A stretch of DNA of 64,000 nucleotides. Origin: Prevotella sp. (GTDB lineage Bacteria; Bacteroidota; Bacteroidia; Bacteroidales; Bacteroidaceae). Positions 1-64,000 of this stretch are shown here, piece by piece (position 1 is the first letter of the stretch; every line of letters starts with the position of its first letter). The notes beneath the pieces are model-generated. The model was given only the letters and a program-made list of their open reading frames with translations. It did not search any database and was not told where the DNA came from. The DNA lies in assembly GCA_017412705.1 (NCBI GenBank), contig JAFPWS010000079.1, forward strand, positions 1 through 64,000, given 5' to 3'. The translations under genes and the position numbers were made by a program.

Positions 1-100
1 GCCCCCCGAAGGGAGGGTGAGAGTGAGGATTCGTATTTTCAGGTGTTGTATGATTCGACATCGGCATCTTGCTTGTGGAGATAGTCAATAACCTATTATC
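1..100 (+). other. rRNA operon spacer upstream of 5S rRNA
   Basis: This is probably the spacer between an upstream 23S gene outside the window and the 5S gene. I recognise no 23S 3' end in it and no tRNA. Bases 2-17 hold a CCCCCC-GAA-GGGAGGG palindrome, related to the GC-rich palindromes at 11184, 33823 and 35976. Confidence 0.55.
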
Positions 101-211
<111 letters not shown>

Positions 212-224
212 TTCATTAAATGAG

Positions 225-268
225 GGAAGTCCTTTCGTCAGCAACGATGAGAGGACTTCGTTTTTTTT
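225..268 (+). terminator. Rho-independent terminator of the rRNA operon
   Basis: GAAGTCCT near 226 pairs with AGGACTTC near 252 across a loop of about 18 nt. A run of eight T follows. It lies 15-55 nt after the 5S gene, where the rRNA transcript should end. Confidence 0.85.
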
Positions 269-308
269 GTTATGTAATAAATCATCAGTTCCTACGTTAT
301 AATAAGGT

Positions 309-1424
309 ATGCAGTGGACTGACAGAATCAGGCAAGTAAAGATTATCTTGGTGCTGGCGGCAATTATTATTGCTGTAGCGTCATTATTGGTGTCCCATTT
401 CCTGGTGCAAGATCTCTCTGAGGAGGAACGTCACCGAATGGAAGTATGGGCACAGGCTTTGCGTTCGCTGAATGAGGCTGACGAGTCGACTGATTTGTCC
501 TTGGTACTGAGTGTGTTGGAGGGAAATAATACGATTCCGGTCATCGTGCTGAATGCCGAGGGGGGGATTGACGATTATCGTAATATTGAGGATACCCTTC
601 AGATGGCTGCCTATGCCCAGCGAATGATAAGGGTGGGAGATACGATATCCATTGGCAGTCAGCTTGTATGTTACGATGAAAGCATCATGCTGAAACGTTT
701 GTCTGCCTGGCCCTATGTCCAGCTGGGTATTGTCCTGATATTTGTTGTCGTGGCCATCTTTGCGCTACTGTCCTCTAAGCGTGCCGAGCAAAACAAGGTG
801 TGGGTCGGACTCTCGAAGGAGACCGCACATCAGTTAGGTACGCCAGTGTCAAGTCTGATGGCATGGGTTGAGATGTTGAGGGAACAGTATCCCGAGGACG
901 ATTTGTTGCCAGAGATGGATAAGGATGTGAAGCGTCTGCAGCTGATAGCCGAACGCTTCTCAAAGATAGGCTCACTGCCTGAACCTGTTGAAGCTTCGAT
1001 GAATGAGGTCTTGTCCCATGTGGTAGACTATATGGACAGGAGAACTTCCAGTCAGGTACAGCTCATCCGCCATTTGCCTGACCACGAGGTAATTGTCAAG
1101 ATGAATGCCTCGCTCTTCGAATGGGTCATAGAGAACCTTTGCAAGAATGCAGTGGACGCTATGGAGGGCAAGGGCATCATCACGCTGACCCTCTATGATA
1201 ACGAGCACGATGTTGCCATAGAAGTACAGGATACGGGCAAGGGTATTAAGAAAAAGGACATCAATAATGTATTCACCCCGGGCTTTACTACCAAGAAGCG
1301 TGGCTGGGGGCTCGGCTTGTCGCTGGCCAAGCGTATTGTGGAAGAATATCACAAGGGGCGTATTTTTGTCCTCCAGTCCGAAGTGGGCAAGGGCACGACG
1401 TTCCGCATTGAAATGAAGAAATAG
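309..1424 (+). CDS. Membrane sensor histidine kinase (orphan)
   Basis: This is a 371-residue histidine kinase. Two membrane helices (about residues 11-33 and 136-156) flank an extracytoplasmic sensor region of about 100 residues with no recognised fold. The cytoplasmic part has the H-box SKETAHQLGTPVSSL with phospho-acceptor His174, the N-box ENLCKNAVDAME, the G1 box DTGKGI, the F-box FTPGFTTK and the G2 box GWGLGLSLAKRIV, so both the dimerisation and ATPase domains are complete. No HAMP domain is obvious. No response regulator lies next to it, so its partner must be elsewhere. It starts 40 nt after the rRNA terminator. The ligand cannot be inferred. Confidence 0.9.
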   Translation: MQWTDRIRQVKIILVLAAIIIAVASLLVSHFLVQDLSEEERHRMEVWAQALRSLNEADESTDLSLVLSVLEGNNTIPVIVLNAEGGIDDYRNIEDTLQMAAYAQRMIRVGDTISIGSQLVCYDESIMLKRLSAWPYVQLGIVLIFVVVAIFALLSSKRAEQNKVWVGLSKETAHQLGTPVSSLMAWVEMLREQYPEDDLLPEMDKDVKRLQLIAERFSKIGSLPEPVEASMNEVLSHVVDYMDRRTSSQVQLIRHLPDHEVIVKMNASLFEWVIENLCKNAVDAMEGKGIITLTLYDNEHDVAIEVQDTGKGIKKKDINNVFTPGFTTKKRGWGLGLSLAKRIVEEYHKGRIFVLQSEVGKGTTFRIEMKK

Positions 1425-1559
1425 TGCACAGTCGGGTTGTCGTTTGTGCAATCTGACCATGCGTTAGAGGCTGATTTTCAACAAAAAGCGAAAAAATTGT
1501 GAATTGTCAATTGTCATTTGATAAATATTTCGTAACTTTGCACTCCAAATGAAGTGGCA
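1425..1559. other. Intergenic region with iterated GAATTGTCAATTGTC and a promoter
   Basis: The gap after the histidine kinase contains a short iterated oligonucleotide (about 1499-1516: GTGAATTGTCAATTGTC), which overlaps the -33 element of the next promoter. I see no strong terminator for the kinase gene. Confidence 0.5.
1511..1540 (+). promoter_or_regulatory. Bacteroidota-type promoter for the DUF177-rpmF-fabH-era operon
   Basis: TTG at 1511-1513, a spacer of exactly 19 nt, then TAACTTTG at 1533-1540. This matches the Bacteroidota consensus TTG-N19-TAnnTTTG. Transcription should start about 5-7 nt downstream, so the leader of the first gene is very short. Confidence 0.8.
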
Positions 1560-2081
1560 ATGTGTAGTTTGGAGATTTATAAGATTGATTTGAAGGGGTT
1601 GAAAGAGGACGAGATGACTCGTGAATTCAATCTTGGAGATGACTACTTTGAAGCTCTGGACGGCTCACAACTGGAACATGGTACGTTGCATGTGTCGGTG
1701 TCTATACGCAAGATGTCCGGCTTCTTTGAATTCCTGTTCCATACTGAGGGCTCAGTCACTGTCAGCTGTGACCGTTGTCTCGACGACATGGAGCAGCCGA
1801 TAGAGGCGGACAACCGTCTCATCGTGAAGCTGGGCGACACATACTCCGAGGACGATGACACTGTGACCATAGATGAGAACGAAGGAATCATCGATGTGTC
1901 GTGGTTCATCTACGAGTTTGTCATGCTGGCCATACCCATCAAGCACGTTCATGCACCTGGAAAATGCAATAGTGCGATGACGCAGAAGCTGGAAGAGCTG
2001 AGCGGCGCTGCCCGAAGCGGCGAAGAGGAGGCAGAGGCAACAGACCCACGCTGGGAGGCACTGAAGAAGTTAAAAGTTTAA
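1560..2081 (+). CDS. YceD/DUF177 family protein
   Basis: This 173-residue DUF177 (YceD) protein begins MCSLEIYKIDLKGL. In bacteria and plastids this family is linked to 23S rRNA accumulation and is very often encoded directly before the ribosomal protein L32 gene, as here. The CxxC-like pair in SVTVSCDRCLDDM (about residue 74) and the later HAPGKC segment are typical of the family, and the C-terminus ends DPRWEALKKLKV. GTG at 1554 in the same frame is an alternative start. A competing out-of-frame ATG at 1549 opens a 14-codon ORF across the start region. The gene is followed after 20 nt by rpmF. Confidence 0.85.
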   Translation: MCSLEIYKIDLKGLKEDEMTREFNLGDDYFEALDGSQLEHGTLHVSVSIRKMSGFFEFLFHTEGSVTVSCDRCLDDMEQPIEADNRLIVKLGDTYSEDDDTVTIDENEGIIDVSWFIYEFVMLAIPIKHVHAPGKCNSAMTQKLEELSGAARSGEEEAEATDPRWEALKKLKV

Positions 2082-2101
2082 AGTTTAAAGTTTATAGAAT
2101 T

Positions 2102-2290
2102 ATGGCACATCCTAAAAGAAGACAATCGAACACTCGTACCGCTAAGCGTCGTACTCATGACAAGGCAGTAGCTCCCACACTGGCAGTATGCCCTAACTGT
2201 GGTGCTTATCACATCTACCACACCGTATGCCCCACATGCGGCTACTATCGTGGCAAGATTGCCATTGTTATGGACGAAGCAGCTGAATAA
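2102..2290 (+). CDS. rpmF: 50S ribosomal protein L32
   Basis: This 62-residue L32 starts MAHPKRRQSNTRTAKRRTHDKA, the typical basic N-terminus of the family, and has a zinc-ribbon pair CPNCG...CPTCG at about residues 31-49. It is part of the large ribosomal subunit. The stop codon overlaps the fabH start by one base (TAATG), so the two are translationally linked. The DUF177-rpmF-fabH order is widely conserved and couples ribosome and fatty-acid synthesis genes. The 20 nt before it are an AAAGTTTAAAGTTTA-like iteration. Confidence 0.97.
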   Translation: MAHPKRRQSNTRTAKRRTHDKAVAPTLAVCPNCGAYHIYHTVCPTCGYYRGKIAIVMDEAAE

Positions 2291-3291
2291 TGAGTAAAAT
2301 CAATGCGATAATCACCGGCATTGGTGGCTACGTGCCTGACTATGTTCTGAACAACGCAGAGCTGTCACGCATGGTAGACACCAATGACGAGTGGATTATG
2401 ACTCGTATCGGTATTAAGGAACGCCGCATCCTTACCGAGGAAGGTCTTGGCACCAGCTATATGGCCCGTAAGGCCGCCAAGCAGCTGATGCAGAAGACCG
2501 GTTTCGACCCTGATACCATCGATGCAGTTATTGTTGCCACTTCTACGGCTGATTATAAGTTCCCGTCTACAGCCAGCATCGTGCTGGGCAAGCTTGGATT
2601 GAAGAATGCCTTTGCGTTCGACTTCTGGGGCGCTTGCTGTGGATTCCTCTATTCTCTTGATGTGGCCGCCTCGATGATTCAGTGCGGACGCTATAAGAAG
2701 ATCATTGTGATTGGCGCAGACAAGATGTCGTCAGTTACAGACTACAAGGACCGTGCTACCTGTCCGCTCTTTGGCGACGGAGCTGCCGCAGTGTTGGTTG
2801 AAGGCACGAGCGAGGAAAACATAGGACTGTTAGACTCCTATTTCCGTTGTGACGGCAAGGGCCTGCCCTTTCTCCACCTGAAAGCAGGTGGGTCGGTATG
2901 TCCGCCAAGTCACTTCACCGTCGACCATCGTCTGCACTACCTCTATCAGGAGGGACGTACCGTTTTCCGCTATGCTGTGACGAATATGAGCGACGACTGT
3001 GCTCTCATTGCCAGCCGCAACCAGTTGGACAAGGAAAACATACGCTGGGTTGTTCCCCATCAGGCCAATATGCGCATCATAGAAGCAGTGGCCAAGCGTC
3101 TTGACCTGACCTTGGAGCAGGTGATGGTGAATATCGAGCATTTCGGCAATACGTCAGCAGCCACTATTCCTCTCGCACTTTGGGAGTATGAGCATCAGTT
3201 GAAGAAGGGCGATAATATGCTGTTTACGGCTTTTGGTGCAGGATTCGTTCACGGTGCCAGTTATTACAAATGGGCGTATGACGGAAATTAA
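2290..3291 (+). CDS. fabH: 3-oxoacyl-ACP synthase III
   Basis: This 333-residue thiolase-fold enzyme condenses acyl-CoA with malonyl-ACP to start fatty-acid synthesis in the cytoplasm. The active-site Cys116 lies in GACCGFL, His sits in VPHQANMRI (about 257) and Asn in HFGNTSAAT (about 287), so the Cys-His-Asn triad is complete. A second Cys (117) follows the catalytic one, where many homologues have Ser or Ala. It overlaps rpmF by one base, and era begins 2 nt after its stop. Length and motifs match full-length FabH. Confidence 0.96.
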   Translation: MSKINAIITGIGGYVPDYVLNNAELSRMVDTNDEWIMTRIGIKERRILTEEGLGTSYMARKAAKQLMQKTGFDPDTIDAVIVATSTADYKFPSTASIVLGKLGLKNAFAFDFWGACCGFLYSLDVAASMIQCGRYKKIIVIGADKMSSVTDYKDRATCPLFGDGAAAVLVEGTSEENIGLLDSYFRCDGKGLPFLHLKAGGSVCPPSHFTVDHRLHYLYQEGRTVFRYAVTNMSDDCALIASRNQLDKENIRWVVPHQANMRIIEAVAKRLDLTLEQVMVNIEHFGNTSAATIPLALWEYEHQLKKGDNMLFTAFGAGFVHGASYYKWAYDGN

Positions 3292-3293
3292 AG

Positions 3294-4301
3294 ATGCATA
3301 AGGCAGGATTTGTAAACATAGTTGGAAATCCCAACGTAGGTAAAAGTACGCTCATGAACCAGTTGGTTGGTGAGCGTATTTCGATTGCGACGTTCAAGGC
3401 GCAGACCACGCGCCATCGTATCATGGGTATTGTCAATACCGATGATATGCAGATAGTGTTCTCCGACACCCCTGGTGTGCTGAAGCCCAACTACAAGTTG
3501 CAGGAGTCGATGCTGGCCTTCTCGGAGTCGGCCTTGCAGGATGCTGACGTACTGCTCTATGTCACCGATGTGGTAGAGAATCCGGAGAAGAACATGGACT
3601 TTTTGGAGAAGGTGCAGAAGATGACCATCCCCGTCATCCTGCTCATCAACAAGATTGATGAGCTAAAGGACGAATTACGAAGTACGAAGGACGATGTATT
3701 GCTTCACAAGGAAGAAGGACGAAGTTCTTTAAACATCAAACATCAAACTAGCGAAGCGAAACATCGTCATTCAACCTTCAACCTTCAACCCTCTCAACAA
3801 CTGCTCGCAGCGATTGTTGACAAGTGGCACGCACTGCTGCCCAACGCCGAGATATTGCCTATCTCTGCCAAGAACAAGTTTGGCGTGGATATGCTGTTGA
3901 AGCGCATCCGCGAGCTGTTGCCCGAGAGCCCGGCCTACTTCGATAAGGACCAGCTGACGGACAAGCCCGCCCGCTTCTTCGTGTCGGAGATTATCCGCGA
4001 GAAGATATTGCTCTACTACGACAAGGAGATACCCTACAGCGTAGAGGTGCGTGTGGAGCGCTTCAAGGAGACGGAGAAGAGCATCCATATCAATGCCATC
4101 ATCTATGTCGAGCGCGAATCGCAGAAGGGCATCATCATCGGGCATCAGGGCATTGCGCTGAAGAAGGTCAGCACCGAGGCCCGCAAGGCCTTGGAGAAGT
4201 TCTTCCAGAAGCCCATCTACCTCGAGACCTTCGTCAAGGTCGACAAAGACTGGCGTAGCAGCCAGCGCGAGCTCGACGCCTTCGGCTATAATCCCGAGTA
4301 A
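3294..4301 (+). CDS. era: GTPase Era with an in-frame insertion
   Basis: Era is a GTP-binding ribosome assembly factor that binds the 3' end of 16S rRNA. The G1 loop GNPNVGKST (11-19), DTPG (58-61), NKID (119-122) and SAKN (191-194) are present. The C-terminal KH domain carries GIIIGHQGIALKKV. The protein has 335 residues, about 40 more than usual. The excess lies between NKID and the SAK motif, roughly residues 125-168, where the DNA (about 3665-3800) is made of short iterated oligonucleotides such as AAACATCAAACATC and CAACCTTCAACCTTCAACC. The catalytic motifs are intact, so the insert is probably a tolerated surface loop. Confidence 0.95.
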   Translation: MHKAGFVNIVGNPNVGKSTLMNQLVGERISIATFKAQTTRHRIMGIVNTDDMQIVFSDTPGVLKPNYKLQESMLAFSESALQDADVLLYVTDVVENPEKNMDFLEKVQKMTIPVILLINKIDELKDELRSTKDDVLLHKEEGRSSLNIKHQTSEAKHRHSTFNLQPSQQLLAAIVDKWHALLPNAEILPISAKNKFGVDMLLKRIRELLPESPAYFDKDQLTDKPARFFVSEIIREKILLYYDKEIPYSVEVRVERFKETEKSIHINAIIYVERESQKGIIIGHQGIALKKVSTEARKALEKFFQKPIYLETFVKVDKDWRSSQRELDAFGYNPE

Positions 4302-4400
4302 GCTGCGGGTATCATGGCTCATTGAAGCAAAAAGAATTAAATAGCCTTGATTTGTTGCGGTATTCAGCTTGTAAATAGCAGATTGTCAAAGGGAAATACG

Positions 4401-4508
4401 TATCTTTGCATTGCAGAGACGGCCCCATGAATTTTCCAAGGGTAATCTGAATTCCGCGGGCAAGACAAACCCCCTCTACGCGTAGTGGATGCGTAGGGGG
4501 GATTTTTC
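4401..4508 (+). ncRNA. Candidate small RNA, promoter element to terminator
   Basis: A good -7 element (TATCTTTG, 4401-4408) is followed about 60 nt later by a strong hairpin with a T-run (4470-4508), and there is no reading frame between. This would give a transcript of roughly 95 nt starting near 4413. No TTG lies at the ideal -33 distance; the nearest is at 4384, only 14 nt away. I do not recognise the RNA family. It could instead be the era terminator together with a chance promoter-like match. Confidence 0.35.
4470..4508 (+). terminator. Hairpin terminator downstream of era
   Basis: CCCCC(T)CTACGC pairs with GCGTAGGGGG with one bulged base, followed by GATTTTTCC. It ends the era transcript or the candidate small RNA upstream. 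Confidence 0.75.
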
Positions 4509-4540
4509 CATTTTCTTTTAAGACAGCAGCCCAACGGATG

Positions 4541-4584
4541 TGAAGGGCCTGGCGGACGGGGCGGAGACCGTCAGAGGACGGGGC
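4541..4584. repeat. Two tandem 22-bp GC-rich units
   Basis: Units at 4541-4562 and 4563-4584 both end in GGACGGGGC. The first matches the unit at 33694-33715 at 21 of 22 positions. See the larger array at 33694. Confidence 0.75.
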
Positions 4585-4637
4585 AAAAACGATGTTTGCT
4601 CCGTCCTTTCGTTGTTTAAGTCGGTGGCGGAAGTTAT

Positions 4638-4721
4638 ATCCTCGTCGAGGATTGTTAAATCTACGTCGAGGATTGCTAAATCTACGTCGTGGTTTATTAT
4701 ATCCTCGTCGTGGATTTGGCT
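4638..4721. repeat. Four tandem 21-bp units
   Basis: Units at 4638, 4659, 4680 and 4701 each run ATC(C/T)(T/A)CGTCG(A/T)GG followed by an AT-rich tail. Unit 1 holds a near-perfect dyad, ATCCTCG-T-CGAGGAT. The array is intergenic, about 115 nt before the der promoter. Confidence 0.8.
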
Positions 4722-4835
4722 TTTTCGGTCCTTTTATGTCCCTTTGACTCTTGGTCAAGGTTGACTTTCCCCCTTCGGGCCGTCGAGCTAAACCTTCTTT
4801 CGCTCGACAATAAAAACAAAAAAAGTGTTTTTGTT

Positions 4836-4865
4836 TTGTATTGTCCTCGCTTATTCGTACCTTTG
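4836..4865 (+). promoter_or_regulatory. Promoter of der
   Basis: TTG at 4836-4838, 19 nt, then TACCTTTG at 4858-4865, an exact match to the Bacteroidota consensus. The der start codon is 19 nt downstream. Confidence 0.85.
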
Positions 4866-4884
4866 CACCCAAATAAAAGGATTT

Positions 4885-6198
4885 ATGGGAAACTTAGTAG
4901 CGATAGTAGGACGCCCGAACGTGGGTAAGTCCACCTTATTTAATAGGCTGACCAACAGCCGTCGTGCCATTGTCAGCGACGAGGCGGGTACGACCCGCGA
5001 CCGCCAGTATGGCAAGTGCGAGTGGTGTGGTCGTGAGTTCTCTGTTGTCGATACGGGCGGCTGGGTGGTTAACTCTGACGATATCTTCGAGGAGGAGATT
5101 CGCAAACAGGTCATCGTGGCCACTGAGGAGGCAGACCTCGTGCTGTTCCTCGTCGACATCAAGAACGGACTGACCGACCTTGACCAGGATGTGGCACAGA
5201 TATTGCGCACCTCTAAGTTACCTGTGGTGCTGGTGGCCAACAAGGCCGACGACGGCAAGGACCTCTACGGGCAGTACGAGTTCTACAAGCTGGGCTTGGG
5301 CGACCCCTACTGCATCAGCGCCGCTACGGGCTCCGGCACGGGCGACCTGCTGGACTTTGTGCTGACGAAGCTGAAGACCGACGAGGCCGATGACTTGGAG
5401 GATGGTACCCCACGTTTTGCTGTCGTAGGTCGTCCTAATGCCGGTAAGTCGAGCATCATCAACGCCTTTATCGGCGAGGACCGCAATATCGTTACCGAGA
5501 TAGCCGGCACTACCCGTGACTCCATCTATACCAAGTACGACAAGTTCGGCTTCGACTTCTACCTGGTCGATACGGCAGGTATCCGCCGTAAGAACAAAGT
5601 CACCGAGGACCTTGAGTTCTATAGCGTCATGCGCTCCATCCGTGCCATCGAGAACTCGGATGTCTGCATCCTCATGATTGACGCCACGCGAGGCATTGAG
5701 TCGCAGGACATGAACATCTTCCAGCTCATTCAGAAGAACAACAAGTCGCTGGTGGTCGTTGTCAACAAGTGGGACCTGGTGGAGGACAAGTCGCAGATAG
5801 CCATCAAGACCTTCGAGACCGCCATCCGTGAGCGTATGGCTCCGTTTGTCGATTTCCCCATCATCTTTGCCTCTGCCGTTACCAAGCAGCGTATCTTCAA
5901 GGTGCTGGAGACGGCCAAGCAGGTTTACCTGAACCGTACCATCAAGATTGGTACGTCGAAGCTCAACGAGGTGATGCTGCCCGTCATCGAGGCTACGCCA
6001 CCACCCTCTGTCAAGGGTAAGTACATCAAGATCAAGTACGTCTCGCAGGTGCCGGACACGCAGATTCCCACCTTCGTGTTCTATGCCAACCTGCCCCAGT
6101 ATATCAAGGAGTCTTATCGCCGTTTCCTGGAGAACAAGCTGCGCGAGAACTGGACGCTGACAGGCACCCCCGTCAATGTGTTTATCCGTCAGAAGTGA
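4885..6198 (+). CDS. der: GTPase Der (EngA), double GTPase
   Basis: Der is a GTPase with two tandem G domains that acts in 50S subunit maturation. The chosen ATG at 4885 gives [17 protein letters not shown], the standard N-terminus, and 437 residues. G1 of the first domain is GRPNVGKST and of the second GRPNAGKSS. The domains also show DTGG and DTAG (switch II) and NKAD and NKWD (G4). The C-terminal KH-like domain ends [20 protein letters not shown]. An upstream in-frame extension to 4825 would cross the promoter, so it is rejected. The stop overlaps the next start (GTGA). Confidence 0.96.
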
Positions 6199-6596
6199 AA
6201 CACCTTTTTTATATATTAGGCGTCTTTGCCGTTTGCTGTGCCTGCTCCGGTGTCTCGCGGGAGTGGCAGGCAGCTACTGCTGCCCAGCAGTATTACAACT
6301 ATTTGGCTGAGGGCGATGCCGTGCGCTTCTTGGAAGGGAAGATAGGTGTCGACAGCCTGCCCGCTGACTATTGCGAGCAGCTGCTGAAAGCCATCGAGCA
6401 GTATCGTGACGACATGCAGCAGAAGCATAATGGGCTGGTCAGCGTGCTCATTTCCGACAATACCGACCAGAAAGCTGATACGACGCAGGCCAATGCTGAG
6501 GTCATGGCTTACCTCATACTATGCTTTGGCGACTCTACCCGTGAGGAAATCGTTGTCCCCATGGTAGAGGCTGATGGCCAGTGGCGAATGAAATAG
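6195..6596 (+). CDS. Small lipoprotein, DUF4878-like
   Basis: This 133-residue protein has a lipoprotein signal, [19 protein letters not shown], with a probable lipobox Cys at 16 or 18. The body ([24 protein letters not shown] ... [12 protein letters not shown]) resembles the DUF4878/lumazine-binding-like family of Bacteroidota, which has no defined function. It starts at a GTG that overlaps the der stop, so it is probably co-translated with der. It converges on the mlaF-like gene, whose stop is 10 nt away, and no clear terminator lies between them. Confidence 0.6.
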
Positions 6597-6606
6597 ATAG
6601 AGACGC

Positions 6607-7374
6607 TTATTGTTTGTGGTGGGTGACAGCCTCACGCATCTCCTTCAGCAGGTCGGAGGCAAAGATGAAGTCCGTCAGACGCTTGTTCGTGGAGTTCATA
6701 ATCTCGCTGCTGACACCTTGCCATTCCTTGTGTCCTTCGTAAATGAAGATGATATTCTCGCCAATACCCATTACTGAGTTCATGTCGTGGGTGTTGATGA
6801 TGGTCGTCATGTTGAATTCTTGGGTGATGCTGTGCAGCAGGTCGTCAATGACCAGCGATGTCTTGGGGTCCAGACCGGAATTAGGCTCGTCGCAGAACAG
6901 GTATTTGGGGTTCAGCGAGATGGCACGTGCTATGGCCACACGCTTTTGCATACCACCTGATATCTCGCCAGGGAACTTCTCCTCTGCACCTACCAGGTTG
7001 ACACGGTCCAGACAGTCCATGGCTCGCTTCTGCCGTTCACGCAGGTTCATCGACGAGAACATATCCAGCGGGAACATGACGTTCTCCAGTACCGTCAGCG
7101 AGTCGAAGAGTGCTGCCGACTGGAAGATCATGCCCATCTCACGGCGCATGTGCACCTTCTCCTGTTTCGACATGCTGACGAAGTCGCGGCCGTCGTAGAG
7201 TATCTGTCCGGTGGTAGGCTCGAAGAGTCCCACCAGGTTCTTCATCAGCACCGTCTTTCCCGATCCGCTTTGTCCGATGATGAGGTTGGTCTTGCCGTCC
7301 TCGAACACCGTCGATATGTCTTTCAGCACCTCGATGCTGTCAAAGCTCTTATATAGGTTCTTTACTTCTATCAT
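6607..7374 (-). CDS. ABC transporter ATPase, MlaF-like
   Basis: This 255-residue ABC ATPase has Walker A GQSGSGKTVL, signature ISGGMQKRVAIARA, Walker B YLFCDEPNSGLDP and an H-loop NTHDM. The GGMQKR signature and the partner gene mark it as MlaF-type, energising phospholipid exchange between the inner and outer membranes. It overlaps the upstream permease gene by 4 nt (ATGA). The usual MCE-domain (MlaD) gene does not follow; the next gene is convergent, so MlaD must be elsewhere. Confidence 0.88.
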   Translation of the reverse strand: MIEVKNLYKSFDSIEVLKDISTVFEDGKTNLIIGQSGSGKTVLMKNLVGLFEPTTGQILYDGRDFVSMSKQEKVHMRREMGMIFQSAALFDSLTVLENVMFPLDMFSSMNLRERQKRAMDCLDRVNLVGAEEKFPGEISGGMQKRVAIARAISLNPKYLFCDEPNSGLDPKTSLVIDDLLHSITQEFNMTTIINTHDMNSVMGIGENIIFIYEGHKEWQGVSSEIMNSTNKRLTDFIFASDLLKEMREAVTHHKQ

Positions 7375-8123
7375 GACAGCAGCTGGGTTAGGAATACGTC
7401 ACTACAGAGGATGAGTACGCTCGACATGACGACGGCATCCGTCGAGGCCTTGCCCACGTTGACAGAGCCTCCTTCTACGGTATAGCCATAATAGGAGGGC
7501 ACTGCTGAGATGATGAAGGCAAAGAAAAGGCTCTTGATGATAGACATCCATACGAACCACGACTTGAACGAGTGCTGCAAACCCAGTGTCAGGTCGTCGG
7601 GGACAATGATGTGGGCGATGTAGGCAGTACCGTAAGCTCCCATGATACCCATGGCGCTGGAGAAGATGACCAGCAGGGGCATGATGGTGAGCATGCCCAG
7701 AATCTTGGGCAGGATGAGGTAGCAGGCTGAGTTGACACCCATGATGTCGAGGGCGTCAATCTGTTGGGTGACTCGCATGGTGCCTATCTCCGAGGCTATG
7801 TTCGAGCCCACCTTGCCAGCCAGTATCAGACACATGATGGAGCTTGAGAACTCGAGCAACATGATTTCTCGGGTGGTATAGCCGGATACCCAGCGGGGCA
7901 TCCATGGCGACTGGATGTTCAGCTTCATCTGGATGCAGATGACAGCTCCTATGAAGAACGAGATCAGGAGCACGATACCAATGGAGTTGACGCCCAGCTG
8001 GGCCATCTCCTTGACATACTGTTTCCAGAACATGCGGAAACGCTCGGGCACTGAGAAGGTACGCCCCATCAGTATCACGAACTTGCCGAGTGTCGTCAGC
8101 CAATTATGCAGCAATTTTATCAT
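7371..8123 (-). CDS. ABC transporter permease, MlaE-like
   Basis: This 250-residue MlaE/YrbE-family permease starts MIKLLHNWLTTLGKFVILMG. It has about five hydrophobic segments and the family-typical LLEFSSSIMCLILAGKVGSNIASEIGTM region, reading ITxQIDALDIMGVNSxxYLILPK. It forms the inner-membrane channel of a retrograde lipid transporter with the MlaF-like ATPase downstream. The ATG at 8123 is preferred over an in-frame start at 8174, because the extra residues would fall upstream of the -7 element at 8132-8139. Confidence 0.88.
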   Translation of the reverse strand: MIKLLHNWLTTLGKFVILMGRTFSVPERFRMFWKQYVKEMAQLGVNSIGIVLLISFFIGAVICIQMKLNIQSPWMPRWVSGYTTREIMLLEFSSSIMCLILAGKVGSNIASEIGTMRVTQQIDALDIMGVNSACYLILPKILGMLTIMPLLVIFSSAMGIMGAYGTAYIAHIIVPDDLTLGLQHSFKSWFVWMSIIKSLFFAFIISAVPSYYGYTVEGGSVNVGKASTDAVVMSSVLILCSDVFLTQLLS

Positions 8124-8131
8124 ATCGGCTG

Positions 8132-8162
8132 CAAAATTACGAATAAGCGAAGAGAAAACCAA
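8132..8162 (-). promoter_or_regulatory. Promoter of the mlaE-mlaF-like pair
   Basis: On the minus strand, TAATTTTG lies at 8139-8132 with a TTG 20 nt upstream (8162-8160). The start codon at 8123 is 8 nt after the -7 element, so the mRNA is nearly leaderless. Confidence 0.6.
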
Positions 8163-8217
8163 ATTTATTTTCACTTTTCGATTTTACTTTTTCCCTTTTC
8201 CTGCATCAAAGGAGTGT

Positions 8218-8772
8218 ATGGGACATGAAACAGACCAAGACAAACTGCTGCAGATGCTGGGCAACCCCCAACAGCGCGAAGAGGGGTTCCGCCTGCTGAC
8301 CAGACAATACGGTGACATGCTGTACTGGCACATCCGTCGTATCGTGGTGGGTCACGACGACGCCGAGGATGCCCTGCAGGAGACGTTCATCAAGATATTC
8401 AGCAGCATCGGCTCGTTCCGTGGTGACGGAAAGCTGAGCACCTGGCTCTACAGCATAGCCACCCGTGAGGCTCTGACCCTGCTCAGGCGACAGACGCACC
8501 TCTTCCAAAGCATTGATGCGCTGGGGCCCACGCTGACCGGCAAGATGCAGGCAGAGACCCCTCTCGACAGCGACGCTGCCGAGGTCACGTTCCAGGAGGC
8601 ACTGCTTACGTTGCCCACCCAGCAGCGCATCGCCTTCAACCTGCGCTACTACGACGAACTGAGCTACGACGAGATAGCCCGTATCACAGGCAAGAACGTC
8701 GGTACCCTGAAGGCCAACTACCACTTGGCGACAGAGAAAATAAAGACATATATAAAACAGCACGCAAGATGA
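8218..8772 (+). CDS. ECF-type RNA polymerase sigma factor
   Basis: This 184-residue sigma-70 family protein has region 2 (DMLYWHIRRIVVGHDDAEDALQETFIKIF, with the DAEDxxQETFxK motif) and region 4 (LPTQQRIAFNLRYYDELSYDEIARI, then GTLKANYHLATEKIKTYI), typical of extracytoplasmic-function sigma factors. The ATG at 8218 is preceded by GGAG at a sensible distance. The divergent mlaE-like gene starts 95 nt away. The last codons overlap the next gene (ATGA), which encodes a possible membrane-bound partner. The inducing signal is unknown. Confidence 0.93.
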   Translation: MGHETDQDKLLQMLGNPQQREEGFRLLTRQYGDMLYWHIRRIVVGHDDAEDALQETFIKIFSSIGSFRGDGKLSTWLYSIATREALTLLRRQTHLFQSIDALGPTLTGKMQAETPLDSDAAEVTFQEALLTLPTQQRIAFNLRYYDELSYDEIARITGKNVGTLKANYHLATEKIKTYIKQHAR

Positions 8773-9116
8773 AAGACTTTGAGAACATTGGCAAGCGAAT
8801 GCCCTACGCAGAGAGCGACGACTACGTCAGCCAGCTGGTAGAGCGCACCACGGAGAAGGCCCTCCACCGGCAGGGTAGGGCCAGGACGGTCAGCCTGAGA
8901 GTCAGGCTGTTGGCAGCAGCAGCTGTCGTGCTCCTGCTGGCAGGCATAGGCATCACCTATTATAATAAGGTAGCCGTTCCCTTGCCCCAACAGCCACAGG
9001 TGGCTGAGGACACCCCAGGCCCCATCGACGACTTCCTGAACAGTCTGTCTGACGAGGACGCCCAGCTGCTGGCCTACTACGATATTGAGGAAATTCCGGA
9101 ATATGAAGATAATTGA
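8769..9116 (+). CDS. Single-span membrane protein, possible anti-sigma partner
   Basis: This 115-residue protein has an acidic/basic cytoplasmic N-terminus of about 43 residues, one membrane helix (about 44-64, VRLLAAAAVVLLLAGIGITYY) and an acidic outer tail. Its start overlaps the sigma gene by 4 nt. Position and topology suggest an anti-sigma or sigma-regulating protein, but no zinc-binding anti-sigma motif (HxxxCxxC) is visible and the cytoplasmic part is short. The role is inference from context. Confidence 0.65.
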   Translation: MKDFENIGKRMPYAESDDYVSQLVERTTEKALHRQGRARTVSLRVRLLAAAAVVLLLAGIGITYYNKVAVPLPQQPQVAEDTPGPIDDFLNSLSDEDAQLLAYYDIEEIPEYEDN

Positions 9117-9156
9117 GAACAGACAACAGTAAAAGTAACATTAAAAATTAAGCAAG

Positions 9157-9678
9157 ATGAAACAATTGGTATTATCCTTGATGCTGATGCTCGTCGCCCT
9201 GACAGCTACGGCACAAGACAAGAAGAGTGAGACCCTGAACGAGAAGTATTTTGACGCTAAGGTCAGCGAGCTGGTCTATCGACTCGATATGACTGACGAG
9301 CAGAAAACCAAGTTTATACCCGTCTATCGCCGCTACATCGAGGAGTTGCGCACTGTAGCCATTCCTCGCCACAAGAAGGCCGCAGAGCGAAACAAGCATG
9401 AGGCCAAGGGCGACCAGAAGGCTGGCGAGCACAAGAAGAAGGAGATGACTGAGGAGGAGAAACTGGAGCGCCTGCACAAGCGCATCGAGAGTCAGATGCA
9501 GATTCAGAGCATCCGTCTGAAGTATATGGACGAGTTCTCTAAGGTGCTCACCGCCAAGCAGGTAAACAAGTTCTACGAGGTAGAGGACAAGATTCAGAAG
9601 AAGCTGAAAGAGCGTCGCCAGCACCCCAAGGGCGGCAAGTCGCTCAAAGCCAGACACCGCCGCCAGAAGAAGGGCTAA
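9157..9678 (+). CDS. Secreted Spy/CpxP-like protein
   Basis: This 173-residue exported protein has a signal peptide, MKQLVLSLMLMLVALTATAQ, and then a charged, helical body. The segment DMTDEQKTKFIPVYRRYIEEL resembles the helical repeats of periplasmic Spy/CpxP-type proteins in Bacteroidota. It has no Cys and ends in a very basic tail (GGKSLKARHRRQKKG). It follows the sigma factor and its partner by 40 nt and is probably in the same operon, so it may be the envelope-stress effector or sensor of that unit. The family assignment is tentative. Confidence 0.6.
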   Translation: MKQLVLSLMLMLVALTATAQDKKSETLNEKYFDAKVSELVYRLDMTDEQKTKFIPVYRRYIEELRTVAIPRHKKAAERNKHEAKGDQKAGEHKKKEMTEEEKLERLHKRIESQMQIQSIRLKYMDEFSKVLTAKQVNKFYEVEDKIQKKLKERRQHPKGGKSLKARHRRQKKG

Positions 9679-9721
9679 GACGGTGTGAAAGGTAAAAAAG
9701 TGCAAAGGCAACCCGAAAAAA

Positions 9722-9752
9722 TGAGCTTACCGCTTGGTAGGCTCGTTTTTTA
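9722..9752 (+). terminator. Terminator of the sigma factor operon
   Basis: GAGCTTACC and GGTAGGCTC pair around a GCTT loop with one mismatch, followed by a T-run. The -33 element of the lptB promoter falls inside the hairpin. Confidence 0.75.
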
Positions 9753-9764
9753 TTCGTACCTTCG
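9734..9764 (+). promoter_or_regulatory. Promoter of lptB
   Basis: TTG at 9734-9736, a 20-nt spacer, then TACCTTCG at 9757-9764 (one mismatch to TAnnTTTG). The ATG at 9773 follows the -7 element by only 8 nt. Confidence 0.65.
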
Positions 9765-9772
9765 CACCCAAT

Positions 9773-10645
9773 ATGGACGAAACAAACAACATACAGGAGA
9801 CAGTGGACAGCAGTCAGCCTACCGTTGAGACCCCTCAGGAGCCAGAGCGCCTGGTACTCAGGACTGAAGGGCTGGTCAAAATCTATGGCAAGCGCACCGT
9901 GGTGAACGATGTGTCGTTCGATGTGAAGCAGGGCGAGATTGTCGGTCTGCTGGGACCTAACGGTGCAGGCAAGACCACCTCGTTCTACATGACCACAGGA
10001 CTCATTGTCCCCAACGGTGGCCACATCTATCTGGGCGACGAGGAAGTCACATCCTATCCTGTTTACAAGCGAGCCCGGGCAGGCATTGGCTATCTGGCAC
10101 AGGAAGCCTCCGTCTTCCGTAAGATGTCCGTCGAGGACAACATCCTCAGCGTACTTCAGATGACGGGAAAACCCCGCGACTACCAGCTGGAGAAGCTCGA
10201 GAGCCTCATCAAGGAGTTCCGTCTGCAGAAGGTGCGCAAGAATACGGGCGACCGACTCTCCGGAGGTGAGCGTCGTCGTACCGAGATAGCCCGCTGTCTG
10301 GCCATCGAGCCTAAGTTCATCATGCTTGACGAACCTTTTGCCGGTGTCGACCCCATTGCCGTGGAGGACATCCAGCAAATCGTCTGGCAGCTGAAATATC
10401 GTAACATTGGCATCCTCATTACTGACCATAATGTTCACGAGACGCTGAACATCACCGACCGAGCCTACCTGCTGTTCGAGGGTCGCATCCTCTTCAAGGG
10501 CTCACCGGAAGAGCTTGCCGTCAACCCCATCGTGAAAGAAAAGTACCTTGGCTCCAACTTCGTCCTCCAGAAAAAAGACTTCGCCAAGCTCGAAGAACAG
10601 CGCCGCAAGAAGTGGCTTTTGGAGGAAGAGGAAAGTAACCGTTAG
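9773..10645 (+). CDS. lptB: LPS export ABC transporter ATPase LptB
   Basis: This 290-residue ATPase powers lipopolysaccharide extraction from the inner membrane with LptF, LptG and LptC. It shows Walker [12 protein letters not shown], the Q-loop in AQEASVF, signature [16 protein letters not shown], Walker [14 protein letters not shown] and the switch His in ITDHNV. The N-terminus carries about 35 extra residues ([15 protein letters not shown]...) before the conserved [13 protein letters not shown]. The ATG at 9773 is chosen because a longer form to 9734 would run through the promoter. dsbD follows after 36 nt. Confidence 0.93.
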
Positions 10646-10681
10646 TTACAGGCCCCAACCCCCGCTTTGTCCGCAAGAGTT

Positions 10682-12733
10682 ATGAAAGAAAGAGTTTTGT
10701 TAAGCATGCTGGCTGTGGTCTTTGCCATGGTGGCGCAGGCACAGATGGTAGACCCTGTGCATTTCACGTCGCAGCTGAACGATTTGGGTAACGGCGATGC
10801 TGAAATCGTGTTCAGCGCCACTATTGACGATGGTTGGCATGTCTATTCTACGGATGTGGAGGGACCTACGGCGGCCTCCTTCAATGCCGTCAAGATGGAC
10901 GGTGTGGAGAAGGTTGGCAGGCTGGAGCCCCGAGGCAAGGTCGTCAAGCAGTTCGACAAGCTGTTTGGCGAGGACGTGCGCTTCTTTGAACATTCAGCAA
11001 CCTTTGCGCAAAAGCTTCGCTTCACCAAGCCTCGTTACAGCATAGAGTGCTATCTGGAGTATGGCGCCTGCAACGACGAGATGTGCATGCCTCCTACGCA
11101 GGTGGAGTTTAAGAAGGAAGGGACAGCCCCTCACCTCCCTCCCCAAGAGGGAGTGAAAGAAACCTCAGAAGCCTCTCCTCGAACCTCCCCCCTTGTAGGG
11201 GAGGAAGAGAAGGTGGCTGACACGCTGGCTAATAACACCGCTACCCCAGCATCTCCCCCATCAGGGGTGAGGCAGGACGGGGGACTGTGGACTCCCGTCA
11301 TCGACGAGCTTCGTGCTGCCGGTGGTGCTGCCGACGTGGCAAACCAGTCGTTGCTCTATCTGCTGCTGATGGGATTCGTCGGTGGTCTGTTGGCTGTCTG
11401 CATGCCTTGTATCTGGCCCATTATCCCCATGACTGTATCGTTCTTCCTGAAGCGTTCGAAGACGGATAAGCGAAAGGGTGTCAGAGATGCCGTAACCTAT
11501 GGCATCAGCATTATTGTCATCTACTTGGGTCTGGGCTTGTTGGTAACAGCCTTGTTTGGCAGCGATACGCTGAATGCCTTGTCGACGAATGCCGTGTTCA
11601 ACGTGTTTCTGTTCGTGCTGCTGGTGGTCTTTGCCCTGTCGTTTTTTGGCTGGTTTGAGATAAAGCTGCCTGACGGATGGGCCAACTCGGTAGATAACAA
11701 AGCGTCGGAGACGACAGGACTGGTTTCTATCTTCCTGATGGCCCTGACACTGGTACTGGTGTCCTTCTCCTGTACGGCACCTATCATAGGGCTGTTACTG
11801 GTGGAGACCGCTACCAGTGGCAACTGGGTGGCACCGGCGGTGGGCATGTTTGGGTTTGCCTTTGCCCTGGCCTTGCCCTTCACGCTGTTCGCCATGTTCC
11901 CTGCCTGGCTGAAGTCAGCACCGAAGTCAGGCTCATGGATGACCACGCTGAAGGTGGTGTTGGGATTCATTGAGCTGGCCTTCGCCCTGAAGTTCCTCTC
12001 GGTGGCTGACCTGGCCTACGGATGGCATATCCTGGACCGCGAGGTGTTCCTCTCGCTGTGGATTGTTATCTTCGGCCTACAGGGAGCCTATCTTTGCGGG
12101 TGGCTGAAGTTCCAGGAGGATGAGATAGGAGGCGACATCCGCAAGCCCATGCCTGTGCTGTGCATCATGGGAGGCCTGGTGTCGCTGGCGTTTGCCCTCT
12201 ATATGGTGCCTGGCCTGTGGGGTGCTCCCTGCAAGGCCGTCAGTGCCTTTGCTCCTCCGATGAGTACGCAGGACTTCAACCTCAACACGAAGGTGGTGGA
12301 GGCTCAGTATAAGGATTACGAGGCAGGCATGGCTGCTGCCCGGACACAGGGGAAGCCGGTGCTGATAGACTTTACGGGCTTTGGCTGCGTGAACTGTCGC
12401 AAGATGGAGGCAGCAGTATGGACCGACCCCCGTGTGGCTGACAAGCTGACAAGGGACTATGTGCTCGTTTCGCTCTATGTTGACGACAAGACCCCTCTGT
12501 CTGAGCCCTTCGAGGTGACTGACGAGCAAGGCGAGAAGAAGACGCTGCGTACGGTGGGGGCCAAGTGGAGCTACCTGCAGAGTCATAAGTTCGGAGCCAA
12601 CGCCCAGCCTTTCTATGTGTTGCTCGACCCCGCGACGGGCAAGCCTCTCTCTGGCAGTCGTGCCTACAACGAGGATGTTCCCGCCTATCTGGAGTTCCTC
12701 GACAAGGGCATCAGGGCCTATAAGAACCAATAA
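10682..12733 (+). CDS. dsbD: Thiol:disulfide interchange protein DsbD
   Basis: This 683-residue protein passes reducing power from the cytoplasm to periplasmic thiol proteins. It has a signal peptide (1-20), an N-terminal alpha domain with Cys130/Cys135 in YGACNDEMC, and a central domain of about eight membrane helices with AVCMPCIWPI (Cys240/243) and SFSCTAPIIG. The C-terminal thioredoxin-like gamma domain has FGCVNCRKM (Cys569/572). The linker at residues 145-203 is rich in Pro, Glu and Ser and is encoded by three GC-rich palindromes (11134-11270). ATG at 10682 gives a proper signal peptide. trxB follows, and its product could feed this relay through thioredoxin. Confidence 0.93.
   Translation: MKERVLLSMLAVVFAMVAQAQMVDPVHFTSQLNDLGNGDAEIVFSATIDDGWHVYSTDVEGPTAASFNAVKMDGVEKVGRLEPRGKVVKQFDKLFGEDVRFFEHSATFAQKLRFTKPRYSIECYLEYGACNDEMCMPPTQVEFKKEGTAPHLPPQEGVKETSEASPRTSPLVGEEEKVADTLANNTATPASPPSGVRQDGGLWTPVIDELRAAGGAADVANQSLLYLLLMGFVGGLLAVCMPCIWPIIPMTVSFFLKRSKTDKRKGVRDAVTYGISIIVIYLGLGLLVTALFGSDTLNALSTNAVFNVFLFVLLVVFALSFFGWFEIKLPDGWANSVDNKASETTGLVSIFLMALTLVLVSFSCTAPIIGLLLVETATSGNWVAPAVGMFGFAFALALPFTLFAMFPAWLKSAPKSGSWMTTLKVVLGFIELAFALKFLSVADLAYGWHILDREVFLSLWIVIFGLQGAYLCGWLKFQEDEIGGDIRKPMPVLCIMGGLVSLAFALYMVPGLWGAPCKAVSAFAPPMSTQDFNLNTKVVEAQYKDYEAGMAAARTQGKPVLIDFTGFGCVNCRKMEAAVWTDPRVADKLTRDYVLVSLYVDDKTPLSEPFEVTDEQGEKKTLRTVGAKWSYLQSHKFGANAQPFYVLLDPATGKPLSGSRAYNEDVPAYLEFLDKGIRAYKNQ
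11134..11270. repeat. Three GC-rich palindromes inside the dsbD linker
   Basis: Palindromes lie at about 11134-11152 (CCTCCCTCCCC..GAGGGAG), 11184-11204 (CCTCCCC, 7-nt loop, GGGGAGG, a perfect 7-bp stem) and about 11252-11270 (CTCCCCC ATCA GGGGTGAG). They encode the low-complexity linker between the alpha and membrane domains. The same palindrome occurs between genes at 33823 and inside the GH43 gene at 35976. Confidence 0.7.
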
Positions 12734-12763
12734 CGAAAGAATACATATTCAATAGATATAGCT

Positions 12764-13696
12764 ATGGACAAGACAAAATGCTTAATCATCGGCAGTGGTC
12801 CTGCAGGATATACCGCTGCCATCTATGCCAGCCGTGCCAATTTGCAGCCAATAGAATACTGTGGTTTGCAGCCTGGTGGACAGCTGACGCAAACAACAGA
12901 GGTGGAGAACTTCCCGGGCTACCCCCAGGGTGTGGACGGCAACCAGATGATGATGGACTTGCGAGAGCAGGCAGAACGCTTCGGTGCCGACATCAGGGAC
13001 GGCAGCATCGTGAAGGTCGACTTCTCCAAGGCTCCCTATGTCTGCACCGTCGAGGATGGTACGGAGATAGAGGCCGATACCGTTATCATTGCCACAGGTG
13101 CCTCAGCCAAATACCTTGGCTTGGACGATGAACGCAAGTACAACGGACAGGGCGTGTCAGCCTGTGCCACCTGCGACGGTTTCTTCTATCGCAAGAAGAC
13201 CGTTGCCGTAGTGGGTGGCGGTGACACAGCCTGCGAGGATGCCCTCTATCTGGCTGGCTTGGCCAAGAAGGTGTATCTCATCGTCCGCAAGCCCTTCCTC
13301 CGTGCCTCTCAGGTCATGCAGCAGCGTGTGATGGAGCGCGAGAACATTGAGATACTGTTTGAGCACAATGCCCTCGGACTCTTTGGCGAGAATGGGGTAG
13401 AGGGTGCCCATCTGGTAAAGCGCAAGGGCGAGCCCGACGAAGAGTTGGTGGATATCCAGATAGACGGATTCTTCCTGGCCATTGGCCACAAGCCTAACAC
13501 CGACATCTTCAAGGTGTGGTTGGAGACCGATGAGGCTGGCTACCTGAAGAAGCTCAACGGCACGCCAGAGACCAAGATTCCCGGAGTGTTTGTTGCCGGC
13601 GACTGTGCCGACCCCGTGTTCCGCCAGGCCGTCTCTGCAGCAGGAAGCGGTTGTCAGGCCGCTATCCTGGCAGAGCGTTTCCTGCTGAACAGGTAG
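12764..13696 (+). CDS. trxB: Thioredoxin-disulfide reductase
   Basis: This 310-residue FAD/NADPH flavoprotein keeps thioredoxin reduced. The FAD-binding GSGPAGYTAA is near residue 10, the redox-active CATCDGF holds Cys134/Cys137, the NADPH-binding GGGDTACEDALYLA follows, and the C-terminal FAD motif is GVFVAGDCADPVFRQAV. Length and motifs are those of bacterial low-molecular-weight TrxB. It sits 30 nt after dsbD, so the two redox genes are probably co-transcribed: TrxB to thioredoxin to DsbD to the periplasm. Confidence 0.97.
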   Translation: MDKTKCLIIGSGPAGYTAAIYASRANLQPIEYCGLQPGGQLTQTTEVENFPGYPQGVDGNQMMMDLREQAERFGADIRDGSIVKVDFSKAPYVCTVEDGTEIEADTVIIATGASAKYLGLDDERKYNGQGVSACATCDGFFYRKKTVAVVGGGDTACEDALYLAGLAKKVYLIVRKPFLRASQVMQQRVMERENIEILFEHNALGLFGENGVEGAHLVKRKGEPDEELVDIQIDGFFLAIGHKPNTDIFKVWLETDEAGYLKKLNGTPETKIPGVFVAGDCADPVFRQAVSAAGSGCQAAILAERFLLNR

Positions 13697-13727
13697 TCAA
13701 TACAAAGACTGTCTCCCCTTGTCCGTT

Positions 13728-14201
13728 CTACTTCCCTGCCTTCGGCGTGTAGCGCACGTTGAGCGTAGGACGGTAGGTGTTCTCTAAAGTGACGGAGATG
13801 ATACCGTCGGAAGCGTCGAAGTTGGCAATCTTATGGTCGTCCTTCAGCATGGGACAGTCGGGCCATGCATTCAGTTCCTTCTCCAGTCCGTCGCGCAGCT
13901 GTTGCCACATCTGGCGGGTGCTGTCATTGGTGGACATGGAGTAGTTCTCCTGAATGGCCTGCAGCTTGTCACCATTGTAGGCAACGAGCACACGATAGCG
14001 CTCGCCAGACTTGGCCAGCACGACAATACGCCCACTGTCGGAGGCTGCCGAGTCGACAGCAAAGCCGCGAGCCAGCATGGAGTCAACCAGTTGGCTGGTC
14101 GTCAGCTTGAATGACAACCCACGGTAGTTGAAGGGCTTCTGCTTGTCGGAGCAAGAAGCAATGGCCGTCATGGCCAGTAGCAATAAAACCAGTTTCTTCA
14201 T
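13728..14201 (-). CDS. Lipoprotein of unknown function
   Basis: This 157-residue protein starts MKKLVLLLLAMTAIASCSDKQ, a clear lipoprotein signal with the modified Cys at 17. The mature part has no recognised domain (FNYRGLSFKLTTSQLVDSML ... DGIISVTLENTYRPTLNVRY). It starts 8 nt after the stop of the M16 protease gene and is probably co-transcribed with it, so it may act with the protease in the periplasm, but nothing in the sequence shows how. It converges with trxB, 31 nt away. Confidence 0.75.
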   Translation of the reverse strand: MKKLVLLLLAMTAIASCSDKQKPFNYRGLSFKLTTSQLVDSMLARGFAVDSAASDSGRIVVLAKSGERYRVLVAYNGDKLQAIQENYSMSTNDSTRQMWQQLRDGLEKELNAWPDCPMLKDDHKIANFDASDGIISVTLENTYRPTLNVRYTPKAGK

Positions 14202-14209
14202 AACTTCTA

Positions 14210-17038
14210 TTACTTTTTCTCTTCAGTATCTTCAGATAACATGGTGACTTCGATGCAACGCTTGGCGTCGAGCAGGCGCTGGGCCATCTGCTGCACCTGC
14301 TGTGGGGTCATTTGCTCCACCATCTGGCAGTAGTTGAGGTCGAAGTCGGTCTCGTCGTCTATCTCATGCCATATCACATAGTCCCAATAGCCGTCATCGA
14401 TGGCCAACTGGGCATACTGCTTGGTGAGGTATTGCTTTACCTTATCCATGCTGGTAGCCTCAGGACCATGCTCGGCAATGTTCTTCAGCTGCTGATAGAT
14501 AATGGGGTTGAGCTCCTGATAGCGGTTGGGGTCGGCATTGTAGGAAATCTTCAGCATGGCATTGGGCTTCTCGTCCTTATCTAATTCGAAGCTGACACCG
14601 ACGCCATAGGTACCGCCTTTCTCCTCGCGGACAGAATCGGTGTAGGCAATGGAAAGACAACGCTTCAGGAAGTCGAGTTCAAGGTCGCTCTGTGGCGTGA
14701 AAGGTACGTCAGCAGTGTAGTAGATGCTGACATTGGCCAACGGGGTAGCCTGTTGCTTGCGGAAGATGTGGACAGACTCGCCGCCCGTCACGCGAGGCAC
14801 ACGGTCCCAGTTGGTCGTCTCCTGCTTGTGGGTGGCAGGCAGCGTAGCCAGATACTGGCACAGCAGCGGGCGGAGGTCGTCGAGATCTATGTGCCCGATG
14901 ATAACGGTCTTGAAGTTGGCGGCATCGGCAAAACGCTCCTGATAGATTTGGAAGATGCGGTCGTAGTCGGCCTTGTCTATCACCTCCTGTGTAACAGGCT
15001 TGGTGCGTGGATGGTGTGCATAGAGGATAGCCTTGATAGAGTCGTTATAGTCTACCTTGGGCGATGCATTGCGGTTGCTGAGGAATGAGCGGGTGCGGTT
15101 CATCAGACTGTTGAATGCCGTGGTGTCGCGTCGTGGCTGGGTAAAGTAGAGGTAGGCCAGTTCGAACATGGTCTTGATGTCCTTGACAGAACCGCTACCG
15201 CTGACGCTTTGCCCACGCGAGCCTACTGAGGGTGCTACGCGAACAGCCTTGCCAGTTAGCATCTTACGTAGTGTAATGGCATCGAAGTCGCCTACGCCAG
15301 CCTCGGTGATGCTGCTGGAGATGACAGAGAAGTTGGGGATGTCATCGTCGGGATAGAGCGATGTGCCACCCTCGCCCTTAATGGTCATCTGTACCTGGTC
15401 GGCGGTGAAGTCTGTACTGCGGGCATAGACCTTCATGCCGTTCGAGAGCGTCAGCTCAGTGAAGCCATGCTTGTAGGGCTTCTCGCTGACAATCTTTCCC
15501 GGCTTGGGCAGCTTGCTGATAAGCTGGTCGGCCAGCTTCTGCTCCTTGTACGCTTCATAGGTCTGCTGCTGGGCCTTGAGGATGGTCTCCTCTATCTGAG
15601 CCTCAGTAGGCAGTGCCACGCCCTCCTTGTCGGGACCATAGAGTACACATACCTGATTCTTGTCGGTAATGAGATCACGGGCTGAACAATTCACCTCGTC
15701 GAGGGTAGCCTCGCCGTCCAGCTTCTGGGCCATCTGCATGTCGAACTCCTCCGACGTCAGAGGCTCGGCAGTCAGGAAATGACGTACACACTGGTTGACG
15801 AAATAGGTGTTGCGGCGCTCGTTGCGCTCCTTGAAACGACGCTCCGCGGCTGTGAGGCTGACCTTCTTCGCACGGTCGAGCTCTGCCTGTGTGAAACCAT
15901 GCTGGCGTACACGCTCACTCTCAGCCACAGCAGCGGCGAGTCCGCCCAGGATGTTGTCCTGCTTACAGCTGACAGACAAGGAGAATGCCTCCTTGGTACG
16001 GCTGACGAAGAACGTGCCGGCACGACCCGTCGCACTCATGAATGGCGGGTTGGGCTTCTGGCGCAACTCGCTGAGACGGGTGTTCAGCATATAGGCGATG
16101 AGGCCGTCGACATAATTGTCGCGGATATACTTCTCACTGTTCTTCTCGTTGTCGGGCGTGGCATCACGTTTCATATAGAGGTTGGCCATGACGACGGGCT
16201 GCTCCTTGTCTTTCTGTATGTTGACAATCATCTTGTCGTTGTCGGGTACAGGATAGTAGATGCGTTCGGCAGCGTTCTCAGGCATGGGAATCTGTGAGAA
16301 TAGCTTCTTCACCTTCTGCTCTACCTGATCCACGTCTATGTCGCCCACCACAATGACGGCCTGCAGGTCAGGACGATACCACTTCAGGTAGTAGTCGCGC
16401 AAGTCCTGATAGGGGAAGTTGTCGACAATGTCCATCGAACCGATGGGCAGACAGTCTTCGTACTTTGAACCCTTATAGATGGCGGGCAGGGCATCTTCCA
16501 TCAGCCGTTGCATGGCCATGCCGGCACGACGGGTACGCCACTCTTCGTGAATGACACCGCGCTCCTTGTCAATCTCCTTGTCTTCAAGAAGGATGTAGTG
16601 ACTCCAGTCGTTCAGTACCAACAGGCAGGAGTCGAGAATGCCCTCGCGCTTCAGCGGGGCGGAGCCGATGTGATAGACCGTCTGGTCAACAGAGGTATAG
16701 GCATTGAGGTTCGCCCCGAACTTGACGCCGATGGTCTCGCACCAGGGAACGATGCCCAGCTGGCCGTCCTTGCCTGGGAAATGCTTCGTTCCGTTGAAAG
16801 CCATGTGCTCCAAGAAGTGAGCCAGACCGCGCTGGCGAGGCTCCTCAAGGATGGAACCCACTCGCTGGGCAATGTAGAAGTCAGCCAACCCAGCCTCCTT
16901 GGCATTGTGGCGCAAATAGTAAGTCATGCCGTTCTGCAGCCTGCCCATGCGCACGGCTGGGTCCTGCGGCAGCCCTTGGGCATGGCCGCCCGTTAAGGTC
17001 GCTACGGCTAATAAGACGGTGGTAAACAGTTTCTTCAT
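14210..17038 (-). CDS. Secreted M16-family zinc metallopeptidase
   Basis: This 942-residue insulinase-like protease has an N-terminal signal (MKKLFTTVLLAVATLTGGHAQG). The inverted zinc motif HFLEH is at residues 74-78, and the third metal ligand is expected in the downstream KERGVIHEEW segment. A second M16-like half follows after about residue 500, without a zinc motif, as in PqqL-type one-chain enzymes. It should degrade peptides in the periplasm. ATG at 17038 is chosen over an in-frame start at 17086, which would lie upstream of the promoter element at 17066-17073. Together with its own promoter it heads a two-gene unit. Confidence 0.92.
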   Translation of the reverse strand: MKKLFTTVLLAVATLTGGHAQGLPQDPAVRMGRLQNGMTYYLRHNAKEAGLADFYIAQRVGSILEEPRQRGLAHFLEHMAFNGTKHFPGKDGQLGIVPWCETIGVKFGANLNAYTSVDQTVYHIGSAPLKREGILDSCLLVLNDWSHYILLEDKEIDKERGVIHEEWRTRRAGMAMQRLMEDALPAIYKGSKYEDCLPIGSMDIVDNFPYQDLRDYYLKWYRPDLQAVIVVGDIDVDQVEQKVKKLFSQIPMPENAAERIYYPVPDNDKMIVNIQKDKEQPVVMANLYMKRDATPDNEKNSEKYIRDNYVDGLIAYMLNTRLSELRQKPNPPFMSATGRAGTFFVSRTKEAFSLSVSCKQDNILGGLAAAVAESERVRQHGFTQAELDRAKKVSLTAAERRFKERNERRNTYFVNQCVRHFLTAEPLTSEEFDMQMAQKLDGEATLDEVNCSARDLITDKNQVCVLYGPDKEGVALPTEAQIEETILKAQQQTYEAYKEQKLADQLISKLPKPGKIVSEKPYKHGFTELTLSNGMKVYARSTDFTADQVQMTIKGEGGTSLYPDDDIPNFSVISSSITEAGVGDFDAITLRKMLTGKAVRVAPSVGSRGQSVSGSGSVKDIKTMFELAYLYFTQPRRDTTAFNSLMNRTRSFLSNRNASPKVDYNDSIKAILYAHHPRTKPVTQEVIDKADYDRIFQIYQERFADAANFKTVIIGHIDLDDLRPLLCQYLATLPATHKQETTNWDRVPRVTGGESVHIFRKQQATPLANVSIYYTADVPFTPQSDLELDFLKRCLSIAYTDSVREEKGGTYGVGVSFELDKDEKPNAMLKISYNADPNRYQELNPIIYQQLKNIAEHGPEATSMDKVKQYLTKQYAQLAIDDGYWDYVIWHEIDDETDFDLNYCQMVEQMTPQQVQQMAQRLLDAKRCIEVTMLSEDTEEKK

Positions 17039-17065
17039 ATCTTCTGTGTTTGTTGTAATTTCGGA

Positions 17066-17093
17066 CAAAGGTACGAAATAAATCACAATTCAA
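17066..17093 (-). promoter_or_regulatory. Promoter of the M16 protease gene
   Basis: The minus-strand TACCTTTG is at 17073-17066, with a TTG at 17093-17091 (spacing 17, slightly short). Confidence 0.65.
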
Positions 17094-17148
17094 GGCCTGT
17101 TATTCACAAATATTTCGCATAATCATCATTAATAGGTATCGGTCCGCC

Positions 17149-17179
17149 TTGTGTAACTCGTACTTTTTTAGTATCTTTG
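17149..17179 (+). promoter_or_regulatory. Promoter of the seven-gene outer-membrane operon
   Basis: TTG at 17149-17151, 20 nt, then TATCTTTG at 17172-17179. It lies 24 nt before the first TonB receptor gene. I see no Fur- or other operator-like palindrome across it. Confidence 0.7.
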
Positions 17180-17203
17180 CAGCCGTTTAACGTATGATGG
17201 CCC

Positions 17204-20179
17204 ATGAGCAAGAGAATTGTCGCAATACTCCTTTGTATATATAGCTTTACCGTCATGTCTATGGCACAGAATATGACGGTGGCCGGTCGTGTCACCGACG
17301 AGGCCAGCAAGCAACCCATAGAGTTCGCATCCGTCCTGATGAAGGATAACGGACGCTGGGCTGTTACCGATGCCGACGGGCGCTTTGTCATGAAGAATGT
17401 CCCTGAGGGCAAGGCTGCGCTGGTCGTCCAGTGCCTGGGCTACGCCACCCGTTCCCTCGTACTCGACATCAAACGCGACATGAAGAGCCTGAACATCGGT
17501 CTGAAGCAGGAAGACCTGCGTCTGGAGGAAGTCACTATTACCGCCCGAAGGAAACATGACGAGGCTACCACGTCGTACACCATAGACCGTGCGGCTCTTG
17601 ACCAGCAGCAACTTCTCAACATCGGCGACATAGCGACCCTGCTCCCCGGGGGCAAGACAGTCAATCCCACGCTGATGAACGACGACCGTCTGGCGCTGCG
17701 TAGTAGCAGCTTGGAGAAAGGTAATGCGTCGTTTGGCACGGCCATTGAGATAGATGGTGCCCGTCTTGACAACAATGCCGCTGCCGGCGAGACGATGTCG
17801 GCCTCTACGCGTAGCCTTGGCACGTCGAACATTGAGAGCGTGGAGATAGTAACTGGCATTCCCTCGGTAGAGTATGGCGACCTGTCGAACGGTGTGGTAA
17901 AGGTAAATACCCGGAAGGGAAAGTCACCCTTCATCATCGAGGGCAAGCTCAACCAGCATACCCGCCAGATAGCTGTCAACAAGGGCTTCGATTTCGGCGC
18001 CAATAAAGGTGTGCTCAATGCCTCCTTTGAACATGCACGCTCGTTTAGCGATGCCGCTTCGCCACATACCGCCTATCAACGTAACATCCTGTCGCTCAAC
18101 TACAGGAACACCTTCTGGCGGCAGCGGGCGCCCCTCACTTTGAATATAGGCATCTCAGGCAATATTGGCGGGTACAACTCGGAAAGCGACCCTGACAACG
18201 ATTTGGAAGACTACGCCAAGGTACGCGACAATGCCTTGCGTACCCATGTGCAGGTGGACTGGCTGCTGAACAAACCGTGGATTACGAATCTGCAGCTGCA
18301 CGGCTCGCTGTCCGTGACAGACCGTATGTCCGAGAACTATAACCATGCCAGCAGTGCCTCCACACAGCCCTATATCCACACCATGACCGAGGGCTATGCT
18401 ATGGCGCAGGACTACGACGTGAATCCCAATGCGGACATCGTGCTCGGTCCGACGGGCTATTGGTATGTGCGGAGCTACCATGACTCCAAGCCACTTAACT
18501 GGTCGTTGAAGCTCAAAGGCGACTGGACACGTCGTTTCGGCCCCGTACTGAACAGGCTGCTGGCAGGTGTCGAGTACACTGGTTCAAAGAACAATGGCCG
18601 TGGAAGCTATTTCGAGGACATGCGCTATGCCACGACATGGCGTGAGTACCGCTACGACGAGTTGCCTGCCATGAACAATGTTGCCATTTATGCAGAAGAT
18701 AAAGTGACCGTCCCCACCTCACGGCTGGCCCAGATAGAGCTGACAGCGGGTCTGCGTGATGATATTACGCTCATCAGCGGCTCCGACTACGGCACCGTCA
18801 GCAGCCTCTCTCCACGCTTTAACAGCCGTTATCTGTTCTGGCGCAACCGGCGCAGCCGGTGGGTCAGTGACCTGAGCGTACATGCCGGCTGGGGCAAGAG
18901 CGTCAAGCTGCCCTCGTTCCAGGTGCTCTATCCTACGCCGTCGTATGCCGACAGGCTGGCCTTTGCCTCGACATCGACCAGCGACAACAAGTCCTACTAC
19001 GCCTACCATACTTATCCCTCCAAGGCCCTTTATAACTCAGACCTGCGTTGGCAATATACCAACCAGGCAGACCTTGGACTGGAAATGACAGTCAAGGGAA
19101 CACGCATCAATGTGTCGGCATACTATCATCGCACCTACCGTTCCTACATGTCTACCGATGTCTTTACTCCCATGACCTATCTCTATACGCCTCCTTCATC
19201 TTTGGACGGCATAGCGATTGCTGCTGCCAATCGGCTGTTTGACATCAACCGCCAGACCGGTGTAGTGACGGTAAGCGATGCCGCAGGTCTGCTGCCTTCT
19301 CAGGCGCTATCCTACAACCAGCGTAATACTTATGCAGTCAACAGCCGTTATGTGAATGCCAGCCCGGTCAGCCGCTACGGCCTGGAATGGATGGTTGACT
19401 TTGCACAGATACGGGCCCTGCGTACCTCGCTGCGTATAGATGGCAACTACTATTATTATAAGGGCTTGGACGAAGTGCTGTTTGCAGACATTCCATTAGG
19501 CGTCAATACGACACAGGCATCAGGTCAGCCCTATAGCTACGTAGGCTACTATCGCGGGTCAGGCGTGACCAGCGCAGGTAGTGTGGCCAATGCCTCCATC
19601 AGCAATGGTGGCTTGTCAAAACAGGTAAACCTCAATGCTACGGTGACCACACACATACCAAGCCTGCGACTCATCGTCTCGCTGCGTATCGAGACATCAC
19701 TTTATAACTACCGTCGGCAGCTGAGTGAGTACGATGACGGTACCAGAGGCTATACGCTGGCCAGCAATGCAGACTACTTTGGTACTCCCTATGACGGCAG
19801 CAGCGAGAACAAGTTCTTGGCTGTCTATCCTGAATACTATTCCACGTGGGACAATCCTACAGAGCTGATTCCCTTTGCAGAACGCTTTGCATGGGCCAGG
19901 GACAACGACCCTACGCTATATAGCGACTTGTCGAAGCTGGTGGTACGGTCCAACTATGCCTACACCATGAATCCGAACCGCATCAGCAGCTACTACTCAG
20001 CCAACCTCAGCGTGACGAAGGAAATAGGCAACCATGTGTCGTTGTCATTCTATGCCAACAATTTCCTGAACAATATGAAGACGGTGCACTCGTCGCAGAC
20101 TGACTTGGAGACTTCCCTCTTTGGAAGCAGCTATATACCCAGTTACTACTATGGTTTGTCACTCAGACTGAAATTCTAA
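17204..20179 (+). CDS. TonB-dependent outer-membrane receptor, module copy 1
   Basis: This 991-residue protein has a signal peptide (1-22), a carboxypeptidase-regulatory-like domain (about 25-110, VAGRVTDEASKQPIEFASVLM), a TonB plug (about 125-235, including VEIVTGIPSVEYGDLSNGVVKV) and a large beta-barrel ending in the outer-membrane C-terminal Phe (GLSLRLKF). It imports a ligand across the outer membrane using TonB energy. No SusD gene follows; instead a lamin-tail-like lipoprotein and a beta-barrel protein do, and the trio is then repeated. The ligand is unknown. The HMA protein at the operon end suggests a metal or metal complex. Confidence 0.88.
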   Translation: MSKRIVAILLCIYSFTVMSMAQNMTVAGRVTDEASKQPIEFASVLMKDNGRWAVTDADGRFVMKNVPEGKAALVVQCLGYATRSLVLDIKRDMKSLNIGLKQEDLRLEEVTITARRKHDEATTSYTIDRAALDQQQLLNIGDIATLLPGGKTVNPTLMNDDRLALRSSSLEKGNASFGTAIEIDGARLDNNAAAGETMSASTRSLGTSNIESVEIVTGIPSVEYGDLSNGVVKVNTRKGKSPFIIEGKLNQHTRQIAVNKGFDFGANKGVLNASFEHARSFSDAASPHTAYQRNILSLNYRNTFWRQRAPLTLNIGISGNIGGYNSESDPDNDLEDYAKVRDNALRTHVQVDWLLNKPWITNLQLHGSLSVTDRMSENYNHASSASTQPYIHTMTEGYAMAQDYDVNPNADIVLGPTGYWYVRSYHDSKPLNWSLKLKGDWTRRFGPVLNRLLAGVEYTGSKNNGRGSYFEDMRYATTWREYRYDELPAMNNVAIYAEDKVTVPTSRLAQIELTAGLRDDITLISGSDYGTVSSLSPRFNSRYLFWRNRRSRWVSDLSVHAGWGKSVKLPSFQVLYPTPSYADRLAFASTSTSDNKSYYAYHTYPSKALYNSDLRWQYTNQADLGLEMTVKGTRINVSAYYHRTYRSYMSTDVFTPMTYLYTPPSSLDGIAIAAANRLFDINRQTGVVTVSDAAGLLPSQALSYNQRNTYAVNSRYVNASPVSRYGLEWMVDFAQIRALRTSLRIDGNYYYYKGLDEVLFADIPLGVNTTQASGQPYSYVGYYRGSGVTSAGSVANASISNGGLSKQVNLNATVTTHIPSLRLIVSLRIETSLYNYRRQLSEYDDGTRGYTLASNADYFGTPYDGSSENKFLAVYPEYYSTWDNPTELIPFAERFAWARDNDPTLYSDLSKLVVRSNYAYTMNPNRISSYYSANLSVTKEIGNHVSLSFYANNFLNNMKTVHSSQTDLETSLFGSSYIPSYYYGLSLRLKF

Positions 20180-20197
20180 ATACAAATAGGTGTTGAC

Positions 20198-21520
20198 ATG
20201 AACAAGCTCTTTTATATATGGACCTTCCTGATACTTGCCGTCTCTTGCTCTGACAATGACGGATTACCCTCAGAGGCTTTGTCTATGGGACAGGTCAGCG
20301 TGGTTTTGACAGGAGACGGCGACCTGTCGGGCTTTGAGACCCAGTTGCGTAATATCGCAACTAACAGCGTTTTTATTGAGACCAGCGATGCCGAGGGCAA
20401 GGTGCTGTTCCGTGTAACCCCGGGCATCTACGAAGCCAGTGCAACAGGTGCCCGTAGTGCTGAAGGCTATGCCTATACCTACAACGGAACTACGGGACAG
20501 CTGACAGTCAGGAATGGTGAGACGACCAACGTTACTATTGGGATGAAAAGTGCGCGCACCAGCCAGATAGTCATCAAGGAGCTCTACAATGGCGGTTGCA
20601 TGCGGGACAACGGGGTCGACACCTATCAGTACGACAAGTGCATCATCCTGTATAATAACAGCAGCCAGCCGGCCAGCCTTAGCAATCTCTGCTTTGGCGA
20701 AGGTTCACCGTCGAATGCTCACTCAAACAACAAAAACTACAATGCTGACGGAAAGCTGACGTATGAGTCGGAAGGCTTTATCCCCGTATGGAACGGCATC
20801 TGGTACTTCCCGTCGACAATGGAGCTGGAACCCTATCAGCAATTGGTGGTCAATGTTCATGGCGCCATCGACAACACACAGACAGTAAGCCAGTCGGTCA
20901 ACTATGCCAATAGCGACTACTACTGCATGTACGACCCGGAGAGCGGCTATACCCACACCAGCTATTATCCTACACCGGCGGATGTTATCCCTACGAGCCA
21001 CTATCTGAAGGCAGTGAGGTACGGTTTGGGTACGGGCTGGGCGCTGAGTGTCAGCGCACCGGCATTGGTGATGTTCCAAACACATGGCGTGTCACCTGCC
21101 GACTATGCGGGCAGCACAGATAACATGTGGTATGACGGTGGTCAGGCGGGAAGTCAGGTGTGGGCCTGTGTCAAGGTCCCTAACGAGTGGATTGTCGATG
21201 CCATAGAGGTGTTCTCGTCCGGTTATAAGGACAGCAGTATGAAGCGACTCACCTCAGACATTGATGCGGGTTATGTCTGGTTGACCAATTACAAGGGTCA
21301 TTCGCTCTATCGTAATGTGAACCAGGCTGCGACTGAAGCCCTGCCGGAGAATGAGGGCAAACTGGTCTACAATTATGCGTTGGGTACAAACGGGTCTACC
21401 GACCCCTGTGGCATTGATGCTGAGGCGTCATTGCGACAGGGTGCCCATATCGTCTATCAAGATACCAATAATTCAACAAATGACTTCCACGAGCGAGAAA
21501 AATGTTCATTAAGAGACTGA
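20198..21520 (+). CDS. DUF4876-type lipoprotein, module copy 1
   Basis: This 440-residue lipoprotein has the signal MNKLFYIWTFLILAVSC with acidic residues right after the Cys (SDND), like a Bacteroidota surface-export signal. A beta-sandwich-like domain (about 30-115) precedes a lamin-tail-like domain (SQIVIKELYNGGC ... CIILYNNSSQPASLSNL). The C-terminal block SDIDAGY ... DTNNSTNDF is shared with the second copy at 25918. I assign it to DUF4876 from memory of this layout in Bacteroides and Prevotella. It may be a surface partner of the receptor. It overlaps the next gene by 19 nt. Confidence 0.75.
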   Translation: MNKLFYIWTFLILAVSCSDNDGLPSEALSMGQVSVVLTGDGDLSGFETQLRNIATNSVFIETSDAEGKVLFRVTPGIYEASATGARSAEGYAYTYNGTTGQLTVRNGETTNVTIGMKSARTSQIVIKELYNGGCMRDNGVDTYQYDKCIILYNNSSQPASLSNLCFGEGSPSNAHSNNKNYNADGKLTYESEGFIPVWNGIWYFPSTMELEPYQQLVVNVHGAIDNTQTVSQSVNYANSDYYCMYDPESGYTHTSYYPTPADVIPTSHYLKAVRYGLGTGWALSVSAPALVMFQTHGVSPADYAGSTDNMWYDGGQAGSQVWACVKVPNEWIVDAIEVFSSGYKDSSMKRLTSDIDAGYVWLTNYKGHSLYRNVNQAATEALPENEGKLVYNYALGTNGSTDPCGIDAEASLRQGAHIVYQDTNNSTNDFHEREKCSLRD

Positions 21521-23106
21521 TAACAACGACACTGTGCGCTGCCGCCTTGTGTGTCTATGCCCAAGACAGCCTGTTGCTTCGCGACCTGGAAACCGTCAGG
21601 CAGCAAAACGCGTGGCTGACCCAATCCAATGCTGCAGCGCTGACTCAGTTTGCAGCGCCCAATATTGCCAAGGCCGAGGCGGCACTTACCTACGAACGAG
21701 GTGGATTGACAGACTATACCGGGGGTATGCGTCAGCTGACTGCCGACGTATGGGCCGAAGCCTTCTACAGACTCAGCCGACGTACGGTGGTCTATGGAAC
21801 CATCAGCTACCAGAATCTGTCAGCCCGCGACGCTACGGGGTCTGCATTCATCAACCCCAGCCGGATGCCCTTTGACTTGGTAGAGGACTCGCTGACCAAT
21901 GCTGGCGACAAACATTTGGATACCTATCGCTTGAGTGGTGGCGTGGGTGTTGATGTCTGGAAGGGAATGTCTGTCGGAGCCCGACTGGACTATACTTCAG
22001 CCAACTATGCCAAGTATAAGGATTTGCGCCATAAGAACAAGCTGATGGATCTCCGGCTGACAGCAGGCGTCTATGCTCCAGTATTGTCCTGGCTAAGCGT
22101 GGGGGCCGACTATCAGTATCATCGTCAGACAGAGAGCGTGTCATTCAGCACGTATGGAAAGAGCGAGAAGGTCTATAAGACGTTCATCGACTATGGTGCC
22201 TTCATGGGACGTGTCGAGCAGTTTGGCAACGAGGGCTTTACAGACAAGAGTCGTGAGATGCCGTTATTTGAGGAGTCGCATGGTGGAGCCGTTCAGTTGG
22301 AGGTTCGCCCCGTAGAACGGCTCTCTCTGTTGGCAACTGCCAGGTTTAGTCATGGCACAGGCTATTATGGGCGCCGTTCACCCTATACCATAACCTATAC
22401 TGGTCACGAGCGGAACACAATGGAGCTGTCAGCTGCCATCCGTTATGATGCAGCGTCGGCACAGTATTATCTCCGTGCCAGCTTTCGTCGTGAAAAGCTG
22501 GAGAACCGTGCTGAGACCTTCCGTGAGTTGACGAATCAAAACGGAGCTACCTATTACGAATACTACGACCCTGTGGAGATGGGTGACAAATGGTGGCGCG
22601 ACCTGCAACTCTCCTGGACCTCGCTGTTGGGCATGCAGGGTGAGACACCCACCTGGCGGCTGAATGCCACCTACCAATGGGGCAAGCGTACAGAACGCGC
22701 CTATCTGTATCCTTTCTTCCGTCGCCAACAGATTCATACCAACGAGGTGGGGCTGAACGTTACCCGTAACCTGATAAGCCGTCGTGGCATTTGGTCGTTG
22801 ACTTTGGAAGGCGGCTTCCGAAAGGGCAGTGGCTCTCCCTTTGATGACGGTGTGTTTGCCATCCCCAGCAGTAAGCAGGAACAGCCTGCCGTCATGGAGG
22901 CTATGCTGTGGCGTGAGTATCAGTGGCTCTGCGCCGCCCAGTATCGTATAGGAGGCAGTGTGCAGTATGCCTTTGTCTTCCCTGGCACGCGTCTGAAGAC
23001 CCATGCCCGACTTTCCGCAAGCCATCGTAAGGCCAACGAGACCTTCGACTATAGCCAAGGCTGCGACCGCACCCAGCTGTCGCTGGCCCTGGGTTGCACT
23101 TTCTAA
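21502..23106 (+). CDS. Outer-membrane beta-barrel protein (DUF6850-like), module copy 1
   Basis: This 534-residue exported protein has the signal MFIKRLITTTLCAAALCVYAQ. The mature part alternates aromatic and polar residues as outer-membrane strands do, and ends in Phe (LSLALGCTF). It shares blocks with the second copy at 27146: a GGM(R/Q) segment, then GARLDY followed by a charged stretch and (L/M)DLR or LDYR. I assign it to DUF6850 from its gene context. It starts inside the end of the lipoprotein gene, so the two are translationally coupled. The function is unknown. Confidence 0.7.
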   Translation: MFIKRLITTTLCAAALCVYAQDSLLLRDLETVRQQNAWLTQSNAAALTQFAAPNIAKAEAALTYERGGLTDYTGGMRQLTADVWAEAFYRLSRRTVVYGTISYQNLSARDATGSAFINPSRMPFDLVEDSLTNAGDKHLDTYRLSGGVGVDVWKGMSVGARLDYTSANYAKYKDLRHKNKLMDLRLTAGVYAPVLSWLSVGADYQYHRQTESVSFSTYGKSEKVYKTFIDYGAFMGRVEQFGNEGFTDKSREMPLFEESHGGAVQLEVRPVERLSLLATARFSHGTGYYGRRSPYTITYTGHERNTMELSAAIRYDAASAQYYLRASFRREKLENRAETFRELTNQNGATYYEYYDPVEMGDKWWRDLQLSWTSLLGMQGETPTWRLNATYQWGKRTERAYLYPFFRRQQIHTNEVGLNVTRNLISRRGIWSLTLEGGFRKGSGSPFDDGVFAIPSSKQEQPAVMEAMLWREYQWLCAAQYRIGGSVQYAFVFPGTRLKTHARLSASHRKANETFDYSQGCDRTQLSLALGCTF

Positions 23107-23123
23107 TTTGTCACTAACAACTA

Positions 23124-25904
23124 ATGATTCGTATGAATATACACAAGACCTTATTCGTGCTCTCGCTGCTGGTGCTGTCTGTCAGCGCCATGGCTCAGAA
23201 GAGCAAAGGGCCCGCCTACTCCATCGACCTGACCGTCAAGGACAAAGGCACCAAGGAAGCCATCATCATGGCCACTGTCCAGTTGCAACCCTCTGGTGCC
23301 ATTGCCGTGACCGATGCCGACGGACATGCCACCATCAAGAATGTAGAGACGGGCACGTACACCGTCAACATCTCGTATGTGGGCTACGAGCCTGTCAACA
23401 CCACCATCAAGGTGAATAAGCCCCTCCACCTCAATTTCCTGATGGAGCCTACCACGCTGGCCCTGCAAGAAGTCAGCGTCACAGCCAAGCAGAAGGTAAG
23501 CGGAGCATCGACCAGCAGCCTTATCTCGCGACAGGCCATCGACCACCTGCAGGCAGCGTCGCTGGCCGACATCATGCAGCTCATCCCCGGACAACTGATG
23601 GGCAATACCGACCTCACCTCGCAGTCGAACCTGCAACTGCGCACACTGGTCAACAACAATACGTCGGCCTTTGGCTCCAGCATCGTGGTTGACGGCATGC
23701 CTATCTCCAACAATGCAGCCATGACACAGGGCGGATTCTCCGCAACGTCCTTCACTGGTACCGACCTGCGTCAGATTGCTGCCGACGACATCGACAATGT
23801 AGAAGTTATCCGAGGTATTCCCTCGGCAGAGTATGGCGACCTGACCAGCGGACTGGTAGTGGTACGCTCCAAGGTGGGAGTCACTCCCTGGCAGGCCAAG
23901 GGCAAGATTACACCAGAGCTGATGAACTACTCGCTGGGTAAAGGTTTCCGTTTGAACAAGGCGGGCATCCTGAACTTCAATGCCGACTATGCACAGGCCT
24001 GGGGCGACCCCCGTCAGAAGACACGTTCCTACCACCGCTATACCTTCAATGTCGGCTGGGGCTACGACATCACACGTCGATGGCATACCGATACCAAGCT
24101 GCGCTTCATGCACTCCAAAGACTGGAGCGGCAACGACCCCGATGCCCAGCAGGACGGCAACGAGTCGAAGGCCAAGAACTTCACCTTCGGTCTGACGCAC
24201 AATGGGCGACTGTCACTCGACAAGCCCCTGATGCGCACCCTGTCGTACACCTTTGGCATGACGTTCAACCGCATTGACAATCGCAACACCTCCTACGTTG
24301 CCACCAGCTCAGGACTACTGCCCATCCTGACAGCTCGCGAAACGGGCTACTACAATGTGCCGTGGATGACAACATCGTATCAGGCAACAGGCATCACCGA
24401 GAGTCGTCCTGGCAATATATATTTCAAGGCCAGCGATGCCTTCTTCCTGCGCTTGGGCAAGACGATGCAGAGTTTCAAGGCAGGCGTGGAGTACCACTAC
24501 GACTGGAACAATGGCCAGGGCTACTACAACGCCGACGAGTCGCGTCCCTACCGTCCCAACAGCGACGGCCGTCCACGAGCCTTCAGCGATGTGCCTGGCC
24601 TGCACCAGCTGGCAGCCTACGCTGAGGACAACTTCTCATGGGATATTAATAAGGTGAACCGTCTGCGCATCAACTTCGGTATGCGCTTTACCTCATTGCA
24701 GCCTTTCAGCGATGTTGCCACTACGGCACTCTCCCCTCGTCTGAATGTCATGTTCACCGTTGCCAAGTGGCTCGACATCCGTGGTGGCATCGGTCTTAAC
24801 TCCAAAACACCGGGTCTGAACTACCTCTACCCTGACAAGAAGTACGAAGACCGTGTGGCAGCCAACTATATGCCACAGGACGATGCCACCGCCCAACTGC
24901 TGAACTACCATACGCAGGTCTACGAGGTACAACACTCCAAGGACCTGAAGAATGCCACCACAACGAAGATAGAGATAGGTGCCGACATCAAGTTGCCTGG
25001 CAACCGTCGCATGAGCATCCTCTACTATCGCGACAAGACGCCCAACGGCTTTGGCTCCGCTACCGAGTACTTCACCTATCAGTCGAACTACTACGACCAG
25101 ACACAGGGCCTCGCCATCACCCCTGGTGCTGCTACGACCATCGACTATAGCCACCCTGCCCGCACCGACCTCATCTTCATGACGACGGGTAAGATTGGCA
25201 ATACCAACACGACAATCAACAAAGGTGTGGAGTTCGACTTCGACCTGGGCGAAATCAAGCCTCTGCAGACCTCCGTCAGCTTCAGCGGCGCCTGGTCGGA
25301 GACCAAGACCTGGTCGTCAGACCTCAATGCCTCTTCCGTTCGCGCAGCACTATTGCCCACCTCGTTCTCGGCTTATGGACTGACCCCATTTAAGGTTATC
25401 TACCCCTCTGAGGTAGACTACAGCCGTTACCGCCGCTTCGTCAACACCCTGCGACTGGTAACCCATATCCCGCAGCTGCGCATGGTGGCCTCGCTCACTG
25501 GGCAGGTCATCTGGCACAACAGCACGTGGAGCTACACGGGCGACAAAGACCCGATAGGCTGGATAGACTCCAACCTACAGCGCCATGACCTGACCAGCGA
25601 TATGCTGAATGGCTATTTGGGCATGGACGGTCAATACTATGCCACACGTCCCGACAGTCAGAACAGCGTGGCACTACAAGACCTGCTCATCCGCCCCACA
25701 GACAACGAGCCCTCGGAGAATCCCATCACTTGGAACATCTCAGCACGACTGACGAAAGAGTTGGGCAAGCTGGGCGGCCTATCGTTCTACGTCAACAACG
25801 TGCTCTTCTACGAACCCTTCCTCAAGGGCAACAAGACCAATTCTCTCAGCCAACGCAACACGGGAACGTTCTCGTTTGGTGCCGAACTTTACCTGAATCT
25901 TTAA
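23124..25904 (+). CDS. TonB-dependent outer-membrane receptor, module copy 2
   Basis: This 926-residue receptor has the same design as the one at 17204: signal peptide (1-25), a carboxypeptidase-regulatory-like domain (DLTVKDKGTKEAIIMATVQL), a plug with NVEVIRGIPSAEYGDLTSGLVVV, and a long barrel ending FGAELYLNL. The plug motif (V)I-RGIPS-EYGDL is nearly the same in both, while the barrels differ much more, so the copies probably bind different ligands or surfaces. It starts 17 nt after the preceding barrel gene. The second in-frame ATG at 23133 is an alternative start. Confidence 0.88.
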   Translation: MIRMNIHKTLFVLSLLVLSVSAMAQKSKGPAYSIDLTVKDKGTKEAIIMATVQLQPSGAIAVTDADGHATIKNVETGTYTVNISYVGYEPVNTTIKVNKPLHLNFLMEPTTLALQEVSVTAKQKVSGASTSSLISRQAIDHLQAASLADIMQLIPGQLMGNTDLTSQSNLQLRTLVNNNTSAFGSSIVVDGMPISNNAAMTQGGFSATSFTGTDLRQIAADDIDNVEVIRGIPSAEYGDLTSGLVVVRSKVGVTPWQAKGKITPELMNYSLGKGFRLNKAGILNFNADYAQAWGDPRQKTRSYHRYTFNVGWGYDITRRWHTDTKLRFMHSKDWSGNDPDAQQDGNESKAKNFTFGLTHNGRLSLDKPLMRTLSYTFGMTFNRIDNRNTSYVATSSGLLPILTARETGYYNVPWMTTSYQATGITESRPGNIYFKASDAFFLRLGKTMQSFKAGVEYHYDWNNGQGYYNADESRPYRPNSDGRPRAFSDVPGLHQLAAYAEDNFSWDINKVNRLRINFGMRFTSLQPFSDVATTALSPRLNVMFTVAKWLDIRGGIGLNSKTPGLNYLYPDKKYEDRVAANYMPQDDATAQLLNYHTQVYEVQHSKDLKNATTTKIEIGADIKLPGNRRMSILYYRDKTPNGFGSATEYFTYQSNYYDQTQGLAITPGAATTIDYSHPARTDLIFMTTGKIGNTNTTINKGVEFDFDLGEIKPLQTSVSFSGAWSETKTWSSDLNASSVRAALLPTSFSAYGLTPFKVIYPSEVDYSRYRRFVNTLRLVTHIPQLRMVASLTGQVIWHNSTWSYTGDKDPIGWIDSNLQRHDLTSDMLNGYLGMDGQYYATRPDSQNSVALQDLLIRPTDNEPSENPITWNISARLTKELGKLGGLSFYVNNVLFYEPFLKGNKTNSLSQRNTGTFSFGAELYLNL

Positions 25905-25917
25905 GTATAAAAGCATT

Positions 25918-27156
25918 ATGAGCAAACTGTATATCATCCATCATTCCGCGTGCCGCTCCCTCGGCGTAGCACTGGGGGGCCTCTTGTGTATGGCCTCCTG
26001 CGTCGACTATAACGACGCTACGGACTATATCTCTGCAACAGTACGGCTGGAGATGCCTGCCGAATTTACACAGGGCACAGACTACGAGGGCCACGACATC
26101 ACGTTGCAGCTGAACGGCCAGCGCATTACTGCCACCACCAATAACGAGGGCGTGGCTACATTCACAAATCTGATACCCGACGTCTACGACATCTCCACGT
26201 CATGGGAAATCACCAATGCCCAATACCAAGCCCTGACTGGCGATGCCAGTGTCAACAGCGGCTGCACGGTATCAGGCTCGCTGAACAGCCACCTGATTGC
26301 TGCCGAACAGACCATAACGCTGGAGACCATCCTCAATGTCAACCGCGACATTGTCATAGGCAAGGTGTATTATGCCGGCTCGAAGGATAATAACAACCGC
26401 TCGTACCTGGCGGGCAAGTTCATCGAACTGTATAACCAGAGCAACAATCCCGTCGATGTCGGTGGACTGTACATCGGGCTGGTAGAGGCAGAGAGCACAC
26501 AGGCCTATACCCTCGATAACCTGCATGAGGTATATGCCGACTCAGTGGTGCTGCTCAAACAGGTGTTCCGCATTCCTGAACAGGAGCATCTTGTAAAACC
26601 TGGCGGCACGGTGCTCATCGTCAACAGCGCCATAGACCATACCACGAACAACGACCTCGACTACAACCTGCTCGATGCAGACTTCGAGGCCAAGGATGCC
26701 AGCGGACGTACGCAGAACAACCCTGCCACACCGGCCCTCGAACTCATCTACTCGATGTACTCTGCCGTGTCGAACATGAACCTTGTCCAAAGCGGCCCCT
26801 GCGGCGTGGTCATCTTCCGAACCAACGACGACCCCACCGCCTGGCCTCGCACCTACCGCTACCAGAAGACCACCGGCAACCAGTGGCTCTTGCTGCCTAA
26901 GCGCCATATCATTGACGGTGTGGAAATTCTGGGCAACAAAGCCTCAGGTGTTGACGTGAACACCAAACGGCTATACAGTGACATCGATGCAGGCTATACC
27001 AACATCGAGGCTACCAGCGGCTGGACGGGCGAGATAGTCTATCGCAAGACGCAGAAGACGGGCGACAGCGGCCAACGCATCCTGACGGACACCAACAATT
27101 CTACCAACGACTTCAAAGTATCAACCACCATCGGCCCACGCAACTATGACGAATAA
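25918..27156 (+). CDS. DUF4876-type lipoprotein, module copy 2
   Basis: This 412-residue lipoprotein has a signal with lipobox MASC (Cys near residue 24), an N-terminal beta-sandwich-like domain (about 35-130) and a lamin-tail-like domain (VIGKVYYAGSKDNNNR ... KFIELYNQSNNPVDVGGLYIG). The C-terminal block has KRLYSDIDAGY and DTNNSTNDF, as in copy 1. It overlaps the following barrel gene by 11 nt, mirroring the overlap in copy 1. The role is probably the same as for copy 1; no enzyme motif is visible. Confidence 0.75.
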   Translation: MSKLYIIHHSACRSLGVALGGLLCMASCVDYNDATDYISATVRLEMPAEFTQGTDYEGHDITLQLNGQRITATTNNEGVATFTNLIPDVYDISTSWEITNAQYQALTGDASVNSGCTVSGSLNSHLIAAEQTITLETILNVNRDIVIGKVYYAGSKDNNNRSYLAGKFIELYNQSNNPVDVGGLYIGLVEAESTQAYTLDNLHEVYADSVVLLKQVFRIPEQEHLVKPGGTVLIVNSAIDHTTNNDLDYNLLDADFEAKDASGRTQNNPATPALELIYSMYSAVSNMNLVQSGPCGVVIFRTNDDPTAWPRTYRYQKTTGNQWLLLPKRHIIDGVEILGNKASGVDVNTKRLYSDIDAGYTNIEATSGWTGEIVYRKTQKTGDSGQRILTDTNNSTNDFKVSTTIGPRNYDE

Positions 27157-28696
27157 AACCATTCTTACCACCGTGGCCCTGATGGCCACCACCGCTTGCA
27201 GTATGGCTCAAACACCACTGGCAGGCGAGAGCGAGTACAGATACGACGACGCCACACAGCTCTGGCGCAACACCGATATGGCAGCAGGCCTCTCCATCGA
27301 CTCGGCTCGTAATCGCGGCATAGCCTACTTCAATCTCTACCACCGTCAGGGTGACTACCGCCGAGTGCAGGAAGGTGGCATGCAGAATCAGTTGCAGTTC
27401 TTCACCGAACGGTACCAGACCATCGGCAAGTACCTCTATGGCTATGGGCGCTTCCAGTTTGACATGGGACGCACCAAGGACCGCGCTTGGAGCGACGTAC
27501 AGCGCACCTACCACGCCAACCCCTTCATCGCAGGCAGCAGCATTGCCGGCAAGTACGACAACCAGAGTTTCGACTTCACGGCAGCCCTGGGGACCACTGG
27601 CTTTGGCGGATGGCGCTTCGGTGCCCGACTGGACTATAAGGTGGGCGACCTAAGCCGACTGCGCGACCCTCGTAGCCGTTCGCAGCTACTCGACTATCGC
27701 ATCACACCCTCGGTGACCTATACCACAGGGTCCAACACCTTTGGCGTCAGCGGCTACTACAATCGTCGCAAGGAGAAGATACCCAACATGACGACCGTAC
27801 AGGACGACCCCAACCTGATGTACTACCAGATGAGTGGTATGGAGGCCGTCAGCGGTACTACGGGCGGCTATAAGGGATTCCAGCGCGAGTGGGTGGACCA
27901 TCAGTTTGGTGCCTCGCTGGCTTACGGTTACAAGGGTGGTGATGTATCGTCACTCACCACCGTTACTGTCAGCAAGGGACAGGAGTACGTCTATGAGACC
28001 TACAAACGTGAGCCTGGCCGTTACTATAGCTACCTCTATGGGCTCCATAGCATGAACCGACTGCAGCCGGGGCGGCTGATACACCAGTTTGACATCAGTG
28101 CCGACTACCGTCAGGGCTACGCTGACGAGTACCGTCAGGAGTTGCAAATAGACAATGACCCCCAGACGGGATACACCTCGTACAGCTATAAGACGCTCAT
28201 CACCTTCAAGAAGCGCTATCAGGTCAAGCTGTTCGACCTCGACCTGCACTACCGCCTCAACTTCACCGACGGCCAGCAGGCCATCACAGGCTATGCCGGA
28301 CTGAAAGGTCACATAGCCACAGCCTCCGACAAGCACCTGCTGCCTACCTCACAGCTGAAGCTGGGCACCACCGATATCACCCTTGAGGGTGGCAAGGCCC
28401 TGCTTTGCGCCGACAAACTATGGCTCGACGCCTCGGTGGGCTTCCACCATGCCTCGAAGGCCGACCTCTCACTGGCCGATGTCAACACCGATTATGCCCA
28501 GCAAGTGCTACTGCCCGACATGGACTACTATCGCGCCAACTACTGGAAGGGCAGCCTCAGCATCACCTACCAGTTCCCGGTCAGCATCAAGCAGGTACGC
28601 TCGCGCTGGTTTGTCCGCGCCTATGGCAACTACCTGAAGAGCAACAACTCGCTCGATGCCTCGACCATTGGTTTCTCCATCGGACTATTCAATTAA
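27146..28696 (+). CDS. Outer-membrane beta-barrel protein (DUF6850-like), module copy 2
   Basis: This 516-residue exported protein has the signal MTNKTILTTVALMATTACSMAQ and a barrel-like mature part that ends in IGFSIGLFN. It shares its layout and several motifs with the protein at 21502 (GGM near the start, GARLDY, paired aromatic strands). The ATG lies inside the end of the lipoprotein gene. An alternative reading as a lipoprotein (TTACSMA) is less likely, because the SMAQ cleavage site fits signal peptidase I. Confidence 0.7.
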   Translation: MTNKTILTTVALMATTACSMAQTPLAGESEYRYDDATQLWRNTDMAAGLSIDSARNRGIAYFNLYHRQGDYRRVQEGGMQNQLQFFTERYQTIGKYLYGYGRFQFDMGRTKDRAWSDVQRTYHANPFIAGSSIAGKYDNQSFDFTAALGTTGFGGWRFGARLDYKVGDLSRLRDPRSRSQLLDYRITPSVTYTTGSNTFGVSGYYNRRKEKIPNMTTVQDDPNLMYYQMSGMEAVSGTTGGYKGFQREWVDHQFGASLAYGYKGGDVSSLTTVTVSKGQEYVYETYKREPGRYYSYLYGLHSMNRLQPGRLIHQFDISADYRQGYADEYRQELQIDNDPQTGYTSYSYKTLITFKKRYQVKLFDLDLHYRLNFTDGQQAITGYAGLKGHIATASDKHLLPTSQLKLGTTDITLEGGKALLCADKLWLDASVGFHHASKADLSLADVNTDYAQQVLLPDMDYYRANYWKGSLSITYQFPVSIKQVRSRWFVRAYGNYLKSNNSLDASTIGFSIGLFN

Positions 28697-28715
28697 ATCA
28701 ACAAATACAAAAGTT

Positions 28716-29480
28716 ATGAAAAAACAACTCACAACCCTTCTTTTGTTGGCTGTCGCATCGCTGCAGCCACTTTCAGCCGCTAACAGCGACACCCTTACCG
28801 TGCGCATAAAAGGTATGCGCTGCGACGATTGTGCCCACAAAGTAAAAACCGCCCTGCGTCAGGATGCTGGCGTGGGAGGCATCGAGTTTAATCTGGAGCG
28901 TCGCACCGCCACCATCGCCTTCGACCCTGCCAAGACCTGTGCAGACAGCATCGAAGCCCGTCTCGCTGCCACCAAGCGCTACAAGGCATCGCCCTACTCC
29001 AAGGATGAGATTATCCGCCGAGGCTATGGCCAGCGCATCGACGACATGCACTGCAAGAAGTGTGCCGACCGCATCACCGAGCGCCTCAGCCAGTTGGAAG
29101 GCATTGACTCGCTGGTTCCCCACCTGGACAAGCACTACTTCTTCATCCGCTACGATGCCAACCGCACCTCGAAGGCAGAAATCCGCAAGCTGCTCAACAA
29201 GATTGGCTACACGCCTGTGAACTATTATACCAGCGACAAGATCAGCTGGTACTACCTGCTGATTCCCGCTGAGCAGGCTACACAGGAGACGATGGACGCA
29301 GTCATGGCCATCGACGGTGTAGAGGATGTCAATGTTAACATCATGCGCAAGTCGCTGGCCATCACCTACTTCACTGACGAAATCAGCGGCGAACGCCTGC
29401 TGGACGAAATTAAGAAGGCAGGCATCAAGGCTGAGCTCCCCAAGCCTCACGAATGTAAAGAGGAAAAGAACGAAAACTAA
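28716..29480 (+). CDS. Secreted protein with three HMA-like domains
   Basis: This 254-residue protein has a signal peptide (about 1-22) followed by three ferredoxin-like heavy-metal-associated domains. Domain 1 (about 25-92) has GMRCDDC with Cys36/Cys39, and domain 2 (about 103-170) has DMHCKKC with Cys113/Cys116. Domain 3 (about 174-246, ending LLDEIKKAGIKAEL) has the fold but no CxxC. HMA domains usually carry Cu(I) in the cytoplasm, so an exported tandem is unusual. As the last gene of the operon it points to copper, zinc or a metal complex as the transported substrate. ATG at 28716 is chosen for the signal peptide. Confidence 0.82.
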   Translation: MKKQLTTLLLLAVASLQPLSAANSDTLTVRIKGMRCDDCAHKVKTALRQDAGVGGIEFNLERRTATIAFDPAKTCADSIEARLAATKRYKASPYSKDEIIRRGYGQRIDDMHCKKCADRITERLSQLEGIDSLVPHLDKHYFFIRYDANRTSKAEIRKLLNKIGYTPVNYYTSDKISWYYLLIPAEQATQETMDAVMAIDGVEDVNVNIMRKSLAITYFTDEISGERLLDEIKKAGIKAELPKPHECKEEKNEN

Positions 29481-29501
29481 CCGTTGGCATTTACTGCAAA
29501 A

Positions 29502-29545
29502 CACAAAGCTCGCTCGTGCCTGCTAAAGCGCGAGCGAGCTTTGTG
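29502..29545. terminator. Bidirectional terminator hairpin between convergent operons
   Basis: CACAAAGCTCGCTCG pairs perfectly over 15 bp with CGAGCGAGCTTTGTG across a 14-nt loop. In the minus direction it is followed by TTTTGC. It lies between the plus operon ending at 29480 and the minus gene ending at 29567. Confidence 0.8.
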
Positions 29546-29566
29546 ATTGGTCAACAGTGTTGCTTC

Positions 29567-30334
29567 TTATTTGACGACAAACTTGCGTCCGTTCACAATG
29601 TTCAGACCGCGCTGCAGGCTGTTCAGACGAACACCCTGGAGGTTGTAGATTACTCTGGATTCCTCTTCGTCGGCAGTAATGCTGGCAATGCCGCTGCCTG
29701 TGGTCTTCTGTAATTTAACGCTGGACCATATCTCCGCATACCCGATGCTGCTGCCGTAGGGTATGGCGGCAGCCACTATGGCATAGAGCTTCTGGGAGTT
29801 GTATTCAGCACTGCTAAGGCTGTACACACCACCTTCAGTGCTGGTCCAACCGCTCCAGAACACAGGCGCCGCGTATGCAGAGGCATCCTCGTTATCAGTT
29901 AACAGATAGATGTAGTGATGCTCCTCCGAGCCGCTGCCCCAGTACCAGAAGCCATTCTCCAGATAGCTGTCCTTGGGTTCGTCAAACTCCTTGGTAAAAG
30001 CGGGCTGTTCATTGCTTAGAACCCATCCTATGCGGTGCTGCCCGTTGTTCTCTTCTATCAGCAACTGCCAGTCGGCAGGATATTCTATGTTCTGCTTGCT
30101 CTTGTACAGGCAGCCGGCATGACAGTTTAGCGACTGTCCGTCGTTGGCTACGGTGGCAGTGAACGTAAACTCGTCGGTACCGGCGGAATAGATGCCTGGT
30201 GCCACCTCCGTACCGTTGTTCGAAGCCGTAAACTTCCATTCACCAGCCATCGCCTGCAACAGTTCAGACTGTGCAGGCGATGCGATGGAATATGCTGCCA
30301 AAAGGCAGGCAATGATTACTCTAAACTTTTTCAC
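29567..30334 (-). CDS. Secreted protein with C-terminal sorting-type tail
   Basis: This 255-residue protein has the signal MKKFRVIIACLLAAYSIASPAQ and a beta-rich mature domain (MAGEWKFTASNNGTEVAPGI...) of no known family. The C-terminus reads VIYNLQGVRL...LQRGLNIVNGRKFVVK, nearly the same tail as in the large gene upstream. Such tails are common on Prevotella cell-surface or secreted proteins and may be a sorting signal of the type IX kind. Its start overlaps the upstream gene by 4 nt (ATGA), so it is the second gene of a two-gene unit. The function is not known. Confidence 0.7.
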   Translation of the reverse strand: MKKFRVIIACLLAAYSIASPAQSELLQAMAGEWKFTASNNGTEVAPGIYSAGTDEFTFTATVANDGQSLNCHAGCLYKSKQNIEYPADWQLLIEENNGQHRIGWVLSNEQPAFTKEFDEPKDSYLENGFWYWGSGSEEHHYIYLLTDNEDASAYAAPVFWSGWTSTEGGVYSLSSAEYNSQKLYAIVAAAIPYGSSIGYAEIWSSVKLQKTTGSGIASITADEEESRVIYNLQGVRLNSLQRGLNIVNGRKFVVK

Positions 30335-33300
30335 TTAATCACGACTTTCTTGCCATTCACGATGTTCAAGCCCTTCTGCAGCGCGTTCATGCGAACACCC
30401 TGGAGATTGTAGATGACTACGTTCTCGGCATTAGCAGCATTGATGTTTGCAATACCGGTACCGCCAGTTGTAATGCTTATAGGCAGCAGCTGGTTCTCTG
30501 TGGTTGACTTGCCGACGAGGATGGCCACGATAGTGATGTTCTCCAGCTTGGTGTCCTTGGCCCAATCGCTAATCTTGTGCAGCTGCTGGTTGGCAGTTTC
30601 CGCGCCATTGTTTACTGCGATGGTGGCCTCACCCTGCTTCAGCGTGCCAGCGGAGGTACTGGTCTCTTCGAGCGTAGCACCCGTAATCTTCACAACCTTG
30701 TTCAGGTTGGCGGCTACATTAACCGCGGCGAGTGTACCCTCTACGATGGTGTATTCAGTGATGTCAGTGGCTGTCAGTTCGCTATTGACAGTACTCTCGG
30801 CCTCCTTCATCTGAACATTGCCAGAATTAGGACGAGCTACAACATAAACTGTACCATTAACCTTTGTACTCTCCTTAAGCTTGTCATTCAGAGACGTGTA
30901 CTGAATCCAGCAGCCGCCCGTGGCATCCTGAATCCAAACTGTCGAGAATCCGTCGGCAGACTTGCCGATGACCTCAGCATCAGTCAGCGTCACCTTGGCG
31001 TAGGTGCCGGCAGCCAGTGCGTTGAAGGCAGCAATGTTAGCGCACTCGGTGTACTCGATGGCGGGCAGGGCAGTGGTTTCGCCAGTTTTGGCAGCCAGCG
31101 TCACGATAGCGTTGGCCAGATAGCTGGTGCCGCCCTGTGCAAAACGTACACCCTCGGCATTGCCCGTCCAGGTCATACCCTCGATGGTACCGCTTGAAGC
31201 CGTAAAGTTGTTGATGTTGCTGTTTCCTGCAGCAGTGAATGTTATCTGCGTAACGGCGTACCCCTCTGGTGCGCGGAAAGTCAGCGTGGTGTATTCCTTG
31301 TAGGTAACGAGGTTCTGTCCGCGGTTGGCATCAACGTACAGTTTCGAAGCTGCCGAGCCGGCTGTCACCTGGAAGCTGACGTTGTCCTGGGTGAATGTCT
31401 CGTTGTAGATGTTACCCTTCACGTCGGCCAGCTTCTCACCAATGTTCTCGCGGAAGTTGGGATCGGTGAAGTTGAAGGTGACCTCGGTGGGCTGTTCGCC
31501 GGCAGCAACGATAGCTTCGGCAGAGATAGGCATGATGAACCAGCCGGTCATGTAGAAGACGACGACACCTGTCAGCTTCGATGCCTTCTCAGGCCAGGTG
31601 AAGTCTGAGGGCAGCACGCCCATGTAGTCGCGAGCCTTGAGGGGCAGTGCAGTGCCGTCGACGGTGAGCGTCTTGTTGTTGCCGCCACTGATGGCCACGT
31701 TCTCCAACGTCACCAGACGACCATAGTTAGCCTGTGCAGCAGCCTCAGCACCTGTCATCACAGTACCTGTCAACGTGGTAGCTGTAGCCTCGAAAGTAGA
31801 GGCGTCGGTAGCTGTCAGTGCATACTCCACTGCGGCTGTCTCCATCGTTGAATAGTCAGTCTGCTCGGTGTTGCTCTTCGTACCGATGATATATCCGTTC
31901 AGGGCGGTGCCTGCGGTCAGCGTCACGCCCTTGATGACGGTAGCACCCGTGGCGTCCTCCACATAGTAGGCACCCTGCAGGTCCCAGTAAGCGTTGACGC
32001 GGGCGTCTTTCAGCGTCAGCTTAACAACCTTTCCATTCTCTACGGCGTTGAAGGCAGCGATGTCAGCAGCCTCCACGTCAGCGGCGGCTGGCTTGATGGT
32101 CTCGTCGTTCTCGTCGGCCAGTGTGACGGCGAATGCCCACACATAGCGCGTACTGTTGGCGTTGGGGCCGAAGGTCACCTCGGTGGCATTACCTGTCCAC
32201 ACGTTCTCGGCGACAGCCCCTGACGAGGGCGTCAAGTCGAACGAGCCGCTCTGCATAGTAACGGCAATCTGCGTGACAGCCTTGCCCTCGGGCGCCTTGA
32301 ACTGGATACTGGTGCCCTTGTAGAGCCACAGGCAGATGCCGCGAGTTGCATTTTTCATGATGCGCACCGGGTTGGCGCTCTCGCCCTGTATGCCAGTCAG
32401 TGTGATGCCGTCCATTGTCAGCGTGCTCACATTGCCCAGGGCGTAGTCAGCACCCTCACCTACGGGCCATTCGCCGTTGTTGTTCTGGATGTCGAAAGTC
32501 ACTGCCGTAGCCAGCGGACGATAGTCGCCATACGTGCCGCCAGCCCATGTTATCCAGTCCTTGGCCTCGGTCTCCCAGGTGTAGTTGCCGCCGAAGTTGT
32601 TGTCAGCAGAGTTCACTTGCAGGAACACCTCGTCTTTCGACTGCAGCGTAACGGTGCAGTTCTCGGTGCTGTTGCGCTCGAATCCGGCCTTGGTGCCGTC
32701 GGCCACGAAGCGGAAGCGGTAGCGGTTTTTGGTCGTGCCGGCATTCACGCCAGCCTGCGTGCCGGCGTTCAGAGCGTTGCTGTTCGAGGCGGTCTGGTTG
32801 TAGTAGGCCGTTGTCAGCACCACGTCGTAGGTGCCGTCGGCAGCCATCCACACCATCGGGCTGTTCTTGCCCAGCACGCGGTTGATGGTCTCGTCGGCGC
32901 CGTCGAAGTTGGTGTAGTTGACGTAGGCACCACTCGATGCAGAGTAGCCTGCGCTGACCTTAACGGCGATGACCTTCTCGGGGATGATGATACTGGCGGG
33001 CACGTGATAGCCGCGCAGTCCGTTCTCAATCTTCACCGACAGGGCGTTGTGTACCTCGACCAGCGAGAAGTGGGCCGTTTCCGGCTCGTGGTGGTCGGCA
33101 TACTGGTTGCCATACTGCTCGAAGCTGCTGTCCGAATTGTAGTAGTGGACGGTGGTGCCGTAGGTTACGCCTATCAGCAGGTCCTTGGTGTTGGTGAGGT
33201 CGCTCATTGCTATCTGTCCCAGGATGGCCCAGCTGTAGCCTACAAACTCACCTGTGGCATCGCCGAATAGGGCTGCCAGATGGTGTACCGTCTTCTTGTC

Positions 33301-33531
33301 GGCATCCTCGGTGTCAGCATTGTCGGTGCCTGTGCCGTCCTCGCCGAGTCCTTTCAGGTCGGCTTTCACCCATACGGTGTCGCCCGAGGCTGCCAATGCG
33401 TCCTTCTGGGCGTTCAGTTCTGCTACGGTGTAGGGCGACTTCTTGGTGCCGTCTCCGGCCCAGGCCTGTCCCACACCCAGCAACATGCAGGCCGTGAGGG
33501 CCAGCGTTTTTAGAGTAGAAAAATGTCTCAT
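30331..33531 (-). CDS. Large secreted multidomain protein with sorting-type tail
   Basis: This 1066-residue protein has a signal peptide MRHFSTLKTLALTACMLLGVGQAWA. The N-terminal part (about 25-150) resembles a bacterial OB-fold-like region (VAELNAQKDALAASGDTVWVKADLKG). The middle and C-terminal parts hold repeated modules, each starting with an IAAFNA(V/L) segment and continuing with VKLTLKDARV or VTLTDAEV, alternating with APEGxAVTQI beta-sandwich segments. The C-terminus is VIYNLQGVRMNALQKGLNIVNG plus KKVVIK. It is probably an extracellular binding or adhesion protein. ATG at 33531 is chosen; the in-frame start at 33603 lies upstream of the promoter. Confidence 0.78.
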   Translation of the reverse strand: MRHFSTLKTLALTACMLLGVGQAWAGDGTKKSPYTVAELNAQKDALAASGDTVWVKADLKGLGEDGTGTDNADTEDADKKTVHHLAALFGDATGEFVGYSWAILGQIAMSDLTNTKDLLIGVTYGTTVHYYNSDSSFEQYGNQYADHHEPETAHFSLVEVHNALSVKIENGLRGYHVPASIIIPEKVIAVKVSAGYSASSGAYVNYTNFDGADETINRVLGKNSPMVWMAADGTYDVVLTTAYYNQTASNSNALNAGTQAGVNAGTTKNRYRFRFVADGTKAGFERNSTENCTVTLQSKDEVFLQVNSADNNFGGNYTWETEAKDWITWAGGTYGDYRPLATAVTFDIQNNNGEWPVGEGADYALGNVSTLTMDGITLTGIQGESANPVRIMKNATRGICLWLYKGTSIQFKAPEGKAVTQIAVTMQSGSFDLTPSSGAVAENVWTGNATEVTFGPNANSTRYVWAFAVTLADENDETIKPAAADVEAADIAAFNAVENGKVVKLTLKDARVNAYWDLQGAYYVEDATGATVIKGVTLTAGTALNGYIIGTKSNTEQTDYSTMETAAVEYALTATDASTFEATATTLTGTVMTGAEAAAQANYGRLVTLENVAISGGNNKTLTVDGTALPLKARDYMGVLPSDFTWPEKASKLTGVVVFYMTGWFIMPISAEAIVAAGEQPTEVTFNFTDPNFRENIGEKLADVKGNIYNETFTQDNVSFQVTAGSAASKLYVDANRGQNLVTYKEYTTLTFRAPEGYAVTQITFTAAGNSNINNFTASSGTIEGMTWTGNAEGVRFAQGGTSYLANAIVTLAAKTGETTALPAIEYTECANIAAFNALAAGTYAKVTLTDAEVIGKSADGFSTVWIQDATGGCWIQYTSLNDKLKESTKVNGTVYVVARPNSGNVQMKEAESTVNSELTATDITEYTIVEGTLAAVNVAANLNKVVKITGATLEETSTSAGTLKQGEATIAVNNGAETANQQLHKISDWAKDTKLENITIVAILVGKSTTENQLLPISITTGGTGIANINAANAENVVIYNLQGVRMNALQKGLNIVNGKKVVIK

Positions 33532-33572
33532 AAGCTTATAATCTTTAAAATTAATGTATATTTTCGCCGCGG

Positions 33573-33603
33573 CAAAGGTACGAATTATTTGTGTATTACA
33601 CAA
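33573..33603 (-). promoter_or_regulatory. Promoter of the secreted protein gene pair
   Basis: The minus-strand TACCTTTG is at 33580-33573 and TTG at 33603-33601, with a 20-nt spacer. The start codon is 41 nt downstream. Confidence 0.8.
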
Positions 33604-33693
33604 TCCCCAAAAGTAGGTATTCAGCTTTTTTCACACTTCCTACCTTGATCAGTTTTTACTATCCAATATAATGGTCGTACCCTTGCAGCGTCC

Positions 33694-33781
33694 CGAAGGG
33701 CCTGGCGGACGGGGCGCGATTTGGCAGCAAGCGGGGCGCGGACTGGCAGGGGACGGGGCAGAGACTGTCAGCGGACGGGGC
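33694..33781. repeat. Array of four 22-bp GC-rich units
   Basis: Units at 33694, 33716, 33738 and 33760 are each exactly 22 bp and end in GCGGGGC or GGACGGGGC, with a variable CTGGCAG/CTGTCAG-like centre. The first unit is nearly identical to the one at 4541-4562. Confidence 0.85.
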
Positions 33782-33822
33782 AGAACCCCCTTCAGCCCCT
33801 TCCCTTCCACAGCCCCCTCCAA

Positions 33823-33841
33823 CCTCCCCCCGAAGGGGAGG
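33823..33841. repeat. GC-rich palindrome CCTCCCC-CCGAA-GGGGAGG
   Basis: A perfect 7-bp stem with a 5-nt loop. Related palindromes occur at 2-17, at 11134-11270 inside dsbD and at 35976-35992 inside the GH43 gene, so it looks like a dispersed REP-type element. Confidence 0.75.
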
Positions 33842-33882
33842 CTTTGAAGGGGAGGTGACGGGAGAGGAAAACACTAAACACA

Positions 33883-33913
33883 AAAGCCCCCATCTGTGAG
33901 GATAGGGGGCTTT
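33883..33913. terminator. Hairpin terminator downstream of asd
   Basis: AAAGCCCCC (33883-33891) pairs with GGGGGCTTT (33905-33913). In the minus direction, the direction of asd, it is followed by TTTTGTGTTT. The plus side has GTTTTC, so it could work both ways. Confidence 0.75.
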
Positions 33914-33918
33914 GTTTT

Positions 33919-34034
33919 CGGTCCTGCTCATGCAAAGCATGGCAGGTCTCTCGCTTGCTGGAAGTATTGACCTTTGGTCATGCCTTGCGGCGCTCGGTCC
34001 TGCTCATGCAAAGCATGGCAGGTCTCTCGCTTGC
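33919..34034. repeat. Direct repeat: duplicated 3' end of asd
   Basis: A 40-bp stretch occurs identically at 33919-33958 and 33995-34034, 76 bp apart. The second copy includes the asd stop codon and its last codons; the first copy lies beyond the gene. Each contains CATGC-AAA-GCATG. Confidence 0.85.
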
Positions 34035-35026
34035 ACCAGGTATTCGCCAATCTGGACGGCGTTAAGGGCAGCGCCCTTGCGAATCTGGTCGCCGGAGAGC
34101 CAGAAGGTGAGGCCGTTGTCGTCGCTCAAGTCCTTGCGGACACGACCAACAAAGACGTCGTCTTTGCCGGCAGTGTCAAGCGGCATGGGGTAGGTGAGGG
34201 TGGCGGGGTCGTCGACCAGCGTGCAGCCCGGTGCGGCGGCAATGGCCTGCTGGGCCTCTTCGACGCTCAGGGGACGCTCGGTCTCAATCCATACGGACTC
34301 CGAGTGGCTGCGCAGTGAGCTGACGCGGACACACATGGCGGAGCACTTGGCGTCGGTGTGCATAATCTTCTGCGTCTCGTTGTACATCTTCATCTCCTCC
34401 TTGGTGTAGCCGTTGGGCTGGAAGACGTCAATCTGGGGAATGACGTTGTAGGCCAGCTGGTGGGGGAACTTCTTGATGGTCTTCACCTCGCCCTCTTCTA
34501 CCATCTCCCTGTACTGCTGCTGCAGCTCGGCCATGGCGGCGGCACCGGCACCGGAGGCACTCTGATACGACGAGACGTGGATGCGCTTGATGTGCGAGAG
34601 GTTCTCCAAGGGCTGCAGGACGACGACCATCATGATAGTGGTACAGTTTGGGTTGGCAATGATGCCACGGGGACGTTTCAGTGCATCCTCGGCGTTGCAC
34701 TCGGGAACTACCAGGGGTACGTCATCGTCCATACGGAAGGCGCTGGAGTTGTCAATCATCACAGCACCATACTTGGTGATGGTCTCGGCAAATTCTTTCG
34801 ACGTGCCGGCACCTGCCGAGGTGAAGGCGATGTCGATGTCCTTGAAGTCGTCGTTATGCTGCAACAGCTTCACGGTAAGCTCCTTGCCGCGGAAGGTGTA
34901 TTTCGTGCCTGCCGAGCGTTCTGAGCCAAACAGCACGAGTTCGTCCATGGGGAAATTTCTCTCATCAAGCAGGCGCAGAAACTCCTGGCCTACGGCGCCT
35001 GAGGCACCTACAATTGCTACTTTCAT
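34004..35026 (-). CDS. asd: Aspartate-semialdehyde dehydrogenase
   Basis: This 340-residue NADP-dependent enzyme makes aspartate semialdehyde for lysine, diaminopimelate, threonine and methionine synthesis. The N-terminal nucleotide-binding motif is [12 protein letters not shown] (6-17), the catalytic Cys128 lies in NPNCTT, and the [10 protein letters not shown] segment is typical. ATG at 35026 gives [10 protein letters not shown]; longer in-frame versions are non-coding. It has its own promoter. The 3' end sits in a 40-bp direct repeat, so the last residues (ARDLPCFA) may have been altered by the duplication. Confidence 0.96.
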
Positions 35027-35064
35027 AAAGCTTATTCTTTTCCTGTGTTGATACTTTCGGGCTG

Positions 35065-35095
35065 CAAAATTAAGAAAAAAGGAACGAAAAGCCAA
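35065..35095 (-). promoter_or_regulatory. Promoter of asd
   Basis: The minus-strand TAATTTTG is at 35072-35065 and TTG at 35095-35093, with a 20-nt spacer. Confidence 0.75.
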
Positions 35096-35114
35096 ATAAA
35101 TCACACGAAAATCG

Positions 35115-36881
35115 TCATTCGACGTGGAAGAAGTCAAAGTCTGCCACACCACCTGTCGCCTTCGTGGCGAAGTTGAAGAGCATGAAACGCTGTCCGCAGA
35201 AGTCAGGCATGTCGTAGTGCATCTGCAGCGTATCGCCAATGGGCTGCCACTGTTTGCCGTCGAGGCTGTAGAAGAAGGTAGCCTTGTCGGTGAGGTCGCG
35301 GAAGTCGTGGTCGACACGAAGCCACACCAAGGTCTGGGCGAGGGGTTTCACCTCGATGTCCTGGCCATTGGCATCGTCGCGGTTCATGGCGCGGTGCATC
35401 ACGAGGTGCAGCCGGCCGTTCTCTTTCTTCACCCCCACAAAGCCATAGCGCCGCTGGAAGGAGGCCAGTCCGGTGCAGTCGCCGTCTTTCATCAGCGACA
35501 CGTCCACCAGCGTCTGTCCGGAACAGGTTGGTCCGAAGGTGCGCTGGGTCAGCGAGTTGCGGGCATCGCGGAGATGGTGTGCCACTGAGGTGGTCGTCAG
35601 TCGCAGCCAGCCCTTGCGCTCGGTGAGGCTCCATCCGTCCATGTCGGGAATGTGGTTCCACTGCCAGACGGGCTTCAGCCAGCCATGGTGCATGTCGCCG
35701 AGGACGGACTGTTCGTAGCGGGCACCGAAACGGCTTTTGCTCGCGGCGGGCTGCCAGGAGTCGAAGTCATCGCCCTGGACGATGGTCATTCCCTTCGAGA
35801 CGGGCAAATCGACACGATAGGGCGTGGTCATGTTATGGCCTTGCGGCAGCTTGTCGGTAGTACCGCTGCCCACGACGGGCCAGCCGTCGGCACTCCACGT
35901 CATGGGCAGCCAGACGGGGATGCGGCCCACGGAACCGTAGTCCTTGAACAGGAAGCACCACCAAGCCCCCTCCGACTCCCCCCGCTGGGGAGGGGTTTGG
36001 ACGATGCCGCCCTGGCCGATGCCGTTGGTTTGCATCACGATGTTGCCACGCTCGTCAGTCATCTCGCCGCCGAATACCATGCGGCTCTCCCACGGGCCGT
36101 TCTTCAGGTTCTTGGTGCGCCACACAATCTCCTGGCGCTGACCGTCGCAGCCCTGAATCATGAAGATGTAGTAGTAGTCGCCAATCTTATAGCCGTGATA
36201 GCCCTCGGCACGCAGTCCGCGGGCAGGTTTCTCGAGGTTGGCGTAGTCGAGCACCTTCTCACGTGGGCTGACGGTGACATTCCAGTCCTTATCCACTGAC
36301 ATCTCTCGCAGATACATGGCGTTGTCGCTGAAGGTGTCAGCCGGATGGAGCACGTACTTCTTCATCTCCGTACCAGTGTCTTCGAACAGCAGCCCCGGGT
36401 CGTAACACTTGTACTCCTTGCGCCCGGCGAGGTCGGTTACCGAACAGTGCCACCGGCCGTTCTCGATGTCGTCCGTCACGTAGAAATACGTCTTGCCCGT
36501 AGTGTTGCACGTCATAATCATATAGTACATCTTCTCGTACGGGTCGTAGCGCAGGTTGGCTGCCCACGAACCCTGACTGTACTCGCTCTTGCCGTTCAGC
36601 AGACGGAAATTGTCGCCGGCGTCCAGCTCGTCGTAGGCATAGTTGACAATCTCCCAGTTCACGAGATCCTTCGACTTCATGATGCCACAGCCTGGCGAGA
36701 AGTGCATCGTCGTCGACACCATATAGTACGTGTCGCCAACGCGGATGATGTCCATGTCGGGCACATCGGCGAAAATCATGGGATTGGTGAACGTGCCGAC
36801 CTTGTCGCCGGCAGGAGCTGCCCACAGCTGCAGGTGGGCAAGCATGCAAAGCATGCAGAAGAGCAATCTTGTTCGTTTCAT
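35115..36881 (-). CDS. Glycoside hydrolase family 43, xylosidase/arabinosidase type
   Basis: This 588-residue exported enzyme has the signal [21 protein letters not shown] and a five-bladed propeller domain starting [22 protein letters not shown]. The likely catalytic base is Asp42 in VPDMD, the pKa-setting Asp161 is in [10 protein letters not shown], and the acid Glu is in [12 protein letters not shown]-terminal concanavalin-like domain (about 390-588) carries the WLRVDHDF segment common in xylan-active GH43 enzymes. It should cleave xylose or arabinose from hemicellulose oligosaccharides. A loop near residue 295 ([13 protein letters not shown]) is encoded by a GC-rich palindrome. It starts 13 nt after the GH97 gene. 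Confidence 0.88.
35976..35992. repeat. GC-rich palindrome inside the GH43 gene
   Basis: CTCCCC, a 5-nt loop, GGGGAG, with flanks AAGCCCCCTCCGA and GGGTTTGG that resemble the intergenic element at 33811-33860. It is read in frame as part of the loop [10 protein letters not shown]. Confidence 0.7.
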
Positions 36882-36894
36882 AGTCGGAATGTTG

Positions 36895-38835
36895 TTAGTT
36901 GACGACGACCAAGCCGCCGTTCTGGGGGATGGTGACGGTGAGCTGCTGGCGCTTGTTCTGCTTGACCTGCTTCACGGAACCGTTGAGCTGGGCATCGTCG
37001 GCATAGACGGTGAGCGGGGTGTCCTTGGCGAACATGGGCAGGGTGACGGTACGCTTCAGCGGCTGCTGCTCGGCATTGATGCCTGCCACGTACCACTTGT
37101 CGCCGGCGCGGCGGGCGATGATGGCGTACTTGCCGGGATAGCCGTCGAGGAAGAGGATGTCGTCCCACGTGGTGGGAACCTGCTTCATGAAAGCGATGGC
37201 CCAGGCGGGGGCGTCGGTGAGGTTGTTGGGAGCGAGGGCGAAGTGCTGGACGCTGCTCTGGAAGAGCACGGCGGTGGCGAGGGCATAGACGTCGCTGGTG
37301 CGGCGATAGGTGCCGTTGTTGTTGCCGGTGCTGTAGCGCTTGTTGAGCGCCGAGCCGCCGAAGTCCATCGAGGCCACGCTGTTGCGGATGAAGGTGTGGG
37401 TACAGCCGTTTTTGGCCTCGGCATCGCAGGCACCCTGTCCGAAGCTGAGGTTCTCGGAAGCCAGCACGGCTTCGGAGGCGACATAGTTGGGATACATGCG
37501 CTCCCATCCGCGAGGCAGGGTACAGCCGTGGAAGATGCACTGCAGGCCAAACTCGTTGGCATCGGTGAGGATGTCCTCATAAAGCTGCATCATGGCCTGT
37601 TTGTCGCCACCGAAGAAGTCGACCTTGATGCCAAGGATGCCGTTCTGCTGCATCCACTGCATCTCCTTGCGACGGACGGAGGAGCGGTTCATCCTGTGGC
37701 GCGGACCCTGTGGGGCGTCGTTCCACGAGCCGTTGCTGTTGTACCATAGGAACAGACCCACGCCCTTGGACTGGGCGTAGCGCGAGAGTTCGGCTATGCG
37801 GTCGTGGCCGATGGTCGTGTCCCAATGGGCATCAACGAGTACGGAGCGATAGCCCAGGGCTGCCGCGAAGTCGATGTACTCCTTCTGCTCGTCGTAGTTG
37901 CAGCTGCTGTCCATGCGGATAATCCACGACCAAGTGCCCTTGCCGTAGGTGTAGTCGCGAGAGGCCTTGTATTTGGGCTTGACGAGGTCGTTGGCCACGG
38001 TGGTCTCGACAATGGGAGCCAGCGTGGTGCCGAGGGTCATGGTGCGCCAGGGCGTGAGGGCGGGCAGCGAGACGCTGGCCGTAGGGGTGCCCCAGCCGTC
38101 CATCTCCTCCTTCTGGGGGAAGCCGATGCGATACTTCGTGCCACCGTCGTTCTCAAGACAGCAGCCAACGTAGCTGCCGTCGGTGCCGGTCTCGGAAATG
38201 ATGACCCAACCGGCAGGAACCTTGAAGAGACAAGGGAACGTGTAGCCCTGACCCCAGCCGTTTTTGCCGGGCTGGTCGTCCCAAGTGTAGGGCGTCTCAT
38301 AGCTGGGATAGGTACGTGCAAAGCCACCCATGGGTTTCACCTGCGGACAGAGGAAGGTGGTGGTGCCTGAAGGAAGCACGAAGCTGCTGGCCTCGCTCTC
38401 GACAACAGCACTGAACATGTCCTCCTTCCCGCCATAGATCTTGTAGCGGTAGGCTATGTCGCGACCCGTCAGACGGAAGATGACGTCGAGGGCAGGACGT
38501 CCCTGCTGCTCGAACTGGCAAACGGCCTCGGTAGCCTCGTAGCTGACGTGGCTGCGCTTGATGGTTTTCAGCGTATATTCGTCCTTCACGGTAGTGACCT
38601 GGCAGTCCTTCAGGGCAAGCCCCTGCGTGAGGTCGCCGAAATTCATCCGGACACCTAACGGGGAGCGTTCTACGAACGTGGTGCCGTCGAGTGCGACCTG
38701 GTAGGCGGGCAGGCCACCCTCGTCGCTGACAGTGACGGACACATGGCCGTCGGGACTTTGGAATGTTTTCTCGGTTGCTTGGGCTGTCAGCATGGCGAAG
38801 GCCAGTGCCACAGCAGTCGTCAATGTTTTCTTCAT
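36895..38835 (-). CDS. Glycoside hydrolase family 97, probably alpha-galactosidase
   Basis: This 646-residue exported enzyme has a signal peptide MKKTLTTAVALAFAMLTAQA, an N-terminal beta-sandwich (about 20-270), a central barrel and a C-terminal beta domain (ending NGGLVVVN). GH97 is largely a Bacteroidota family. Asp406 in GIKVDFFGGD sits where retaining GH97 enzymes such as BT1871 have their nucleophile; inverting members use Glu residues instead. This suggests a retaining alpha-galactosidase. It leads a two-gene unit with GH43. ATG at 38835 is chosen because the in-frame start at 38898 would include the promoter. Confidence 0.9.
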   Translation of the reverse strand: MKKTLTTAVALAFAMLTAQATEKTFQSPDGHVSVTVSDEGGLPAYQVALDGTTFVERSPLGVRMNFGDLTQGLALKDCQVTTVKDEYTLKTIKRSHVSYEATEAVCQFEQQGRPALDVIFRLTGRDIAYRYKIYGGKEDMFSAVVESEASSFVLPSGTTTFLCPQVKPMGGFARTYPSYETPYTWDDQPGKNGWGQGYTFPCLFKVPAGWVIISETGTDGSYVGCCLENDGGTKYRIGFPQKEEMDGWGTPTASVSLPALTPWRTMTLGTTLAPIVETTVANDLVKPKYKASRDYTYGKGTWSWIIRMDSSCNYDEQKEYIDFAAALGYRSVLVDAHWDTTIGHDRIAELSRYAQSKGVGLFLWYNSNGSWNDAPQGPRHRMNRSSVRRKEMQWMQQNGILGIKVDFFGGDKQAMMQLYEDILTDANEFGLQCIFHGCTLPRGWERMYPNYVASEAVLASENLSFGQGACDAEAKNGCTHTFIRNSVASMDFGGSALNKRYSTGNNNGTYRRTSDVYALATAVLFQSSVQHFALAPNNLTDAPAWAIAFMKQVPTTWDDILFLDGYPGKYAIIARRAGDKWYVAGINAEQQPLKRTVTLPMFAKDTPLTVYADDAQLNGSVKQVKQNKRQQLTVTIPQNGGLVVVN

Positions 38836-38875
38836 AATTTCTACCCTTGTTTTATGGTTTGCAATATTCAGAGTG

Positions 38876-38905
38876 CAAAGGTATGAAAAAAAGGGCATAA
38901 GCCAA
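38876..38905 (-). promoter_or_regulatory. Promoter of the GH97-GH43 operon
   Basis: The minus-strand TACCTTTG is at 38883-38876 and TTG at 38905-38903, spacing exactly 19. Confidence 0.85.
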
Positions 38906-38957
38906 TGGCCTTTTGTTGCATAATTTATGGTATTTATATCAAGAAATCGTTTTTTTC

Positions 38958-38988
38958 TTGTTTCTTTGGCGGTTTATTCGTACCTTTG
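38958..38988 (+). promoter_or_regulatory. Promoter of the antiporter-lolD operon
   Basis: TTG at 38958-38960, 20 nt, then TACCTTTG at 38981-38988. The ATG at 38998 is only 9 nt further on. Confidence 0.8.
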
Positions 38989-38997
38989 TCGCTTGAA

Positions 38998-41130
38998 ATG
39001 CTGTATTTGACATCATATTTCCCCATCACGAGCCCGACGTTGATCTTTTTCGTCGTGCTGCTCATCATCCTCCTGGCCCCTATCATCATGGGTAAGCTGC
39101 GCATTCCCCACATCATCGGCATGGTGCTGGCGGGAATGCTGGTGGGACAGTACGGTCTGAACATCCTGGAGCGCGACTCGTCGTTTGAACTGTTCGGCAA
39201 GGTAGGACTGTTGTACATCATGTTCCTGGCAGGACTGGAGATGGACATGGAGAGCGTGAAGCGCAACTCGCGGCGGTTCCTGCTGTTCGGGCTGCTGACA
39301 TGTCTGATACCGCTGACAATCACCTATTTCATGGCCATCTGGCTGTTGGGGTACTCAACGCAGGCATCGTTTCTGTTAGGGTGTATCATGGCGTCGAACA
39401 CGCTGATAGCCTACCCCATCATATCGCGATACGGTTTGGGACGCGACTCAAGCGTGATGCTGAGCGTAGGGTCGTCGATGATATCGCTGTTTCTGGCTCT
39501 GCTGATGCTGGCAGGGCTGTCTGCATCGTATGGCGAGGATGTGGGCATCCTGTTCTGGATGCTGTTCCTGCTGAAGTTTGTCGCATTCTGCGTACTGCTG
39601 GTATGGGCCATTCCGAAACTGTCACGATATTTCCTGCGACGCTATTCGGATGCAGTCATGCAGTTCATCTTCGTGCTGAGCGTGATGTTCCTGTCGGCGG
39701 CACTCTCGGAGTTCATCGGCGTTGAAGGTATCGTGGGTGCCTTCCTGGCAGGACTGATACTGAACCGCTATATTCCCCATGTGTCGCCTCTGATGAACCG
39801 CATTGAGTTCATCGGCAACGCCATCTTCATCCCCTATTTCCTGATTGGTGTAGGTATGCTCATCAATGTCGGCACGCTCTTCGAAGGGGCACACATGTTG
39901 TTCATCGTGGCGCTGATAGTCTTCTTCGGTACCTTTGGCAAGGCGGTGGCGGCCTACCTGTCGAGCATCCTGTTCAGACTGCCGAAGTCGGCTGGCAACA
40001 TGATGTTCGGACTGACCTGCGCCCATGCGGCGGGAGCCATCGCCATGGTGATGGTGGGCATGCGGTTAGAGGTGAGTCCGGGGCACTTCCTGGTAAACGA
40101 CGAGATGCTGAATGGTGTTGTCATCATGATTCTCATCACCTGCATTATATCGACGATGATGACAGAGCATGCCGCCCAGCAGATTACGCTGGCCAACAGG
40201 CAGCAGCCCACGGAACACAGCCTGCGGTCGAAGGACGACGAGAAAATCATGCTCTGCGTAAAGTATCAGGAGATAGCCCCTCAACTGCTGGAACTGGCCA
40301 TTATGATGAGCAACCGGAAGCAGAAGCGTGGACTGGTGGCGCTGAATGTGGTTTACGATGACGCCAAGTCCGGCAAGCACCGCGAGCAGGGTCTGCAACT
40401 GCTGGAACGTCTGGCACAGCGTGCTGCTGCCAGCGACATCCAGATGCAGACGCAGGTGCGACTGGCCAGCAACATCGCCAACGGCATCAAGCATGCCTTC
40501 CGCGAGTTCGGAACGTCGGAGATTATCATGGGTATGCATGTGCATACCGATGTCAACCCAAAGTTCTGGGGCGAGTTCATCCAGAGCCTCTATAATGGTC
40601 TGAACCGCCAGATTGTGCTGACACGCTTCGTACAGCCTCTGAATACGCTGAGGCGCATACAGGTTGCCGTACCCTCCCGCGCCGAGTTTGAACCCGGTTT
40701 CCACCGCTGGCTGGAGCGTCTGGCGCGCATGGCAGGCAATCTGGACTGCCGCATCCAGTTCCATGGGCGTCAAGAGTCGCTGGAGCTCATCCGTGAGTAC
40801 ATCAACAACCACCATCCCAGTGTCCGTGCGGAGTACACGTTCATGGGCCATTGGAACGAGTTGCCCAAGCTTGCAGCCAACATCAGCAATGACCACATGT
40901 TCGTGGTCATCACGGCCCGTAAGGGTACCATATCGTACAAGAGCGCTTTGGAGCGTCTGCCCAACGAGCTGCAACAGCACTTCTCGGGCAAGAACCTCAT
41001 GATTCTGTTCCCCGACCAGTATGGCGACGCCAAGGAAGAGAGCATGACCTTCACTGCGGCCCAGCATCAGGAGGAGAGCAGCATCTACAACACCATAGCA
41101 CGATGGATTAACAAAAAGAGAAGACAATGA
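38998..41130 (+). CDS. Cation/proton antiporter with C-terminal USP-like domain
   Basis: This 710-residue CPA2-family antiporter has about 12 membrane helices in residues 1-400, with conserved [17 protein letters not shown] and [18 protein letters not shown] segments. It is followed by a cytoplasmic region of about 300 residues that looks like tandem universal-stress-protein domains ([20 protein letters not shown] ... [17 protein letters not shown]). It should exchange Na+ or K+ for H+. ATG at 38998 gives a near-leaderless mRNA; the longer in-frame start at 38905 would lie upstream of the promoter. It overlaps the next gene by 4 nt. Confidence 0.9.
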
Positions 41131-41912
41131 TAGACATCAAAGGCATCAGGAAGAGCTTCGGCTCCTTGGAAGTATTGAAAGGTATAGACCTCCATATAGA
41201 CCGCGGCGAGGTGGTCAGCATCGTTGGTCCCAGCGGAGCGGGCAAGACCACACTGCTGCAAATCATCGGTACACTCGACAAGCCCGACGCCGGCACCGTC
41301 TGCGTCGACAGCATCGACACCACCCGGCTCTCCAGCAAGAAGCTCTCCGACTTCCGCAATCGGCACATCGGCTTCGTCTTCCAGTTCCACCAGCTGTTGC
41401 CGGAGTTTACGGCCATTGAGAACATCATGATTCCTGCCTATATCGCAGGCACGTCCACTAAGCAGGCTCGTCAGCGTGCTGACGAATTGCTGCGCTTCAT
41501 GGGACTGGGCGACCGTGCCAACCACAAGCCCAACGAACTGTCGGGCGGCGAGAAACAGCGCGTCGCCGTTGCCCGTGCCCTGGTCAACAGCCCCGCTGTC
41601 ATCCTGGCCGATGAGCCCAGCGGCTCCTTGGACTCCAAAAACAAAGACGAGCTGCACCAGCTGTTCTTCGACCTGCGTAACCAATACGGCCAGACCTTCG
41701 TCATTGTGACACATGACGAAGGTCTGGCAAGCATTACCGACCGCACCATCAAGATGCGCGACGGCTTATTGGAAATCGAAGAGCCCCTTGACTTAGAACT
41801 CGGCACTCTTGGGAGTACGGGGGAAGGGGATGACGTCGCGGATGTTCTGCATACCGGTGACGAACAGGATGAGGCGCTCGAAGCCCAGACCGAAACCGGC
41901 ATGGGGGCATGA
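41127..41912 (+). CDS. LolD-like ABC ATPase with antisense-derived tail
   Basis: This 261-residue ATPase of the LolD/MacB group has Walker [13 protein letters not shown], a Q-loop in [14 protein letters not shown], signature [15 protein letters not shown], Walker [14 protein letters not shown] and the switch His in VTHDEGL. LolD drives release of lipoproteins from the inner membrane, but no LolC/E permease lies nearby. Homologues end soon after the IKMRDG segment (about 215-220 residues). Here the frame runs on for about 40 residues ([12 protein letters not shown]...), read from the antisense strand of asnS. The tail is acidic and has no domain. Confidence 0.85.
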
Positions 41913-43232
41913 GCCCCAGCGGCGTGTGTCGATGTACCACCACAGGTGGGTCATGTCCATCTGACGACGCTCTATCTCACCCATCAGCTTGTCATAGCTC
42001 TCCTCACGGACGGAGCCACCGATAATCTCGCCAATCTGCGGGAACAGCACGTCCGTACCCTGCATCGTAGGACCGGGAGCCACAGCGCCCTTGTAGCCTA
42101 CTGAGCCGCCGTCGGCAGTCTCCGCGTTCTGCTTCATGTAGAACGACTTGAAGGCACGGGGATAGTCGGTCATGATGACGGGCTTCTTGAAGTGCTCCTC
42201 CACCAGATAGCGCTCGTGCTCTGATGCCAGGTCGTCGCCCCAGTTGCAGGGGAACTCGAACTTCTTTCCCTTCTTGATGGCCTCCTGCAGGATGTTGATA
42301 CCCTCGGTATAGGGCAGGCGCACGAAGGTCTCCTTCAGCACGCCCTCCAGACGCTCTATCAGCGTCTTGTCAATCATCTGGTTCAGGAACTGCAGGTCGT
42401 CCTTGCAGTTGTCCAGCGCCCAGCGCACGCAGTACTTGATGAAGTCCTCCTCGAGGTCCATCAGTTCCTCCTGCTCCAGGAAGGCCACCTCAGGCTCTAT
42501 CATCCAGAACTCAGCCAGGTGTCGTGGCGTGTTCGAGTTCTCGGCACGGATCGTCGGGCCGAAGGTGTAGATGGCACCCAGGGCCGTAGCTCCCAGCTCA
42601 CCCTCAAGCTGACCACTGACGGTCAGCGAGGTCTGCTCGCCGAAGAAGTCGTCGTCGTAGATAATCTTTCCATTCTCGTCCTTCTTCAGGTCGTACAGGT
42701 TCTTGGTGGTCACCTGGAACATGTTGCCTGCACCCTCACAGTCGCTGGCGGTAATCAGCGGCGTGTGGAAGTAGAAGAAGCCGTGCTCGTGGAAATAGGT
42801 GTGGATGGCCATGGCCATGTTGTGACGGATGCGCATCACGGCACCGAAGGTGTTTGTACGCAGACGCATGTGGGCGTTCTTGCGCATCACCTCGAACGAC
42901 TGGCCTTTCTTCTGCATGGGGTACGTGTTGTCGCACAGACCGTAGATTTCCAGCGCAGTAGCCTGTACCTCTGAGGTCTGACCGGCTCCCTGGCTCTCGA
43001 CCAGTGTACCGGTAGCCGCGATACACGCGCCAGTGGTAATCTGCTTCAGCAAGTCCTCGTCGAACTTCGCGGGGTCTACCACCACCTGCACATTCTTGAT
43101 GGTTGAACCGTCGTTCAGGGCAATGAAGTCAACGGCCTTACTCGAACGGTGGGTACGCACCCAACCCTTCACACATATTTCTTTCCCAAAATCCGTACTT
43201 TTCAGTACGTCAACTATCTTTGTTCGTTTCAT
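41793..43232 (-). CDS. asnS: Asparaginyl-tRNA synthetase
   Basis: This 479-residue class IIb synthetase charges tRNA-Asn. It has the N-terminal OB-fold ([23 protein letters not shown]), motif 2 around the [21 protein letters not shown] segment, and motif 3 [20 protein letters not shown]. The C-terminus reads [17 protein letters not shown] at 43232 ([10 protein letters not shown]) is the usual start; the in-frame one at 43250 adds only six residues. Its last 120 nt overlap the end of the convergent lolD-like gene. The upstream rluB-like gene ends 39 nt before it, across ACTTAACACTTAACA iterations. Confidence 0.95.
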
Positions 43233-43271
43233 GAAATGCTCACTTATCACTTAACACTTAACATTTCTCAC

Positions 43272-44693
43272 TTACTCATACGCTCCCATGCGCAGGCGGT
43301 CTACCTCTTCCTCTGTCAGGTAGCGCCAGTCACCGCGACGGACGTTCTTCTTGGTCAGACCGGCAAACTGCACGCGGTCCAGCTTGGTAACCTTGTAGCC
43401 CAGACTCTCGAAGATGCGGCGTACGATGCGGTTCTTGCCAGAGTGAATCTCGATGCCGATGGACTTCTTGTCCTTCTCGTCCGTGTACTCAATGGCGTCA
43501 GCCTTGATCTCGCCGTCCTCTAACTGGATGCCCGTGGCAATCTGCTCCATGTCGTGAGCCGTCACGTTCTTGTCCAGGTGTACGTGGTATATCTTCTTCT
43601 TCAGGAACTTCGGGTGCGTCAGCTTCGAAGCCAGGTCACCGTCGTTGGTGAGCAGCAGTACACCCGTCGTGTTGCGGTCCAGACGACCTACGGGATAGAT
43701 GCGCTCGGGGCAGGCTCCCTTCACCAGGTCCATGACCGTCTTACGCTGCTGGGGGTCGTCGCTCGTGGTCACATAGTCCTTGGGCTTGTTCAGCAGCACA
43801 TAGACCTTCTTCTCGGGTGTCACAGGAGTGTCGTGGAACAGTACGGCATCCGTGCGCAGCACCTTGGTACCCAGCTCGGTCACCACCTCACCGTTCACCT
43901 TCACCACGCCAGCCTGGATGAACTCGTCAGCCTCGCGGCGGCTGCAGACACCTGCATTGGCCAGGAACTTGTTCAGACGGATGGGCTCGTTGGGGTCGTA
44001 GTTCTCCTCCTTATACTCTATGCGCTTCTTCAACGAATACTTCGCATTGGGATCGTACGGACCGCGCTGCTTCTTCTTGTAGGTGTTGTAGCCGCCACCG
44101 TACGACTTGCCGCCGTAGTTGGGGTTGTAGCCGCCCTGACGTGGCTGGTAGCCGCCTTCTTGCTGCTGGCCATACTGTGGACGCGGGCGATAGCCACCCT
44201 GCTGGCGGGGCTGGTAGCCTCCCTCCTGCTGCTGTCCGTACTGTGGACGCGGACGATAGCCGCCCTGCTGACGGGGCTGGTAGCCTCCCTCCTGCTGCTG
44301 TCCGTACTGTGGACGCGGACGGTAGCCGCCCTGCTGGCGGGGCTGGTAGCCTCCCTCCTGCTGCTGTCCGTACTGTGGACGCGGACGGTAGCCGCCCTGC
44401 TGACGGGGCTGGTAGCCACCCTCCTGGTTATAGTTGTTGCGGGGACGATAGCCGCCGCGCTGAGGAGCGCCGCTCTGCAAGCCTGCGCCAAAGCCCTCAG
44501 GACGGAAACCGCCCTCGTCTTGATGCTGATTACGATTATAACCGCCTTGCTGTGGCGTGTAGGGACGTACTGGTTGATGAATACGCGGACGTGGTGAACG
44601 ACCGGGGCGGAACCCCTGATAACCATTTCCCTGCTGTTCTGTGTGCTGCTCGGCAGACTGCTCTTCGTTTTTCTTCTCGTTTTCGAAATCCAT
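43272..44693 (-). CDS. rRNA pseudouridine synthase (RluB/RsuA type) with Gly/Arg/Gln-rich repeats
   Basis: This 473-residue protein has a long low-complexity N-terminus (1-235), an S4 RNA-binding domain (238-285, IRLNKFLANAGVCSRREADEFI) and a pseudouridine synthase domain with catalytic Asp339 in GRLDRNTTG. It should modify 23S or 16S rRNA. The N-terminus holds four 22-residue units (GGYRPRPQYGQQQEGG plus YQPRQQ) and a degenerate fifth, resembling eukaryotic RGG-type RNA-binding tails. Many Bacteroidota homologues carry such basic extensions, but copy number is likely to vary by slippage. It is followed by asnS. Confidence 0.9.
   Translation of the reverse strand: MDFENEKKNEEQSAEQHTEQQGNGYQGFRPGRSPRPRIHQPVRPYTPQQGGYNRNQHQDEGGFRPEGFGAGLQSGAPQRGGYRPRNNYNQEGGYQPRQQGGYRPRPQYGQQQEGGYQPRQQGGYRPRPQYGQQQEGGYQPRQQGGYRPRPQYGQQQEGGYQPRQQGGYRPRPQYGQQQEGGYQPRQGGYNPNYGGKSYGGGYNTYKKKQRGPYDPNAKYSLKKRIEYKEENYDPNEPIRLNKFLANAGVCSRREADEFIQAGVVKVNGEVVTELGTKVLRTDAVLFHDTPVTPEKKVYVLLNKPKDYVTTSDDPQQRKTVMDLVKGACPERIYPVGRLDRNTTGVLLLTNDGDLASKLTHPKFLKKKIYHVHLDKNVTAHDMEQIATGIQLEDGEIKADAIEYTDEKDKKSIGIEIHSGKNRIVRRIFESLGYKVTKLDRVQFAGLTKKNVRRGDWRYLTEEEVDRLRMGAYE
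44133..44456. repeat. 66-bp tandem repeats within the rluB-like gene
   Basis: Four units of 66 bp plus a shorter degenerate first unit encode residues 80-187. The DNA units are nearly identical, which points to recent expansion. Confidence 0.9.
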
Positions 44694-44777
44694 GATTTTT
44701 GTCTCCTTATTATTTTATTTTAGTTTTTACCAAGGGCCTCACGGCTCCAATAGTTTACATCTTAATTCTTAACTCTT
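44694..44777. other. Intergenic region between purB and the rluB-like gene
   Basis: AT-rich, with a TTAATTCTTAACTCTT iteration next to the purB stop. No clear TAnnTTTG promoter is visible on the minus strand, so the rluB-like gene may be read from purB. Confidence 0.4.
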
Positions 44778-46124
44778 TTACATTCCCGTGTAGTTCATCG
44801 GCGTAATGGCCATCAGCTCCTCCTTCACCTCAGCGCTGACCTCCAGCTGCTGAATGAACTCGTGGATGGTCTGCTCCGTCATCTTCTGGTTGGTACGCGT
44901 CAGCGCCTTCAGCGCCTCGTAGGGATGCGGATAAGCCTCACGACGCAGGATGGTCTGGATGGCCTCGGCCACTACGGCCCAGGTGTTGTCCAGGTCTTGC
45001 TGCAACTTCTCTTCGTTCAGGATGAGCTTGCGCAGACCCTTCAGCGTGCTCTGTATGGCAATGGCGGCATGACCCATGGGCACACCCACGTTGCGCAGCA
45101 CCGTCGAGTCGGTCAGGTCACGCTGCAAACGGCTTACAGGCAGTTTCTGTGCCAAGAACTGCAGCACGGCATTGGCAATGCCCAGGTTGCCCTCCGAATT
45201 CTCGAAGTCAATGGGATTCACCTTGTGGGGCATGGCACTCGAACCTACCTCGCCAGCCTTGATCTTCTGCTTGAAGTACTCCATCGAGATGTACATCCAG
45301 AAGTCGCGGTCCAGGTCAATGATGATGGTGTTGATGCGGCGCATGGCGTCGAAGATGGCTCCTAACCAGTCGTAGTTCGAAATCTGCGTCGTCCACTGCT
45401 CACGCTCCAGACCCAGTTTCTCTGCAACGAAGCTGTTGCCGAACTCGCGCCAGTCGTACTGCGGATAGGCCACGTGGTGGGCGTTGTAGTTGCCCGTGGC
45501 ACCGCCGAACTTCGCTGTGACGGGCGTGTCCTTCAGTGCGCGCAACTGTTCCTCCAGACGGTACACATACACCATCACCTCCTTGCCCAGACGGGTGGGC
45601 GAGGCGGGCTGTCCGTGTGTCTTGGCCAGCATCGGCACGCTCTTCCACTGCTCGGCATAGTCGTTCAGCTGTTCTATCAGCTCCTCCACCATCGGATAGT
45701 ACACCTCGTTCAGCGCCTCCTTGATGGAAAGAGGTACACTGGTGTTGTTGATGTCCTGCGACGTCAGACCAAAGTGAATGAACTCCTTGTACTTCTCCAG
45801 GTTGCCAATCTTGTCCAGCTCCTCCTTGATGAAATACTCCACGGCCTTCACGTCGTGGTTCGTCGTCTGCTCAATTTCTTTTACGCGAGCCGCATTCTGC
45901 TCCGTGAAGTTACGGTAGATGTCGCGCAACGACTCGAAAAGGCTATGGTCGAAGTCCTCCAGTTGTGGCAGGGGCAACTCACAGAGCGTGATGAAGTATT
46001 CTATCTCCACACGCACCCGATAGCGTATCAACGCATATTCCGAAAAGTATTCTGCCAACGGTTGTGTTTTACTTCTGTAACGGCCATCAATAGGCGAGAT
46101 GGCTGTCAGTACATCTAATTCCAT
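44778..46124 (-). CDS. purB: Adenylosuccinate lyase
   Basis: This 448-residue enzyme of the fumarase/aspartase superfamily acts twice in purine synthesis, cleaving SAICAR and adenylosuccinate to release fumarate. The signature loop GSSAMPHKVNPIDFEN is near residue 290, and the THGQPASPTRLGKE and TSQDINNTS segments form the other active-site parts. Length fits the E. coli-type PurB. It starts 60 nt after a good promoter and is the first gene of a purB, rluB-like, asnS series on the minus strand. Confidence 0.96.
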   Translation of the reverse strand: MELDVLTAISPIDGRYRSKTQPLAEYFSEYALIRYRVRVEIEYFITLCELPLPQLEDFDHSLFESLRDIYRNFTEQNAARVKEIEQTTNHDVKAVEYFIKEELDKIGNLEKYKEFIHFGLTSQDINNTSVPLSIKEALNEVYYPMVEELIEQLNDYAEQWKSVPMLAKTHGQPASPTRLGKEVMVYVYRLEEQLRALKDTPVTAKFGGATGNYNAHHVAYPQYDWREFGNSFVAEKLGLEREQWTTQISNYDWLGAIFDAMRRINTIIIDLDRDFWMYISMEYFKQKIKAGEVGSSAMPHKVNPIDFENSEGNLGIANAVLQFLAQKLPVSRLQRDLTDSTVLRNVGVPMGHAAIAIQSTLKGLRKLILNEEKLQQDLDNTWAVVAEAIQTILRREAYPHPYEALKALTRTNQKMTEQTIHEFIQQLEVSAEVKEELMAITPMNYTGM

Positions 46125-46183
46125 GACTTTCTTTAAATACCTTGTTTATACAATCTTTTTGCTCTATTTTCTCAAATACGCTG

Positions 46184-46214
46184 CAAAATTAGCAATAATC
46201 GGGCAGAGTACCAA
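46184..46214 (-). promoter_or_regulatory. Promoter of purB
   Basis: The minus-strand TAATTTTG is at 46191-46184 and TTG at 46214-46212, with a 20-nt spacer. Confidence 0.75.
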
Positions 46215-46278
46215 ATAAATTAGGATTTATTTTGGATTTCGTCATAAAAGAGAGAAAGGGGCACTTTGGCATAGTTAT

Positions 46279-46366
46279 AGTTTCTCGGTAGGAAACCAAC
46301 AGTTTCTCGGTAGGAAACTACCAGTTTCTCGGTAGGAAACTATGAGTTTGTCGGTAGGAAACTATG
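46279..46366. repeat. Array of four 22-bp AGTTTC...GAAACT units
   Basis: Units start at 46279, 46301, 46323 and 46345, each exactly 22 bp. Every unit has AGTTT(C/G), a TCGGTAG-type loop, then GAAAC(C/T), a 5- to 6-bp dyad. It lies intergenic, just past the tRNA-Val terminator, and shares its unit with the array at 61594. Confidence 0.92.
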
Positions 46367-46402
46367 AGCGCGGAAAGTCACGGGGGTATGGCGTCAGGCA
46401 CA

Positions 46403-46432
46403 AAAAAAGTGGTCACCCGTTTGTGGATGACC
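46403..46432 (-). terminator. Terminator of tRNA-Val
   Basis: On the minus strand GGTCATCC and GGGTGACC pair around a short loop, followed by ACTTTTTTTG. It lies 7 nt after the tRNA. Confidence 0.85.
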
Positions 46433-46438
46433 TCTCTT

Positions 46439-46516
46439 TGGTGGGCGTTGACGGATTCGAACCGCCGACCCTCTGCTTGTAAGGCAGATGCTCTAAACCA
46501 GCTGAGCTAAACGCCC
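46439..46516 (-). tRNA. tRNA-Val (anticodon TAC)
   Basis: On the minus strand GGGCGTT opens the acceptor stem, TAGCTCAGCTGGTTTAGAGC forms the D arm, the anticodon loop is CTTACAA with anticodon TAC, and GGTTCGAATCC forms the T arm. The acceptor closes with AACGCCC and an encoded ACCA end. All stems pair. It has its own promoter and terminator. Confidence 0.95.
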
Positions 46517-46535
46517 TTGCTTCTGAAAAGCGGTG

Positions 46536-46566
46536 CAAAGGTAAGGAGTTTTTTTGAAACGGCCAA
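46536..46566 (-). promoter_or_regulatory. Promoter of tRNA-Val
   Basis: The minus-strand TACCTTTG is at 46543-46536 and TTG at 46566-46564, with a 20-nt spacer. The tRNA begins 19 nt downstream. Confidence 0.8.
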
Positions 46567-46595
46567 ACTTTTGCACCACTTTTTTTGCTTTTCAT

Positions 46596-46624
46596 GCAAA
46601 AAAACTGTTATTTTCAGCTTTTTG
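46596..46624 (-). terminator. Probable terminator after the ompA-like gene
   Basis: On the minus strand GCAAAAAGCTG and CAGTTTTTTTGC form a hairpin with a 7-nt loop, where the 3' arm is the T-tract. It lies 12 nt after the stop codon. Confidence 0.5.
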
Positions 46625-46635
46625 CACCCTTTCTG

Positions 46636-47790
46636 CTACTTGATGACAACGGTAGCGCGACGGTTGTAGGGCTGAGGGTTGAGGGTGTCGACACCTCCAG
46701 CGGCTACGGTTTCTATCTGTTCGCGTGGGAAGCCCATCTTGACAATTTCTGCGGTGAGGGCATCGGCACGCTGCTGCGAGAGCTGCTGGTTGTGCTCGGC
46801 GCTGCCTGTCTGGCTGTCGGCATAGCCGGTGACGACAAGATTGGAGCCTTGCTGCTTGGCTACGCTGACGAGGTCGGCGACGTTCTGCAGCTCGCGCTTG
46901 GAGGCGATAATGGCCTGGTTGAGGTTGAAGAAGACGCTGACGGGTGCGCTGACGAGTTCTTTCTCGACGATGCGCTGGGGCTGTGCCTGTGTTGCGCTCT
47001 GCTTGTTGAGCAGGTCCTGGAGACGGTCGTTCTCGGCCTGCATGTCGGCCAACTGTCCGTTGAGTGCGTCAATCTCGCTCTCGGTGAGCGCGTTATAGGC
47101 ATCCTGTGCGGCAGTGGCTTTCCATGTGGACTTGCCCAGGCGGTAGGTGAGACCTACCTCGACGTTGACCATGCGGTCTTTGTTCTTCCAGGTGGACTGG
47201 TCGTTGAGCTTGACGTTGCAGCCGTCGAATCCTGGCTCATAGCCTCCCCAGTTGATGTCGAGGTTGATGGCAACCTTGGGTGAGATACGGAAGGTGTTGA
47301 GAAGACCTGCTGAGAGTCCCATGCCGTAGGTGGTGTAGGTCATGTTGCGTCCTATGCCTGCTCCGATGTAGGGGATAAAGTTCCACACGCGCTGCTCGTT
47401 GTAACCCATCAGCATGTTGCTGAGGTTGAAGAGCACCTGTTCCTGCAGGGTCCAGTACTTGCTGGAGTTGAGACTCTTGTCCTCGCTGATGACGGTGCGG
47501 CCCCAGGCGCCATTGAACTTGGTGCGCAGTCCGATGCCTGGAGTGAACCACTTACCGATGGCCAGGGAGAATCCGAGGTTGGTACGGTAGTCCTTGAAGA
47601 GCTTGCCGGGCTTGATGCCCTGGTTCTCCTGACTGCCCCAAAAGGAGGTGCCTACGGCGTTGGCCTGCACGAACCAGTTGGCCCAGAAGGAGTTGGTGGA
47701 CACGCTGTGTTTCTCGTCGCCTATGGTGCCTTGTGCCATGGCGGCTACGGAGAGGCAGGCGAAAGTGAATAATGCTACAATCTTTTTCAT
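46636..47790 (-). CDS. OmpA-family outer-membrane protein
   Basis: This 384-residue protein has the signal MKKIVALFTFACLSVAAMAQ, an N-terminal beta-barrel (about 25-240), a short coiled-coil segment (about 248-275, LTESEIDALNGQLADMQAEN) and a C-terminal peptidoglycan-binding OmpA domain (FFNLNQAIIASKRELQNVADL ... GYADSQTGSAEHNQQLSQQR). It anchors the outer membrane to the cell wall. A second in-frame ATG at 47796 would add MF. It starts 14 nt after the mutL stop, so it may be read from the mutL transcript, although an abundant porin would be expected to have its own promoter. Confidence 0.92.
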   Translation of the reverse strand: MKKIVALFTFACLSVAAMAQGTIGDEKHSVSTNSFWANWFVQANAVGTSFWGSQENQGIKPGKLFKDYRTNLGFSLAIGKWFTPGIGLRTKFNGAWGRTVISEDKSLNSSKYWTLQEQVLFNLSNMLMGYNEQRVWNFIPYIGAGIGRNMTYTTYGMGLSAGLLNTFRISPKVAINLDINWGGYEPGFDGCNVKLNDQSTWKNKDRMVNVEVGLTYRLGKSTWKATAAQDAYNALTESEIDALNGQLADMQAENDRLQDLLNKQSATQAQPQRIVEKELVSAPVSVFFNLNQAIIASKRELQNVADLVSVAKQQGSNLVVTGYADSQTGSAEHNQQLSQQRADALTAEIVKMGFPREQIETVAAGGVDTLNPQPYNRRATVVIK

Positions 47791-47804
47791 AAACATACTG
47801 AGTT

Positions 47805-49688
47805 TTATTGTTTTTTGTCTAATAACTGTTCGATATCGTGTTGTGGCAGGATGGCGAGGATGGGGCGGCCGTCGGGGGTGTAGTTGACGTTGCCGCAGGC
47901 GAAGAGCTCGTTGATGAGGTTCTCCATCTCGTCGTTGGTGAGTACCTGCCCCTGTGGGATGGCAGCATGGCGTGCCATGCCGAGAGCCAGTGCACGGTTG
48001 AGTTCCTCGGCGCTGTCGCCCTCGTGGTGGATGGCCTCGTCGACCATGTCGTGCAGCAGCTGGACGTAGTTCATGCCCTCGATGCCTGTGGGTATGCCGT
48101 TGACGGCGTAGCTGCCCTGTCCGAGGTTGGTGAGGTCGAAGCCGATGGCTGAGAGTCGCGGAAGGACTTTCTCGAGGATGGGCATCTGTGCGGGGGCGAA
48201 CTGTACGACCTCGGGGAAGAGCACCTGCTGGGTATCGGCGTTGCGCGTCTGCAGCTGTACGAGGTATTGCTCGTAGCGTATGCGTACGTCGGCTCGGCAC
48301 TGGTCGATGACCATGAGGCCGGACTTGACGGCTGTCATGATGTAACGTCCTTTGTACTGGTAATGTACGGGTGACTTCTCGCTTAGCGAGTGTGGCGTTG
48401 CAATCTCTTCTGCCATCATGTCGCGTGTAGTCGTGCCTGTGGCCTGCTGATGTGGCGGATTGTCGAAGAGGGCAGCCCCTGCCGAGGCGGGGTTATGTGC
48501 TGTGGGCAGGTCGGCATAGAGTTTTTCCCAGTCTGGCGTGGCCTTGCGCCGCGGGGTGTCGAAGGGGTTGTATTGCGGGTTGGTGGCAACCTTGGGCGTG
48601 CTGACGGGTGTCGAGGGGTTGTAGGATGCCGACGGGGTAGGGTTGTAGACGGGAATGTCGGGCTTGCCCTCGGTGTCGAACTCGAGCTGTGGCACCTCGC
48701 AGAACTGTCCGATAGCGTCCTTGACGGCTGCCATGAGCAGTTGCCAGATGGCCTGCTCGTTCTCGAACTTGATCTCGGTCTTGGTGGGATGGATGTTGAC
48801 GTCGATGTCGGCGGGGCTGACGTCGAAATATATAAAATAAGGTACGTGCGTGCCCGTAGGTACGAGACGCTCGTAGGCCTGTTGTACGGCTTTGTGGAAG
48901 TAGGGGTGCTTCATGTAGCGTCCGTTGACGAAGAAACACTCCGGTGCGCCTTTCTTGCGTGCTGTCTGGGGCTTGGCCACGAAGCCTGTCACCTGGCACA
49001 GGGTGGTGTTGACCTGTATGGGCAGCAGCTCTTGTGCGTAGCGTCGGCCGTAGACCTCGGTGATGCGCTGCAGGAGGCTCCCTGCGCGCAGGTTCATGAG
49101 CTCCTGTCCGTTGCTGTGCAGGGTGAAACTGATGGCAGGGTAGACAAGTACGATGCGCTCGAAGGCTGTGAGGATGTTGTTGAGCTCGGTGGCGTTGGTC
49201 TTGAGGAACTTCCGTCGTGCAGGGACGTTGAAGAACAGGTTGCTGACGGTGAAGCGGCTTCCCACGGCACAGGAGCAGGGCTCCTGGCTCTCGACCTTGG
49301 AGCCTGACAGCTGGAGGCAGGTGCCTACCTCGTCGTCCTCGCGACGGGTGCGCAGCTCTACCTGTGACACGGCGGCTATGGAGGGCAGTGCCTCGCCACG
49401 GAAACCCATGGTGTGGAGTGCGAAGAGGTCGTCGGCCTTGCGTATCTTGGAGGTGGCATGGCGCTCGAAAGCCAGGCGGGCATCGGTCTCTGACATGCCA
49501 CAGCCGTCGTCGATGACCTGTATGGAGGTGCGCCCGGCGTCGACGACAAGTACATGGATGGCCTTGGCACCGGCGTCGACAGCGTTCTCCACAAGTTCCT
49601 TGATGACTGAGGCGGGGCGTTGTATGACCTCGCCGGCAGCTATCTGGTTGGCTACGCTATCAGGTAGAAGCTGTATGACATCAGTCAT
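47805..49688 (-). CDS. mutL: DNA mismatch repair protein MutL
   Basis: This 627-residue protein couples MutS mismatch recognition to strand removal. The N-terminal GHKL ATPase has LVENAVDAGAKAI, DDGCGM and a TMGFRGEALPSI-type lid, followed by the transducer domain, a Pro-rich linker (about 340-430) and a C-terminal dimerisation domain. The segment that matches the DQHAxxE endonuclease motif of other MutLs reads DQCRADVRIRYEQYL, without the His and Glu residues, so nicking activity is doubtful. ATG at 49688 overlaps the ostA-like stop by 8 nt; TTG at 49694 is a weaker start. Confidence 0.95.
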   Translation of the reverse strand: MTDVIQLLPDSVANQIAAGEVIQRPASVIKELVENAVDAGAKAIHVLVVDAGRTSIQVIDDGCGMSETDARLAFERHATSKIRKADDLFALHTMGFRGEALPSIAAVSQVELRTRREDDEVGTCLQLSGSKVESQEPCSCAVGSRFTVSNLFFNVPARRKFLKTNATELNNILTAFERIVLVYPAISFTLHSNGQELMNLRAGSLLQRITEVYGRRYAQELLPIQVNTTLCQVTGFVAKPQTARKKGAPECFFVNGRYMKHPYFHKAVQQAYERLVPTGTHVPYFIYFDVSPADIDVNIHPTKTEIKFENEQAIWQLLMAAVKDAIGQFCEVPQLEFDTEGKPDIPVYNPTPSASYNPSTPVSTPKVATNPQYNPFDTPRRKATPDWEKLYADLPTAHNPASAGAALFDNPPHQQATGTTTRDMMAEEIATPHSLSEKSPVHYQYKGRYIMTAVKSGLMVIDQCRADVRIRYEQYLVQLQTRNADTQQVLFPEVVQFAPAQMPILEKVLPRLSAIGFDLTNLGQGSYAVNGIPTGIEGMNYVQLLHDMVDEAIHHEGDSAEELNRALALGMARHAAIPQGQVLTNDEMENLINELFACGNVNYTPDGRPILAILPQHDIEQLLDKKQ

Positions 49689-51315
49689 TGGCAACGGTGT
49701 TTTTAGGGGCTTCGCGCCGTTTCTGCTCCTTCAGCTCGGTGCCTTCCTTCTTGGGTCGCCAGTTGAAGATGTCCTGCTTGTTGAGCGGACGGATGTAGTC
49801 GAACCAGGCATAGCGTGGAAGGAAATACTTATCGGGGGGTATCTGCGTCATGGGATAGAGGGTGCCCTTGGGCTTCTCCATCCAGATGCGTTTCATCTTC
49901 TTCTGTTCGAGGAACATCTTGAGCAACGGTGTCTCGGTATAGTTCAGGCCGATGAGCACGCTGTCGGCGTCGTCGATGGGGTAGTAGACGACCTCGACGT
50001 TGTCGATGGCCTGCACCTCGCGCATCTCGCCATCCTTGAAGAAGGACTTCATCTCCTTGGACGACACCTGGTTGAAGTGGATGCTGTCAGGCATCTGCTC
50101 CGTGGAGAAGGCCTGTCCCACGACGTGTGTCCAATCGATGGTGGAGTCGTTCATGTAGACGCGTATCTCCTCGCCAAAGAGCTGCTGTCCCTGGTTCCAC
50201 ACGATGGGGTCGCGGTACATGGTCATGACGGAGTCCTTGGTGTCGTAGACCAGCGAGTCGCACACAGCCTGTACGTCGATGCGGTAGGCACGCACCTTGT
50301 TGTAGGCGTGCATCTTGCGGTAGACGGAATCGGTATTGTTGTTGAAGGTGAATATCTTCAGCGTGTCGGCATGCATGTAAAGGGTGTCTTTCTGCGAGAA
50401 GTCCATGGCCACGGCATTGTCGGTAGCCATGGCATAGCCTGTGGAGTCGTTGTACTCGCAGTAGTCGCCTGTCAGTCGGTTCTTGTTGACGGAGTCGGTG
50501 AGCACGACGTTCCAGTAGGCGTGGTTAGTGCCTGTCTGTGCGTTGCGGAACACGCTGTCGCCCACGATGGTGCGTCCCTGGTCGCGGATGACGGAGCGTC
50601 CGAAGAGCTCTGACTCCTCGGTCTTGGTATTGTAGTAGCCGTCCTCGCTGTAGATGTGGCTTGAGCCTGAGGTGATGTTCGAGGGACCTACGATGTGTGC
50701 CATGGAGGTACGCGTGTCGTAGTAGAGCGAGTCGGTGGTCATATACATGTTCTGGTCCTTCAGGCGTACGTCGTAATAGAACATGGCCATCTTAGTGTCG
50801 GTATGGTACTCGCCCCAGTCGCTGGTCAGCGTGGTCTTGCCGTCAATCATCTTACCTCCTTCGAAGAAGTTGCCGAAGCTATACAGACGGTCGTAGTCAA
50901 GTGAGTCGGTATAGAGGGTAGTCTTGCGGTGTTTGAGCACCACGTTGTGACGGGCCTGTGCCAGCTGGGCGTCGCCATCGTAGTAGGCATAGTCACTGAC
51001 GAGGCTGAGGGTGTCGCCCTGTATCATTTTGACGTGTCCAAAGGCCTCGAAGGAGTTGGTAAGCTCGTAGAAGTGTGCGCTGTCGCAATAGAGGTTGGCA
51101 CCCACGTGACGGAAGTGTACCTTGCCATGCACTATCTGTGCTCCGTCGTTGCGGAACTGGTCATAGTGCAGGTTGTCGGCATGAACAAGATAGATGCGCT
51201 TGTCCTGTTGCGCAGGCTTCGCTTTCTTGCGTGGCGTGCGCTTCTTGGCGGGCTGCATGGCAAACACCATGCCCAGCAGCACCAAGCCTATGATGACAAA
51301 CAACACTCTCTTCAT
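49681..51315 (-). CDS. OstA-like LPS transport/organic solvent tolerance protein
   Basis: This 544-residue protein has an N-terminal membrane anchor or signal (MKRVLFVIIGLVLLGMVFA) followed by a basic stretch (KKRTPRKKAKP). The beta-jellyroll repeats are typical of LptA/OstA (VHADNLHYDQFRNDGAQIVHGKVHF, then DSAHFYEL, TLYTDSLDYDRL, TDSLYYDTR). It is likely to form part of the periplasmic bridge for lipopolysaccharide, together with the lptB-encoded ATPase at 9773. Genes of this type are regularly found beside surA and mutL in Bacteroidota. It overlaps mutL and follows surA by 20 nt. Confidence 0.88.
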   Translation of the reverse strand: MKRVLFVIIGLVLLGMVFAMQPAKKRTPRKKAKPAQQDKRIYLVHADNLHYDQFRNDGAQIVHGKVHFRHVGANLYCDSAHFYELTNSFEAFGHVKMIQGDTLSLVSDYAYYDGDAQLAQARHNVVLKHRKTTLYTDSLDYDRLYSFGNFFEGGKMIDGKTTLTSDWGEYHTDTKMAMFYYDVRLKDQNMYMTTDSLYYDTRTSMAHIVGPSNITSGSSHIYSEDGYYNTKTEESELFGRSVIRDQGRTIVGDSVFRNAQTGTNHAYWNVVLTDSVNKNRLTGDYCEYNDSTGYAMATDNAVAMDFSQKDTLYMHADTLKIFTFNNNTDSVYRKMHAYNKVRAYRIDVQAVCDSLVYDTKDSVMTMYRDPIVWNQGQQLFGEEIRVYMNDSTIDWTHVVGQAFSTEQMPDSIHFNQVSSKEMKSFFKDGEMREVQAIDNVEVVYYPIDDADSVLIGLNYTETPLLKMFLEQKKMKRIWMEKPKGTLYPMTQIPPDKYFLPRYAWFDYIRPLNKQDIFNWRPKKEGTELKEQKRREAPKNTVAND

Positions 51316-51335
51316 CGCTTAACACTTATCACTTC

Positions 51336-52715
51336 TCATTTCACCCAGCCTTCGTACTCAAACTTGCAGTCCCGATAACGGTCGTTGAGACGTACATAGG
51401 TAGACTTGATGCGGTTGACAACCCAGTTGTGCAGGCACTCCTGGCGACGCTTCTCTACCACGACGTCCTTCATGACCTGGAAGTCCTCGGTGATGGTGGC
51501 CTTATGTCCTTCGGTTCGGTTTTTCAGCTTGACGATGGCACATACGGTCTTGCCGCGCTGGTTGACCATCTGGAAGGGGGCTGAAATCTCGCCTACCTGC
51601 AGTGCGTCGACTGCCTTGGCAACCTCTGAGGGCAGGTCGGCCAGCTTGAAGCGTGAGGTACGCACACCCTCGTCGGTGACGTTGAACATCAGACCGTTGT
51701 TGTTGCGGGTGTCCTTATCGTCTGAGATGAGTGAGGCACCAGCCTCGAAGGGGAACTTCTCTTCCACGATGTCGGTACGGATGGAGTCCAGGCGCAGGAT
51801 GGCCTTCTGTATGGCATCGTCGCTGATGACGGGCTTGCGCAGGATGTGGCGCACCTTGATCTTGTCGCCACGCTTGTCGATGAGCTGTATGATGTGGAAA
51901 CCGAACTCAGACTCCACAATCTTCGAAACGCGCTTGGGGTCGGTGAGGCTGAAGGCTACGTTGGCAAAGGCAGGGTCGAGCATGCCACGACCAGTATAGT
52001 CGAGCTCGCCGCCACGACGTGCCGTGCCAGGGTCTTCGGAGTACATACGTGCCAGGGTCTGGAATGTCGTCTCGCCCTTGTTGATGCGGTCGGTATACTC
52101 GCGGAGTTCTTCCTTCACGCGGTTGATTTCCTCCTGTTCGACGCGTGGCTGCTGGGTGATAATCTGCACCTCTACCTCGGTGGGGACGAAGGGCAGGCTG
52201 TCCTGTGGCACGTTCTGGAAGTAGCGACGCACCTCGGCAGGTGTTGCCGTGATGTCCTTTACCAGCTTCTGCTGCATGCCCTGTACCATCTGGCGCTCAC
52301 GGTAGGAGTCGCGCAAGTCGGCACGTATCTGGCTCAGGCTCTTCTTCTGGTACTCCTCCAGCTTCTCGCGGGAGCCGATGACGGAAATCATGTTCTCGAT
52401 ATACTGTTCCACGCCACGGGTAATATCAGCCTCGGTGACCTCGACACTGTCGATGATGGCCTGGTTGAGGTACAGCTTCTGTACGGCTATCTGCTCGGGG
52501 ATGGCGCAGTCGGGGTCGCCTTTCCAGCGCATGCCCTCCTGTTGTCCCTGTATGCGCAGGGCCTCGACGTCAGACTTCAGGATGGCTTCGTCGCCTACCA
52601 CCCAGATGACCTCGTCTACAATGGTACCGATAGAGTCGCTCTGCGCCATCATGTGGCCAAAGATGAAAGACAGGAAAAAGAATATGCAATACCTTTTGTG
52701 GATATAAGAACTCAT
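51336..52715 (-). CDS. SurA-like peptidylprolyl isomerase
   Basis: This 459-residue periplasmic chaperone has the signal MSSYIHKRYCIFFFLSFIFGHMMAQ. The N-terminal SurA domain (IVDEVIWVVGDEAILKSDVEALR) precedes a parvulin domain (about 178-280, with ARMYSEDPGTARRGGELDYTGRG and FGFHIIQLIDKRGDKIKVRHIL) and a second, poorer one. It should assist folding of outer-membrane proteins. The start at 52715 is followed by a good signal peptide. It is the third gene of guaB, ppi, surA, ostA-like, mutL on the minus strand. Confidence 0.9.
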   Translation of the reverse strand: MSSYIHKRYCIFFFLSFIFGHMMAQSDSIGTIVDEVIWVVGDEAILKSDVEALRIQGQQEGMRWKGDPDCAIPEQIAVQKLYLNQAIIDSVEVTEADITRGVEQYIENMISVIGSREKLEEYQKKSLSQIRADLRDSYRERQMVQGMQQKLVKDITATPAEVRRYFQNVPQDSLPFVPTEVEVQIITQQPRVEQEEINRVKEELREYTDRINKGETTFQTLARMYSEDPGTARRGGELDYTGRGMLDPAFANVAFSLTDPKRVSKIVESEFGFHIIQLIDKRGDKIKVRHILRKPVISDDAIQKAILRLDSIRTDIVEEKFPFEAGASLISDDKDTRNNNGLMFNVTDEGVRTSRFKLADLPSEVAKAVDALQVGEISAPFQMVNQRGKTVCAIVKLKNRTEGHKATITEDFQVMKDVVVEKRRQECLHNWVVNRIKSTYVRLNDRYRDCKFEYEGWVK

Positions 52716-52761
52716 TTTTGCTTCCTTTTTATTTCTTGTTTTATGTAGGCCAAAGACCGCA

Positions 52762-54186
52762 CTAATGCTTGTTGACGGTCTTTAATACTTCTTCGTTAAT
52801 GGTTACGGGGTATTTCTTGCGCAGGTCGGCTACCCAGAGGCGTTCCATCTCGTCCTGCAGGTCGGCAACGACGAGTCCGCGGACGTCGGTGTAGTCCTGC
52901 GGCTTCTTAAGCATCTTGCCATAGGTGGCGTCGATGGGGTAGCCCTTGACGCTGTCGACCTTGGCATCGCGTACCTTGAACTCCTCGCGGTCGATGAGGG
53001 CATTGTCGCCTTTCTTGAAAAGCCCTTTCTCCACACGGATGCGGATGACGGAGTCGCCATTGAAGGTGGTGCGCAGGGCTTCGTTCCAGTCGTCGAACTT
53101 CAGCTTCTTGACGCACTTGGCCACAGCCTTGACGTCAGCCTCGTCCTTCACGTGGTAGGCCATGCCCTTGAAGCGGGGCTCGTCCCAGCGGTACTTCTTC
53201 TTGTTCTTCTTGAAGTAGCGCGCCAGGGCCTCTTCGTCCTTGGCAGCCTTGTCCCAGATGGTCTGGTTGCTGATTTCGTAGAGCAGCAGACCGTCGTGGT
53301 ACTCCTTGATGAGGTAGCGCATCTCAGGGTTGGCTGCAGCCAGCGAGTCAGCACGCTGTTCCAGCAGATGCTCCTTGGTGACGGTATTCCCGGAGGCCTT
53401 CACGAGGGCGTCGAGCTTACGGTCTGTGATGGCGTTGCGGGCACCACGCTGGTCGAGGAAGCGCAGGATGTTGTCCTTATGGTACTCGAAGGGTTCCAGC
53501 TGCTTGCGCTCCTTCATCTTGATGATGTGCCAGCCAAAAGGCGAGAGCACGGGTTTGCTCAACTCGTCAGGCTGGAGGGAAAAGGCGGCATCCTCGAACT
53601 CCTTGACCATCTGGTTGCGCGAGAACCATCCCAGCATGCCACCACGCTGTGAAGAGCCCGGGTCTTGTGACACTTGCTTGGCCAGGGCCTCGAAGTCGGC
53701 ACCAGCCTGCAAGGCGGTGTATACGGAGTCGATGCGACGCTTGGCGTCACGTTGCTGGGCATCGGTAGCCTTCTGGGGTATCGTGATGAGGATGTGACCA
53801 GCCATCACCAGCCCGTCAGGGCCGATGTTCTTCAGCGTCTGGTCGTATACCTCATGCGCCTCTGCCAGCATGTCGTCGTCAGTCACGAAGGTGGGACGTA
53901 CTTGTTGGTCGCGATATTGGGCAAACTCAGTGAGATAGGCTGTCGTCGTGTCGATACGGGCATCCAGTGCAGCCTGCACCTTGAGCTTGTAGTTCACAAA
54001 AAGGTCGACATACTCCTCTACCGACTTCTTGTCAATGACACCGTCGGTATTGTTCTTATTGTAAGAATATTCAAACTCTGAGCGTGGAACGTCAACGCCA
54101 GCCACTGTCATGACGACAGGGTCGGACGTCTGTGCCTGCGCAGTAACAGCTGCCACCAGCAGCATGCCAAACAATGCTTTTTTCAT
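52762..54186 (-). CDS. Second SurA/PpiC-type peptidylprolyl isomerase
   Basis: This 474-residue exported protein has the signal MKKALFGMLLVAAVTAQAQ. The N-terminal part (VDVPRSEFEYSYNKNN ... YVDLFVNYKLKVQAAL) resembles the SurA chaperone domain, followed by a clear parvulin domain (MAGHILITIP ... QDPGSSQRGGMLGWFSRNQM ... SPFGWHIIKMKERKQL, about 125-225) and a divergent C-terminal half. ATG at 54186 is chosen for its signal peptide. The gene begins one base past the guaB stop. Two different foldases side by side suit the high load of outer-membrane barrels in this organism. Confidence 0.88.
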   Translation of the reverse strand: MKKALFGMLLVAAVTAQAQTSDPVVMTVAGVDVPRSEFEYSYNKNNTDGVIDKKSVEEYVDLFVNYKLKVQAALDARIDTTTAYLTEFAQYRDQQVRPTFVTDDDMLAEAHEVYDQTLKNIGPDGLVMAGHILITIPQKATDAQQRDAKRRIDSVYTALQAGADFEALAKQVSQDPGSSQRGGMLGWFSRNQMVKEFEDAAFSLQPDELSKPVLSPFGWHIIKMKERKQLEPFEYHKDNILRFLDQRGARNAITDRKLDALVKASGNTVTKEHLLEQRADSLAAANPEMRYLIKEYHDGLLLYEISNQTIWDKAAKDEEALARYFKKNKKKYRWDEPRFKGMAYHVKDEADVKAVAKCVKKLKFDDWNEALRTTFNGDSVIRIRVEKGLFKKGDNALIDREEFKVRDAKVDSVKGYPIDATYGKMLKKPQDYTDVRGLVVADLQDEMERLWVADLRKKYPVTINEEVLKTVNKH

Positions 54187-54187
54187 C

Positions 54188-55796
<1,609 letters not shown>

Positions 55797-57980
55797 CTAA
55801 TTCGCCATTTCGCTGATGAACTTGATGCGAACCAGTCGGATTTCGTCTTCCGAGCATTCTGCACCCAGCTCCTGGATGGCATCTTCCAGCGAGTCGGTCT
55901 CGCTCTCTGCGAAGTAGTCGTAGATGTCGTCCACATGGTCCTCGTCCATCACCTCGTCAAGGAAATAGTCGATGTTGAGCTTGGTACCGCTATAGACGAT
56001 GGCTTCCACCTCGTCGAGCAGTTCATCGAAGTCGAGACCCTGGGCTGTGGCAATGTCGTCAAGGGCTATCTGGCGGTCAATGGCCTGGATAATCTTCACC
56101 TTCAGGATAGACTTCTTGGCCACCGTACGGACACGCATGTCTGCCTGGCGCTCAATGTCGTTCTCGTCGCAGTAGTGCTTGATGAGGTCGACGAACTCCT
56201 TGGCATAGGGCTGGCGCACCTTGCCCTCGCCCACACCCTGGATGTTCTTTAGCTCCTCCAGATTGACAGGGAAGTCTGTAGCCATCTGCTCGATGCTGAC
56301 ATCCTGGAAGATGACGTATGGGGGGCGTCCCAGCTTCTTGCTGACCTTCTTGCGCAGGTCTTTGAGCATGGCGCTAAGCGTCTGGTCAAGAGCGCTGATG
56401 GTAGCCTCGTGCTCGAGAGTCGAATCGTATTCGCCGTTGAACTCGTTATCCTCGACAATCATGAACGACGCGGGGCTCTTCATGAACTTCTTGCCGGCGG
56501 AGGTGAGCTTCAGCAGGCCATAGTTCTCGACATCCTTCTTCAGGTAGCCTGCCAGCAGGGCCTGACGAATGACGGGATTCCAGAGTTTCTTCTCGTATTC
56601 CTCGCCTGTCCCGAACAGTTCGTGGTTCTGGTGCTTGTGCGAGAGAATCTCTTCTGTCTCGCGACCTGTCACGAAGTCTATCACGTGGTCGGAACGGAAG
56701 TTCTCCTTCAGCACCTGCACGGTCTTGAGCACGATGAGCAACAAGTCCTTGGCCTCCAGCTCCTTCTTGGGGTGCAGACAGTTGTCGCAGTTGTGACAGT
56801 TCTCCTCGTGATACTCCTCGCCAAAGTAGTGGAGCAGCATCTTACGACGACAGACGGAACTCTCAGCATAGGCAGCAGTCTCTGCCAGCAGCTGGCGTCC
56901 GATGTCTTGCTCTGCCACAGGTTTTCCCTCCATGAACTTATCCAGCTTCTGCAGGTCTTTCTGGGCGTAGAACGTGATGCACATGCCCTCGCCTCCGTCG
57001 CGACCTGCACGACCAGTCTCCTGATAGTAGCCTTCCAACGACTTGGGAATGTCGTAATGGATGACGAAGCGTACGTCGGGCTTGTCAATACCCATGCCAA
57101 AGGCGATGGTAGCCACGATGACGTCTATCTCCTCCATGAGGAAGTCGTCCTGTGTCTGAGAGCGCAGGGCAGACTCTAAACCGGCATGGTAGGGTGCAGC
57201 CTTGATGTCGTTGGCTTTCAGTATTTCCGCCAGCTCCTCCACCTTCTTGCGCGAGAGACAGTAGATGATGCCGCTTTTGCCAGGGTGTTGCTTGATGAAG
57301 CGGATGATGTCCTTGTCAACCTCAGTGGTCTTGGGGCGTACCTCGTAATACAGGTTAGGACGGTTGAACGAACTCTTGAATTCGGTGGCGTCAATGATAC
57401 CCAGATTTTTCTTGATGTCGGTGCGCACCTTGTCTGTAGCCGTTGCTGTGAGGGCAATCACAGGGGCGTTCCCTATCTCGTTGATAATAGGACGGATACG
57501 GCGATATTCAGGACGGAAGTCGTGCCCCCACTCAGAGATACAGTGGGCCTCGTCGACAGCATAGAACGATATCTTGGCTTGCTTGAGGAACTCGACGTTC
57601 TCTTCCTTGGTCAGCGACTCAGGAGCGACATAGAGCAGCTTGGTCTTGCCTGCCAGGATGTCGGCCTTCACCTGGTCGATAGCTGCTTTGTTGAGCGACG
57701 AGTTCAGGTAGTGAGCTGTGCCTTCCTCACTCATGGAGCTGATGACGTCCACCTGGTTCTTCATCAGGGCTATGAGAGGCGATATGACGATGGCCGTGCC
57801 TTCCATCAGCAGGGAAGGCAGCTGGTAGCACAGCGACTTGCCACCACCCGTGGGCATGAGCACAAAGGTGTCCTTGCCGTCGAGCACGTTTTGCACAATG
57901 GCTTCCTGGTCGCCCTTGAACTTGTCAAAGCCGAAATATTTCTTCAGCGCTTCTGTCAGATTCTGTTTCTTTTTTGCCAT
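55797..57980 (-). CDS. recQ: ATP-dependent DNA helicase RecQ
   Basis: This 727-residue 3'-5' helicase acts in recombination and fork repair. Walker A is MPTGGGKSLCYQLP and motif II is VDEAHCISEWGHDFRPEY. The RecA-like half 2 has the YYQETGRAGRDG motif VI, followed by the zinc-binding RQC domain with Cys residues in SVCRRKML ... CHNCDNC and an HRDC-like domain near residues 520-600. About 100 extra residues follow, with an acidic end (DDIYDYFAESETDSLEDAIQ). ATG at 57980 (MAKKKQNLTEALKKYF) is chosen; the in-frame one at 58034 lies inside clpX. It follows clpX by 16 nt. Confidence 0.95.
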   Translation of the reverse strand: MAKKKQNLTEALKKYFGFDKFKGDQEAIVQNVLDGKDTFVLMPTGGGKSLCYQLPSLLMEGTAIVISPLIALMKNQVDVISSMSEEGTAHYLNSSLNKAAIDQVKADILAGKTKLLYVAPESLTKEENVEFLKQAKISFYAVDEAHCISEWGHDFRPEYRRIRPIINEIGNAPVIALTATATDKVRTDIKKNLGIIDATEFKSSFNRPNLYYEVRPKTTEVDKDIIRFIKQHPGKSGIIYCLSRKKVEELAEILKANDIKAAPYHAGLESALRSQTQDDFLMEEIDVIVATIAFGMGIDKPDVRFVIHYDIPKSLEGYYQETGRAGRDGGEGMCITFYAQKDLQKLDKFMEGKPVAEQDIGRQLLAETAAYAESSVCRRKMLLHYFGEEYHEENCHNCDNCLHPKKELEAKDLLLIVLKTVQVLKENFRSDHVIDFVTGRETEEILSHKHQNHELFGTGEEYEKKLWNPVIRQALLAGYLKKDVENYGLLKLTSAGKKFMKSPASFMIVEDNEFNGEYDSTLEHEATISALDQTLSAMLKDLRKKVSKKLGRPPYVIFQDVSIEQMATDFPVNLEELKNIQGVGEGKVRQPYAKEFVDLIKHYCDENDIERQADMRVRTVAKKSILKVKIIQAIDRQIALDDIATAQGLDFDELLDEVEAIVYSGTKLNIDYFLDEVMDEDHVDDIYDYFAESETDSLEDAIQELGAECSEDEIRLVRIKFISEMAN

Positions 57981-57996
57981 AGACTTTTTAAGGGTG

Positions 57997-59211
57997 TTAT
58001 TGCAGATGTGACTTGTCGAGCTGCTGCTTGGCATACTCGGCTGTCACCTCAAAGGATTTAGTTCGCTTAGAGGGTATTTCAAACATAGCGTCCATCATGA
58101 TGCTCTCCACGATGGAGCGCAGTCCGCGGGCTCCCAGCTTGTACTCTACCGCCTTGTCGACAATGAGCGTCAGGGCCTCGGGGGTAAAGGTCAGCTTGAT
58201 GCCGTCCATGTCAAACAGTTTCACGTACTGTTTGACGATGGAGTTCTTAGGCTCTGTAAGTATCTTTGTCAGAGCCGCTTGGTCAAGTGGATTCAGATAG
58301 GTCAGCACGGGCAGACGTCCGATAATTTCGGGGATGAGTCCGAATGATTTCAGGTCCTGGGGAGCAATGTACTGCATCAGGTTCTCCTTGTCAATCTTAC
58401 GCACGTGCTGCACGGAGTTGTATCCCACCACGTGGGTGTTCATACGCTGTGCTATCTTACGCTCTATGCCGTCGAAGGCACCGCCACATATAAACAGGAT
58501 GTTATGCGTGTCTACAGATATGTAGTCCTGGTCGGGGTGCTTGCGTCCTCCCTTGGGAGGTACGTTGACGTTGGTGCCTTCCAGCAGTTTCAGCAATCCC
58601 TGCTGCACGCCTTCGCCACTGACGTCGCGGGTGATGGAGGGATTGTCCGACTTTCGGGCTATCTTGTCTATCTCGTCAATGAAGACGATGCCTCGCTGGG
58701 CTGCTTCCACATTGTAGTCGGCAACCTGCAGCAGGCGTGTCAGGATGCTCTCTACATCTTCGCCCACATAGCCGGCTTCCGTGAAGACGGTAGCGTCGAC
58801 GATGGTGAAGGGCACATCCAGCAGCTTGGCAATGGTACGGGCCAGAAGGGTCTTGCCTGTTCCTGTCGAGCCTACCATGATGATGTTCGACTTCTCTATC
58901 TCTACCTCATTCTCCGAGGTTGGTTGCTGCAGGCGCTTATAGTGGTTGTATACAGCAACGCTGAGATAGCGTTTGGCCTCGTCCTGGCCAATGACATACT
59001 GGTCCAGGTGATTCTTGATTTCCTTGGGTTTGGGAATGCGCTTCAACTGGAAATCCTGGTTGGGCTTCTTGGCATCAGGACCATAGCCGTTGGCAGTAGC
59101 CACCTGATAGGCCTGTACGGCACAGTCTTCACAGATACAGCCGTCCACACCCGTTATCAGGAGCTTTACCTCGCGCTCTGAGCGCCCACAGAAATTACAT
59201 CTCTTTGCCAT
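57997..59211 (-). CDS. clpX: ATP-dependent Clp protease ATPase subunit ClpX
   Basis: This 404-residue AAA+ unfoldase feeds substrates into ClpP. The N-terminal zinc domain has [11 protein letters not shown] and CICEDC, Walker A is [11 protein letters not shown], Walker B is [11 protein letters not shown], and the arginine-finger region is near [14 protein letters not shown]. The ClpP-binding loop normally IGF/LGF should lie near DLKSFG, but I cannot place it with certainty. It starts 10 nt after clpP, so the two are in one transcript. Confidence 0.96.
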
Positions 59212-59221
59212 TTCCTACCTC

Positions 59222-59887
59222 TTACTTCTTTTTGAGCACTTGGTCAATCATGCCATACTCCTTAGCCTCGTCAGCCGTCATCCAGTAGTTGCGGTCTGAG
59301 TCGTTCCACACCTTGTCGTAGGGTGTGTGCGAGTGTTCGCTGATGATGGTATACAGCTCTTTCTTGAACTTCATAATCTCCTTGGCCTCAATCTCGATAT
59401 CTGAGGCCTGTCCTTGTACACCACCTAAGGGCTGGTGTATCATGACGCGACTGTGGGGCAGGGCAGAGCGCTTGCCCTCAGTGCCGGCCACCAACAGGAC
59501 AGCAGCCATCGAAGCGGCCATGCCTGTGCAGATGGTGGCTACGTCAGAACTGATGAACTGCATGGTGTCGTAGATGCCCAGACCTGCTGTGACACTGCCG
59601 CCAGGCGAGTTGAGGTAGATGCTGATGTCCTTGCCCGGGTCAGCCTGTTCCAGGAACAGCAGCTGTGCCATGATGGTATTGGCCACGTAGTCGTCAATCT
59701 GCGTACCCAGAAAGATGATGCGGTCCATCATGAGTCGTGAGAACACGTCCATCTGCGTCACGTTCAACTGACGTTCCTCCAAGATATAAGGGTTCATGTA
59801 CTGGGCCTGTGCATTCATCACGTCGTCCAGCACAAGACCGTTAATACCAAGATGTTTGGTGGCATATTTTCTAAAATCGTTGTTCAT
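59222..59887 (-). CDS. clpP: ATP-dependent Clp protease proteolytic subunit
   Basis: This 221-residue serine protease forms the barrel of ClpXP. The catalytic triad is Ser126 in GMAASMAA, His151 in MIHQPLGG and Asp198 in NDSDRNYWM. The N-terminus is longer than in E. coli, which is normal for Bacteroidota. It is followed by clpX and recQ. Its own promoter (TAATTTTG at 59924-59917 on the minus strand) abuts the tig terminator hairpin. Confidence 0.97.
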   Translation of the reverse strand: MNNDFRKYATKHLGINGLVLDDVMNAQAQYMNPYILEERQLNVTQMDVFSRLMMDRIIFLGTQIDDYVANTIMAQLLFLEQADPGKDISIYLNSPGGSVTAGLGIYDTMQFISSDVATICTGMAASMAAVLLVAGTEGKRSALPHSRVMIHQPLGGVQGQASDIEIEAKEIMKFKKELYTIISEHSHTPYDKVWNDSDRNYWMTADEAKEYGMIDQVLKKK

Positions 59888-60002
59888 AATTCCTTCCTTA
59901 TATTTATAAGCAGATACAAAATTACAAAAAAAGTCAGAACGCCATGCATTCTGACCTGTTTTTTTTGGTTAAAGAATTATAAAGAGCCTGTTTCCTGCCT
60001 CT
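59888..60002. other. clpP promoter and tig terminator
   Basis: This 115-nt gap holds the clpP -7 element (59917-59924) next to a hairpin of GTCAGAA and TTCTGAC (59933-59955). No usual -33 TTG is seen at the expected position near 59944, which lies inside the hairpin loop. Confidence 0.65.
59926..59964. terminator. Bidirectional terminator hairpin after tig
   Basis: GTCAGAA and TTCTGAC form a 7-bp stem with a 9-nt loop. T-runs follow on both strands (TTTTTTT on the minus strand, CTGTTTTTTTT on the plus strand). It should end the tig transcript. Confidence 0.8.
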
Positions 60003-61373
60003 TTATTTCTCATTCAGCATCTTCTCGAAGGCGTCCAGCGTGATGTCCTTCTCGTTCAGCTTCACTACCTGCTTCAAGGCGGCAGTCAGCTTCACGTCGA
60101 CGGCACGGTCTACCAGACCGTCTACGTTCTCGCGCTTCTTCAGCATCTCCTGAGCGTAGTTGTCCAGATACTCGTCGGGGATGTTCGACATGCCATACTG
60201 TGCAAACTGTGCACGGGCTGCCTCCTTGGCAACAGCCTTCAGGTCGTCGTCCTCTACCTTGATGTTCTGGGCGGCAACCAGCTGCTCCTTGATGAGGTGC
60301 CAGCCAAGTTCCTTGATGCTGGCGTCGAAGTTCTTGTCTACGAAATCGTCAACATCCTTGCGGTCCTTGTTGTTCTGCTTCATCACACGCTTCAGCAGAG
60401 CCTCGGGGAACTCCAGCTTGCCAACCTTGTTCTCCATGTGGGCGCGTACGTCCAACAGGAACTTGTAGTCTGAGTCAGCCTTGAACTGCTGGCTGATCAT
60501 GTCGCTGATTCTCTGACGGAACTCCTTCTCGTCCTTCACGGTACCCTCGCCAAAGGTCTGGTCGAACAGCTGCTGGTTTACCTCAGCCTTGACAAAGCGT
60601 GAAATCTCAGTAATCTGGTAGGTGAAGTCGCCCGTGTGCTCGGCAACCTGGTCCTTCTCTATCTTCAGCAGCGAGCTTACCTCAACGTCGCTCTCGGGAT
60701 AAGCCTTGCGGGGATTCCAGGTGATGACGTCGCCCAGCTTGCAGCCGTCGAACAGCTTCTTCTGGTCGTCAACCTTCATATACTGGGGCATCAGCACAGC
60801 GTCAGCCACCTCAATGCCGCCTTCCTTGGCGTTGCCTTTCTCGTCCAGCTCACGCAGGTCTCCCTTAAGCATGTCGCGCTGCTCTGCGTCGTACTTCTCT
60901 ACCTTCTCATACTGTCCGGCACGGCTCTGGTACATGTCTACCTGCTGGTCAATCAGCTTGTCGTCGACAGTGATGTTATAGTAGTCAATCTTGTCGCGAC
61001 CTGTCAGTTCAGCCTTGAACTCAGGAGCTACGGCAATGTCGAACATGAAGGTCAGGGGCTTGTCGCCCTCGAAGTCGATAGGCTCCTGCTGCTCGCTGGG
61101 CAGGGGCTCGCCCAGCATCTGTATCTTGTTTTCGCGAACATACTCATACAGCTTCTCGCCCAGCATCTTGTTCACTGTGTCCACCTTTACAGCAGTGCCA
61201 TACTGGCGCTTGATGAGACTCATAGGAGTCTGACCAGGACGGAAACCGGGAACATTGGCGCGCTTACGATAGTCTTTCAGGGTCTTGTCAACCTCGCCCT
61301 GATAGTCTGCATTCTCCAGCGTGATAGTCATCAGACCATTCACCTTGTCAGGAGCTTCAAATGTGATATTCAT
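60003..61373 (-). CDS. tig: Trigger factor
   Basis: This 456-residue ribosome-bound chaperone folds nascent chains and has a peptidylprolyl isomerase domain. The ribosome-binding loop region reads RKRANVPGFRPGQTPM (about 33-48), very close to the family motif GFRPGKxP. The PPIase-like domain is about 150-250 and the C-terminal arms follow. The order tig, clpP, clpX is classic. It has a good promoter 50 nt upstream and ends before a terminator, so it is transcribed on its own. Confidence 0.95.
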   Translation of the reverse strand: MNITFEAPDKVNGLMTITLENADYQGEVDKTLKDYRKRANVPGFRPGQTPMSLIKRQYGTAVKVDTVNKMLGEKLYEYVRENKIQMLGEPLPSEQQEPIDFEGDKPLTFMFDIAVAPEFKAELTGRDKIDYYNITVDDKLIDQQVDMYQSRAGQYEKVEKYDAEQRDMLKGDLRELDEKGNAKEGGIEVADAVLMPQYMKVDDQKKLFDGCKLGDVITWNPRKAYPESDVEVSSLLKIEKDQVAEHTGDFTYQITEISRFVKAEVNQQLFDQTFGEGTVKDEKEFRQRISDMISQQFKADSDYKFLLDVRAHMENKVGKLEFPEALLKRVMKQNNKDRKDVDDFVDKNFDASIKELGWHLIKEQLVAAQNIKVEDDDLKAVAKEAARAQFAQYGMSNIPDEYLDNYAQEMLKKRENVDGLVDRAVDVKLTAALKQVVKLNEKDITLDAFEKMLNEK

Positions 61374-61420
61374 TTCGTCTTTATACCTTGTTTAATGTTA
61401 AATTATGCGTTTTGAGCGTG

Positions 61421-61450
61421 CAAAATTACAAAAACTAACGCAAACCACAA
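61421..61450 (-). promoter_or_regulatory. Promoter of tig
   Basis: The minus-strand TAATTTTG is at 61428-61421 and TTG at 61450-61448, spacing exactly 19. Confidence 0.85.
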
Positions 61451-61476
61451 AATAAAGCCGCTACTTTTTAATGTTT

Positions 61477-61530
61477 ATTCAAGTTTGCAGGCTCAACTTC
61501 AAGGGCAAGGGGAGCTTGTGAAACTTGAAT
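61477..61530. repeat. Long inverted repeat ATTCAAGTTT...AAACTTGAAT
   Basis: Perfect 10-bp arms at 61477-61486 and 61521-61530 enclose a second short stem (GCTC and GAGC), giving a 54-nt hairpin. It lies just upstream of the tig promoter. It is not followed by a T-run. Confidence 0.7.
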
Positions 61531-61593
61531 TAAGTGACCTATGATGGGTGAAAAACTATCAAGCGATTTTTGGTTTGGTGTAAGATGCACAAT

Positions 61594-61681
61594 AGTTACA
61601 TGCCGAGTAACCATGAGTTTGTCGGTAGGAAACTGCCAGTTTCTCGGCATGTAACTATCAGTTTGTCGGTAGGAAACTCTT
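61594..61681. repeat. Array of four 22-bp AGTTTC...GAAACT-type units
   Basis: Units at 61594, 61616, 61638 and 61660, each 22 bp. Units 2 and 4 match those at 46279 (AGTTTGTCGGTAGGAAACT). Units 1 and 3 are variants (AGTTACATGCCGAGTAAC and AGTTTCTCGGCATGTAACT) that are near reverse complements of each other. Confidence 0.9.
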
Positions 61682-61750
61682 GCTTTACTTTTCTTTCTCG
61701 TTAGCCATGTCGTAAAGGTGCGAAAAGAAATTGACGCATCCTATTCTTTT

Positions 61751-61825
61751 GTGTCGACACTTGGATTCGAACCAAGGACCCCCACCATGTCAAGGTGATA
61801 CTCTAACCAGCTGAGCTATGCCGAC
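61751..61825 (-). tRNA. tRNA-Val (anticodon GAC)
   Basis: On the minus strand GTCGGCA opens the acceptor stem, the D arm is TAGCTCAGCTGGTTAGAGT, the anticodon loop is TTGACAT with anticodon GAC, and the T arm has GGTTCGAATCC. The acceptor pairs with TGTCGAC, including one G-U pair. No CCA is encoded. It lies 14 nt after tRNA-Leu in the same transcript. The anticodon GAC reads GUC and GUU, complementing the TAC tRNA at 46439. Confidence 0.93.
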
Positions 61826-61839
61826 TTTTATGTTGTCTG

Positions 61840-61921
61840 TGCGCCTGACAGGACTCGAACCTGCACATCGTGAGATACTAGATCCTAAGTCTAGCGCGTC
61901 TACCAATTCCGCCACAGGCGC
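61840..61921 (-). tRNA. tRNA-Leu (anticodon TAG)
   Basis: On the minus strand GCGCCTG opens the acceptor, GGCGGAATTGGTAGACGCG forms the D arm typical of Leu tRNAs, the anticodon loop is CTTAGGA with anticodon TAG, a long variable arm (GTATCTCACGATGT) marks a class II tRNA, and GGTTCGAGTCC forms the T arm. The acceptor closes with CAGGCGC. No CCA is encoded. Confidence 0.95.
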
Positions 61922-62000
61922 TAATCCCTATGAAGGGACGAAGTCAATTCCTCTAAGAATCCACGGGGTCGATTCGTTTGACGGAGTTGATTTGCGGCGG

Positions 62001-62031
62001 CAAAGGTACAACATTTCTTTCAGATTACCAA
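62001..62031 (-). promoter_or_regulatory. Promoter of the tRNA-Leu/tRNA-Val unit
   Basis: The minus-strand TACCTTTG is at 62008-62001 and TTG at 62031-62029, with a 20-nt spacer. The tRNA-Leu 5' end is 80 nt downstream. The -33 element sits right beside the stop of the S41 protease gene. Confidence 0.8.
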
Positions 62032-62032
62032 A

Positions 62033-63043
62033 TTATTCTGCCAAAAGTTTTCGAGCAGTCTCTATAATGAGGTCAATACCTTGTGCTGTAGCCTCGTCAG
62101 TAAGCGCTGCAGGCACGTCGGGGGCTATGCCGAACTCGGTATGCTGTCGGTTGGCGTCGTACATGGGACAGGCCGAGAAGCGTACGTTCCAGCCATTGGG
62201 TAGGGAGCTGGACATGGGCATGCCGGAGCCTCCACCAGTATGGTCGCCGACGATTTTGACGTTAGGCAAGGCATGCATCCAGACAGCAAAGGCGTTGGCA
62301 GCGCTATAGACGCTGCGATTCGTCAGCACGCAGACGGGCTTGTGCCAGCGCAGGTTGCTGCTGGGCTCCAGGTATTGGGGCTCCAGGGACGAGAAGTCGC
62401 TATGGCCCGTTCCTGTCTTGTGCTGCATATAGCCTACCAGCGTCTTCTCCTGCACAAAGCGCCCTGCCAGTCGTTCTGCAGTCGTCAGTTCGCCGCCTCC
62501 GTTGTTGCGGATGTCAATGATGAGGCCTCTGCAGAGTGCCAGATAGGAAAAGACATCGTCCAGATTGCCCTCGCCTACGGGAACGGAGAACGACTCGTAG
62601 CGCAGATAGCCTATGTTGTCGTCCAACACCCGGTAGCTGACGCCGGCGGCAATCTTATAGTCGGTACCCATATAGCGTCGCTCTAACGTGTCGCTGTAGT
62701 TCTGCGGATAGCCCTCATGCCAGGCCCAGTAGCGTCCGTAGTCCATGGAGGTGGAGAGGTTGACGTGTCCGTCGCGTAGTTCCGAGAGCATGTCTGTCAG
62801 CACTTCGAAGAGCTGGGTCTCCGTCATCTTGTCGCTTACGCGTACCTTATAATTATTATATACACTCTGCCAGTCGAGCCCGTATTCATGCTGCTTGTAG
62901 TCGAAGAAGCAATAGTGCTCGTCAATCACTTGCCACAGTGCCTCGAAGTTGCCTGTAGGCGTGTCCGGCCGCTCGTCGGTGTCTATGCAGGAGAACAGTA
63001 GCCAAGAGCTGAGAGCTAAGAGCCAAAAGCTGATTTTTTTCAT
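62033..63043 (-). CDS. S41-family (tail-specific type) peptidase lipoprotein
   Basis: This 336-residue protein has a lipoprotein signal [19 protein letters not shown] (Cys19). It has a short N-terminal helical part and an S41 catalytic core with [14 protein letters not shown], the nucleophile Ser region [13 protein letters not shown], and [12 protein letters not shown]. No PDZ domain is obvious, as in the smaller C-terminal-processing-like enzymes of Bacteroidota. Substrates are not known. ATG at 63043 is chosen over a longer in-frame start at 63214, because it overlaps the upstream gene by 4 nt (ATGA) and gives the signal peptide. Confidence 0.88.
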
Positions 63044-63864
63044 AGCGTTTGTGGTATGATGGAGAAACGTTTGGTGATACCTATCAGCACGCGGTGGGTA
63101 TAGATGTGCTGGCGCAGGTTGTTGACTTTGGCCTGCTGCATGTTGCCCAGATAGCCCAGGCGCAGCGTCAGCTTCTTGCTGAGCTGGGCGTCGATGGTCA
63201 GCATGTGGCGCCATTCGGGGGCCGATACGAAGGTGGTGGGCACGATGTTATGGTCGTAGTTTCCTCGCGAGAAGATTTCGTAGTACGACTGTCCGTAGTT
63301 GGGCGAGAACCTCACTCCCACCAGGGGCAGGGCCAGTTCGTAGCGTGCCGTCAGTGGCGTGCGCCACAACTTGAAGTGGTAGGTAGCCACACCCGTAGGC
63401 ATCAGGTTCAGGTGGAACCGGGCCTGTGCGGGATTGTTCGAGTTGGAGGTGTTGTAGATGAATCCTGCCGAGGCGTTGACGAGTCCGCCCGCCTGCAGCT
63501 TCAGCCGTCCGTCCAACAGAGGCCAGCTGTAGAGCTTGCCCCAGTAGAAGTTATAGGCACCCTCCAGTTCCTGCTTGTTGTCAGCGCGGTCCTTGACGCT
63601 TGAGAAGTTGGCCTCGTGCTCTATGAGTGTCGACCAGTGGCGTCCTTGGCGTTGGCGCTCTGCCGTGGCAAGGAACGACAGGCCAAATCCGCTGAAGTGC
63701 TCCTGCGACAGATAGGTGTCCAATACTTTTGTGCCACCCAAGCCCACCATGTGACTACGGGTAATGACCTTCAGCGAGTCATTCTGGGCCTGTGCTGTCA
63801 GGCACGACGTGCTGAATAGGGCGAGGCCTGCCACGAGACCCCATATCTTACTTGTAATCTTCAT
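63040..63864 (-). CDS. DUF3316-family exported protein
   Basis: This 274-residue protein has the signal [27 protein letters not shown] and a beta-rich mature domain ([25 protein letters not shown] ... [35 protein letters not shown]). I assign it to DUF3316, a Bacteroidota outer-membrane-type family of unknown role. The strand pattern and the late LRLGYLGN segment suggest a small barrel. It overlaps both the gene before it (17 nt) and the S41 gene after it (4 nt), so the three are one translational unit. Confidence 0.72.
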
Positions 63865-64000
63865 CGCTAAAAAGGTTTTGTTGTCCAGTCAGTTCGTCCA
63901 TGACCTGCTGCTGGCTCTTGCCGGCGTCAGGGTCCAGGTTCTCTTCCTCCTCGGTGTCCTCTGCGTTCTCGGGCTCCTCCGGGGGTTCGGGGAAACGGGT
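63848..64000 (-). CDS. Partial gene: acidic C-terminus, product unknown
   Basis: The last 50 residues of a minus-strand gene that continues beyond the window. The visible part is acidic and Pro/Glu-rich ([20 protein letters not shown]) and then reads [20 protein letters not shown] and LFSDEDYK before a TAA. The frame is open across the whole 153 nt, and the stop lies inside the start of the DUF3316 gene. No family can be named from the tail. Confidence 0.6.

Follow-up and report, generated by a model that had tools for sequence, protein, structure and literature searches.

A candidate iron-starvation import locus in Prevotella combines two DUF4876-containing trios with an M16 protease and an HMA protein

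Protease-associated import of the Fus type (FusA/FusC in Pectobacterium, YddB/PqqL in E. coli; excerpts of PMC6793856 and PMC6071955) brings together a TonB receptor, a PqqL/FusC-kind M16 protease and iron-type regulation, and a 2019 survey reported such import from Proteobacteria (PMC6793856, same excerpts). In Porphyromonas and Bacteroides, loci encoding DUF4876 proteins are induced by iron starvation: upon iron depletion PG1019-22 rose 20.8-214.5-fold, BT3625-33 36.7-128-fold and BT1933-39 3.5-7.4-fold, and in all three species studied flavodoxin rose, as did the locus that was compared with PG1019-21 (excerpts of PMC10434189). Neither HMA nor M16 is named for PG1019-22, BT1933-39 or BT3625-33 in those excerpts.

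The locus described here resembles Fus in its TonB receptor and protease and perhaps, going by a shared promoter motif, in iron-type regulation; it differs in adding a surface lipoprotein (DUF4876), a barrel (DUF6850) and an HMA protein. Its receptors are also not FusA-like: a receptor profile run against the PDB (15 sequences at E 1e-5) matched, among others, SusC, RagA, YncD and the receptors for ferric enterobactin and colicin I but neither FusA nor YddB, so its sequence places the importer outside the FusA family. With the PG and BT operons (excerpts of PMC10434189) it shares a DUF4876 protein and a TonB receptor, BT_1938 being the one member compared, as a structure (4q1z); it has the same fold as the second lipoprotein of our locus. 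SusCD/RagAB systems likewise have a CarboxypepD-like N-terminal domain on the receptor and a partner lipoprotein. Here, however, the first receptor scores 75.7 bits against TIGR04056 (SusC/RagA), far below the cut-off of 368.25, and the second is unlisted in that search; the lipoproteins are of another family, DUF4876, and no SusD family exceeded its Pfam cut-off among the genes scanned, in agreement with the SusD-less module first proposed. Like the CopZ/MerP metallochaperones, the HMA protein carries HMA domains with MxCxxC and, like MerP, appears by eye to be exported; it differs in having three domains, the third without CxxC, and in being fused to a protease in relatives.

Two trio types on one strand

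The preliminary description of the window (the whole 64,000-nt stretch analysed) held that seven close-set plus-strand genes form a trio, the same trio again and an HMA gene. The seven ORFs do lie where described, with short gaps or overlaps and Pfam matches over curated cut-offs. In 5' to 3' order they encode TB1, a type 1 TonB-dependent receptor (17204..20179); LP1, a type 1 DUF4876 protein (20198..21520); BB1, a type 1 DUF6850 outer-membrane barrel (21502..23106); TB2, a type 2 receptor (23124..25904); LP2, a type 2 DUF4876 protein (25918..27156); BB2, a second DUF6850 barrel (27146..28696); and the HMA protein. The receptors were assigned from Pfam TonB-receptor domains and a tree, and both lipoprotein signals were recognized by eye. 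The partner families DUF4876 and DUF6850 had been anticipated, and HMM searches bore this out: LP1 and LP2 score 69.6 and 88.9 bits (curated Pfam cut-off 27.9), and BB1 and BB2 score 140.7 and 304.6 (cut-off 27).

Neighbours absent from the earlier account are a divergent M16 metalloprotease on the minus strand (14210..17038, ORF called from 17086; Pfam M16, signal peptide by eye) and a convergent minus-strand pair spanning 29567-33603. The pair consists of a 1,090-amino-acid protein (30331..33603) and, as its second gene, a 255-amino-acid protein (29567..30334), both secreted by eye and without a Pfam family over cut-off. A relative of the first part of the 1,090-amino-acid protein adjoins HMA in locus L105 (by eye and clustering). 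A terminator scan gave a result no better than chance.

The trio was suggested to have been duplicated as a unit, on the strength of the shared peptides SDIDAGY and DTNNSTNDF and a plug motif in each receptor. All of these are present, but they fail to show recent duplication because their residues are largely family-wide. Of the plug motif, G, Y and G do not vary among 25 aligned receptors, and I, P, S, E and L exceed 90%. Among 17 aligned lipoproteins, DTNNS and the closing DF never change; in SDIDAGY one D is likewise fixed and the G is above 90%. TB1 and TB2 are 25% identical and LP1 and LP2 23%. In a receptor tree, built by a quick method that raised long-branch warnings, very long branches part the types: TB1 (27 rows) and TB3 (12 rows) each occupy one side of a well supported branch, and TB2 (58 rows) takes 2 changes owing to two stray rows on long branches. 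Given these branches and the family-wide peptides, we reject a recent duplication; the two trios are ancient types spread across the genus, presumably old versions of one importer that differ in specificity. That the trio travels as a unit was supported: among 110 loci with 97 receptors, 88 receptors have a lipoprotein and barrel of matching type, 2 are mixed and 7 are without a detected partner.

The DUF4876 fold, a lamin-tail plus a transthyretin/CnaB-like domain, provides no ligand hint. Literature searches found three papers for DUF4876 and none for DUF6850. BB2 has about 18 strands by our own count and is porin-like, without a TonB-receptor plug. Foldseek matched it to TonB-receptor barrels such as OprC at TM 0.38, a likeness that we did not accept as evidence for copper.

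A trio-linked protease and an accessory HMA protein

The M16 protease carries the zinc motif HFLEH, and HxxEH is present in 25 of 26 M16 ORFs. Its best PDB relative is the M16 entry 9ldy (720 bits), followed over nearly full length by PqqL (250 bits) and three 'putative zinc protease' entries, 6b03, 6brs and 6b05 (102-105 bits), which we take to be FusC although a check of PMC6071955 did not turn up these codes; the remaining described M16 proteins reach at most 69 bits. These matches place the protease, by sequence, in the FusC/PqqL subfamily. It also belongs to a trio-linked subclass: DUF4876 adjoins 11 of the 13 M16 copies at least 51% identical to that of the window versus 1 of 61 below 51%, with contigs without a listed DUF4876 scored as misses. 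The two close copies without DUF4876 on their contig are in G031 and G046 (the latter at a contig end), and the one distant copy adjoining a trio (29% identity) is in G043.

Three HMA-like domains were previously ascribed to the last gene of the operon. Pfam does find three HMA stretches (99.6 bits), but an alignment places MxCxxC in domains 1 and 2 and shows domain 3 to be without CxxC; judged from the signal peptide by eye, the gene (28716..29480) probably starts at 28716, not at 28656 where the ORF opens. The protein thus has both marks of an HMA metallochaperone, an HMA domain and MxCxxC, and scores 70 bits against the copper ion binding model TIGR00003 (cut-off 62). HMA domains with MxCxxC are usually of the copper(I) type. 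This is odd for iron and counts against an iron-import reading.

A neighbourhood survey, suggested earlier as a check on HMA genes beside trios, gave a divided answer. HMA relatives lie less than 2.5 kb from a trio or M16 gene in 69 of 80 loci, and at least 39 of 60 tabulated HMA matches have a DUF4876 match no more than 6 kb away, a minimum given that a selection of DUF4876 matches was used and a contig without a listed one counted as a miss. Strict pairing failed: of 24 stretches from relatives that carry a full trio, just 4 contain an HMA gene. The HMA protein is therefore truly linked to the trio or M16 gene, yet accessory. Locus counts are not fully independent because several loci are one genome in two collections (for example, L047/L078, L059/L133 and L038/L115). 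An order-level search, with a query from genus sequences, a strict E limit and few same-family genomes in the sample, found the HMA protein in 1 of 295 genomes, that of the window itself.

In 8 of the 80 loci the M16 and HMA proteins are fused (five next to a type 3 trio, one next to a type 1 trio and two without a trio in the stretch), suggesting that the metal is handled in the same step as the cleavage. An FMN_bind protein, traced from one seed only, occurs in 24 of the 80. Cultured relatives with HMA-TB2-LP2-BB2 include Xylanibacter brevis ATCC 19188 (locus L118, which also has FMN_bind) and Segatella baroniae B14 (L129).

An iron-type promoter motif

A palindrome, TACCTA-N4-TAGGTA with one mismatch, was tried and dropped (5 matches versus 4 for the control in the window's genome) in favour of a one-sided motif plus a -7 box. 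The resulting motif, TAGGTATTG-N19-21-TAnnTTTGC, occurs in 200 of 249 genus genomes; its reversed control had one match, in G031, among the matches listed. Downstream of 66 distinct sites lie 10 flavodoxin, 14 other TonB-receptor-like, 6 trio receptor, 4 TetR, 3 hemerythrin-LuxR and 3 CbiX/chelatase genes, 1 PepSY gene and 1 small HMA gene; 13 sites precede genes of no assigned family and 1 has no ORF. For the labels flavodoxin, TetR, CbiX, hemerythrin-LuxR, PepSY, methyltransferase and HMA the basis is Pfam on a single member in each case, and 'porin-like' was assigned by eye, without a Pfam match. Enolase, aldolase and phosphoglycerate mutase genes are further targets (by eye). From this association with iron-starvation type genes we infer that in this genus the motif serves to sense iron.

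A position weight matrix (PWM) built from 57 sites, with trio and HMA targets left out, located sites in front of trio, HMA, LP or M16 genes at 42 of the 80 loci and found two sites in the window. The copy before TB1 (17113..17169, plus strand) is degenerate and scores 12.2, a value reached by 0 of 7019790 shuffled positions, and the next plus-strand position in the window scores -2.9. The minus-strand copy at 33573..33629 is the window's best (34.4; next minus-strand position -3.2), and the 1,090-amino-acid protein is probably co-regulated. With a 58-site PWM, sites precede 25 of 73 TB and 17 of 65 HMA genes versus 10 of 683 other genes (Fisher p 3.5e-26, over related loci). Excerpts of PMC4222909, on a Fur relative of P. 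gingivalis, and of PMC9291397, on the history of M16, mention neither the motif nor the locus, and we did not recognize this gene set in literature on PG1019/PG1020, BT and PG locus tags, the Prevotella Fur motif or the Bacteroides Fur regulon, nor in the best 12 of 18 items on Bacteroidetes M16 and TonB-dependent proteins. A search joining HMA domain, TonB-dependent receptor, Bacteroidetes and copper found no literature.

What the locus may import

We regard it as an even call that iron starvation induces this import locus, the metal probably being freed by proteolysis. Each DUF4876 surface lipoprotein would catch an iron-bearing ligand and pass it to its own TonB receptor, with the DUF6850 barrel perhaps adding an accessory channel in the outer membrane. 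The PqqL/FusC-kind protease would act in the periplasm and cut a carrier made of protein or peptide, whereupon the two CxxC pairs of the exported HMA protein would accept the freed metal, an iron-sulphur unit or a stray thiophilic metal; the FMN-binding protein of some relatives would supply a reduction step. Several results count against this reading: an M16 gene shows in only 26 of the 80 fetched HMA loci, the 24 full-trio stretches have M16 in 11 cases and HMA in 4, the receptors match neither FusA nor YddB, and the motif targets include genes of no assigned family as well as enolase, aldolase and phosphoglycerate mutase (by eye).

The same iron evidence, published induction and motif alike, fits a second account that we consider possible, if somewhat doubtful: a small iron compound (siderophore or haem) is imported under iron starvation without proteolysis, the M16 protein acts on surface or imported proteins, trimming or checking them, and the HMA protein guards against toxic copper carried in alongside the ligand or supplies the zinc protease. 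The CbiX/ferrochelatase-like, PepSY and FMN-binding genes suit haem or siderophore handling, full-trio stretches do without M16 in 13 of 24 cases and without HMA in 20, and in Parabacteroides distasonis we saw the trio with neither gene (the gene table is incomplete). The trio-linked protease subclass, set against the commoner, more distant M16 copies, and the protease-HMA fusions argue for proteolytic release instead.

Copper or zinc acquisition with the HMA protein as periplasmic acceptor is unlikely. The MxCxxC domains and TIGR00003 score would suit it, but copper or zinc limitation, previously put forward alongside iron as the possible signal, is unsupported because the motif is common to flavodoxin and other iron-starvation type genes and homologous DUF4876 loci answer to iron in published species (excerpts of PMC10434189). 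Apart from the small HMA protein, none of the 66 motif targets was recognized as a copper or zinc gene (13 have no assigned family). A peptide or vitamin importer merely adjoining the HMA and protease genes is most improbable, for although TonB receptors take many ligands and the lipoprotein fold gives no hint of one, the linkage of HMA loci, the fusions and the iron-type motif all speak against it.

Returning to proteolytic release, a more specific and rather long-shot version is that rumen Prevotella evolved a Fus counterpart with unrelated receptors. DUF4876 would capture forage metalloproteins (for example, chloroplast ferredoxin), the receptor would pull them in, the trio-linked M16 would cut them and the paired CxxC of the HMA protein would take the iron or iron-sulphur cofactor, the protease-HMA fusions being a one-piece form. 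We know of no HMA domain that receives iron or an iron-sulphur cofactor.

A strongly iron-induced, poorly described Bacteroidota importer family is now tied to a metal-binding protein and to a protease dedicated to it, a link that suggests how the imported load is unpacked. For Prevotella as a whole, a major genus of rumen and gut, the motif may allow the iron-starvation regulon to be predicted. For the host, a gut bacterium akin to rumen Prevotella, the locus possibly points to a variant of iron scavenging in which metal-carrying proteins are imported and cut, and whole-metalloprotein import by gut Bacteroidota becomes a directly testable question in cultured strains.

Two trio types in one operon

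The seven plus-strand genes reported in the preliminary description (17204–29480) exist in the order it gave, and the partner families it expected were recovered. Pfam searches over curated cut-offs returned two TonB receptors (TB1 and TB2), two DUF4876 proteins (LP1 and LP2), two DUF6850 barrels and one HMA protein with three HMA stretches. TB1 scored far under the SusC/RagA cut-off of NCBIfam, and TB2 had no listing for that model. By eye, the DUF4876 proteins carry a lipoprotein signal sequence followed by acidic residues, a feature of Bacteroidota surface lipoproteins, and signal peptides are seen on the HMA protein and on the M16 peptidase encoded divergently at 14210–17086 (minus strand). 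The only NCBIfam model passed by the HMA protein was a copper-ion-binding domain (70 bits, cut-off 62); MxCxxC is present in its HMA domains 1 and 2 and not in the third.

The two trios of receptor, lipoprotein and barrel had been read as one unit duplicated; they are types of long standing and did not arise by fresh duplication. LP1 and LP2 are 23% identical and TB1 and TB2 25%, and alignments of 17 DUF4876 sequences and 25 receptors showed the motifs quoted for duplication to be largely family-wide. The receptor tree (n = 97; quick method, with long-branch warnings) also splits the types: TB1 (27 rows) and TB3, a third receptor type seen in relatives (12 rows), are each set off by a well supported branch, and the TB2 receptors (58 rows) lie separately save for two long-branch rows. 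In a partner count covering 110 loci other than the window, 88 of the 97 receptors stood in trios whose three members agree in type (51 of type 2, 27 of type 1 and 10 of type 3), 2 stood in mixed trios and 7 had no detected partner. Receptor, lipoprotein and barrel types travel together. Because the types are old and kept together, the window holds two long-separated importers side by side. One genus genome (G033, locus L047) has the reverse trio order, running from M16 through the type 2 trio and HMA to the type 1 trio.

We also observed DUF4876, DUF6850 and TonB receptor genes, in that order, in a record of Parabacteroides distasonis that is categorised as a plasmid (NZ_OY725779.1, 162215–167421; L222). 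After a type 2 trio, on the same strand (L042:10671–17262), lie a second DUF4876 gene and genes for a nucleoside-recognition (Gate) protein, a polysaccharide-synthesis family member and an S46 peptidase.

Linkage of the HMA and M16 genes

HMA profile matches at E 1e-12 occur in 88 of 249 genus genomes, many of them weak and probably due to other HMA proteins; DUF4876 is present in 124. We tabulated 60 HMA matches scoring about 90 bits or higher. At least 39 of them have a listed DUF4876 match no more than 6 kb away on their contig, and 19 of the 21 not so linked are on contigs without DUF4876 among the matches listed.

Of 90 relatives in a named collection we kept 80 HMA loci; a ruminant or the rumen is mentioned in 25 of the titles, and many of the rest carry RUG names, as rumen sets do. 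Counted within contig ends, and with some loci repeating a genome of the other set, these hold a receptor (66), a DUF4876 protein (70), a barrel (66), an M16 protease (26) and an FMN-binding protein (24). The proposed neighbourhood survey for HMA genes by trios supported their association: a trio or M16 gene lies within 2.5 kb of HMA in 69 of 80 loci and not in 11. Counted from the trio, of 24 stretches from relatives that contain a complete one, 4 carry HMA, 11 M16 and 3 FMN_bind. In Parabacteroides distasonis the trio is present and an incomplete gene table shows neither HMA nor M16, and across 295 genomes of the order the HMA protein is found in one, the window's own. The HMA protein is part of the locus, as an accessory.

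The M16 protease belongs to the locus as well. Matches number 74 in 60 genomes, and a DUF4876 gene lies within 10 kb of 11 of the 13 copies that share 51% identity or more with that of the window versus 1 of the 61 less similar. The window protein's relatives in the PDB, outscoring all other described M16 proteins, are 9ldy (an M16 family entry, 720 bits), PqqL (250) and the 'putative zinc protease' entries 6b03 (105) and 6brs (103), which we take to be FusC. In 8 of the 80 loci, M16 and then the last two HMA domains share one reading frame (7 full length, 1 cut at its start); Pfam confirmed both parts of the L140 fusion. Five fused genes follow type 3 trios and the L142 fusion adjoins a type 1 trio; no trio is seen in the stretches of L137 and L139. 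Part of the work of Grinter and colleagues (PMC6793856) reports receptor–protease sets in Proteobacteria as protease-associated import systems.

Several further neighbours were seen. An FMN-binding (PF04205) gene is frequently found after that for the type 2 barrel (L079:16977–17375 and 23 others of the 80 loci); the L124 protein has a flavinylation-like DGVTGAT motif, which is typical of proteins that bind flavin covalently. Longer DUF4876 proteins (about 530–550 residues) adjoin HMA loci at L124:16419–18074, ending in a dockerin domain, and L109:10254–11858, with a DUF5689 match under cut-off.

A shared promoter motif

Regions upstream of these operons share a conserved TAGGTATTG exactly 20 bases upstream of TAnnTTTG, which we take to be the Bacteroidota -7 box. 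Allowing a spacer of 19–21 bases, we found the motif in 200 of the 249 genomes of the genus; the reversed control gave at least one match, in genome G031, among the matches listed. As TAGGTATTG-N20-TAnnTTTGC it is a genus-wide promoter element, its spacing nearly always exactly 20 among the matches listed. The genes it precedes encode flavodoxin, TonB-receptor-like, TetR, hemerythrin-LuxR and chelatase-like proteins, and some belong to glycolysis.

We surveyed the first genes downstream of 66 distinct sites, or 72 when repeats are counted, which are a subset of all matches. These were other TonB-receptor-like genes (14), flavodoxin (10), trio receptors (6), TetR (4), hemerythrin-LuxR (3), CbiX/chelatase (3), methyltransferase (2), enolase (2) and one each of PepSY, aldolase, phosphoglycerate mutase and a small HMA protein; 4 encode an exported protein without a Pfam match, which we liken to a porin, 13 had no assignment and 1 site had no ORF. 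A weight matrix from 57 sites, with trio and HMA targets excluded, singled out two window positions, one upstream of TB1 (12.2) and one upstream of 30331–33603 (34.4); the next best lay near -3, and none of 7,019,790 shuffled positions reached 12.2.

A site precedes a trio, HMA, LP or M16 gene in 42 of the 80 loci and is lacking in 38. By gene, a 58-site matrix placed sites before 25 of 73 TB, 17 of 65 HMA, 9 of 118 LP, 4 of 24 M16, 0 of 73 barrel and 10 of 683 other genes; no site is expected at many TB and HMA genes because they lie inside operons.

The window's strongest motif, of iron type, lies at 33573–33629, before a convergent minus-strand pair (29567–33603). The pair encodes proteins of 1090 and 255 residues with alike C-terminal tails, both secreted as judged by eye; relatives of these proteins adjoin HMA genes elsewhere.

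A possible import route

The analysis shows that the genes are linked and that a motif is shared; we infer that they are regulated together, and likewise the substrate, its cleavage and the cargo of the HMA protein. Iron shortage would switch the operon on. A carrier may be captured by the surface lipoprotein and imported via the receptor, to be opened by the M16 protease. The freed metal would then be taken by the HMA protein. FMN-binding proteins are tied to iron assimilation in part of one report (PMC8238504), and the one in 24 of the 80 loci could supply reduction.
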